DNA from: Beijerinckiaceae bacterium
Lineage (GTDB): Bacteria; Pseudomonadota; Alphaproteobacteria; Rhizobiales; Beijerinckiaceae
Length of the DNA stretch: 33,588 nucleotides
Direction: 5' to 3'
NCBI GenBank assembly: GCA_947453155.1
Contig: CANGFE010000024.1
Location: 1 to 33,588, forward strand
Shown: piece after piece, positions 1 through 33,588 of the stretch
Position numbering within the stretch: position 1 is the first letter of the stretch
How the letters are laid out: every line of letters starts with the position of its first letter
Notes under the pieces: model-generated
What the model saw: the letters and a program-made list of their open reading frames with translations, nothing else
What the model was told of the DNA's origin: nothing
The model's database searches: none
Position numbers and translations under genes: made by a program

Positions 1-60
1 CACGCAGGCATTGCATTCGATGCAGCGATCCGCATCACAGAGAAATTTCACACGTGCCAT
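1..60 (-). CDS. fdhB: Formate dehydrogenase iron-sulfur (beta) subunit, N-terminal fragment
   Basis: Only the first 20 codons are inside the window; the rest lies beyond base 1. The visible N-terminus has Cys8, then a CxxCxxC pattern (Cys13, Cys16, Cys19). This matches the start of the 4Fe-4S ferredoxin-like beta subunit of membrane-linked formate dehydrogenases, which passes electrons from the catalytic subunit to a cytochrome b partner. It starts 12 bases after the alpha-subunit stop. A GAGGAG ribosome site lies 8 bases upstream of the ATG. The subunit assignment rests on this short match plus its position beside the catalytic subunit. Confidence 0.8.
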   Translation of the reverse strand, partial: MARVKFLCDADRCIECNACV

Positions 61-72
61 TTCTCAATCTCC

Positions 73-3039
73 TCACGCTGCCTGAATTTGGCAGAGAGTC
101 ACCTTGCCTTCGTGCATGCCCGTGACCGGGTCATAACCGTAGGTGGTAACCGTGTTGACGCTTTCACCGAGCACGATCGGGTCCGTGCCCTTCGGATAAT
201 TGCCGCGCTGATCGACGCCCTGGAACCAGCCGCCGAAGTGGAAGGGCATAAACGCCACGCCACGACCCACGCGATCTGTGACGAGCGCTTTGACCTTCGC
301 CTTCGACTTGTTTTCCGGACCAGTGACCCAGACCCAGCCGCCATCAGCAATGCCGCGCTGTGCAGCATCGGCCGTGTTGATTTCGACGAACATGTCCTGC
401 TGCAATTCAGCCAGCCACTTGTTCGAGCGGGTTTCTTCACCACCGCCTTCATACTCAACGAGTCGGCCCGAGGTGAGGATGATCGGGAAGTCTTTCGCGA
501 TCCCCTTCTCAATGGCTGCCTTCTGCACCGAGAAGCCCGCATTCATCATGCGGAACTGACGGCCATCGGGACGCGTCGGATATTTGGCGACGAGATCGGT
601 GCGCGGCGTATAGATCGGCTCGCGATGGACCGGCACCGGATCGGGCAGGTTCCAAGCCGCTGCACGCGCCTTGGCATTGCCATAAGGCAACACGCCATGG
701 TCGAGACAGACGCGGATAATGCCGCCCGACAGATCAATGGCCCAACCAACAGCATCGGGGGCAGCGCCGCCGATCTTTTCGATCGTTGCACGCTCCTCAT
801 CGGTGAGATCCTTATCCCAACCGAGCTTCTTCAGAATGCCGTAAGTGAACTCCGGATAACCGTCGGTCAGCTCGGAGCCCTTCGAGTAAGAGCCTTCTGC
901 CAGCAAATTATACGTCGTCGATGTGCCATCGGCCTTCTTGTCTTCATAGACAGTGCCGAAGCGCGCGCGGAACGTACCGCCACCATCCTTCACATGAAGA
1001 TTGGTGTTGTAGAGCGTGTGCGTGCCGGGGTGACGAATTTCCGGCTTGCCCCAGCATGGCCACGGCAGACCGTAATAATCACCGCCCACTTCCGGCACAT
1101 CAGCCGGTGCGCGCAAGGTGACGAGATCGAACTTCTCGCGATGACGCAGATGCGCCTTCAGGCGCTCTGGCGACTGACCGGAATAACCCGTCGACCAACC
1201 ACCGCGATTGATTTCGCGCAAGATGTCTTCCGGCACCGGGCGATTGTTCTCGACCTTAATGTTCTTGAACATCTTATCGGCGAAGCCGAGCTTGGTGGCG
1301 AAGCGATAGATGACTTCATAATCATCCTTCGATTCAAAGATCGGATTGACAACCTTTTCGCCCCATTGGATCGAACGGTTCGAGGCCGAGCGCGAACCTT
1401 CCGTCTCGAACTGCGTGCAGATCGGCAGAAGATATGTGCCGTTCTTGCGGCCCGAGATCGCGGCAAAGGTTGTCGGATGCGGATCAGCCACAACAAGCAA
1501 TTCAAGCTGCTCGAGCGCCTTCACCATGTCGGGCATGCGCGGCACAGTATTGCCGCCGTGACCGAAGATCATCATGGCCTTCAGGCTGTCGCGCTGATCA
1601 ACATCGTCTGACTTGAAGCTCGTGGCATCGAACCAACGGGTCGAAGGAATGCCCGGCAGTTCCATGTTTGCCTTGCGATTGCGCGCAGGACGGCCAGCCT
1701 TTTCCGGAACTTCGTCGAAGCGGGCCTGCAGCCAGTCATATTCGACTTCCCACACACGTGCCCAATGCTTCCAAGCCCCTTCAACAAGGCCGTAGTAGAG
1801 CGGCAAAGAGGTGATATCGAGGCCCATATCCGTCGCGCCCTGCACGTTGCAGTGGCCGCGGAAGATGTTGGCGCCGCCGCCGAACACACCGACATTGCCG
1901 GTGGCGAGCAGCAGGTTGCAATATGCACGCACGTTGGCGGTACCCACCGTGTGCTGCGTGCCGCCCATGCACCAGATGAAGGTCGAAGGACGCTGCTTGG
2001 CGAAAGTTTCCGCCACGCGCTTCAGCTGTTCACCCGGAATACCGGTGACGCGTTCGGTCTCTTCCGGAGTCCACTTTTCAACTTCGGCGCGGACCAGATC
2101 CATGCCAGCGACGCGCTGTGCGATGAATTCCTTGTCTTCCCAGCCATTCTTGAAAATGTGCCACATCATGCCCCAGATCACCGCAATATCGGTGCCCGGA
2201 CGAATACGCACATATTCCGTCGCATGCGCGGCCGTGCGCGTGAAGCGCGGGTCGAGCACGATCATATTCGCGCGGTTCATTTCCTTGCCGGAAAGAACAT
2301 GTTGCAGCGAGACAGGATGCGCTTCCGCCGCATTCGACCCCATGAAGATGATGGTCTTGGCGTTGCGAATATCATTGTAGCTGTTGGTCTGCGCACCATA
2401 GCCCCAGGTGTTCGCGACACCGGCCACTGTCGTCGAGTGGCAAATACGGGCCTGATGGTCGACCGAATTCGTGCCCCAGAAAGCGCCGAGCTTACGGAAG
2501 AGATAAGCGCCTTCATTGGAGAATTTCGCCGAACCCAGCCAATAGACGGAATCTGCACCGCTCTTGGCGCGGATTTCGTTCATCTTGTCGCCGATTTCGT
2601 TGATGGCTTGATCCCAACCAACGCGGGTCCATTCGCCATTCACGAGCTTCATCGGATATTTCAGACGGCGATCACCATGCACGAGTTCGCGCACCGAGGC
2701 GCCCTTGGCGCAATGCGAACCGCGATTGATCGGGCTGTCATAAGCCGGCTCTTGGCCGACCCACACGCCATTCTGGACTTCAGCCACAATGCCGCAGCCG
2801 ACTGAGCAATGGGTGCAGACGTTCTTTTTGATTTCGCTCTTCACGCCCGCCGCAACGGGGCCAGCTTCCGCCTTGCGGACGGAGCCGAGTGTCAGCGAAC
2901 CAATGGCCGCAACGCCACCAGCAGCCAGACCCGAACGACGCAGGAATGAACGGCGATCTAGCACGCCCGAGGCAAGGCCTGCGGCCAAACCGGAAAGTCG
3001 CGCGCGTGAAGCAGTTGCTTCTTTACGTTTCGTCAGCAT
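73..3039 (-). CDS. fdhA: Formate dehydrogenase catalytic (alpha) subunit, Tat-exported, Mo/W-bis-MGD
   Basis: Oxidises formate to CO2 at a molybdenum or tungsten bis-MGD centre. The 988-residue protein opens with a twin-arginine signal (RRSFLRR from Arg29), a hydrophobic stretch and an Ala-rich cleavage region near residue 59, so the mature enzyme is probably periplasmic. One [4Fe-4S] cluster is supported by Cys75, Cys78, Cys82 and Cys110. The motif around Cys200-His201 gives the metal ligand as cysteine, so this is not a selenocysteine enzyme. The size and single N-terminal cluster fit the FDH-N/FDH-O-like class rather than the large cytoplasmic NAD-linked enzymes. GGGAG lies 7 bases before the ATG. 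It sits 11 bases after the small Tat protein and 12 bases before the beta subunit. The neighbouring tungstate transporter makes tungsten plausible, but the metal cannot be read from sequence. Confidence 0.95.
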   Translation of the reverse strand: MLTKRKEATASRARLSGLAAGLASGVLDRRSFLRRSGLAAGGVAAIGSLTLGSVRKAEAGPVAAGVKSEIKKNVCTHCSVGCGIVAEVQNGVWVGQEPAYDSPINRGSHCAKGASVRELVHGDRRLKYPMKLVNGEWTRVGWDQAINEIGDKMNEIRAKSGADSVYWLGSAKFSNEGAYLFRKLGAFWGTNSVDHQARICHSTTVAGVANTWGYGAQTNSYNDIRNAKTIIFMGSNAAEAHPVSLQHVLSGKEMNRANMIVLDPRFTRTAAHATEYVRIRPGTDIAVIWGMMWHIFKNGWEDKEFIAQRVAGMDLVRAEVEKWTPEETERVTGIPGEQLKRVAETFAKQRPSTFIWCMGGTQHTVGTANVRAYCNLLLATGNVGVFGGGANIFRGHCNVQGATDMGLDITSLPLYYGLVEGAWKHWARVWEVEYDWLQARFDEVPEKAGRPARNRKANMELPGIPSTRWFDATSFKSDDVDQRDSLKAMMIFGHGGNTVPRMPDMVKALEQLELLVVADPHPTTFAAISGRKNGTYLLPICTQFETEGSRSASNRSIQWGEKVVNPIFESKDDYEVIYRFATKLGFADKMFKNIKVENNRPVPEDILREINRGGWSTGYSGQSPERLKAHLRHREKFDLVTLRAPADVPEVGGDYYGLPWPCWGKPEIRHPGTHTLYNTNLHVKDGGGTFRARFGTVYEDKKADGTSTTYNLLAEGSYSKGSELTDGYPEFTYGILKKLGWDKDLTDEERATIEKIGGAAPDAVGWAIDLSGGIIRVCLDHGVLPYGNAKARAAAWNLPDPVPVHREPIYTPRTDLVAKYPTRPDGRQFRMMNAGFSVQKAAIEKGIAKDFPIILTSGRLVEYEGGGEETRSNKWLAELQQDMFVEINTADAAQRGIADGGWVWVTGPENKSKAKVKALVTDRVGRGVAFMPFHFGGWFQGVDQRGNYPKGTDPIVLGESVNTVTTYGYDPVTGMHEGKVTLCQIQAA

Positions 3040-3050
3040 GACGTGCTCCC

Positions 3051-3257
3051 TCAGTACCGGTTGACGCGGTAGAAAGTCTTGACGTGTTCGGTCTCCTTGT
3101 AGCGCGCCTTCGTGCGCTCAGAGGCCGATTCCGCAGCGGCTGCGGGTTCAGCACCCGTGGCCACAACTGTTGCCGCGACCACAGCAGCGCCGCTGCCTGC
3201 GCGGAAGAAGGAGCGGCGATCCAGTCCGCCTTCTGTCTTCTTTTCAACTTTGCTCAT
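3051..3257 (-). CDS. Small formate dehydrogenase-region Tat-signal protein
   Basis: A 68-residue protein consisting of a twin-arginine motif (RRSFF, Arg14-Arg15), a hydrophobic segment at about residues 22-41 and a short charged tail rich in Lys, Arg and Tyr. It fits the small family described as 'formate dehydrogenase region TAT target', whose role is unknown. I chose the ATG at 3257 over upstream in-frame codons because a GGAGGG ribosome site lies about 7 bases before it and the Tat motif then sits near the N-terminus. It lies between the chaperone and the catalytic subunit, so it is presumably co-expressed with the enzyme. It may be an exported small subunit or a Tat escort; the sequence does not decide this. 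Confidence 0.85.
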   Translation of the reverse strand: MSKVEKKTEGGLDRRSFFRAGSGAAVVAATVVATGAEPAAAAESASERTKARYKETEHVKTFYRVNRY

Positions 3258-3311
3258 AACCGTTCCCTCCGGTTGATGACGTAAGAGCCGTCGCCTTTCA
3301 AACCACCTCAC

Positions 3312-3926
3312 TTAATGCGGCAGTTTGAAAGCCTCCGTCTCAAGCTCGATAAAGGTGCGGCCCACACGGCCGACCGATTTGTAGAAAGTCGCTGCACTCG
3401 TTGTTTCGAGATCAGCGAAGAAACGCGCGGCCCATGGTTCAATGTGCCGCTCGAAAAACTGTCCTTGACGCGCCATATCGGCTGGAAAATCACCACGCGC
3501 CATGCCCGCCATGATCTCGCAGAGAATAGCGATGTGATCTTCGGGCTCGCGCATGTGGCCGACGCGCTCGACACCGAGCTCGGCGAGGTCTTCACGCACG
3601 CGCGCCAGCGGGCGCTCATGCAGGAAGCCCGTCTGGTAATAGGAGCCGTAGGGCAGCAACTCGCCGCGCCCAACTCCGATGAAGAGATTGAAATATTCGC
3701 GACCAGCCACCGTCTCATCGATCGCCCGCGCGGCGTCGGCAAGTTCGATATGGGCAAGGCCGAGAGGCGTCGCGTCGCCACGCAAATCGGAAACGCGGGT
3801 AAGGAGGTCCTCGCTCGGGGCTTGCCCAAGCAGAACTGAGAGAAGCGCATATTCGGCACTTCGCAGAACATCGATTTCATCGACCTCCGGCTTCACCGCC
3901 TCAGCACTCAGCACCCGATACTCCAT
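3312..3926 (-). CDS. TorD/DmsD-family molecular chaperone
   Basis: A cytoplasmic redox-enzyme maturation chaperone of 204 residues, mostly helical. Members bind the Tat signal of a molybdoenzyme and delay export until the cofactor is inserted. Family signs are the segment PYGSYYQTG (residues 92-100) and the conserved EPEDHIA motif (127-133), and the length is normal. It lies directly upstream of the two Tat-signal genes, so its client is presumably the adjacent catalytic subunit. A 90-base gap separates it from the DUF3306 gene upstream, larger than other spacings in this operon, so a second promoter for the enzyme genes may lie there; I could not identify convincing -35/-10 boxes. Confidence 0.9.
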   Translation of the reverse strand: MEYRVLSAEAVKPEVDEIDVLRSAEYALLSVLLGQAPSEDLLTRVSDLRGDATPLGLAHIELADAARAIDETVAGREYFNLFIGVGRGELLPYGSYYQTGFLHERPLARVREDLAELGVERVGHMREPEDHIAILCEIMAGMARGDFPADMARQGQFFERHIEPWAARFFADLETTSAATFYKSVGRVGRTFIELETEAFKLPH

Positions 3927-4016
3927 TCGCCCTAGAAACCGCGTCAGCCTGCGCTGATCTGCATTGACTTCATAGTGTCATAGACACCCGAATGTTTCAC
4001 CATAGTATACTTTCAG

Positions 4017-4634
4017 CTAGGCGGACGGCAAAGCTTTGCCATGCCGGCGTTTCTTTGACGGGGCGTCATCGGCGGCCAGCACGCCCTCCGGCCCCTTAAC
4101 CTCTTGATGAGCCTCGGTTTTTTTGAGTTCTACACCCGCCATCTGGAGTTCATCCGGCCCGGCTAAAGGCTTCTCTTCACTCAAGTATTGATCTTGCTGC
4201 GACGCAACATTTCCGATCACATTTTCGTCGGCAGGCTCATCCCCAAAAATCCGGGCGACCATTTCGCGGGAATCATAGTCGACGGGCAGATCGCCCCCGC
4301 CCGGAACCCCGCCTGGCGCGTTCCAATCATAGGCATAGTCCAGCGCCTCGCCGCGATAGTCGCGCACGGCAGGATCAAGCGTCCACATTTTGCGCAGGGC
4401 TGCATTGCGCAGCACTTCCGGCACGCCCTTTTTGAAAAACAGCGTCAGATCCGTGGATGGCGTCAGCTCTTCGAGCTTGGGCAAGAGCGAGAGATCAAAA
4501 TCCTCTTCCTCGGGGACAGCCGGAACCGACGCCTCGCTTGAGGGCGCAACCTGTTGGGCCTCGGCCTCTTTCGCGACCTCGCGCTTGCGCTGCGACCAGC
4601 GCGCCAGAAAAGGGCGATCTTCATCTGCGCTCAT
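4017..4634 (-). CDS. DUF3306 family protein
   Basis: A 205-residue soluble, acidic protein. The N-terminus FLARWSQRK, the middle segment with LPKLEELTPSTDLTLFF and GVPEVLRNAALRKMW, and the low-complexity tail fit DUF3306, a family repeatedly found beside formate dehydrogenase genes and of unknown function. There are no transmembrane segments or metal-binding motifs. Its ATG overlaps the DUF3305 stop by 4 bases, suggesting translational coupling and perhaps a complex of the two. The last third (after about residue 130) is rich in Glu, Lys and Gln and looks disordered. I infer a role in formate dehydrogenase maturation from context only. Confidence 0.85.
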   Translation of the reverse strand: MSADEDRPFLARWSQRKREVAKEAEAQQVAPSSEASVPAVPEEEDFDLSLLPKLEELTPSTDLTLFFKKGVPEVLRNAALRKMWTLDPAVRDYRGEALDYAYDWNAPGGVPGGGDLPVDYDSREMVARIFGDEPADENVIGNVASQQDQYLSEEKPLAGPDELQMAGVELKKTEAHQEVKGPEGVLAADDAPSKKRRHGKALPSA

Positions 4635-5140
4635 GGGCGCCGATCTCCAGGCTTGCCACCAAAGCCGCGCTCTTTGCGCTCACTGCGATCACGCTGGCGC
4701 TTCAAAAACTCACGCTCGACATGAAACGCATCAGTGAAAGCAGCGATCCATGACGCGATATCGGCAGGCATCGGAATCGCGCCAACAATTTCAAAGCCCG
4801 CCGCAAACCAAGCTTCACCCTCAGTCGGATCAGCCGTCACGCGCACGAAAGATGGCACATCATTTTCAAGCCGTGCAGCGACCCAAAGGCGCGCCGAGCC
4901 CTCCAGCATATTGTCGCGGTAATTGGTCGTATCTGAGGCAAACAGTTCAATCGTTGTCGTGCCTGCATAAATGAGCGCACGCTCGCCATCATCCGAAATC
5001 TTGGTGCCTGCCGGCGTGTCGGGAGCCGGAAACAGCACATTGTCAGGAGACCAAACCACATCAGCCCAAGCATGCTGGATCACACGTCGTGACAGCACAA
5101 CACCAACCGTGCGGGTGATCTCCTGATCGAATGTGCTCAT
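4631..5140 (-). CDS. DUF3305 family protein
   Basis: A 169-residue soluble protein matching DUF3305. The N-terminal half begins with a strand-rich segment containing VVLSRRVIQHAWADVVW. The C-terminal half has a VTADPTEGEAW segment, IPMPADIASWIAAF and a basic end (FLKRQRDRSERKER). The function of the family is unknown; it is a regular partner of DUF3306 in formate dehydrogenase operons. Its ATG overlaps the DUF6352 stop by 4 bases and its own stop overlaps the DUF3306 start by 4 bases, so it is locked into the middle of a translationally coupled series. The basic tail could bind an acidic partner such as the DUF3306 protein; this is inference. Confidence 0.85.
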   Translation of the reverse strand: MSTFDQEITRTVGVVLSRRVIQHAWADVVWSPDNVLFPAPDTPAGTKISDDGERALIYAGTTTIELFASDTTNYRDNMLEGSARLWVAARLENDVPSFVRVTADPTEGEAWFAAGFEIVGAIPMPADIASWIAAFTDAFHVEREFLKRQRDRSERKERGFGGKPGDRRP

Positions 5141-6156
5141 GACACTTTGCTTTCGAGCAGCGGCAGACCGGCGACCAGATTCTGCGGCTTCAAACGCCAG
5201 ATTTTATCAGCATCCATCGCGCCGATCAGATAGATCGGCGCACCCCGCAGATCAGCGCGCACACGCGCTTCATCCTTGATGACCATGCGCATCAGCGTCA
5301 CAACGCGCTCGGAAAAACCAGCGCCCAAAGTCGCGCCCTTCCAGAGCATATTGCCAATCTTGGTGCCCTCGGAATCAAGCCCCACAAACCAGCGCCAATC
5401 CTTGTCTTCGATTGCAGCCAGTGGTTCGACACTCACCTCAAGATTGAGCAAATGTTTCACCCAAAGCTCAATCACACGAGCAAAAGATTCACGCGCCTTT
5501 TTATTCGCGCCAATATTCATGATCATCGTATGCGCGTCAGAACGCGACCAATAGGTCCAGGCATTCTCGTCATCCATAATGTCGAGATTGCCGAACTCCG
5601 GCACCGGATCTAGCAAAGCTGTCAGCGGCGTCAGATGCGCGCTGTCTTTCAACTGTTGCTGCGCTTCAACCACTTCGGCATCAGCGAGCAAAAGCGCCCC
5701 CTCATGGACGGTGGCTTTTTGCGCACGGAAGAAAAGCTCGGCAGCGCGCAGGACAAAAGGATCATCACATTCATCCAGCGCATTGCGCAAAACCAGATGC
5801 ACAAGTTGCGACAGAAATATCGGCGGCACGCCATCGGCACCATGTCTGGCGAAATCGAGATAAGCGGCTTCCAGAGACGGTGCTTTCAAAATGCGATCCC
5901 GAAAGCCCAACATGAATTGCCAATTCTCACGCCCATCCGGATCAGCAATGGCTGCAACCTCAGCCGCCGTCACCGTGCGAAATGGATCGGCCATGAGATG
6001 TCCATGCAAAGCGCGCTCGGCCGCACAAGCCTCATCAGGCGGCAGCAATTCAGGACGCGCCAGATAGGCCATCATCCATTCGGGCGTGGCAACCAGCCCG
6101 CCATGATCGGCACGGCGCACAAGATGATGACCGGAAGAAACCCAAAATTCTCTCAT
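5137..6156 (-). CDS. DUF6352 family protein
   Basis: A 339-residue soluble protein that I place in DUF6352 from its N-terminus (REFWVSSGHHLV, then an YLARPELLPPDEACAAERALH segment) and its place in the operon. It appears mixed alpha/beta without a signal peptide, membrane segment or cysteine cluster. No enzyme motif is visible, and the family has no assigned function that I know of. The ATG overlaps the DUF6505 stop by 4 bases. Being fixed between DUF6505 and DUF3305 in a formate dehydrogenase operon argues for a maturation or assembly role rather than an unrelated enzyme. The call rests on recollection of the family and context. Confidence 0.75.
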   Translation of the reverse strand: MREFWVSSGHHLVRRADHGGLVATPEWMMAYLARPELLPPDEACAAERALHGHLMADPFRTVTAAEVAAIADPDGRENWQFMLGFRDRILKAPSLEAAYLDFARHGADGVPPIFLSQLVHLVLRNALDECDDPFVLRAAELFFRAQKATVHEGALLLADAEVVEAQQQLKDSAHLTPLTALLDPVPEFGNLDIMDDENAWTYWSRSDAHTMIMNIGANKKARESFARVIELWVKHLLNLEVSVEPLAAIEDKDWRWFVGLDSEGTKIGNMLWKGATLGAGFSERVVTLMRMVIKDEARVRADLRGAPIYLIGAMDADKIWRLKPQNLVAGLPLLESKVS

Positions 6157-6713
6157 GGCTCTTTGTCTTTCATCAGGCCGATCAAATCGACATGTTCTTC
6201 CACACCGCTCTCCTCACCCTCGCTCTCGACAAAGGTGAAGGCGCGCGCCTGCGCATGCAAGGAATCGCCCCCTTTTTCGCGCGCACGCTGATGTAGCGTC
6301 CGAAAACGCTCGCGGATTTCGCCATCCTCGATCCCGCGCTGCACAGCCAGCACCGTGCCTTCCGCATGATCGCAGATCGACGCGGCAAAAGCGATTTCAT
6401 CTTCCGCTGCCGCACGCGCAGCCTCGCGCGAGGGCGCGCCCATCTGCTCATGAATGAAACGCGCCAGACTTTCGACAGCCTCCGCACGCTCAGCTTCTGT
6501 GACCAACGTCACCACACAGAGCGTCGACCAGCCGAAAGACGAAAGCCCCAAAAAGCCAGCCCGCAAAGCCGCGCGCTCTTTGGGCGCAAGCGCATCGAGA
6601 TCGGCATCGAAAAACAGAAACGAGCCCGACACCGCCCATTCGCCGGGCTCGGCAGCTTTGGCAAAGACAAATGTGTCGGAGGGATCAAGCCGCAAAGTGC
6701 GAGGCAGTTTCAT
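6153..6713 (-). CDS. DUF6505 family protein
   Basis: A soluble protein of about 186 residues. The N-terminal pattern (LPRTLRLDPSDTFVFAKAAEPGEWAV) followed by a helical middle rich in Ala and Glu fits DUF6505, a small family found with DUF6352 and ligase-like genes. The start is ambiguous: a GTG at 6716 gives a 4-base overlap with the upstream stop, and the ATG at 6713 gives a 1-base overlap; I list the ATG. There are no metal-binding or membrane motifs. It has only three cysteines and they are scattered, so a Fe-S role is unlikely. Function is unknown; co-translation with neighbours suggests a shared maturation task. Confidence 0.75.
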   Translation of the reverse strand: MKLPRTLRLDPSDTFVFAKAAEPGEWAVSGSFLFFDADLDALAPKERAALRAGFLGLSSFGWSTLCVVTLVTEAERAEAVESLARFIHEQMGAPSREAARAAAEDEIAFAASICDHAEGTVLAVQRGIEDGEIRERFRTLHQRAREKGGDSLHAQARAFTFVESEGEESGVEEHVDLIGLMKDKEP

Positions 6714-7465
6714 CACACGCCCGCCTGAAACTTCGGCGCACCATTTTCAGAATCATACCAGCTCTCGAGTTGCAACGCGGGCAGAAACAGCGTGCGTTCC
6801 GGCTCGCCTCGATCCAGCGGTGCGTGCACCAAGAGATCTCCATTGCCATCAATGGCGCGGCGCTCTCCGGCTTTCTTGGCGGGCATGCGCGCAAAAAAGT
6901 CCTGTGCCACGGCCTTAAACCCGCGTTCCTTCCAGCGGTCAAAATGCACCATGAGATGGCGCGCATAAGAGCCGATCAGCATTTCCGTATCGATTAGCTC
7001 AAACCCTTCCGAGAGAAGCGACACAGCGCCGGGCACAAGACCTGTCTCGACATGGGAGAGATCAGCCGAGCGCAAAATGATCCCTGTCACGAGCCAATCA
7101 GGAACGGCCTCTTCCGCACAATTTTGGGGCCAGGCAAGACGCGCCCCACCAATCAAGCCACCATCAAAGAGGATCGTATCCGGCCATTTGAATTCAACCG
7201 TCCGCTCGGGCGGGCAATGGGCGGCAATGGCATCGGCCATCGCCACCATCGAGGCATAATGCGCGCGCCGCGCCGTGGCGAGCGGCTCTTCGGGCTCCAG
7301 CACGACGGCAAATTCAATGAGATCATAACGGCGCACATGCACCAGCGTGCCAGCCCCCGCCTCAGCGGCAATAGACTGCGCATGGGCAAAAGCATCGCCA
7401 TGCTCACGCAGAGCAACGGCACTGAAGCCGGGTGGCAGATCAAGGGCGGGCGTCTCTATGGTCAT
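6713..7465 (-). CDS. Biotin/lipoate--protein ligase family protein (divergent)
   Basis: A 250-residue protein with the biotin/lipoate ligase fold followed by a small C-terminal domain (about residues 190-245) of the type annotated DUF4444. The lysine motif KWPD is present at 93-96 and a GGLIGGAR segment follows at 102-109, as in biotin ligases (KWPND...GGKxxG). The usual GRGRxGRxW substrate loop is not recognisable; the corresponding stretch (about 36-46) reads GAGTLVHVRRY. It may therefore bind a ligand or protein without normal ligase chemistry. It is the first gene of the formate dehydrogenase operon. No strong ribosome site precedes the ATG, and a 9-bp perfect hairpin lies 16 bases upstream, which may matter for its control. 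No biotinyl or lipoyl acceptor domain is visible nearby. Confidence 0.8.
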   Translation of the reverse strand: MTIETPALDLPPGFSAVALREHGDAFAHAQSIAAEAGAGTLVHVRRYDLIEFAVVLEPEEPLATARRAHYASMVAMADAIAAHCPPERTVEFKWPDTILFDGGLIGGARLAWPQNCAEEAVPDWLVTGIILRSADLSHVETGLVPGAVSLLSEGFELIDTEMLIGSYARHLMVHFDRWKERGFKAVAQDFFARMPAKKAGERRAIDGNGDLLVHAPLDRGEPERTLFLPALQLESWYDSENGAPKFQAGV

Positions 7466-7481
7466 GATTTAACTCGATTGC

Positions 7482-7510
7482 ACATGGAAGCAGGTAGGTG
7501 CCTTCCATGT
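7482..7510. promoter_or_regulatory. Perfect 9-bp inverted repeat in the divergent fdh promoter region
   Basis: ACATGGAAG (7482-7490) and CTTCCATGT (7502-7510) are exact reverse complements around an 11-base centre. The element lies 16 bases upstream of the minus-strand ligase-like gene, within the 250-base region shared with the plus-strand ferredoxin gene. It could be an operator or a 5' leader hairpin of the minus-strand operon. Confidence 0.5.
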
Positions 7511-7581
7511 TCAGTCAAGCCAAAGGACCGTGACATTCAGGAAGGACTTGGCGCGCAAAGGCTGAGGATAGGTTAAGATTA

Positions 7582-7597
7582 TAGGACTATCATCCTA
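7582..7597. promoter_or_regulatory. Short inverted repeat in the divergent fdh promoter region
   Basis: TAGGA (7582-7586) and TCCTA (7593-7597) flank a 6-base spacer in a locally AT-rich patch (about 7570-7602) of an otherwise GC-rich region. The patch is a likely place for promoter elements of one or both divergent operons, but I cannot assign -35/-10 boxes with confidence. The repeat is short and could be chance. Confidence 0.3.
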
Positions 7598-7715
7598 AAA
7601 TCAAGTCCATTCCCCGTCCCGCTCACGGAAAAATTCATCTCCCGCTGCCCCCTGCCCCATGTCCAAGGGCCTTAGCAGGGTCTATCTACCTTTGAAGCCA
7701 AGGGAGTGCGCCTGA

Positions 7716-9749
7716 ATGTCTGCCGAACACCGGCTTTTTGTCTGTTCCTGCGAAAAGACCATGCCGCTCGACGGTGCTGCGCTAGAAAAAGGCTGCGGCG
7801 CTTTCACCCGCGCAGACCAGCTCTGCGGCGCGCAGCTTGATCTCGTCAAACAGGCGCTCGCCACCCCTGCGCCGGTCACCATTGCCTGCACGCAGGAAAG
7901 CCCACTCTTCAGCGAAGTGGCCGAAGATCTCGGCAGCACTGCACCCCTCACCTTCGTCAATCTTCGCGAGACTGCCGGTTGGTCGAAAGACGCCGCGCAA
8001 GCGGAGCCGAAAATGGCGGCCCTGATTGCGGCTGCGCGCGAAGACATGCCGCCGATTTCGCTTGTTTCGATGCAATCGGAAGGCGTCATTCTGATTTACG
8101 GCCGCGATGAAACCGCTATTGAAGCCGGACGCCAACTCGCCGACACGCTTGATGTCACGGTCATGCTGTCGCGTCCCGCAGATGTGACGCCGCCGCGCAC
8201 ACGCGATTTCCCCGTCATCAAAGGCCATGTGCGCAATGCCAAAGGCCATTTGGGCGCGTTTGAACTAATCATCGATGACACAGCCATTGCCTCGCCTTCA
8301 TCGCGTGACCGCCTGATCTTTGGTGCAAGTGCCAATGGCGCAAGCTCGCAGTGCGACATCATTCTCGATCTCACCGGCTATGCGCCGCTCTTTCCCGCAT
8401 CCGAATTGCGCGACGGCTATTTGCGCGCTGATCCGCGCGATGGTGCGGCCGTGGCACGGGCCATTGCAAAAGCCGCCACCATGGTCGGCACATTCGACAA
8501 GCCGCGCTATGTGAATTTCACCGAAAGCCTCTGCGCCCATTCGCGCTCGAAAATCACCGGCTGCACGCGCTGTCTGGATCTCTGCCCCACAGGGGCAATC
8601 ACGCCCAATGGCAATCATGTCGCGATTGATGAGAACATCTGCGCGGGCTGCGGCGCTTGCGCCTCTGTCTGCCCGACAGGTGCGGCCGCTTACGCACTCC
8701 CGCCCGCCGATGCCGTGGAGCGGCGCCTGCGCGCCTTGCTGCGCACCTATCGCGCTGCCGGTGGCACGCAGGCTATTGTGCTTTTGCATGATGGTGAACA
8801 TGGCGAGCCGATGATTGATGCGCTCTCGCGCTTTGGTGAGGGCCTGCCAGCAAATGTGCTGCCGCTGCGCGTCAATGAAATCACGCAGCTCTCTTATGAT
8901 ATATTCGCCGCCGCCTTCGCCTTTGGCGCGAGCGGCATTGCCCTGCTTGCTCATCACCAGCCCAAGCATGATCTCTCCGGCCTTCAAGGTGTGCTTGCCA
9001 CATCCTCCAAAATCATCACGGGCCTGGGCTTTGGCGAAAATCTCATCAAACTGATCGAGACAGATGATCCCGATCAATTGCGCGCTGCATTGCTCGCGCT
9101 GCAACCCGGCACCGCCTCACCAAAACCCGCGAGCTTTGAACCGCGCGGCACCAAGCGCTCCGTGCTTGAAAATGCCTTCCGCGAATTGCATCTGGCAGCG
9201 CCCGCGCCTGTGGCCATGATCGCACTGGAACGCGGCGCGCCATTCGGCGGGCTCGATATCAACATTGATGGCTGCACGCTCTGCCATTCCTGCGTCACCG
9301 CCTGCCCGACGGGCGCTTTGTCAGACAATCCTGACAAGCCCATGCTCAAATTCACCGAGAGTGTCTGCGTGCAATGCGGCTTGTGCGAAGCCACCTGTCC
9401 TGAAAAAGTCATCACACTGGCACCGCGCCTCGACTTTGAAGCTTGGGCTGCCCCCGCACGCGTGGTGAAAGAAGAAGAACCCTTCCATTGCATTTCCTGC
9501 GGCACGGCTTTTGGGACCAAGAGCACGATTGATCGCATCGTCTCCAAACTGCAAGACAAGCATTGGATGTTTGCAGGCCCCCATGCCAGGCGCATTGATG
9601 TCGTGCGCATGTGCGACAATTGCCGCGTTGAAGCGGTGATGAATGAAAGTTTTGATCCCCACGCCGCCCCGCAGCGTCCGCCGATTATGACGACGGAAGA
9701 TTATCTGCGCGCGCGTGACAAGAATGGCAGCGATCCAGCCGGATCGTGA
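7716..9749 (+). CDS. Multi-cluster 4Fe-4S ferredoxin / HdrA-like protein of the formate dehydrogenase locus
   Basis: A 677-residue soluble protein. Four [4Fe-4S] clusters are indicated by two paired ferredoxin domains: Cys283/286/290 with Cys309/312/315/319, and Cys520/523/526/530 with Cys551/554/557/561; the fourth ligand of the first set may come from Cys273. A further four-cysteine site (Cys592/595 and Cys633/636) is typical of zinc or Fe-S binding. Residues 120-150 resemble a dinucleotide-binding beta-alpha-beta unit without a clear GxGxxG, and 350-415 resembles the MvhD/FrhD-type domain. The whole recalls HdrA-type electron-transfer proteins. AGGGAG lies 9 bases before the ATG. It heads the operon with mrp, fdhD and mobA, so it may supply electrons or Fe-S clusters for maturation, or connect formate oxidation to a cytoplasmic acceptor. 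Confidence 0.85.
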   Translation: MSAEHRLFVCSCEKTMPLDGAALEKGCGAFTRADQLCGAQLDLVKQALATPAPVTIACTQESPLFSEVAEDLGSTAPLTFVNLRETAGWSKDAAQAEPKMAALIAAAREDMPPISLVSMQSEGVILIYGRDETAIEAGRQLADTLDVTVMLSRPADVTPPRTRDFPVIKGHVRNAKGHLGAFELIIDDTAIASPSSRDRLIFGASANGASSQCDIILDLTGYAPLFPASELRDGYLRADPRDGAAVARAIAKAATMVGTFDKPRYVNFTESLCAHSRSKITGCTRCLDLCPTGAITPNGNHVAIDENICAGCGACASVCPTGAAAYALPPADAVERRLRALLRTYRAAGGTQAIVLLHDGEHGEPMIDALSRFGEGLPANVLPLRVNEITQLSYDIFAAAFAFGASGIALLAHHQPKHDLSGLQGVLATSSKIITGLGFGENLIKLIETDDPDQLRAALLALQPGTASPKPASFEPRGTKRSVLENAFRELHLAAPAPVAMIALERGAPFGGLDINIDGCTLCHSCVTACPTGALSDNPDKPMLKFTESVCVQCGLCEATCPEKVITLAPRLDFEAWAAPARVVKEEEPFHCISCGTAFGTKSTIDRIVSKLQDKHWMFAGPHARRIDVVRMCDNCRVEAVMNESFDPHAAPQRPPIMTTEDYLRARDKNGSDPAGS

Positions 9750-9759
9750 GGAGCACACA

Positions 9760-10851
9760 TTGGCCTTGCAAGACAAAGATATTTTGAGCGCGCTGGAAAG
9801 CATCAAACTCGCTGACGGCACATCGCTCAGCGCATCGGGTCGCCTCACCGGCATTGTCATCAACGACGGCAAAGTCATTTGCGCGATTGCGATTGACGCA
9901 ACAGAAGCGGCCAGCATGGAACCCGTGCGCGCGGCAGCCGAAGCCAAAATCCGCACAATTCCCGGTGTCTCCACAGCACTTGTTGGCCTCACTGCCGATA
10001 AAAAGCCCAGCAAAACGGCGACACCGCCGCAGCAACGCGCAACATCCAAGCCCGCAGCTTTGCCCGGCATCAAACACATTATTGCCGTGGCCTCCGGCAA
10101 AGGCGGTGTTGGCAAATCCACCACCTCCTGCAATCTCGCACTCGGCCTTGCCAGTATGGGTCTCAAAGTCGGCATTCTCGATGCCGATATTTACGGCCCT
10201 TCGCAGCCGCGGCTCTTTGGCCTGCGCGGCAAGCCGCGCATGGTCGGCCCGCGCATGCTGGAGCCAATGGAACGCTATGGCGTGAAAGTCATGTCCATCG
10301 GCTTTCTGATTGATGATGATGCGGCGATGATCTGGCGCGGCCCGATGGTGATTTCTGCCATCACGCAAATGCTGCGCGAAGTTGCTTGGGGCGAATTGGA
10401 TGCTCTTGTCGTCGACCTGCCACCCGGCACAGGTGACGCACAGCTCACCATGGCACAGCAAACGCCTACGTCGGGCGCGGTGATTGTCTCGACCCCGCAA
10501 GATCTCGCGCTCATTGATGCGCGCCGCGGCATTGCCATGTTCCAGAAAGTCGATGTGCCGCTGCTCGGTATTATCGAAAATATGTCGAGCTTCTGCTGCC
10601 CAAATTGCGGACACATCTCGCCGATCTTCGGCCACGGCGGCGCGCGTGCGGAAGCTGAAAAGCTCGGCGTGCCATTCTTGGGCGAAGTGCCACTCAATAT
10701 GAACATTCGCGAAACATCTGATGATGGCCGCCCCGTGGTCGCAACCGATCCCGACTCGCATCATGCGAAAATCTATAAAGACATTGCCGCGAAAGTTTGG
10801 GCCTCGCTCGACAAGGCCGCAAAGCCTGCGCCACGCATCGTGATCGAGTGA
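9760..10851 (+). CDS. mrp: Mrp/NBP35-family Fe-S carrier ATPase
   Basis: A P-loop ATPase of the Mrp/ApbC family that carries and delivers [4Fe-4S] clusters to apoproteins. The N-terminal 75 residues form a MIP18/DUF59-like domain. After a Lys/Pro/Thr-rich linker the deviant Walker A GKGGVGKST is at 113-121, followed by DADIYGPSQP (141-150) and DLPPGTGDAQ (219-228), with the cluster-binding CPNC at Cys280-Cys283. I chose the TTG at 9760 because GAGGAG lies 6 bases upstream and the domain then begins at once; GTG 9715 or ATG 9724 would overlap the preceding gene. This gives 363 residues, normal for the family. Its place next to the multi-cluster ferredoxin suggests dedicated cluster delivery to this system, though it could also be the general housekeeping copy. 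Confidence 0.92.
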   Translation: MALQDKDILSALESIKLADGTSLSASGRLTGIVINDGKVICAIAIDATEAASMEPVRAAAEAKIRTIPGVSTALVGLTADKKPSKTATPPQQRATSKPAALPGIKHIIAVASGKGGVGKSTTSCNLALGLASMGLKVGILDADIYGPSQPRLFGLRGKPRMVGPRMLEPMERYGVKVMSIGFLIDDDAAMIWRGPMVISAITQMLREVAWGELDALVVDLPPGTGDAQLTMAQQTPTSGAVIVSTPQDLALIDARRGIAMFQKVDVPLLGIIENMSSFCCPNCGHISPIFGHGGARAEAEKLGVPFLGEVPLNMNIRETSDDGRPVVATDPDSHHAKIYKDIAAKVWASLDKAAKPAPRIVIE

Positions 10852-10856
10852 CGTGC

Positions 10857-11726
10857 ATGAAAAAAGCGCTGCTGCTCCCCAATCCCGAAAATCCGCGCCT
10901 TACAGAAGCGGTGACGGGCATTGACCAGACAGGTGCCAGCGTAGACATCCGAGTGCCGGTGGAACGCGCACTGACGCTATATCTCAATGCGCAAGAAATC
11001 GTCACCATGATGACGATCAATGATTATCCGGAATATCTGGCGCTCGGCTATTTGCTCAACCAGAATATGCTGAAAGCCGATGATATCGTCACCGAAGTCG
11101 AATATGACGACGATCTCGAAGTTGTGGTCGTGCGCACCGAGCGCGGCACCAATTACGAGCAGAAGCTCAAAAAGAAAACGCTCACCTCCGGCTGCGCACA
11201 AGGCACCGCCTTTGGCGATCTGATGGAAGCCGTAGAAGGCGCCGAACTGCCCAAAGCAGAATTGCGCACCAGCTGGCTCTATGAGCTCACCCATAAAATC
11301 AACACGACAGATTCGCTTTATCTGACAGCGGGCGCCATTCATGGCTGTGTGCTCTGCGAAAAGGGCGAGCCCATTTGCTATATGGAAGATGTCGGCCGCC
11401 ACAATGCCGTCGATAAAATCGCGGGCTGGATGTTTCGCGAAAAGATCGATCCCGCGAACAAGATTTTTTACACGACCGGTCGCCTAACATCCGAAATGGT
11501 CATCAAGACTGTGCGCATGGGAATTCCGATTCTTGTGTCACGCTCCGGCTTCACCGCTTGGGGGGTGGAACTGGCACGCCAAGTTGGTCTCACGCTGATT
11601 GGTCGCGCGAAGGGCAAGCGTTTCATTGCGCTTGCCGGACAAGAGCGCCTCATCTTCGATCAGGATCTCAATTTCGTTGAAGACGAAAGCATGCGTGCGC
11701 GCCGCAAGGGAGCCGATGATGAGTGA
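10857..11726 (+). CDS. fdhD: Formate dehydrogenase accessory sulfurtransferase FdhD
   Basis: Transfers sulfur from a cysteine desulfurase to the bis-MGD cofactor, which formate dehydrogenase needs for activity. The 289-residue protein carries the conserved Cys113 in the motif TSGCAQGT and the family block [12 protein letters not shown]...[11 protein letters not shown] (GRHNAVDK at 180-187). The second cysteine of the CxxC loop seen in the E. coli protein is absent; many family members have only one, so this is not evidence of inactivity. The ATG at 10857 lies 5 bases after the mrp stop and its 3' end overlaps the start of mobA, so the genes are co-transcribed. Confidence 0.95.
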
Positions 11727-12333
11727 CACAATCGGCGTCATTCTCGCAGGCGGGCTGGCGCGGCGCATGGGCGGTGGCGACAAAGCCATGCGCGAAATAG
11801 CCGGCCGCACCATTTTGCAGCGCGTGATTGATCGTGTGGGGCCGCAATGCTCCGGCCTCATTCTCAACGCCAATGGCGATCCGGCACGTTTCGACTCTTT
11901 CGGCCTGCCGGTTGTGCCCGATGATGTGCCCGATTTTGCGGGTCCGCTCGCAGGGATTCTTGCAGCACTTGATTGGACCGCGCAGCACCGGCCGGAAACG
12001 CCATGGGTGGTGAGTGCGGCGGCGGATTGCCCCTTCCTGCCGCGCGATTTGGTGGCGCGTTTTCAGGCTGTTCGCCGCGAAGAAGAGTCGCAACTCTGTG
12101 TCGCGCGCTCAGACGGACAGACGCATCCGGTCATCGGTTTGTGGAGTGTGAATCTGCGTCACGATTTGCGCAAATCTTTGGTCGAAGAAGATTGCCGCAA
12201 AATCGACCGCTGGACCGCGCGCCACGCGCTCGCCACGGTTGATTGGCCAACCCTGCCGGTTGATCCCTTCTTCAACGCCAACACACCGCATGATCTGGCA
12301 GAAGCCGAACGCCTCGCAATTTTGGACGATTAA
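11719..12333 (+). CDS. mobA: Molybdenum cofactor guanylyltransferase MobA
   Basis: Adds GMP to molybdopterin to form the guanine dinucleotide cofactor used by formate dehydrogenase. The 204-residue protein starts with the nucleotide-binding motif [14 protein letters not shown] (residues 9-22) and has the later [10 protein letters not shown] segment typical of the family. Of the two adjacent ATG codons (11716 and 11719), the second has AAGGGAG 6 bases upstream. It overlaps the fdhD stop by 8 bases. It is the last gene of the plus-strand maturation operon, with a REP-like palindrome starting 2 bases after its stop. Confidence 0.92.
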
Positions 12334-12334
12334 G

Positions 12335-12440
12335 CTCGTCATTGCGAGGAGGCCGCAGGCCGACGCGGCAATCCATAGCACAAACCTCGTCAAATGAGCG
12401 CTATGGATTGCCGCGTCGCTACGCTCCTCGCAATGACGAG
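12335..12440. repeat. REP-like long inverted repeat
   Basis: The arms at 12335-12379 and 12400-12440 form a large hairpin with a 20-base loop. Each begins with CTCGTCATTGCGAGGAG and ends with CGACGCGGCAATCCATAGC when read from outside. They differ only in a short central block (GCCGCAGGC against CGTAG). This is the style of repetitive extragenic palindromes common in Rhizobiales genomes. It lies between convergent mobA and the MoeA fusion gene, so transcripts from both sides would form the hairpin and could stop or be stabilised there. The right arm supplies the last codons and stop of the minus-strand gene. No transposase gene or target duplication was seen. Confidence 0.85.
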
Positions 12441-14365
12441 GCGGGAGTGAATCCTGCTGCAATAAGTACGTTTTTTGTTTCTTCCGAGTTCAAAGACGCC
12501 AAAAGTGCCTGCACCGCAGGCCTATTTTTGCGCGCACTCACCAGCGCCAGATCATAATGCTCTTGCGCAAAAGGCAAGAAAGCCAGACCGTAAGCCTCCG
12601 CCACAGGTGCAATCGTCATGCCCCAATCAGCACGGCCCTGCGCGACAGCAGCTGCCACCGCATTGTGTGACTTCGGCTGGTTCCAATAGCCCTCGGGCTT
12701 GGCACCATTCAGCAACCGATCGAGCAAAATGCGCGTGCCCGCACCCTGATTGCGATTGACCATCAGACAGGATGGATCAGCCAGCGCCTTGGCAACAGCA
12801 GCGCGCGCATCAAGCCCCGCAAAACGCGCATCGTCTTTGCGATAGACAATGCCCTGCATACGCCGCCAACCTTCGACAAGCTCCAGCCCCTCGCTCAGGA
12901 AAGGCTTGTTATAGGTCTCGGTCTTGTCATCAAACAGATGGATCGGCGCCACATCACATTCGCCACGCTTGGCAGCCGCCAAACCACCGAGTGAGCCGAC
13001 TGCAATGATGCGTGTGGCAAATCCTGCTTGCGCCACAGGCGCAATAGCGACATCAAGCCCCGTGCAATGCGAGCCAATGATGGTGAGATCAGGCACCCGC
13101 AGATGCGGCGTGAACAAAGTCACGTCTGTCGATGTCCCCGCCGCCATATGATCGGCCAAAGCATCAATGCGCAAGAAACCATCGGCCTGCGCAAAACTCG
13201 TGATCGCACCAGAGCCTTTGCCAGTGGGGTAAGCGAGCAGACCGTCCGCACCTTCGACCAGCGCGACCATAACAAATTCGGCACGCCCCAATTCTGAAGC
13301 AATGCGCACCGGCACACGCGCCTCGACTTTCGCATCTTTGCGCGGCGGCAAACCCGCCATGCGGCGCAATGAGGGCACAATCATATCGTGGAAGGTGAAC
13401 ATGGCTGATGTCGGAAAGCCCGGCAAAATCACGACGGGCTTGCCATCACAAACCGCCAGACACAGAGGCTTTCCGGGCTTGAGCGCAACGCCATGAGCAA
13501 TCATCTGATCCAAGCGTGACAAGATGCGATGCGTATAATCGCCCGCACCTTTCGATGTCCCACCTGACAAGATCAGCATGTCATGATCGGCGAGCGCCTC
13601 GCGCATGGCTTTTTCGAGCGCTGCTTCATCATCGGCAACATGGCCTAAGAAAATCGGAGCACCGCCGTTTTCGCGCACCGCCGCCGCCACAATCGGGCCA
13701 TTCGTATCGAAAATTTGTGCAGGCTTCAGCACGCCACCCGGCTGCACCAATTCATCGCCCGTCGAGAGAATAGCCACACGCGGAACTCGCACGGCATCAA
13801 TCTCGCCAATGCCGCAGGCGGCCAACATGCCGATTTCGCGCGCGCCAATCACGACACCCGCGCGCAAGACAGTTTCCCCGCGCGCCATATCCGTGCCAGC
13901 AGACGAGATAAACTGCCCCGGCGAAACCGCACGGCGCACATCAATGGCGCCAGCCGCGGGTTGCGTCTGCTCGATCATGACAATCGCATCAGCCCCACGC
14001 GGCACCGGCCCGCCTGTGGCTATTGCGGTGGCCGTCATCGGTGCCACGACGAGTTTGGGGGCAATGCCGCAGGCAATCACTTCATCATTCAGCGCAAGCT
14101 GTACAGGCGCAGCTTCGGAGGCTTGCGCAAGATCAGCGGCGCGCACAGCAAAGCCATCAACATTCGAGCGATCAAACGGGGGTACATCAATGGGGGCTCG
14201 CACATCTTGCGCCAGCGCACGGCCCAATGCATCTGCCAAAGTCACGCGCTCTGTCGCGCTTGCACGCGGAAACAGCGCCGCCTCAAAACGCGCCAAAGCC
14301 TCTTCGCGGGAGAGGATGGACAGGAATTGATCCTGCGCCAGACTGGCATCTTGTTTCTGTGTCAT
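12419..14365 (-). CDS. moeA: MoeA-type molybdenum/tungsten insertase fused to a periplasmic-binding-like domain
   Basis: A 648-residue fusion. Residues 15-420 are a complete MoeA, which inserts metal into adenylated molybdopterin: NVDGF (68-72), TGGPVPRGAD (117-126), Asp159, STGDEL (201-206, Glu205), SGGTSKGAGD (267-276) and KPGKP (296-300) match the expected active-site blocks. Residues 428-640 form a type 2 periplasmic-binding-like domain without a signal peptide, with GSHCTGLD, a NRNQGAGTRILLDRLL segment (537-552) and a C-terminal HYDLALVSARK block. This domain may bind the metal oxyanion or a cofactor precursor. Its ATG overlaps the upstream MoeA-like stop by 4 bases. The last residues (about SSLRGA) and the stop lie inside the REP-like palindrome, so the natural C-terminus may have been replaced. 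Confidence 0.93.
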   Translation of the reverse strand: MTQKQDASLAQDQFLSILSREEALARFEAALFPRASATERVTLADALGRALAQDVRAPIDVPPFDRSNVDGFAVRAADLAQASEAAPVQLALNDEVIACGIAPKLVVAPMTATAIATGGPVPRGADAIVMIEQTQPAAGAIDVRRAVSPGQFISSAGTDMARGETVLRAGVVIGAREIGMLAACGIGEIDAVRVPRVAILSTGDELVQPGGVLKPAQIFDTNGPIVAAAVRENGGAPIFLGHVADDEAALEKAMREALADHDMLILSGGTSKGAGDYTHRILSRLDQMIAHGVALKPGKPLCLAVCDGKPVVILPGFPTSAMFTFHDMIVPSLRRMAGLPPRKDAKVEARVPVRIASELGRAEFVMVALVEGADGLLAYPTGKGSGAITSFAQADGFLRIDALADHMAAGTSTDVTLFTPHLRVPDLTIIGSHCTGLDVAIAPVAQAGFATRIIAVGSLGGLAAAKRGECDVAPIHLFDDKTETYNKPFLSEGLELVEGWRRMQGIVYRKDDARFAGLDARAAVAKALADPSCLMVNRNQGAGTRILLDRLLNGAKPEGYWNQPKSHNAVAAAVAQGRADWGMTIAPVAEAYGLAFLPFAQEHYDLALVSARKNRPAVQALLASLNSEETKNVLIAAGFTPASSLRGA

Positions 14366-15342
14366 GCGCGGACCGGAATTGCTGACATCACATCGCCCGC
14401 AGCATGGCCCTCGCTCAAAGCCGCGATCAGGCTGACATGTGTGGCGCTCGCCAGCGATTGCAAGGGCAGATCACCCAAAGCGCGCAGATGAAACTTTCCG
14501 TCGTGTGCTTCCAGCAAAGCAAATTCGGCAACACCAACACGGCTCGCAATTTTCTGCGCGAGCGGCAGGCGCATTTCAGCAGCCTTCGCTCCCGACAAGC
14601 GCACAAGCGCCGGACGCAAAAACCCATGCAAAGCTGCGAAGACCTGATCGAGACGCGCGGGCACATAGATTGCCGGCACGCCCTTCTCTTCCCCAAAGGA
14701 AAGATCAGCACCCGGCTCCAAGGCGAGACGCTGCGCGTTTGGCTTGGTACCCAGAACAATCACCAAATCAGGCGCGCCATCCAAACGCGCACCAGCCTGT
14801 GTCAGTTGATCGCGCAAGTAAGCGGCGAGTAGTGAGTCATCTCCGCGCAAATTGACAACGGGCGCACGCACAGGGACCTGCTGCACACCCGCCTGCGAAA
14901 GAAGCAGCGCATGCTGCGAGGAAATCCTCTCACCTACGCGCAGGATAAGGGCGCCTTGCGCAAAATCTTCGCCCGCACGGCGGATGTTTTCACCCGGAAA
15001 ACTTTCCACCAAGGCCTGCGGCAGAGGCCCATCAAGATCAAGCCCGCTGGCTTCCACCACGCAATCACAATCGGACGATAAAGCCTGACCCGCGGCGACA
15101 AAACGCGGCGGACGTGCCAGCACAACGGGCGCGTAAGAGGAGGCACCCGCAATTGCCTGCGCGGACAATTCATAACCATCACGCAAGGCAAGCGCGCGCG
15201 CCGGAACAGGCTGCGGGGCGCGCACATCTTCAGCCGCGACATGACCAACAGCCTGCGTGAGCGTGCAGATTTGCCCGCGCACAGGCACAAGCCGCGTCAG
15301 CAGGCTCTCAAGAGCATCGGCATAGGAACGAAGGGCACTCAT
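14362..15342 (-). CDS. Degenerate MoeA-like molybdopterin-binding protein
   Basis: A 326-residue protein alignable to MoeA over most of its length but shorter and with altered catalytic blocks. The DGY of MoeA domain 3 is kept (LRDGYEL). The TGxPxPxGAD segment is replaced by AAGQALSSDCD, the SGGxSxGxxD loop is missing around LVIVLGTKPN, and KPGKP is only LEPGAD. It is read immediately after tupA (15 bases) and overlaps the intact MoeA fusion by 4 bases. Insertase activity on its own seems unlikely; it may form a hetero-oligomer with the fusion protein, as MoeA works as a dimer, or act as a cofactor-binding or metal-discriminating subunit. No signal or membrane segment is visible. Confidence 0.8.
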   Translation of the reverse strand: MSALRSYADALESLLTRLVPVRGQICTLTQAVGHVAAEDVRAPQPVPARALALRDGYELSAQAIAGASSYAPVVLARPPRFVAAGQALSSDCDCVVEASGLDLDGPLPQALVESFPGENIRRAGEDFAQGALILRVGERISSQHALLLSQAGVQQVPVRAPVVNLRGDDSLLAAYLRDQLTQAGARLDGAPDLVIVLGTKPNAQRLALEPGADLSFGEEKGVPAIYVPARLDQVFAALHGFLRPALVRLSGAKAAEMRLPLAQKIASRVGVAEFALLEAHDGKFHLRALGDLPLQSLASATHVSLIAALSEGHAAGDVMSAIPVRA

Positions 15343-15357
15343 GCCCTTCGGTTTAGC

Positions 15358-16167
15358 TCACTTGCCGGCGTTGGGAAAGAAGAGCTGCTGGCCTTCAATC
15401 TTGTAATCAGCAATCACCTTCTGGCCCTCGGCCGAGAGGACATAATCAACAAAGGCCTGACCGAGATCAGCCTTCACATGCGGATGTTTGGCGGGGTTCA
15501 CCAGCATCACGCCATATTGATTGAAAAGCTTGGTGTCGCCTTCCACCGCAATGATGAGGCCGTCCTTGCCCTTGAAGGAAATCCACGTGCCACGATCCGA
15601 CAAAACATAGGCGCCCATGGCCTTGGATGTGTTGAGCGCGGCCCCCATGCCTTGGCCGATTTCCTTGTACCAATCAGCCTTGGCCGCGGCGGGGTCGAGG
15701 CCCGCGTCTTTCCACAAAGCCAGCTCTGCGGCATGGGTGCCCGACTTGTCGCCGCGCGAGACAAAGGGGGCAGCTTTTGCCTGAATGGTTTTCAATGAGG
15801 CGACAATATCTTTCGAGCCTTTCAGGCCCGCGGGATCAGCGGCCGCGCCAATCAGCACAAAGTCATTATACATCACGTCAAAACGCTTCACGCCAAATCC
15901 TTCGGCGAGAAACTTTTCTTCTGCTGATTTGGCGTGAACGAAAACAACATCCGCATCACCGCGCCGCGCTGTGTCGAGCGCTTGGCCTGTGCCTTGTGCA
16001 ATGACCTTCACATCAATGCCGGTCTTGGCTTTGAAGGCTGGGAGCAGATGATTGAAAAGCCCAGAATCCTGCGTCGATGTGGTCGAGGCAATGGTGATGA
16101 TTTTGTCTTGCGCCTGCGCGCCAAATGTCAGGCAAGCGATGGTCAAGGCAGAAAAGAGAAGTCGCAT
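15358..16167 (-). CDS. tupA: Tungstate (molybdate) ABC transporter substrate-binding protein TupA
   Basis: A periplasmic receptor of 269 residues with a Sec signal peptide (about residues 1-19, AQA before the mature start). The mature N-terminus carries IASTTSTQDSGL, the TTTS-like oxyanion motif characteristic of TupA/WtpA-type receptors and distinct from ModA. Further blocks are QGTGQALDTARRGDADVV and SRGDKSGTH, which in family members contribute ligands around the anion. High selectivity for tungstate is typical of TupA, but molybdate cannot be excluded. It lies 3 bases after tupC and 15 before the MoeA-like gene, giving the unusual order B-C-A. Confidence 0.93.
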   Translation of the reverse strand: MRLLFSALTIACLTFGAQAQDKIITIASTTSTQDSGLFNHLLPAFKAKTGIDVKVIAQGTGQALDTARRGDADVVFVHAKSAEEKFLAEGFGVKRFDVMYNDFVLIGAAADPAGLKGSKDIVASLKTIQAKAAPFVSRGDKSGTHAAELALWKDAGLDPAAAKADWYKEIGQGMGAALNTSKAMGAYVLSDRGTWISFKGKDGLIIAVEGDTKLFNQYGVMLVNPAKHPHVKADLGQAFVDYVLSAEGQKVIADYKIEGQQLFFPNAGK

Positions 16168-16170
16168 CGT

Positions 16171-16887
16171 TCAGTCCTCCAAAATAAGGTCACCGCGTAA
16201 AAAGGCAGATGCCTGCGCGCTGACAGGTTGCTCAAAGAAATCTTTCGCAGACGCTGATTCCAGAATTCGCCCACGATGCAGAAACACGACGTCACCCGCC
16301 AAGCGACGCATTTGGCCAAGATCATGCGAGGCCATAAGAATTTTAATGCCGTCTGAGACTGCTTGCGCGATGAGACGCTCCAGCGCCAATGTTGCTGAAG
16401 GGTCAAGACTCGCCGTTGGTTCATCAAGAATGAGCAAGTCAGGTGAGCGCGCCAGTGCGCGGGCAAAAGCAAGTTTTTGGCGCTCGCCGCCAGACAGACG
16501 TCGCGCTGGGCGATCCGCCAGATCCGCGAGCCCAACTTTTTGCAAGAGTTCACCGCAACGCCTGTCGCGCAGGCTTTTCTCGACGCCCGCCTGCTCCAAA
16601 GCATAAAGCAGATTGCCCGCCACAGAACGGCGCAACATGACTGGATGCTGAAACACCATGGCACGTCGGCGCGGTGCGGGATCACACGCCCCCGCCCATT
16701 CAATCGTGCCCGCTGTTGGCGTCATCAATCCCATGATGAGGCGCAAGAGCGTCGATTTTCCAGAGCCATTCGGCCCAACGACAAAGGTCGGTGCGCCTGC
16801 GCGCACGACAAGATCAACGTCACGCAAGATCGACGTCTCGCCGATCGCATAAGTGACTTTGGTAAGTGTGACGGGCAGATCGCTCAT
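16171..16887 (-). CDS. tupC: Tungstate ABC transporter ATP-binding protein TupC
   Basis: The cytoplasmic ATPase of the tungstate importer, 238 residues. Walker A is GPNGSGKST, the Q-loop is MVFQHPVMLRRSV, the ABC signature is LSGGERQKLA, Walker B with its catalytic Glu is LLILDEPTASLD, and the switch His is in MASHDLGQ. The start is the ATG at 16887, which overlaps the tupB stop by 4 bases; longer in-frame versions would run deep into tupB. There is no C-terminal regulatory TOBE domain like that of ModC, in line with Tup-type systems. Confidence 0.93.
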   Translation of the reverse strand: MSDLPVTLTKVTYAIGETSILRDVDLVVRAGAPTFVVGPNGSGKSTLLRLIMGLMTPTAGTIEWAGACDPAPRRRAMVFQHPVMLRRSVAGNLLYALEQAGVEKSLRDRRCGELLQKVGLADLADRPARRLSGGERQKLAFARALARSPDLLILDEPTASLDPSATLALERLIAQAVSDGIKILMASHDLGQMRRLAGDVVFLHRGRILESASAKDFFEQPVSAQASAFLRGDLILED

Positions 16888-17576
16888 CCGATCCGCCTTT
16901 CTGCATAAAGCCGCAAGGCCCAAGCGCTCGCATTGATCGCAAAGACGATGATCATAAGAATGAGGCCAAGCCCCATCGCGAGCGGCAAATCGCCTTTGGA
17001 GGTTTCCAGCGCAATGGCCGTGGTCATGACGCGCGTAAAGCCGTTGATATTGCCACCCACAATCATCACTGCGCCAACTTCTGCGGCCGCACGGCCAAAG
17101 CCCGCGAGCAAAACAGTGACCAGCGCAATGCGCGCGTCATAAAGCAATGTCATCAGGCGGTGCAGCGGCCCCACACCCATGGCATTGAGCTCATCGCGCA
17201 CTTCGCTCCAATAATCTTCCACGGTCTGGCGTGTCAGCGCCGCAATGATCGGCATAATCAGCACGGCTTGCGCGATCACCATGGCGGTGGGCGTGAACAG
17301 CAAGCCCCATGAGCCCAGCGGCCCCGAGCGTGAGAGCAGGAGAAACACCGCCAGCCCCACCACCACAGGCGGCAGGCCCATAAAGGCATTGAGCAGGACA
17401 ATCACACCCGCCCGGCCCGGAAAACGCGTGAGCGCGATCAACCCGCCCAGCGGCAGGCCGACGAGTGCCGCCAGGCCGACAGCGCTCAGGCTGACAACCA
17501 GTGACAAGCGGACAATGGCATAAAGCGCCGGATCGCCCGATAAAACGAGCGCAAGGGCGCTAGACCCTTCATTCAT
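16884..17576 (-). CDS. tupB: Tungstate ABC transporter permease TupB
   Basis: The membrane subunit of the importer, 230 residues, with about five to six hydrophobic segments. The coupling-helix region around EVRDELNAMGVGPLHRLMTL is typical of binding-protein-dependent permeases and contacts the ATPase. The start is placed at the ATG at 17576, because AGGAG lies 7 bases upstream; the ATG at 17582 would leave only one base of spacing. It is the first gene of the minus-strand uptake/insertion operon, with an 87-base divergent region separating it from the regulator gene. Confidence 0.93.
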   Translation of the reverse strand: MNEGSSALALVLSGDPALYAIVRLSLVVSLSAVGLAALVGLPLGGLIALTRFPGRAGVIVLLNAFMGLPPVVVGLAVFLLLSRSGPLGSWGLLFTPTAMVIAQAVLIMPIIAALTRQTVEDYWSEVRDELNAMGVGPLHRLMTLLYDARIALVTVLLAGFGRAAAEVGAVMIVGGNINGFTRVMTTAIALETSKGDLPLAMGLGLILMIIVFAINASAWALRLYAERRIG

Positions 17577-17633
17577 CAGCATCTCCTGATGCCAGATAGG
17601 GTTTTTATTCCGCAAAAAGTCAAACGCTTGAAT

Positions 17634-17653
17634 TTATGCACATCAGCGCATAA
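17634..17653. promoter_or_regulatory. Putative operator: TTATGC-N8-GCATAA
   Basis: A perfect 6-bp inverted repeat with an 8-base spacer sits between divergent tupB and the HTH regulator, 10 bases before the regulator ATG. The region is markedly AT-richer than the genes on either side. Position and symmetry suit a site bound by the adjacent regulator to control both directions. No biochemical consensus is known to me for this regulator type. Confidence 0.5.
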
Positions 17654-17663
17654 AAATGCAGGC

Positions 17664-18542
17664 ATGGATTTACTGACCACTGCCGAAGCCGCCGATTATC
17701 TGCGCCTCAAAGAGCGCAAGCTCTATGAGCTTGTGGCCGAGGGCGCGATCCCCTGCTCCAAAGTCACGGGCAAATGGCTCTTTCCCCGCCATGAGCTCGA
17801 CCGCTGGGTCCTGTCGGGCCTTGCCACGCCGGTCGGCATGCAGGCGCGCCCGGCCCCGCCCATTGTCGGTGGCAGCCAAGACAATCTGCTCGAATGGGCT
17901 TTGCGCGAATCAAACTCAGGCCTTGCCAGCCTGCCCGAAGGATCAGAGGCCGGTGTCGCCCGCCTGTTGCGCGGCGAAGTGCTGGCCGCCGCGATTCATT
18001 ATCACGCCGCAGACGTGGATGACGCCAATCCGCGCGCAGTGGCTCGGCTCGCAGGCCTGCATGATGGTGTGCTGGTGTCTTTTGCCAAGCGCGAGCAAGG
18101 CCTGCTCGTGGCACCGGGCAATCCGAAAAACATTTCATCGCTTGAGGATGTGCTGGCCAAAAAAGCCAGCATGGCCGTGCGCCAGAAGGGTGCTGGCGCA
18201 CAAATGCTGCTCGATGTGATGCTGCAACGGATTGGCCCGACAGCGGCGCAGCTCAATCGTCTTTTGCCACCCTGCTTAACGGGGCCCGATCTCGCCAATG
18301 CTGTGGCAAGCGGCAAAGCCGATTGCGGCATTGCCACACGTTCAGCCGCAAAAGCGGCGCGGCTCGATTTTGTGCCGCTGCAATTTGAGCATTTTGATCT
18401 GGCTCTGCGCCAAGCAGATTTCTTCCGCCCGCCGATTCAAAATCTGCTCGCGCTGCTGCGCCAAGATCGCTTCGTGAAACGCGCCAGCGAACTCACCGGC
18501 TATGATGTCGCAGAAGCTGGCATCATCCGCTACGCGCCTTAA
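17664..18542 (+). CDS. HTH regulator with periplasmic-binding-like sensor domain, probably for tungstate/molybdate
   Basis: A 292-residue cytoplasmic protein. Residues 1-50 are an excisionase/MerR-type helix-turn-helix (LLTTAEAADYLRLKERKLYE, then a KWLFPRHELDRW wing). Residues 66-285 are a binding-protein-like domain related to the one at the C-terminus of the MoeA fusion: both have a GAG...LLD block (here 176-183) and an FDLALRQADFF/HYDLALVSARK block before the end. This is not a ModE architecture. The start is the ATG at 17664, so that the HTH begins at residue 4. It is divergent to tupB, and the stop overlaps the convergent pirin stop by 4 bases. A metal-oxyanion or cofactor-responsive repressor/activator of the tup operon is the simplest reading; the ligand is not known. 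Confidence 0.85.
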   Translation: MDLLTTAEAADYLRLKERKLYELVAEGAIPCSKVTGKWLFPRHELDRWVLSGLATPVGMQARPAPPIVGGSQDNLLEWALRESNSGLASLPEGSEAGVARLLRGEVLAAAIHYHAADVDDANPRAVARLAGLHDGVLVSFAKREQGLLVAPGNPKNISSLEDVLAKKASMAVRQKGAGAQMLLDVMLQRIGPTAAQLNRLLPPCLTGPDLANAVASGKADCGIATRSAAKAARLDFVPLQFEHFDLALRQADFFRPPIQNLLALLRQDRFVKRASELTGYDVAEAGIIRYAP

Positions 18543-19414
18543 GCGTCGAAATAATCCGGACGCCCCATTTTGCCGGCGCGGAAGTCGGCAATGGCTTGCT
18601 TGATCTCCGCCTCCGTATTCATGACGAAGGGACCGTAGTGAGAAATCGGCTCACCCAGCGGCTTTCCGGCGAGCACGAGCAATTTCACATCGCTTTTGGC
18701 CTGCAGCGCAATGCCCTCACCCTCAGGGCCAAACATCAACAGGCCGGGTTGCGGCAAGTCCTGGGCTGCGACATGCAAAGTGCCAGAAAAATGCGCAACC
18801 ATGACATTGTCACCCGCAGCAATCGGCAGAACAACATCCGCGCCCGCTTTCAAATCAACATCCCAGACATGCAAATCCGAGAATGTGCGCGCCGGGCCTT
18901 TGGCATCGCCATAAGCACCCGCCACCACGCGCAAGCGATTGCCCGCGCCCAGATCAACGGTTGGGATCTGCGCATTCAAAATCGTCTGATAAGCAGGAGC
19001 TGCTGATTTATCTTTCGCGGGCAAATTTACCCAGAGCTGCGCCATCGACACAAGGCCGCCGCGCTTGGTCTGTTCGCGCGAATGAAATTCTTCATGCAGC
19101 AGGCCAGAACCCGCCGTCATCCATTGGACATCACCGGGGCCAATCGTGCCGGAATTGCCCGCACTGTCGCGATGCTCGATCTCACCGTGATAGACAATCG
19201 TCACCGTCTCAAAGCCACGATGGGGATGCGCGCCCACACCCGGCGGCGTCTCGCGCGGGGGAAATTCAACAGGCGCCGCATAATCGAGCATCAGAAACGG
19301 GCTCACCTCTTCGCGAAAGGCGAGATCAGCAAACAGCGGCACAACATGAAATCCATCACCCACCCAATGGGGCTGGGGTGATGGCAAAAAGGCGACGGGC
19401 GGACGAGCGGCCAT
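18539..19414 (-). CDS. Pirin family protein
   Basis: A bicupin iron-binding protein of 291 residues. Metal ligands are in place: His63 and His65 (HPHRGFET) and His107 with Glu109 (AGSGLLHEE). Bacterial pirins have been tied to quercetin oxidation, stress or regulation of metabolic enzymes; the role here is open. I chose ATG 19414 because GAGGA lies 9 bases before it; a TTG at 19423 has no room for a ribosome site. The final PFVMNTEAEI... segment is the usual pirin C-terminus. It converges on the HTH regulator with a 4-base overlap of stops. Confidence 0.92.
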   Translation of the reverse strand: MAARPPVAFLPSPQPHWVGDGFHVVPLFADLAFREEVSPFLMLDYAAPVEFPPRETPPGVGAHPHRGFETVTIVYHGEIEHRDSAGNSGTIGPGDVQWMTAGSGLLHEEFHSREQTKRGGLVSMAQLWVNLPAKDKSAAPAYQTILNAQIPTVDLGAGNRLRVVAGAYGDAKGPARTFSDLHVWDVDLKAGADVVLPIAAGDNVMVAHFSGTLHVAAQDLPQPGLLMFGPEGEGIALQAKSDVKLLVLAGKPLGEPISHYGPFVMNTEAEIKQAIADFRAGKMGRPDYFDA

Positions 19415-19467
19415 AGCGAGCAATCCTCGATTGATGCGGCTCGTTCTAGCCCATCACGCCGCGCGCG

Positions 19468-19791
19468 TCAGCTAGGCTGTGGCGGCAGGCGCAACATATC
19501 GGCACCCTTGCTCTCCAGAAAATGACGCGCCCGCTCGGCCAAGCTCGCCAGCAGCAGCGGTAAGACAATGACAATGTTGACGACGTCCGGCGCAACATCA
19601 ATCGTGCCCGTGATGCTTTGGCCAAAGGCACCAATCTCCACATCAGCACGGTTCTCGTTCCATGCCGCATGGGCGGTCGAAAGATATGTGCCGTAATCAA
19701 TGCGCAGCCGCTCTAACCCATCACGAATGCGATGGGTTGCTTCCTCCTCACCAAGATTATGAGGAATGGTAAGTCTGACTTCGCGCGGCAC
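19468..19791 (-). CDS. Polyhydroxyalkanoic acid system family protein
   Basis: A 107-residue protein matching the PHA-granule-system family: an N-terminal LTIPHNLGEEEATHRI, a central strand block ADVEIGAFGQSITGTIDV and a hydrophobic helix VNIVIVLPLLLASLAE. Members occur with PHA metabolism genes, but no PHA synthase or phasin is in this window. The start is GTG at 19791, supported by GGAG 7 bases upstream; it follows the DUF3618 gene by 4 bases, so the two are probably one transcript. Confidence 0.8.
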   Translation of the reverse strand: MPREVRLTIPHNLGEEEATHRIRDGLERLRIDYGTYLSTAHAAWNENRADVEIGAFGQSITGTIDVAPDVVNIVIVLPLLLASLAERARHFLESKGADMLRLPPQPS

Positions 19792-19795
19792 GGGC

Positions 19796-20896
19796 CTACT
19801 CCGAATGAACCATCACGCGGTCACGTTGGGCTTGCGCTTGTTCATGCTGTGGCTTTTCACCTGTGACGGCTTCGCGCACACGCTCCATCGCATCCGCCCC
19901 GCGTTCCATCATATTTTCAGCCGACGGCATTTGCCGGATCATGCCGCCAAGCACAGCGCCAAGGGCAAGCCCCATGAGCGAAAGCAGAACCGGATGCTCT
20001 GCCGCCATCTCCTGAGTGGTCCGCGAATCCATCTTGTCAGGAAGGGATGATTGAATTCCTTTTTTAATTTCTTCAGCGACGCCACGCGCACGATCAACGC
20101 TGCGATCGGCTTGCACGCGCGCCTCGTCCACCAGCCGCTGCGCGGCCTCGGAACGGCGCCAGAGGAATAGGCCCGCACCCGCCGCAACAGCCAGCAGGCC
20201 AAGCCGCATGCGGTTTTGCTCATCAAACAAAGGCGCTGCGCGATCCAACATGGGCTGCACATTCGCCTGCACGCGCCCAGCCATATCTTGCACGCGCGAG
20301 GTGACGGCCTCTGTCGCCTCTGAAAGCGTATCTGCCACACCCGCCACAGCATCTTGCGCGCGATAAGACAAATCCGTCGCACCGACTTTGGCGGCCATCA
20401 TGGCGCTCGGCACATCATGGATCTCCACATCTTCCGCACCTGCGACACCGCCGGGCACATAGCCGCGCGGTCGGGCGCGATTATAGGGATCACGATAAGG
20501 GCTCGAATCTGGCGTCGTGTCCCAGCTTTTCATCAATTGCCAAAGCCCCGTGCCAATGAGCGCAGAGGTCACGGGCGGGCGTTTCCACAAGCGCCAGCCG
20601 ATGCCTGCGGCGATCATCAAGATTGGCATCGGATTTTTCATCGCGGTCATTTGCAGGTGGCGCGAAAAATCTGCGATTTGCGAGCGCCCACCATCAAAAA
20701 CTTCATCGCGGCGCTCGCGCATATAATCCATCGCGCGCTCTTTCATCTGATTGGCGCGATGCTGCATCTCCAGCTTTGCATGCTCGATGGTGCGCGGGTC
20801 ACGTATCTCCGCAATGGTTTCATGCAAGCGCGCGCGTGCATTTTCTACCTCACGCTCCAATTGGCGAAGATCACTTCTTTCCGAAACAGCGGCCAT
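19796..20896 (-). CDS. DUF3618 domain-containing membrane protein
   Basis: A 366-residue protein. The N-terminus (residues 5-50) has the DUF3618 pattern, in which a charged helix with EREVENARARLHETIAEI leads into a long amphipathic segment. Hydrophobic stretches near residues 90-105, 240-250 and 310-330 could anchor or dip into the inner membrane, separated by long Ala/Glu/Arg-rich helices likely to be coiled. The start is ATG 20896, with GGAGG 6 bases upstream, rather than TTG 20914 or ATG 20902. Function is unknown. Coupling to the PHA-system gene hints at granule or envelope association; this is inference. Confidence 0.8.
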   Translation of the reverse strand: MAAVSERSDLRQLEREVENARARLHETIAEIRDPRTIEHAKLEMQHRANQMKERAMDYMRERRDEVFDGGRSQIADFSRHLQMTAMKNPMPILMIAAGIGWRLWKRPPVTSALIGTGLWQLMKSWDTTPDSSPYRDPYNRARPRGYVPGGVAGAEDVEIHDVPSAMMAAKVGATDLSYRAQDAVAGVADTLSEATEAVTSRVQDMAGRVQANVQPMLDRAAPLFDEQNRMRLGLLAVAAGAGLFLWRRSEAAQRLVDEARVQADRSVDRARGVAEEIKKGIQSSLPDKMDSRTTQEMAAEHPVLLSLMGLALGAVLGGMIRQMPSAENMMERGADAMERVREAVTGEKPQHEQAQAQRDRVMVHSE

Positions 20897-20958
20897 GGAC
20901 ATCCTCCGCGCCAAATCATGCCAAGCTCAGATGAAACGAACGCCCGTCCTGCTGTTGC

Positions 20959-21003
20959 GTTCCGCTCACGGTCTTTTGGCGCTCGGACATGGCTCAGCGG
21001 AAC
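20959..21003. promoter_or_regulatory. 8-bp inverted repeat upstream of the lipoprotein gene
   Basis: GTTCCGCT (20959-20966) and AGCGGAAC (20996-21003) are perfect reverse complements with a 29-base spacer. A 10-bp palindrome, GTTGCGCAAC, follows at 21021-21030. Both lie between the divergent DUF3618 and lipoprotein genes and could be regulatory, though the wide spacer makes a chance match possible. Confidence 0.3.
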
Positions 21004-21051
21004 CCAAAACCTTCACTGGTGTTGCGCAACGGGGGCAAAGGAGGCTTGGCC

Positions 21052-21327
21052 ATGATGGTGGCGAAACACAAAAAACTTCTCACTCTTCTTTCCGCATCAG
21101 GACTGGCGCTCGGACTTGCGGCTTGCAACACGACGCAAGAACGCGTCAGCGGCGCGGGCGTTGGCGTGGTGACTGGCGCGGCTGTCGGGGGGCCTGTCGG
21201 CGCGGTCGCAGGCGGCGTGGTGGGCGCGGTCACAGGCCCAACCGTTGCACGCGCGAGTGGCGTGCCGAGCGCGCGCCGCCATGTTGTACGCAAAAAGAAG
21301 GTGCGCCGCACACCGCCTCCGGAGTGA
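21052..21327 (+). CDS. Small glycine-zipper lipoprotein
   Basis: A 91-residue protein with a lipoprotein signal: basic start, hydrophobic core and lipobox LAAC with the cysteine near residue 25. The mature part has a Gly/Ala/Val repeat (about 33-60) with GxxxG spacing typical of glycine-zipper outer-membrane proteins, then a basic tail rich in Arg, Lys and Pro that could touch peptidoglycan or lipopolysaccharide. The ATG at 21052 has AAGGAGG 7 bases upstream. Its function is not known; similar proteins are envelope structure or stress components. Confidence 0.78.
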   Translation: MMVAKHKKLLTLLSASGLALGLAACNTTQERVSGAGVGVVTGAAVGGPVGAVAGGVVGAVTGPTVARASGVPSARRHVVRKKKVRRTPPPE

Positions 21328-21393
21328 GATTGACATCAGCCCGCGCACCCGCCTCTATGCCGCGCAAGCAAGCAAAAGGGCGGGCATGGGCCA

Positions 21394-22719
21394 ATGCAGA
21401 CTCACGGCATTTCATTCAACGAGGCTTTGCGCGTCTGGTTGCGCATCGCGGCCCTGTCTTTCGGGGGACCCGCTGGCCAGATTGCGGTCATGCATCGCAT
21501 TATTGTCGATGAGAAACGCTGGCTCTCGGAAGCACGTTTTCTACATGCGCTGAATTATTGCATGTTGCTGCCCGGCCCCGAGGCGCAACAGCTCGCCACT
21601 TATATTGGCTGGTTGATGCATGGTGTGCGCGGCGGGCTGGTGGCGGGACTCTTGTTCATTCTGCCGGGCATTATTGCCATTATGGCGCTGAGCTATGTCT
21701 ATGCTCTGTTTGGCTCGGTCGGTTTTGTCGCCGCCTTTTTCTTCGGGCTGAAAGCTGCTGTTCTCGCAATTGTGGTTGAAGCGGTCGTGCGCGTGGGCAA
21801 ACGCGCATTGAAAAACCGCATCATGCAGGCGCTTGCTGCCTGCGCCTTTATCGCACTGTTCGTGTTCAATGCGCCCTTCCCGCTTGTCATTCTGGGAGCG
21901 GGCATCATCGGCTATATTGGCTCATCGCTTGGATCTGTGGCTTTTCTGGTGAGCAATGGTCACGGGCCATCCGAAGCCACAGCGTTAGAAGACAGCGCGA
22001 TCTCACCCGCCATGCGCCAAGGCGCACGTCGCGCAGCTTTTGTGGCAGCTTTGCTCTGGCTCATTCCTGTTGCTGCTCTTTTCCTCACGCTCGGTCCGCA
22101 AAATGTCTTCTCGCAAATCGCCGTTTTCTTTTCCAAAATGGCGGTGGTGACATTTGGTGGCGCTTATGCGGTGCTGGCCTATGTCGCGCAGCAAGCGGTT
22201 GAGAATTTCCATTGGCTCAAACCCGGCGAAATGCTCGACGGACTCGGCATGGCAGAAACAACGCCGGGCCCGCTGGTCATGGTGCTACAATTTGTCGGCT
22301 TCATGGGCGCATTGCGTGATGCTGGCACATTGCCGCCTTTGCTAGCCGCAACATTGGGCGGCCTGCTCGCGACATGGGTGACTTTCGCGCCGTGCTTTTT
22401 GTGGATCTTTTGGGGCGCGCCGCATATTGAGCGGCTGCGCGGCAACAAGGCGATTGCAGGCGCGCTCTCAGCCATTACGGCCGCTGTTGTGGGCGTGATC
22501 CTCAATCTCGCAATTTGGTTTGCGGTTCACACCATCTTTGCGCAGACGGTGACTTGGCACGGCGTTGATCTGCCTGTGCTGCTCTCGCTCAACCCTGCTG
22601 CACTCGCACTCAGTCTAGGTGCGGCTTACGCCATCTTCCGGATGAAAGCGGGCATGCTGCAAGTGCTGGCCGCCACATCAGCGGCAGGCGTGCTCGCCCA
22701 TTTAGCAGGCGTCATTTGA
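21394..22719 (+). CDS. chrA: Chromate transporter ChrA, two-domain form
   Basis: A 441-residue inner-membrane protein of the CHR family with two homologous halves, each opening with an FGG motif: LRIAALSFGGPAGQIAVMH near residue 20 and FFSKMAVVTFGGAYAVLAYV near residue 255. Each half is followed by a proline-rich loop (LLPGPEAQQL; MAETTPGPLVM). The long form exports chromate using the membrane potential in studied members; transport of other oxyanions such as sulfate is possible. It stands alone, without chrB, and ends at a strong terminator. The ATG at 21394 has only a weak GGGC-rich ribosome site. Confidence 0.93.
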   Translation: MQTHGISFNEALRVWLRIAALSFGGPAGQIAVMHRIIVDEKRWLSEARFLHALNYCMLLPGPEAQQLATYIGWLMHGVRGGLVAGLLFILPGIIAIMALSYVYALFGSVGFVAAFFFGLKAAVLAIVVEAVVRVGKRALKNRIMQALAACAFIALFVFNAPFPLVILGAGIIGYIGSSLGSVAFLVSNGHGPSEATALEDSAISPAMRQGARRAAFVAALLWLIPVAALFLTLGPQNVFSQIAVFFSKMAVVTFGGAYAVLAYVAQQAVENFHWLKPGEMLDGLGMAETTPGPLVMVLQFVGFMGALRDAGTLPPLLAATLGGLLATWVTFAPCFLWIFWGAPHIERLRGNKAIAGALSAITAAVVGVILNLAIWFAVHTIFAQTVTWHGVDLPVLLSLNPAALALSLGAAYAIFRMKAGMLQVLAATSAAGVLAHLAGVI

Positions 22720-22726
22720 GCATAAA

Positions 22727-22752
22727 AAAAGCCCCGCCGAAGCGGGGCTTTT
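22727..22752. terminator. Bidirectional rho-independent terminator
   Basis: AAAAGCCCCGC (22727-22737) and GCGGGGCTTTT (22742-22752) pair perfectly around a CGAA tetraloop, with A-runs on one side and T-runs on the other. It sits between the convergent chrA stop (22719) and the monooxygenase stop (22756), so it can end both transcripts. Confidence 0.92.
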
Positions 22753-22755
22753 GTT

Positions 22756-23931
22756 TCAATGCGGCTGGTGGGCCTGCAATTGATATTTGCCATATTCCAT
22801 GGACGCCGAATCCCATGACAGCGAGTGATGGGCGGAGGCAGCGAAACAATCGCGGAACTGACGCTGCATCGGGCTGTCGAGAAACAGCGCGCGACCACCG
22901 GCATTATTGAAAATCTTCTGCGCGGCCTGCATAGCGAGTTGCGCGGCATAGCAGCAATTGCGCTTGCCCTGCACTTGCATTTCTTTCGAGACTTTCTCGC
23001 CACGTTCCAGCACGGCCATGGTTTCGCGCAATGCGCCCATATACATGCGGTCCGCTGCTTCAAGCTCGGCAGATGCCAGACCAATCAGCATTTGCGTGCC
23101 GGGCTCATCCGCCACAGCCTTGCCGCGTGATTTACGCGGCGCGGTATATTCATAATAGCTCTTGAGCAAAGCCTGCGCCGAGCCAAGGGCCGCCGCCGTA
23201 TAGCTCGCGGCCGACACGCCACCGCGCGGCATGCGGAAAACGGGCGAATTATGCAGCTGTGCGCCGGGCGTCGTGCCTGCATCATAATCCTTCTTCAGGA
23301 TGAAACGATGCGCGGGCACAAAGGCACCATCAACCTTGAAGCTCTTCGAGCCTGTGCCGGCCAGACCAATGACCTTCCAGTCGTCAATCACGGTGACATC
23401 GCTCTTGGGCAGAACAACCATGCAGCCCGTCTTGCTGCCGTCTTCTTCCATAATGAAGCCACCGCAGATCAGCCAATGCACATGGTCAATGCCGCTCGAA
23501 AAGCCATGCAGGCCTTCCCATGTGATGCCGCCATCCACGCGCTTGCCTTTGCCCACAGCCGCGACAGCAACGCCGACGCGCTGCGTATCATCTTTGCCCC
23601 AGACTTCGTCCTGCGCTTCCTTGGAGAAAGTCGCGAGCTTCAGCGGATTGTCGGCGAGCACCATATAGGTCCAGGCCTGCGAGGCGCAGCCGCGCGCAAG
23701 CGTCTGGATGATCGTGCACAGCACGTCATAACCCATTTCATAACCGCCATAGAGCATCGGCTGGCAGACGCGCAGCAGACCCGAATTGACATAATCGGCG
23801 ACTGTCTCGTCAGGGCAGCGACGCAGGCTTTCAGCCTGCGAGGCGCGCGAGGCCAAGACCGGCACCAATGCTTCCGCACGGGCGATCATTTCGGCAGGGG
23901 TAACGCTGAGGGCTTTGTTCTTATCGAGCAT
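22756..23931 (-). CDS. Acyl-CoA dehydrogenase-fold flavin monooxygenase (class D, HpaB/HsaA/DszC-like)
   Basis: A 391-residue soluble protein with the acyl-CoA dehydrogenase fold. The N-terminal helical domain ends near residue 120, the central beta domain contains ITWEGLHGFSSGIDHVHWLICGG and VIGLAGTGSKSFKV, and the C-terminal helical domain contains the NNAGGRALFLDSPMQRQFRD block. The GLAGTGS and SSGIDH patterns fit two-component oxygenases that use reduced flavin from a partner reductase to hydroxylate an aromatic or related substrate, rather than true acyl-CoA dehydrogenases with a catalytic Glu. No reductase gene is visible nearby. It starts 27 bases after the Bug receptor stop, suggesting that uptake and oxidation of one substrate are linked. 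The substrate is unknown. Confidence 0.85.
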   Translation of the reverse strand: MLDKNKALSVTPAEMIARAEALVPVLASRASQAESLRRCPDETVADYVNSGLLRVCQPMLYGGYEMGYDVLCTIIQTLARGCASQAWTYMVLADNPLKLATFSKEAQDEVWGKDDTQRVGVAVAAVGKGKRVDGGITWEGLHGFSSGIDHVHWLICGGFIMEEDGSKTGCMVVLPKSDVTVIDDWKVIGLAGTGSKSFKVDGAFVPAHRFILKKDYDAGTTPGAQLHNSPVFRMPRGGVSAASYTAAALGSAQALLKSYYEYTAPRKSRGKAVADEPGTQMLIGLASAELEAADRMYMGALRETMAVLERGEKVSKEMQVQGKRNCCYAAQLAMQAAQKIFNNAGGRALFLDSPMQRQFRDCFAASAHHSLSWDSASMEYGKYQLQAHQPH

Positions 23932-23958
23932 TGTTTTGACCCGTTTCCTTTGTGTCTC

Positions 23959-24999
23959 TCACTGGCTCTGCTGAAGCTTCTTCAAGCGCTCAACCACCGC
24001 CGGGGGCGACCGATAGGACTGCACAATAATATCCTGAATTTGCTCCCCCGTGCGAGGGGTATCTGCGCCGAGGCTGGCTTTGGCCTGTTCGACCAAGAAT
24101 TCCTTGTCGTTAAAGGCATCCCAGAAGGCTTTGCGCATGGCCACAACACGGTCCTGCGGCACGCCCGGCGGCAGGAGATAAGGACGGCCCGTGGCAATGG
24201 GGCCGACCGCCGCGCGCCAGAGCTGGCGGTCTTCCTCATTCTTCAACAGGTCGAGGACGAAGGGCACGTCTGGCAATTGCGGCAGCTTTTCCGCGCCATA
24301 TTGCACGATCAGCTTGACCTTCTTTTCCGGCAGCCAATTGGGGCGCGTGGAAACCAGCGAATTATAGAAGACGCTTGGATAACCATCGAGTTCGCCGCGC
24401 TCCATGGCAAGCAGCGCATCATTCTGGCCCGGATAGCCAACAATCAGCTTGAGCTTGGTGCCCAAAGTCTCATTGAGCAGACGGCCATAGAAACTCGGCG
24501 TGGAATTGGCGCCGGACGAGCCCATCTTCAATTCATTCTTGCGCGCCTCTTCCAGATTGCTGGCGGGCGCTGTGTGCCAGACCGTCAGAATGCTGGTCTC
24601 GACCGAAGGCGAGCCGAGCCAGTTGAATTTCGTCGGATCATATTGGGCCTCTTTGGTGCCAAAGAGCGGCTCGAACGGCGTGTTGTTCTGCACCGCGCCG
24701 ATGACCGAGCCATCTTTGGGGGCGAGCGTGTAGAGATGATTGGTGGCGACAATGCCGCCTGCGCCCGGCATGTTGCGGATCACAATATTGGGCTGGCCCG
24801 GCAGATGGCGAGAGATGAAACGGGTGAGCAAACGCGCGAGCGTGTCATAGCCCCCGCCCGTTGACGAGGAGACGATCAGGCTGACCGTTTTACCCTTGTA
24901 AAAATCCTCAATCGCATCGGCGCGGGCCGGCGTGATAGCGCAGAGCGCGCTTGTGGCGAAAAGGGTAGTTACGGCCAAGGCCCGGCGGAACGCGCGCAT
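23959..24999 (-). CDS. Bug/TctC-family periplasmic solute receptor
   Basis: A 346-residue extracytoplasmic receptor of the tripartite tricarboxylate transporter class. It has a Sec signal (about residues 1-27, ARA before the mature start) and the family opening DFYKGKTVSLIVSSSTGGGYDTLARLL, followed by the NMPGAGGIVATNHLY block that forms the carboxylate pocket. Members bind carboxylates such as citrate, aromatic acids or nicotinate. No TctA/TctB membrane proteins are in the window, so it is an orphan as often seen for Bug proteins. GGGAGG lies about 9 bases before the ATG. It is the first gene of a pair with the flavin monooxygenase. Confidence 0.92.
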   Translation of the reverse strand: MRAFRRALAVTTLFATSALCAITPARADAIEDFYKGKTVSLIVSSSTGGGYDTLARLLTRFISRHLPGQPNIVIRNMPGAGGIVATNHLYTLAPKDGSVIGAVQNNTPFEPLFGTKEAQYDPTKFNWLGSPSVETSILTVWHTAPASNLEEARKNELKMGSSGANSTPSFYGRLLNETLGTKLKLIVGYPGQNDALLAMERGELDGYPSVFYNSLVSTRPNWLPEKKVKLIVQYGAEKLPQLPDVPFVLDLLKNEEDRQLWRAAVGPIATGRPYLLPPGVPQDRVVAMRKAFWDAFNDKEFLVEQAKASLGADTPRTGEQIQDIIVQSYRSPPAVVERLKKLQQSQ

Positions 25000-25135
25000 C
25001 TTTTTTATCCTCCCGAGGCCCTTGCCGATGCTGATGGCGGGCCTTTGGACCAGAAGCTACCAATAGGCGGCCCGCTTGCCAAGCTGGCCGGGTCGACTTA
25101 ATCTTCCGTCAAAACAACAATCTGGGGCAGAAACC

Positions 25136-25528
25136 ATGAAAGCCGAAGGCGTCCTCCACTTTGCCATCCCTGTGAAAGACCTCGACCGGTCGGAAGCTTT
25201 TTACACCGGCATTCTCGGGCTGACGAAGGTTCGCCGCAACAATCACATGGTGTTCATGCGCTGCGAGGACGTCTATTTCGTCCTGACCTATTCGGAAAAT
25301 CCGATTGATGTGAATCCGGGCGACAAGCACGACATTCACACCGCTTTCATCTATCGCGGCGAGCGCTATGACCAGATGAAAAAGTTTCTCGCGGAAAAGA
25401 ACATTCGCATCTTCAAGGAAGAAGACCGCGAACATGGCACATTCCGCGGCCGCAGCGCCTATTTCCACGATCCCGATCGCAATGTGATCGAAATCATGGA
25501 TCTCAAAGGCGCGCCCGTTCCGGAATAA
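25136..25528 (+). CDS. VOC (glyoxalase/dioxygenase) family protein
   Basis: A 130-residue single-unit vicinal oxygen chelate protein: it begins with VLHFAIPVKDLDRSEAFYTGILG and ends with the HDPDRNVIEIMD motif. Likely metal ligands are His8 and the Glu near residue 120, with His71 (DIHTAF) as another candidate. Reactions in the family include lyase, dioxygenase, epimerase and resistance activities, and the substrate cannot be told. The ATG at 25136 was chosen as the domain start. The gene is transcribed divergently from the Bug receptor, so it may belong to the same pathway. Confidence 0.88.
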   Translation: MKAEGVLHFAIPVKDLDRSEAFYTGILGLTKVRRNNHMVFMRCEDVYFVLTYSENPIDVNPGDKHDIHTAFIYRGERYDQMKKFLAEKNIRIFKEEDREHGTFRGRSAYFHDPDRNVIEIMDLKGAPVPE

Positions 25529-25537
25529 TCATTCCGG
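25520..25537. terminator. Palindrome at abutting convergent stops, possible weak terminator
   Basis: CCGGAAT-AATC-ATTCCGG is a perfect 7-bp inverted repeat spanning both stop codons. It encodes Pro-Glu-stop at the end of the VOC gene on the plus strand and Pro-Glu-stop on the minus strand. No T-run follows, so termination would be inefficient or rho-assisted. Confidence 0.4.
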
Positions 25538-25909
25538 CTCAAGCAGGCACTTCAATTCAATCGGCGATTCATCGCGCGGCCCCGGCGTGCGGATGAGATC
25601 GACTGCCTTGTAGCCCTTCATCCCACAGGTGAAGTTGATCGAATTGGGATCAACCGTGCGGCCAAAAGCGCCGAAGCGAAAACGCCCTTCGGGATCGGTG
25701 CGCGTCAGAATGACCTGACCTTTGCCAAATTCGGCGCGCACCAGAGCATCCACCAATGTCTTGCGGCTTTTCAGATCGACCACTTCGCCAAAAAAAGGCG
25801 GCCCATCAGCCGGATCACCCAGACCCGGCTCGACATCATCGCCACCCGCAAGCGCGGGGACCGCGAGCGCGGCCAAAAGAAGGCTGCAAAAGGCTGTTTT
25901 CTTGAACAT
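25529..25909 (-). CDS. Small secreted protein, carboxypeptidase-regulatory-like beta fold
   Basis: A 126-residue protein with a Sec signal peptide (about 1-21, ALA before the mature start). The mature part has EVVDLKSRKTLVDALVRAEF then LTRTDPEGRFRFGAFG, which resembles the transthyretin/carboxypeptidase-regulatory-like sandwich used for binding in the periplasm. Two mature cysteines (FTCGMKGY and LKCLLE) may form a disulfide. The start at 25909 gives a standard signal peptide. It lies 13 bases after the stop of the small membrane protein and is probably in the same minus-strand transcript. Function is not known. Confidence 0.75.
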   Translation of the reverse strand: MFKKTAFCSLLLAALAVPALAGGDDVEPGLGDPADGPPFFGEVVDLKSRKTLVDALVRAEFGKGQVILTRTDPEGRFRFGAFGRTVDPNSINFTCGMKGYKAVDLIRTPGPRDESPIELKCLLEPE

Positions 25910-25922
25910 GGGCGAAGCCTTT

Positions 25923-26243
25923 TTACCGGAAGAAGAATGCGCGCAGCAGATAGACAAAGAGCACCATGCAGATCAACGGCACGGCCCATCCCATGATGGA
26001 AGGCACAGGCCTGTTGCGCAAGAGCGGCACACTGACCAGCGAGACGAGGCCTGCGACAAGGGCGGAAGAACCAAGCCAGCCAAACCAATACATGCCCGGC
26101 CCGTTGCGCGAAGGCTCCATCAACCAGCCCCATTCATTGATGCGCGGGTGATAGGTAAAGAGCGCCAGATTATTCTGCTCGATGATCACATAGGCGATGG
26201 CAAAAGCCGCAGAAAAGATCGGGGAAAGACGCGCGATCATCAT
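25923..26243 (-). CDS. Small membrane protein, three predicted helices
   Basis: A protein of about 106 residues with hydrophobic segments near residues 8-22, 53-73 and 83-101, and a polar loop containing YHPRINEWGWLMEPSRNGPGMYW. No family recognised with confidence. The start may be GTG 26246, ATG 26243 or ATG 26240; all overlap or touch the upstream stop, so it is translationally coupled to the four-helix protein. The aromatic-rich loop could face the periplasm. A subunit of a small membrane redox or transport complex is possible but unproven. Confidence 0.75.
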   Translation of the reverse strand: MMIARLSPIFSAAFAIAYVIIEQNNLALFTYHPRINEWGWLMEPSRNGPGMYWFGWLGSSALVAGLVSLVSVPLLRNRPVPSIMGWAVPLICMVLFVYLLRAFFFR

Positions 26244-26701
26244 CACATGATCCCCTTCACATTATTCACGACATGGCCGGTGATAAATCCGAACCAGACC
26301 GCAAAGAACAATAGCGCGCTCGTCATCTTGCGGGCCAATGCCAGAGTGTCATCAAGCGACTGACGCCAGACATGCCAATAGAAGGGCAACATGCCCAGAC
26401 CAATGGCGAGGAACTGCTCCTTGAGCTCGAAAGAGCCATTCACCGACCACATGCGCATCGTCTCAAGATAGGTGCGCCCCGTCAGCCGGTAAGGCGGATA
26501 GATCACCGCGCCCAGAACGAAGGTGATGATGAAAAGAATGACAATGGCATTGGTGAATTTCGCGCCCTGCACAGCGCGGAAACTGGGCGTGAAGCCAATG
26601 GCTTTGCGTGCCGGCCACCAAGCCGCGAATGTCTGATGCGTAATCGCCCCCAATAGAGCAACCGCACAAAGCCCGTGCAAAATCAGAAGAAAGACAACCA
26701 T
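26243..26701 (-). CDS. Four-helix membrane protein with conserved-looking histidines
   Basis: A 152-residue inner-membrane protein with four hydrophobic segments (about 2-20, 50-69, 96-110 and 128-144). His9, His22, His110 and His143 lie in or at the ends of these helices, a pattern that recalls di-heme or quinone-linked cytochrome b-like proteins, but I do not recognise a named family. The start at 26701 is supported by GGAGGGG upstream and puts the first helix at the N-terminus; the longer frame to 26836 would overlap the amidohydrolase gene. It is coupled to the three-helix protein and followed by a secreted protein. Confidence 0.78.
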   Translation of the reverse strand: MVVFLLILHGLCAVALLGAITHQTFAAWWPARKAIGFTPSFRAVQGAKFTNAIVILFIITFVLGAVIYPPYRLTGRTYLETMRMWSVNGSFELKEQFLAIGLGMLPFYWHVWRQSLDDTLALARKMTSALLFFAVWFGFITGHVVNNVKGIM

Positions 26702-26792
26702 TCTTCCCCTCCCCCTCGATGAAGGCTTGTTTGCGCCTTCTTGATGGGCGTGAATCTGCGACAGAATGGGCCGCGCGTCCAGAGCGCGCGCG

Positions 26793-28451
26793 TTATTGTG
26801 AAACCAAGGGGGCCAAATCCCCAGCCGCATGGACAATGCGACCGCCGACCATGGTCAATTCTGCCCGAAGATCGGCCATCTCCTCCACCGGCAGGGTGAA
26901 GAAATCCCCCGACAGGGCAGCGAGATCCGCCAACGCGCCCGGCTTCAGCACGCCGCGACGCGCCTCCTCATGGGAGAACCAAGCCGAGCCTTGCGTCCAG
27001 ATGCGCAAGGCCTCCTCGCGCGTCGGCCGCTCGTCTTGCGCCCGCGTTTCAAGACCAGAGAGCGTGCGCCCATCCAGCATCCAGCGCAAAGCCACAAAGG
27101 GATTGTAGGACATAACGCGATCGGCATCCGTGCCGCCGCCCACATGCAGCCCCATACGCTGCGCTTTGGCGAGCGGAGGCATTTGCGCGAGGCGCGCAGT
27201 TTCATAATTGGCGAGGAAGGCGGGCGCTGCAAAATAGAGACGGTTTTGCATCAACCATCCCAGCTGCAGGTCTTTCATCCGCAACAAAGTCTCTGGCTTT
27301 GCATCATGAATATGCGCAATCGACCAGCGCAAAGGGGCGTAATCAATCTGTTGGCGAATACGCGCGAAAAGATCGAGTAAGTGATGAACGGACGCTTCAT
27401 TATTCCAATGAATCGTCAGCCCAAGCCCACTCCGCGCGGCCCAAAGCGCCAGCTCTTCAAATTGCGCAAGCTGCTCGGCATGAGGCTGGTCGTTATTATA
27501 AAGACCCCAAGTCACACATTCGCCCAAGCCATTGAAGCGCAACCAATCATCGCCTGACTGCATCGGCAAATTTTGTGTGAGAGCCTGAAAATCCGAAAGC
27601 TCGCTGCCCGCACGCGGCGCGCAAAGCGCATAGCGCACGCGCATGGTCAGCGCGCCATCACGCGCAAGTTCCTGCACGGCGGCATATTGATGAAGCGCCA
27701 GATTATGCCCGCCCGGATCGGACACGCCGGTCACGCCATAGCGATGCAATTCAGAAAAGAAAGCGCGCGTCCCACGCTTGGCTTCATCGAGCGAAGGCTT
27801 GGGCAGCCGATCATAAAGCGCCACAACCGCCGCGAGATCGCCCAAAATCCATCCCGTTATCTGGCCCTGCGGATCGCGCTCGAAACGTGCAGCCCCGGGC
27901 AGATCGCTCTCTTGCGCAAGTCCCAAGAGCGCAAAGCCGCGCTGCGAGAGAAGCACGCCTGCATAAGACATTTGCACATAGACAGGACGCCCACCTGCTG
28001 CCGTCTCGATTTCAGCTTGCGTGGGCAAACGCTTTTCGCGGAATTGCTGCGCATTCCAGCCACCGGGCACGACAATCCACGCATCAAGCGGGCGGCGCGC
28101 GGCGACATCGGCCATGCGCACCAATGCTTCTTCGAGTGAAGGCACATCGGTCCAGCTCACTTCTTGCGCGAAAGTCAGGCCCGCACGGATCGCGTGCATA
28201 TGGGAATCAATCAAACCGGGAATGACGAGGCGTCCGCCAAGATCCACCGCACGCGCTTGTGGGCTTGCTTGTGCGCGCAGCGACAATCCATCGCCCACAG
28301 CCGAAATCGTGTCCCCATCAATCAGAATGGCCTCGGCCATGGTCGCAGCAGAATCGAGTGTTGCAATGCGGCCATTGTGCAAAAGCCATTGCTCCGCACC
28401 CGCGGGCAGCGAGAAAAGGCCGAGAAACAGGGCAATAAGCAGGCGTGTCAT
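26793..28451 (-). CDS. Exported amidohydrolase family protein (YtcJ-like)
   Basis: A 552-residue metal-dependent hydrolase of the amidohydrolase-3 group with a Sec signal peptide (about 1-19, AGA before the mature start), so probably periplasmic. The metal motif HMH is at His84-His86, within PGLIDSHMH. Other metal-site blocks are LTIHWNNE, SIAHIHDA and GGGTDADRVMSYNPF. C-terminally a GVLKPGALADLAALSGDFF segment completes the small beta domain. Family members hydrolyse amide or related bonds of varied substrates; the actual one is unknown. It is divergent to an MFS permease, with 94 bases between them in which I see no clear promoter boxes. Confidence 0.9.
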   Translation of the reverse strand: MTRLLIALFLGLFSLPAGAEQWLLHNGRIATLDSAATMAEAILIDGDTISAVGDGLSLRAQASPQARAVDLGGRLVIPGLIDSHMHAIRAGLTFAQEVSWTDVPSLEEALVRMADVAARRPLDAWIVVPGGWNAQQFREKRLPTQAEIETAAGGRPVYVQMSYAGVLLSQRGFALLGLAQESDLPGAARFERDPQGQITGWILGDLAAVVALYDRLPKPSLDEAKRGTRAFFSELHRYGVTGVSDPGGHNLALHQYAAVQELARDGALTMRVRYALCAPRAGSELSDFQALTQNLPMQSGDDWLRFNGLGECVTWGLYNNDQPHAEQLAQFEELALWAARSGLGLTIHWNNEASVHHLLDLFARIRQQIDYAPLRWSIAHIHDAKPETLLRMKDLQLGWLMQNRLYFAAPAFLANYETARLAQMPPLAKAQRMGLHVGGGTDADRVMSYNPFVALRWMLDGRTLSGLETRAQDERPTREEALRIWTQGSAWFSHEEARRGVLKPGALADLAALSGDFFTLPVEEMADLRAELTMVGGRIVHAAGDLAPLVSQ

Positions 28452-28545
28452 GCAAAAAGCCTAACCGCGCGAGCCTGCGCTTGCCAAGGCCTGCTCCCAT
28501 GCTCTAGAGCGAGACCAAGCAAAACATGGGGAGCCCGGCGCAATT

Positions 28546-29766
28546 TTGGCTGACGACAACAAGAAAACTGAAGCCCAAACGCCGCAGACCTCCAACCTGC
28601 CTGCGACCTATGCCTCCGGCCTGTTCAGCATGGGGCAAGCCGAACTCCTGACCTTCGTCGTGCCGCTCTGGGCCGTGCTGCAAGGCGCGGAACCCGCCGA
28701 AATCGGCATTTTGGTGGGCGCGCGTTCCGCGCTGACATTTTTCTTGGCCATTCACGGCGGCGCGCTGATGGACCGCCTTGGCACGCGCCGCGTCATGCTG
28801 TTCTTCACGGCGATGACGGGCCTTGTGGCGGCCGCCTATCCGTTTCTGCCATGGCTGGCCGTGATGATCGTGCTGCAAATGCTGATCGGTTATTCGAGCA
28901 ATATGACATGGATCGGCGCGCAAACTCTGATCGCGCAGGTGACCGGTGGCGATGCCAGCCGCATCGGCACATTCTCTTTCTATTCGCGCATCGGCACGAT
29001 TTTCGCCCCGCTTCTCATGGGGCTGTTGTGGGATTTGGCGGGGCCGCAGATTTCCTTTCTGGGCATTACCGCTTGGTCGTCTTGCATGTTCTTTGCAGTG
29101 CTGCGGATTGAAAATCCGCAAAAGGCAGAAACCGTCGTCGGCAAAATCGCGTGGCGCGACCTTTTGCCAAAGATGTCTGATTATACGGGCTCGCTGAAAC
29201 TCGCTGTGCTTCCAGCTGTGGCTTTTACGCTCGCCATTTCTTTCACACGTCACGCGACCAATGCGGCGGAAAGCTCTTTCCTCATCGTTTACTTAAAAAA
29301 TCTCGGCTATACGGGCACGCTGATCGGCTCACTGTTTTCTTTTGCTGAAATTTTCAACGGGCTTGGCTCACTGGGCGTGCGCTTCTTGCGTGGTCTTTCG
29401 ACCGCTTGGCTGATGATCGGCTTTACAGCGAGTTCCATCGTGCTGCTCGCCCTCACACCCGTCTTTGGCTCGGTGTTTTTTCTGCTTGGCCTTGCTCATT
29501 CCCTTCGCCGTCTGTCGGAGGGCATTGTGCAGCCCTTGATGTTTGCTTTGCAGGCGCGCGCCGTGCCGCGCGAAGTGCAAGGCTCGATTGTGGGCCTACG
29601 CGTCACCAACAACCGACTTGCCTCGATCGTGACGCCCATCATCATGGGCTATGTCGTGCAATGGTTCGGGCTCGACAATGGCTTTTATGTCATGGGCGCT
29701 TTGTTGCTTGCGATCTGCGCATGGCTCGCGGTCAGCGTCGCCAAGTTCGAACTCGACCGGCTTTAA
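28546..29766 (+). CDS. Major facilitator superfamily transporter
   Basis: A 406-residue inner-membrane permease with about 12 hydrophobic segments. After the second segment it has the MFS signature-like [15 protein letters not shown] polar central loop lies around residues 185-215, and the charged pair [10 protein letters not shown] lies in the seventh helix. The substrate is not predictable. The start is TTG at 28546 with a GGGGAG ribosome site 12 bases upstream; no in-frame ATG precedes it without a stop. The stop overlaps the glutaminase stop by 4 bases (tail to tail). Confidence 0.88.
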
Positions 29767-30704
29767 TGACCAAACACTGACCAGCCCGTGCGCTTGGTCA
29801 ATTCTTCCAACGCGATGCGCCCCAGATGCGAATTGCCGGTCTCGTCCAGTCCCGGCGCCCAGACCGCAATGGACGCGCGCCCCGGCGCAATGGCGAGAAT
29901 CCCGCCACCCACGCCACTTTTGCCCGGCAGGCCGACACGATAGGCAAATTCGCCCGAGCCATCATAATGGCCGCACGTCATCATCAGCGCATTGATGCGC
30001 CGCGCGCGCTCGGATGAGACCACCGAATGTCCACTCACCGGATTGCGGCCATTATTGGCCAGAAACAATCCCGCACGCGCCAATTGGCGGCATGACATGG
30101 CCATCGCACAATGATGGAAATAAACACCCAGCGTATTGTCGACCGGATTGTCGATCACGCCAAAGCTTTTCATATAATTGGCGAGCGCGGCATTGCGAAA
30201 GCCGGTGCGCTTTTCGGAGGCCGCCACCTCATGATCGATAAAGATCGTCTCATCATCAGCCAGAAATTGCATGAAGCGCAAAATCTCGCCCAAGGTCTCC
30301 CGCGGCGCGCGACCTGAGAGAATGACATCTGTGACCGCAATCGCGCCCGCATTGATAAAGGGATTACGCGGCACGCCCATTTCATGTTCGAGCTGGATGA
30401 TGGAATTGAAGCGATTGCCCGACGGCTCGCGCCCAACCTTCTGCCAGAGGCGATCCCCAATCCGGCCCAAAGCCAAAGTCAGTGTGAAAACTTTGGAAAT
30501 GCTCTGGATGGAGAAAGGCACATCCGCATCGCCGCCCAGATGCACATGCCCATCAAGATCAATCAGCGCCATGCCGAAGCGCGCCGGGTCCACATTGGCG
30601 AGTTCCGGAATATAGCTTGCGACGCGTCCGCGATCTTCGCGCGCGCTCATCTCTTGGGCAATCTCGCTGACAATTTTGGCGAGATCAGGATCGGCCTTGC
30701 TCAT
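29763..30704 (-). CDS. glsA: Glutaminase A
   Basis: Hydrolyses glutamine to glutamate and ammonia. The 313-residue protein has the serine-lysine catalytic motif SISK (Ser68, Lys71) in the beta-lactamase-like fold, followed by EPSGNRFNS (93-101), INAGAI and the C-terminal [13 protein letters not shown] block, all typical of the YbaS/YneH family. Length is normal. I place the start at ATG 30704 because GGAGG is 5 bases upstream; an ATG at 30716 lacks a ribosome site. In such bacteria the enzyme often aids acid tolerance or nitrogen supply. Confidence 0.94.
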
Positions 30705-30759
30705 CATAGCCTCCATATGGGGGGCATTTCAGACAGGAGCAAGGCCGATGCCAAATCGA

Positions 30760-31329
30760 TCAGGGCAGATATTCCTGTTTCAGCACCATATCTGTCACCG
30801 CTTTGCCGCGCCCTGCCATAGCTTTGATGATCTCGTCACGCTTGAGACCGGGTTTGAGTTCCCCCGGCGCGAGATCGGTCGCCACCAAAGTGATCACATA
30901 ATGATGCATGCCCGAACCCGGTGCGGGGCATGGGCCAAAATAAAGCTGCGTATCATTGCCAGCCGTGCCGCCGGTGATGAAATCTTGGGGCTTTGAATGC
31001 CCACCTTCATCAAGCTTGGTGACATTGGCGGGAATGCCATAGGCCAGCCAATGATCGACGCCCGAGCCCATACGGCCCGCGAGATCGACCATCATCAGCA
31101 CATAAGATTTGGTGCCCTCAGGTCCCGGCGTCCATTGCAGCGGAATGGAGACATTCTCGCCAATGCAATTTTTATTCGCCGGACTGATGCCGCCAAATTT
31201 TTTCGGCAGCACATCACCATCTTTGAACGTCGGTGACGTGATGCGGAAAGGCTCTGCAGCCTGTGCATCGCCCATGGCGATACCGGCCAGCAAAAGACCC
31301 GAAATAATCCCGGCAAGCGGCTTGCGCAT
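30760..31329 (-). CDS. YbhB/YbcL-type (PEBP/Raf-kinase-inhibitor-like) secreted protein
   Basis: A 189-residue protein with a Sec signal peptide (about 1-24, AQA before the mature start) and the phosphatidylethanolamine-binding fold. The anion-pocket blocks are VDLAGRMGSGVDHWLAYGIP and GPCPAPGSGMHHY, with two cysteines likely to form a disulfide. The cellular role of bacterial members is unclear. The start codon at 31329 is ATG, with GGAG upstream. It stands 55 bases upstream of the glutaminase on the same strand, so read-through into glsA is possible. Confidence 0.9.
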   Translation of the reverse strand: MRKPLAGIISGLLLAGIAMGDAQAAEPFRITSPTFKDGDVLPKKFGGISPANKNCIGENVSIPLQWTPGPEGTKSYVLMMVDLAGRMGSGVDHWLAYGIPANVTKLDEGGHSKPQDFITGGTAGNDTQLYFGPCPAPGSGMHHYVITLVATDLAPGELKPGLKRDEIIKAMAGRGKAVTDMVLKQEYLP

Positions 31330-31361
31330 GGAATGGCTCCTCCCAAAATCCCGTTCTTCAT

Positions 31362-31400
31362 GACAGGCCCCTCGAGGCTAGCAGGGGCAAAACGCCTGTC
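31362..31400. promoter_or_regulatory. Nested inverted repeat in a divergent intergenic region
   Basis: GACAGGCCCCT (31362-31372) can pair with AGGGGC (31383-31388) and CCTGTC (31395-31400), giving a stem with a 10-base loop and a 6-base bulge. It lies 32 bases upstream of the secreted PEBP gene and about 90 bases upstream of the Bug receptor. It may be an operator or leader hairpin. Confidence 0.35.
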
Positions 31401-31490
31401 AAAGGCAAAGGCGGTTGGACGCCATGCCACCTTTCGCCTATTCTCCCCGCATAGAAGACCGCCTCACAAGAGCGGACCAGGGAGGAGATT

Positions 31491-32543
31491 ATGACCGGAT
31501 CCATCCGGGCGTGGCGCATTGGCCTCGCTTTCGTTGCGGCACTTGGCGCCCTGCCAGCGCAAGCCCAAAGCAGCGATGATTTCTACAAGGGCAAAAAGAT
31601 CGACATGATCATCGGCTATTCGGCCGGAGGCACTTATGATCTCTATGCCCGCCTCGTGGCCCGTCAATTTGGCAATTACCTGCCCGGCACTCCGGTCATC
31701 GTGCCGCGCAATATGCCCGGTGGCGGCAGCCGCACCGCCGTGACTTGGCTCTACACCGCCGGTCCACGTGATGGCACCGTGCTCGCCACCGCCGATCAAT
31801 CGCTCTCTGTCGAACAGGCCATGGGCGACAAGCAGCTCAAAATTGATACGCGCGAGCTGATCTACATCGGCAATCCCGCAGCTGACAACAACACCACCGC
31901 CATTCTCTCGACGAGCCCGGTGAAAAACATCGAAGATGCCAAGCGCATCGAAATTCCACTCGGCGCTACGGGCGGCTCGACCTCGTCGCAATATCCCAAA
32001 GCGATGAACGCGCTCTTGGGCACGAAATTCAAAATCATCACCGGCTATCCGGGCGGCAATGACATCAATCTCGCCATGGAGCGCGGGGAAGTGGCGGGCC
32101 GTGGCTCCAATTCTTGGGGCGCGTGGAAATCCACCCGTCCGCAATGGGTGGCTGAAGGCAAGCTGACCATCCTCGTGCAGATCGGCCTGTTCAAAGCTCC
32201 CGATTTGCCGAATGTGCCGCTGCTGATGGATCTGGCGAAGAATAATGAAGACCGCGCGGTGCTGAAGCTTCTCTCAGCTTCCACCACGATTGGTCGCCCG
32301 ATCTTTACCACGCCGGGCGTACCAGATGATCGCGTGAAACTTTTGCGCAGCAACTTTGACCGCATGATGAAGGATCCCGCCTTCCTCGATGTGGCGAAGA
32401 AAGAAAATCTCGATATTCAACCGGTCTCGGGCGAAGAGATGCAACGCATTGTTGCGGATATCGTCTCAACGCCACCCAATATTGCAGCGCGCCTGCAAGA
32501 GATCATTGGCGGCATCGAACAAAACAACAATACAGGTAAATGA
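31491..32543 (+). CDS. Bug/TctC-family periplasmic solute receptor (second copy)
   Basis: A 350-residue extracytoplasmic receptor with a Sec signal (about 1-25, AQA before the mature start). The mature start DDFYKGKKIDMIIGYSAGGTYDLYARLV and the NMPGGGSRTAVTWLY block match the Bug family. It shares clear family similarity with the receptor at 23959-24999 but is not a recent duplicate: the middle region (residues 100-180) differs strongly. A GGAGGAG ribosome site precedes the ATG. Its stop overlaps the start of the class II aldolase-family gene by 4 bases, so receptor and enzyme are translationally coupled. No cognate membrane subunits are in the window. Confidence 0.92.
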   Translation: MTGSIRAWRIGLAFVAALGALPAQAQSSDDFYKGKKIDMIIGYSAGGTYDLYARLVARQFGNYLPGTPVIVPRNMPGGGSRTAVTWLYTAGPRDGTVLATADQSLSVEQAMGDKQLKIDTRELIYIGNPAADNNTTAILSTSPVKNIEDAKRIEIPLGATGGSTSSQYPKAMNALLGTKFKIITGYPGGNDINLAMERGEVAGRGSNSWGAWKSTRPQWVAEGKLTILVQIGLFKAPDLPNVPLLMDLAKNNEDRAVLKLLSASTTIGRPIFTTPGVPDDRVKLLRSNFDRMMKDPAFLDVAKKENLDIQPVSGEEMQRIVADIVSTPPNIAARLQEIIGGIEQNNNTGK

Positions 32544-33283
32544 TGGCTTCCAATCTCAACACAATCCACGAGCAATTACGCAAAGAAGTTGCGGCTGCGA
32601 CGCGTATTCTCGTGGCCGAAGGCATTCTCGATTATTCGGGCCATGTCGCGACACGTCTGCCCGGTGGTGAGACCTTTCTTATCCAGACAGGGCTCGACTC
32701 GCGCGCGGAACTGCGCCCCGAGCGTCTGCTCGTCGTCGATTACGAGGGCAATGTCGTGCAGGGTGAAGGCAAAGTGCCAGCCGAACTGGCGCTGCATCTC
32801 GAAGTGCTCAAAGCGCGGCCCGATATTGAAAGCGTGCTCCATTGCCATATGGAACTCGCCATTGCCTTCACCATGATGAAGGGCGTGCAATTGCAATTGA
32901 TGCGCGCCCGTGCCGTGCGCTGGGAGAGCGGCATTCCGACCCATCCCGATCCGAGCCATATCAAAGAACGCGAACAAGGCGCAGCTCTCGCCAAGACCAT
33001 GGGCCCGCACCATGCCGTGCTCATGCGGGGGCACGGCCTTACACTGGTGGCCGAAAGCGTGCCGGCCCTGCTCGTTGATGCCGTGCATTTTGAAGAAAAT
33101 GCCAAAGCCATGATGCAAGTGCTGCAAGCAGGTGCCGAACCCGTGCCCTTCACAGACGAAGAACTCGTGCAGATCAACAAGCATGAGATGCGTGATTTCC
33201 ACATTGGCAAATTGTGGAACTACTATGTGCGAAAGGGTGTGGCCGAAGGCGTGGTGCCAGCCGATTGGGGCCTTTTGACGTAA
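32540..33283 (+). CDS. Class II aldolase/adducin family protein
   Basis: A 247-residue metal-dependent enzyme. Zinc-site histidines are His101 and His103 (LHCHME) and His165 (RGHG), with Glu82 (PAELALH) as the probable catalytic acid; these correspond to the FucA/AraD layout. Members act as aldolases, epimerases or decarboxylases of hydroxy acids and sugar phosphates. Either of two adjacent ATG codons (32540 or 32543) may be used. Coupling to a carboxylate-type receptor suggests an acidic substrate, for instance a hydroxy acid, as inference. Confidence 0.9.
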   Translation: MMASNLNTIHEQLRKEVAAATRILVAEGILDYSGHVATRLPGGETFLIQTGLDSRAELRPERLLVVDYEGNVVQGEGKVPAELALHLEVLKARPDIESVLHCHMELAIAFTMMKGVQLQLMRARAVRWESGIPTHPDPSHIKEREQGAALAKTMGPHHAVLMRGHGLTLVAESVPALLVDAVHFEENAKAMMQVLQAGAEPVPFTDEELVQINKHEMRDFHIGKLWNYYVRKGVAEGVVPADWGLLT

Positions 33284-33303
33284 GGCCGTTCAAAGACCCG
33301 TGA

Positions 33304-33343
33304 GCATGTGGGGATCATGCGGCCACGCAAAAGCCACACATGC
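33304..33343 (+). terminator. Possible terminator after the aldolase-family gene
   Basis: GCATGTGGGG (33304-33313) pairs with CCACACATGC (33334-33343) with one mismatch across a 20-base loop, followed by CTATTTT. The stem is imperfect and the T-run short, so this is a weak candidate 20 bases after the stop. Confidence 0.4.
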
Positions 33344-33464
33344 CTATTTTCCAGAGACTTTCTGCATTTGAGCACGCGCACAAAAATACACTTGCGTGAT
33401 GTAATAACTAGTTTGTCATTAGACCTTCACAGCCCGTGAAAGCTGAACTCACTCCGTCCCGTGC

Positions 33465-33491
33465 CATGACTCCCATTGAATGATGGTCATG
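33465..33491. promoter_or_regulatory. Interrupted palindrome upstream of the MFS gene
   Basis: CATGAC and GTCATG (33465-33470 and 33486-33491) flank an inner CATT-G-AATG (33474-33482), giving a symmetric 27-base element 20 bases before the permease start. Its position suits an operator overlapping the promoter or leader. Confidence 0.45.
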
Positions 33492-33511
33492 CGCGAAAGA
33501 GAGGAGACGTC

Positions 33512-33588
33512 ATGTCGATCGCTGTTCCCGCTCAGGCCGAGCGCGCAAGGCCAATGACCCGCGAAGAAAAGCGCGTCATTCTGGCTTC
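33512..33588 (+). CDS. MFS (metabolite:H+ symporter-like) permease, N-terminal fragment
   Basis: The window ends after 25 complete codons. The visible sequence ends with MTREEKRVILA, the typical cytoplasmic N-terminus before the first helix of sialic-acid/dicarboxylate-type MFS symporters (usually continuing with an SSLGTVFEWYD-like block). The GAGGAG ribosome site is 5 bases before the ATG. The family call depends on this short stretch. Its position after the Bug receptor and aldolase-family genes suits uptake of an organic acid. Confidence 0.62.
   Translation, partial: MSIAVPAQAERARPMTREEKRVILA

Follow-up and report, generated by a model that had tools for sequence, protein, structure and literature searches.

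A probable tungstate-cofactor operon with PF12727-type domains on its MoeA fusion and its divergent regulator

How do cells pick between tungsten and molybdenum, two metals with nearly identical oxyanions? The question arises at a locus of a Beijerinckiaceae bacterium in which a MoeA-type insertase and a regulator carry domains of one family. The original prediction read these two domains, together with the receptor TupA, as one binding fold reused in a circuit in which uptake is tuned to insertion. We analyzed a stretch of 33,588 nt (the window, to which all coordinates refer) and asked whether the two cytoplasmic domains sense a common ligand.

A tup-moeA operon and its control region

The locus comprises the following features:

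73..3039, minus strand: formate dehydrogenase alpha-like gene (Fdh-alpha model 462 bits, under the cut-off of 666; three molybdopterin oxidoreductase domains above cut-off)
10857..11726, plus strand: fdhD, cofactor sulfurtransferase for formate dehydrogenase (FdhD-NarQ 250 bits, cut-off 27)
11719..12333, plus strand: mobA, guanylyltransferase, convergent with the tup-moeA operon (219 bits, cut-off 152)
12419..14365, minus strand: MoeA-PBP fusion of the PRK14498 or archaeal MoeA1 type, 648 aa (domain and full-length model matches)
12488..13096, minus strand: PBP_like domain at the C-terminus of the fusion, spanning roughly residues 424-626 (domain search, structure model)
14362..15342, minus strand: degenerate MoeA, 326 aa (only MoeA_N is recognised; it has lost part of domain III and the motifs KPG[KR], GDE and PG[NFHY]P)
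15358..16167, minus strand: TupA-like tungstate receptor (PBP_like_2 E 2.2e-47; NCBIfam TupA model 241.9 bits, cut-off 400)
16171..16887, minus strand: tupC-like ABC ATPase (ABC_tran; TupC model 114.6 bits, cut-off 400)
16884..17576, minus strand: tupB-like tungstate ABC permease (ABC_perm1 246.5 bits, cut-off 100; TupB model 160.4 bits, cut-off 320)
17633..17660, no strand: operator candidate, a TTTATGC-N8-GCATAAA inverted repeat overlapping TGCA, CGCA and TGCA words at 17637, 17647 and 17657 (10-bp steps)
17664..18542, plus strand: TaoR-type regulator, HTH_17 (excisionase-like) plus PBP_like PF12727 (profile matches; start from relatives)

The genes from tupB through tupC, tupA and the degenerate moeA to moeA-PBP overlap or lie at most 15 bp apart and thus read as a single operon. 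The six-gene order is identical on plasmid pB of S. meliloti LMB1, and the gene order of the locus recurs in other Hyphomicrobiales. The formate dehydrogenase at 73..3039 is likely the client enzyme of the operon. Two more MoeA genes of unfused length are present in the genome outside the operon pair.

The importer resembles TupABC of D. alaskensis and G. sulfurreducens in its site residues and in overall TupA similarity, whereas all three of its subunits score under the NCBIfam equivalog cut-offs; the TupA cut-off is reached by none of the 248 genomes of the family. TupA scores 265 bits against structure 3lr1, and its S28-T29-T30-S31, H78, R138, T144 and D191 match the oxyanion site of D. alaskensis TupA as given in PMC5517513, with the first Thr of TTTS replaced by Ser. 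We call the receptor TupA-like; tungstate selectivity and transport by the importer are putative. Within the family, TupA is present in 52 of 62 genomes with MoeA-PBP and in 31 of 185 without it, in counts that ignore genome kinship and from which G138, G148, G176 and G202, whose fusion matches were weaker and fell short of the cut-off, are excluded. Since 31 of the 83 TupA genomes have no MoeA-PBP, the fusion is not required wherever tungstate is imported. The co-occurrence of MoeA1-PBP with TupA is given as 86% in PMC11733289.

The regulator contains HTH_17 at residues 28-74 (53.9 bits, cut-off 27) and PBP_like at residues 107-290 (E 1e-47, 162.2 bits, cut-off 27). This architecture, as described in PMC11980592, and a gene beside a tungstate importer are shared with TaoR of Desulfovibrio vulgaris (Rajeev et al. 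2019), whereas the window's regulator is found in Hyphomicrobiales and adjoins a formate dehydrogenase locus. Linkage to a Mo/W transporter, a criterion for TaoR, is found in the window and also on the S. meliloti plasmid. In PMC10102598, tupR (DVU3193) is named as tungstate-uptake regulator with reference to Rajeev et al. Both protein kinds are already catalogued, the regulator as the TaoR architecture and the fusion as PRK14498 or MoeA1-PBP. HTH_17 regulators divergent from tupB are also seen in the family. In the regulator list compiled for the family, a few entries match in their PBP part alone. The regulator ORF is open from 17589; as its aligned relatives begin at the 17664 ATG, the latter is most likely the start, which places the inverted repeat outside the gene.

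The original prediction of divergent units around an operator-like repeat is borne out in the arrangement and in a perfect inverted repeat (7-nt arms at 17633-17639 and 17648-17654, 8-nt spacer), but TGCA-like words placed every 10 bp ahead of the regulator start characterise the putative operator better. Taken by itself, the palindrome describes it poorly, with an exact match only in the window and up to 2 mismatches in 6 of 52 other upstream regions. After thinning of 53 upstream regions to 24 and counting of nine patterns, 12 of the 24 non-redundant regions contain the 10-bp array (against 0.40 on average and at most 2 in shuffles), neighbouring word spacings occur in 0 of 24, and 11 of 24 contain no tested form of the array; because the pattern was picked after inspection of the upstream regions, its count is no blind test. 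A sigma-70 scan of 17400-17800 returned no promoter-like site.

The PBP_like domains compared

The fusion is arranged as MoeA_N, MoCF_biosynth, MoeA_C and PBP_like PF12727 (residues 447-625, E 1.5e-47) and matches the PRK14498 model with 778.4 bits (cut-off 534) over residues 11-639. The same four-part architecture defines the likeness to the known MoeA1-PBP fusions (archaeal MoeA1; PRK14498; DVU0951), in contrast to which the window's neighbouring MoeA is degenerate; full-length partners are found in Cetobacterium and Diaphorobacter.

The homology between the two type 2 periplasmic-binding domains, one at the C-terminus of the fusion and one in the sensor half of the regulator, is confirmed: both belong to PF12727, share 32% identity over 182 aa by BLASTP (E 2e-12) and align over 212 columns by hhalign (E 4.5e-28). 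The sequence blocks quoted in support of that claim are present and aligned, GAGTRILLD (fusion 541-549) with GAGAQMLLD (regulator 201-209) and YDLAL (fusion 604-608) with FDLAL (regulator 269-273). TupA, which had been placed in the same group, has the common fold but is distant, as it falls below the PF12727 cut-off (22.4 bits, cut-off 27), aligns with the fusion over 50 aa (E 1e-4) and has no BLASTP match to the regulator. The top five Foldseek rows of the fusion C-domain model (pLDDT 90.9) are the phosphate receptor 1twy and TupA 5my5/3lr1, and the top matches of the regulator model (pLDDT 85.8) are LysR regulators and binding proteins. In direct sequence searches for a solved PF12727 structure, phmmer of the fusion matched MoeA, gephyrin, Cnx1 and one MoaB-type chain, none across the C-domain; searches with the regulator, and with the profile of each domain, gave no match below E 0.1.

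The original prediction called for a check of whether the anion-binding residues are common to the three domains; for an Arg and a His of the TupA site they are. In hhalign alignments of low probability, TupA R118, H59 and T124 fall on R538, H476 and T544 of the fusion (37%), and in the regulator R198 takes the place of R118 and H137 that of H59 (0.7 and 14% in two regulator alignments). The His (H476/H137), the Arg (R538/R198), R502/R168 and E602/E267 are invariant in 52 fusions, 34 HTH_17 regulators and 22 ModE-HTH regulators; their position in the cleft is deduced from homology rather than from a liganded structure. The match of the key oxyanion Arg and the site His of TupA in both cytoplasmic domains favours an oxyanion-type ligand.

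Other pocket positions differ. All 52 fusions keep the residues Thr544, Arg545 and His567 of the window's fusion, and 22, 21 and 22 of the 22 ModE-HTH regulators keep their respective equivalents; none of the HTH_17 regulators in the set has all three, and the window's regulator has Ala204, Gln205 and Gly232. Four regulators lacking a DNA-binding-domain class stand outside these class counts. As a code for tungsten versus molybdenum the triad was dropped, since ModE-HTH regulators beside tup genes (L043, L045) keep it. The motif table uses all 112 domains; for the tree and the frequency table they were thinned to 79. Fusion and regulator domains lie on different sides of the midpoint-rooted tree, with the fusions on one side of a branch (98/80) and the HTH_17 regulators apart, and a recent duplication was rejected as the origin of the two domains. 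With a domain family used on both an insertase and regulators, the defined common and differing pocket positions provide testable residues for ligand and selectivity.

The fusion and its degenerate MoeA partner

The degenerate MoeA, overlooked in the original prediction, lacks the oxyanion-loop motif. In 92 of 94 loci (the best 80 of 421 plus 14 family loci) it is the next gene upstream of the fusion, the exceptions being contig edges. This count is by position, with fusion starts taken from the alignment; by label alone, the partner is counted in 77 of the 80 named loci (best 80 of 421; 27 of the 80, every third of L066-L145, were sampled in one comparison). KPG[KR], GDE and PG[NFHY]P are intact in the window's fusion and are each present in 93 of 93 fusions of at least 600 aa (93 of 94 kept), and in 0, 1 and 1 of 89 partner relatives of at least 250 aa (89 of 92 kept), both sets being drawn from the 94 loci. 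The fusion is constantly paired with a loop-less MoeA, which suggests that the two divide the work of metal insertion; no account of this was found in the part of the literature covered. One tentative and rather doubtful extension is an obligate heteromeric tungsten insertase built from the two proteins. The partner having lost the oxyanion-coordinating loop, only one kind of active site would be loaded, from the tungstate-capturing PBP_like domain of the fusion, and the regulator domain would read the same pool through an altered pocket with a different affinity.

Published genetics bear on the role of the fusion. For Methylorubrum extorquens, PMC13197769 lists moeA3 as dispensable for the loading of MeFDH1 with tungsten, a step that requires the unfused moeA1. 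Strains deleted for moeA3 and moeA5 (C5AVW0 and C5AVV9) retain most MeFDH1 activity and tungsten content, as measured on MeFDH1 from cultures supplemented with tungsten. By gene order and identity to E. coli MoeA, moeA3 is the probable ortholog of the fusion and moeA5 would correspond to the degenerate MoeA, whereas the tungsten-specific pair moeA1 and mobB of that cluster is not beside the window's operon. In Desulfovibrio, both moeA genes are inferred to be necessary for the tungsten cofactor of Aor (PMC10102598). These two reports oppose the proposal that the fusion selects tungsten over molybdenum at the insertion step.

Ligand and function of the two domains

We consider it reasonably probable that the locus is a tungstate-cofactor operon, divergent from a TaoR-type regulator and adjoining formate dehydrogenase, which would work as follows. 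Tungstate would enter through TupABC. Between the two start regions, TGCA-type half-sites stacked in 10-bp steps are the probable binding sites of the regulator, whose PBP_like domain probably has an intracellular oxyanion as its ligand (tungstate, or perhaps molybdate); the oxyanion-bound regulator would then adjust, in one direction or the other, the expression of tup-moeA and of its own gene. The PBP_like domain of the fusion probably captures cytoplasmic oxyanion close to the MoeA active site, possibly channelling it there, and the degenerate MoeA would act together with the fusion protein, the two perhaps forming a heterodimer. Under this explanation, PF12727-type domains are a general Mo/W-linked oxyanion module found on several partners, and their presence on both insertase and regulator reflects this rather than a circuit special to this locus. 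Several results weigh against the explanation: the TupA genomes that lack MoeA-PBP, TupA-like scores below the NCBIfam cut-off throughout the family, the low hhalign probabilities for TupA, the upstream regions with no form of the array, the lack of a sigma-70-like site, the two additional unfused MoeA genes, the placement of the pocket residues by homology, and the M. extorquens deletions.

The circuit originally proposed, in which both domains sense one ligand, uptake is matched to insertion and the choice of tungsten falls to the fusion, draws on the homologous domains, their common polar pocket core and the one divergent control region. We regard it as unlikely. The fold and the core are common, but the Thr-Arg-His of the fusion is replaced by Ala-Gln-Gly in the regulator, which counts against one common ligand, and the domains stand apart in the tree; the dispensable moeA3 and the joint need for both Desulfovibrio MoeAs speak against it as well. 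Co-regulation follows from the position of the fusion gene in the importer operon without a common ligand.

Many LysR effector domains bind organic ligands, and such domains are among the best matches of the regulator model. The PBP_like domains might accordingly bind a pterin or a cofactor intermediate instead of free oxyanion, the regulator reporting cofactor status, and conserved polar residues beyond those matched in TupA (R502, Q504, D580 and E602), with room for a larger ligand, would suit this reading. Nevertheless, the R-x-x-G-[AS]-G motif aligns with the TupA oxyanion loop, among solved structures the fusion domain best matches receptors for phosphate and tungstate, and related PBP_like genes beside modAB-type (L047, L207) and ars genes (L206) point to oxyanions, which leaves a pterin-type ligand equally unlikely. 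Still less probable is a fusion domain that no longer binds ligand and acts as a docking or stabilising part. The dispensability of the probable ortholog in M. extorquens is consistent with such a loss, but the pocket positions are invariant across fusions from Fusobacteriota, Actinomycetota and Pseudomonadota, apart from one Asp-to-Glu change.

Gene organization and operator candidate

The fusion (MoeA with a C-terminal PBP_like domain; MoeA-PBP) and the regulator (HTH_17 joined to PBP_like) both belong to kinds already described. The original TaoR paper is said to present the regulator architecture of TaoR. The fusion is established as PRK14498 (PMC11733289) and the regulator architecture as TaoR (PMC11980592). 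A search of open-access titles and abstracts found none that states a domain common to regulator and insertase. The genes concerned are as follows.

Within 12419-18542, minus strand: tupB-, tupC- and tupA-like genes
14362-15342, minus strand: degenerate moeA
12419-14365, minus strand: moeA fusion
ORF open from 17589 with the ATG at 17664 favoured, plus strand: regulator
73-3039: formate dehydrogenase alpha-like gene

The minus-strand block reads as one operon, since adjacent genes overlap or lie at most 15 bp apart in their ORF coordinates. In the alignment, relatives of the regulator start at, or close to, the residue of the 17664 ATG, and a start there places an operator candidate between the regulator and the divergent operon. 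The operator-like repeat predicted between the divergent units is present as an exact inverted repeat (TTTATGC-N8-GCATAAA), which falls outside the regulator gene if the start is 17664. The feature that recurs in the upstream regions of relatives is a series of TGCA-like words at 10-bp steps. Of 24 non-redundant upstream regions, 12 contain TGCA-N6-[TC]GCA (100 shuffles: mean 0.40, maximum 2), none has spacings of 4, 5, 7 or 8 between words, and 11 have none of the forms of the 10-bp array that were looked for. The window carries three words, at 17637, 17647 and 17657; across the genome assembly, this exact three-word pattern is found twice. Direct repeats are frequent targets of excisionase-type proteins, in keeping with the HTH_17 domain of the regulator.

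The source genome is Beijerinckiaceae-like: among the named contigs scanned, a set from which very near records may be missing, the nearest is an 89% match in a Beijerinckiaceae MAG. The assembly comprises 2.79 Mb in 120 contigs, with a completeness of 83.6%. The window also encodes TorD-like, DUF3306, DUF3305, DUF6352, DUF6505, fdhD, mobA, biotin/lipoate-ligase-like, ferredoxin-like and ApbC-like genes; in one kind of fdhGHI operon, 60% of cases come with DUF3305/DUF3306 (PMC4464133). Six genes on plasmid pB of S. meliloti LMB1 are ordered as in the window. A chromate transporter gene lies at 21394-22719, and chrA is also found within 9 kb of the S. meliloti locus. Between the convergent mobA and fusion genes, a long imperfect inverted repeat (12339-12443; CATTGCGAGG type) looks like a dispersed repeat or a terminator.

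Fold and pocket residues of the three binding domains

The original prediction of a fold common to TupA, the fusion C-domain and the regulator sensor is correct on the evidence of Pfam, the sequence and profile alignments and Foldseek on predicted models. PF12727 matches fusion residues 447-625 and regulator residues 107-290, both with more than 160 bits, and TupA matches PBP_like_2 with a sub-cut-off PF12727 score. The fusion and regulator domains share 32% identity over 182 residues, and their profile alignment spans 212 columns (E 4.5e-28). TupA matches the fusion over 50 residues (E 1e-4) and gives no BLASTP match to the regulator; as profiles, it aligns with the fusion at E 3.6e-4 (probability 37%) and with two regulator alignments at E 0.002 and 0.075 (probability 14% and 0.7%). 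By these comparisons of sequence, TupA is a remote relative of the other two domains. The predicted structures are confident for the fusion C-domain (pLDDT 90.9) and good for the regulator (pLDDT 85.8). Foldseek rows 1-5 for the fusion C-domain are three chains of the phosphate receptor 1twy plus the TupA structures 5my5 and 3lr1 (E 1.8e-9 to 4.4e-9), and the first rows for the regulator are LysR-type regulators and other type 2 binding proteins.

The anion site of D. alaskensis TupA comprises TTTS, H59, R118, T124 and D170 (PMC5517513), which correspond to S28-T29-T30-S31, H78, R138, T144 and D191 in the window TupA. Profile alignments match R118 to fusion R538 and regulator R198, H59 to fusion H476 and regulator H137, and T124 to fusion T544 and regulator A204; TTTS and D170 appear to lack a clear counterpart in the fusion and regulator domains. 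This His (H476/H137) and Arg (R538/R198), together with another Arg (R502/R168) and Glu E602/E267, are invariant among the 52 fusions and the 34 HTH_17 and 22 ModE-HTH regulators classed. Asp D580/D245 has a single exception, a Glu in the fusion of Cetobacterium, and Gln Q504/Q170 is common yet not invariant among regulators. By homology, the conserved residues would face the cleft. Thr544 and His567 are kept in 52/52 fusions and 22/22 ModE-HTH regulators, and Arg545 in 52/52 and 21/22, respectively; the window regulator has Ala204, Gln205 and Gly232 at these positions, and the complete Thr-Arg-His set occurs in 0 of the 34 HTH_17 regulators. Thus, an oxyanion-type core is common to TupA, fusion and regulator, while the pocket of the window regulator differs from the insertase pocket, with Ala-Gln-Gly in place of Thr-Arg-His. 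Of the 34, one HTH_17 + PBP_like regulator (L047:11900-12859), transcribed divergently from modAB-type genes, has Ser-Arg-His in the pocket.

Descent and distribution of the PBP_like proteins

A tree built from 79 non-redundant domains places the fusions, those of Cetobacterium and Nonomuraea included, on one side of a branch (98/80) and the ModE-HTH regulators on another (99/99); the HTH_17 regulators lie outside both. This placement indicates that one sensor type has been joined to MoeA and to DNA-binding domains of two kinds. Across 248 family genomes, our own included, MoeA-PBP exceeds the cut-off in 63, regulator matches occur in 75, TupA-like proteins (E 1e-50) in 84 and DUF6505 in 81. 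With our own genome excluded, MoeA-PBP occurs in 62, TupA in 83 and both in 52, in statistics that ignore kinship, and 31 TupA genomes are without MoeA-PBP.

The DUF6505 and DUF6352 genes of the window (6153-6716 and 5137-6156) look like parts of a tungsten formate dehydrogenase system; across the family, the distribution of DUF6505 closely follows that of TupA (80 and 83 genomes, both in 73, own genome excluded; Fisher odds ratio 164, ignoring kinship). A ModE/LysR-type HTH + PBP_like regulator flanks the tup operon in two family genomes (L043:9666-10652 and L045:6117-7226) and in Microvirga terrae (L209:15582-16610). A separate HTH gene and PBP_like gene form a split pair (L206:6034-6960) beside arsenic resistance genes on plasmid pRCB133 of R. 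capsulatus, a hint that other oxyanions are read by related sensors.

The MoeA pair and tungsten insertion

In M. extorquens, moeA5, moeA3, mobB and moeA1 are META1p3047 to 3050, moeA1-mobB-tupBCA is spoken of as a cluster, and MoeA5, MoeA3 and MoeA1 share 26.7, 36.3 and 40.6% identity with E. coli MoeA (PMC13197769). The gene order in Microvirga terrae is degenerate moeA, fusion, mobB and glp. Identities to E. coli MoeA in Methylobacterium radiotolerans and L045 are 27.8-28.5% for the degenerate, 37.6-39.2% for the fusion and 39.8-41.2% for the Glp-type proteins; the fusion and unfused Glp-type MoeA of M. radiotolerans are close (39.2 vs 39.8%). IKPGR, residues 287-291 of MoeA1 (PMC13197769), occurs only in unfused Glp-type proteins among 17 compared. 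From gene order, identities and the IKPGR distribution, we infer that M. extorquens MoeA3 corresponds to the fusion and MoeA5 to the degenerate protein. Deletion of moeA3 and moeA5 gave 41 and 40 vs 50 U/mg and 0.33 and 0.37 vs 0.48 W per enzyme, and both genes are listed as dispensable (PMC13197769). These data count against the suggested selection of tungsten by the fusion, for MeFDH1 (the M. extorquens tungsten formate dehydrogenase assayed) in tungsten-supplemented cultures only. They do not extend to the formate dehydrogenase of TorD/DUF3305 type that neighbours the fusion in the window, Microvirga and Diaphorobacter. For the tungsten cofactor of Desulfovibrio, the two moeA genes, of which one carries PF12727, were both inferred to be necessary (PMC10102598).

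The degenerate MoeA of the window (P0004) has MoeA_N as its sole Pfam match. Among 94 loci (the best 80 of 421 matches and 14 family loci), a same-strand homolog lies immediately upstream of the fusion in 92, with gaps of 0 to 115 bp; in the remaining two, the contig begins inside the fusion region. All 93 fusions of at least 600 aa carry KPG[KR], [ST]G[DN]E and PG[NFHY]P, compared with 0, 1 and 1, respectively, of 89 partners of at least 250 aa. A GGxSxGxxD-type motif is kept in 75/89 partners and is absent from the window copy. The KPG loop is among the MoeA1 residues docked against tungstate (PMC13197769). Two contiguous MoeA genes have been described in PMC11733289, the main text of which contains neither 'heterodimer' nor 'degenerat'. 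Cetobacterium and Diaphorobacter have a full-length MoeA at the partner position. An unannotated degenerate MoeA homolog occupies the same place upstream of the fusion in Microvirga terrae (L209:7705-8991), and a short winged-HTH gene immediately follows the fusion in M. radiotolerans (L176:11923-12411).
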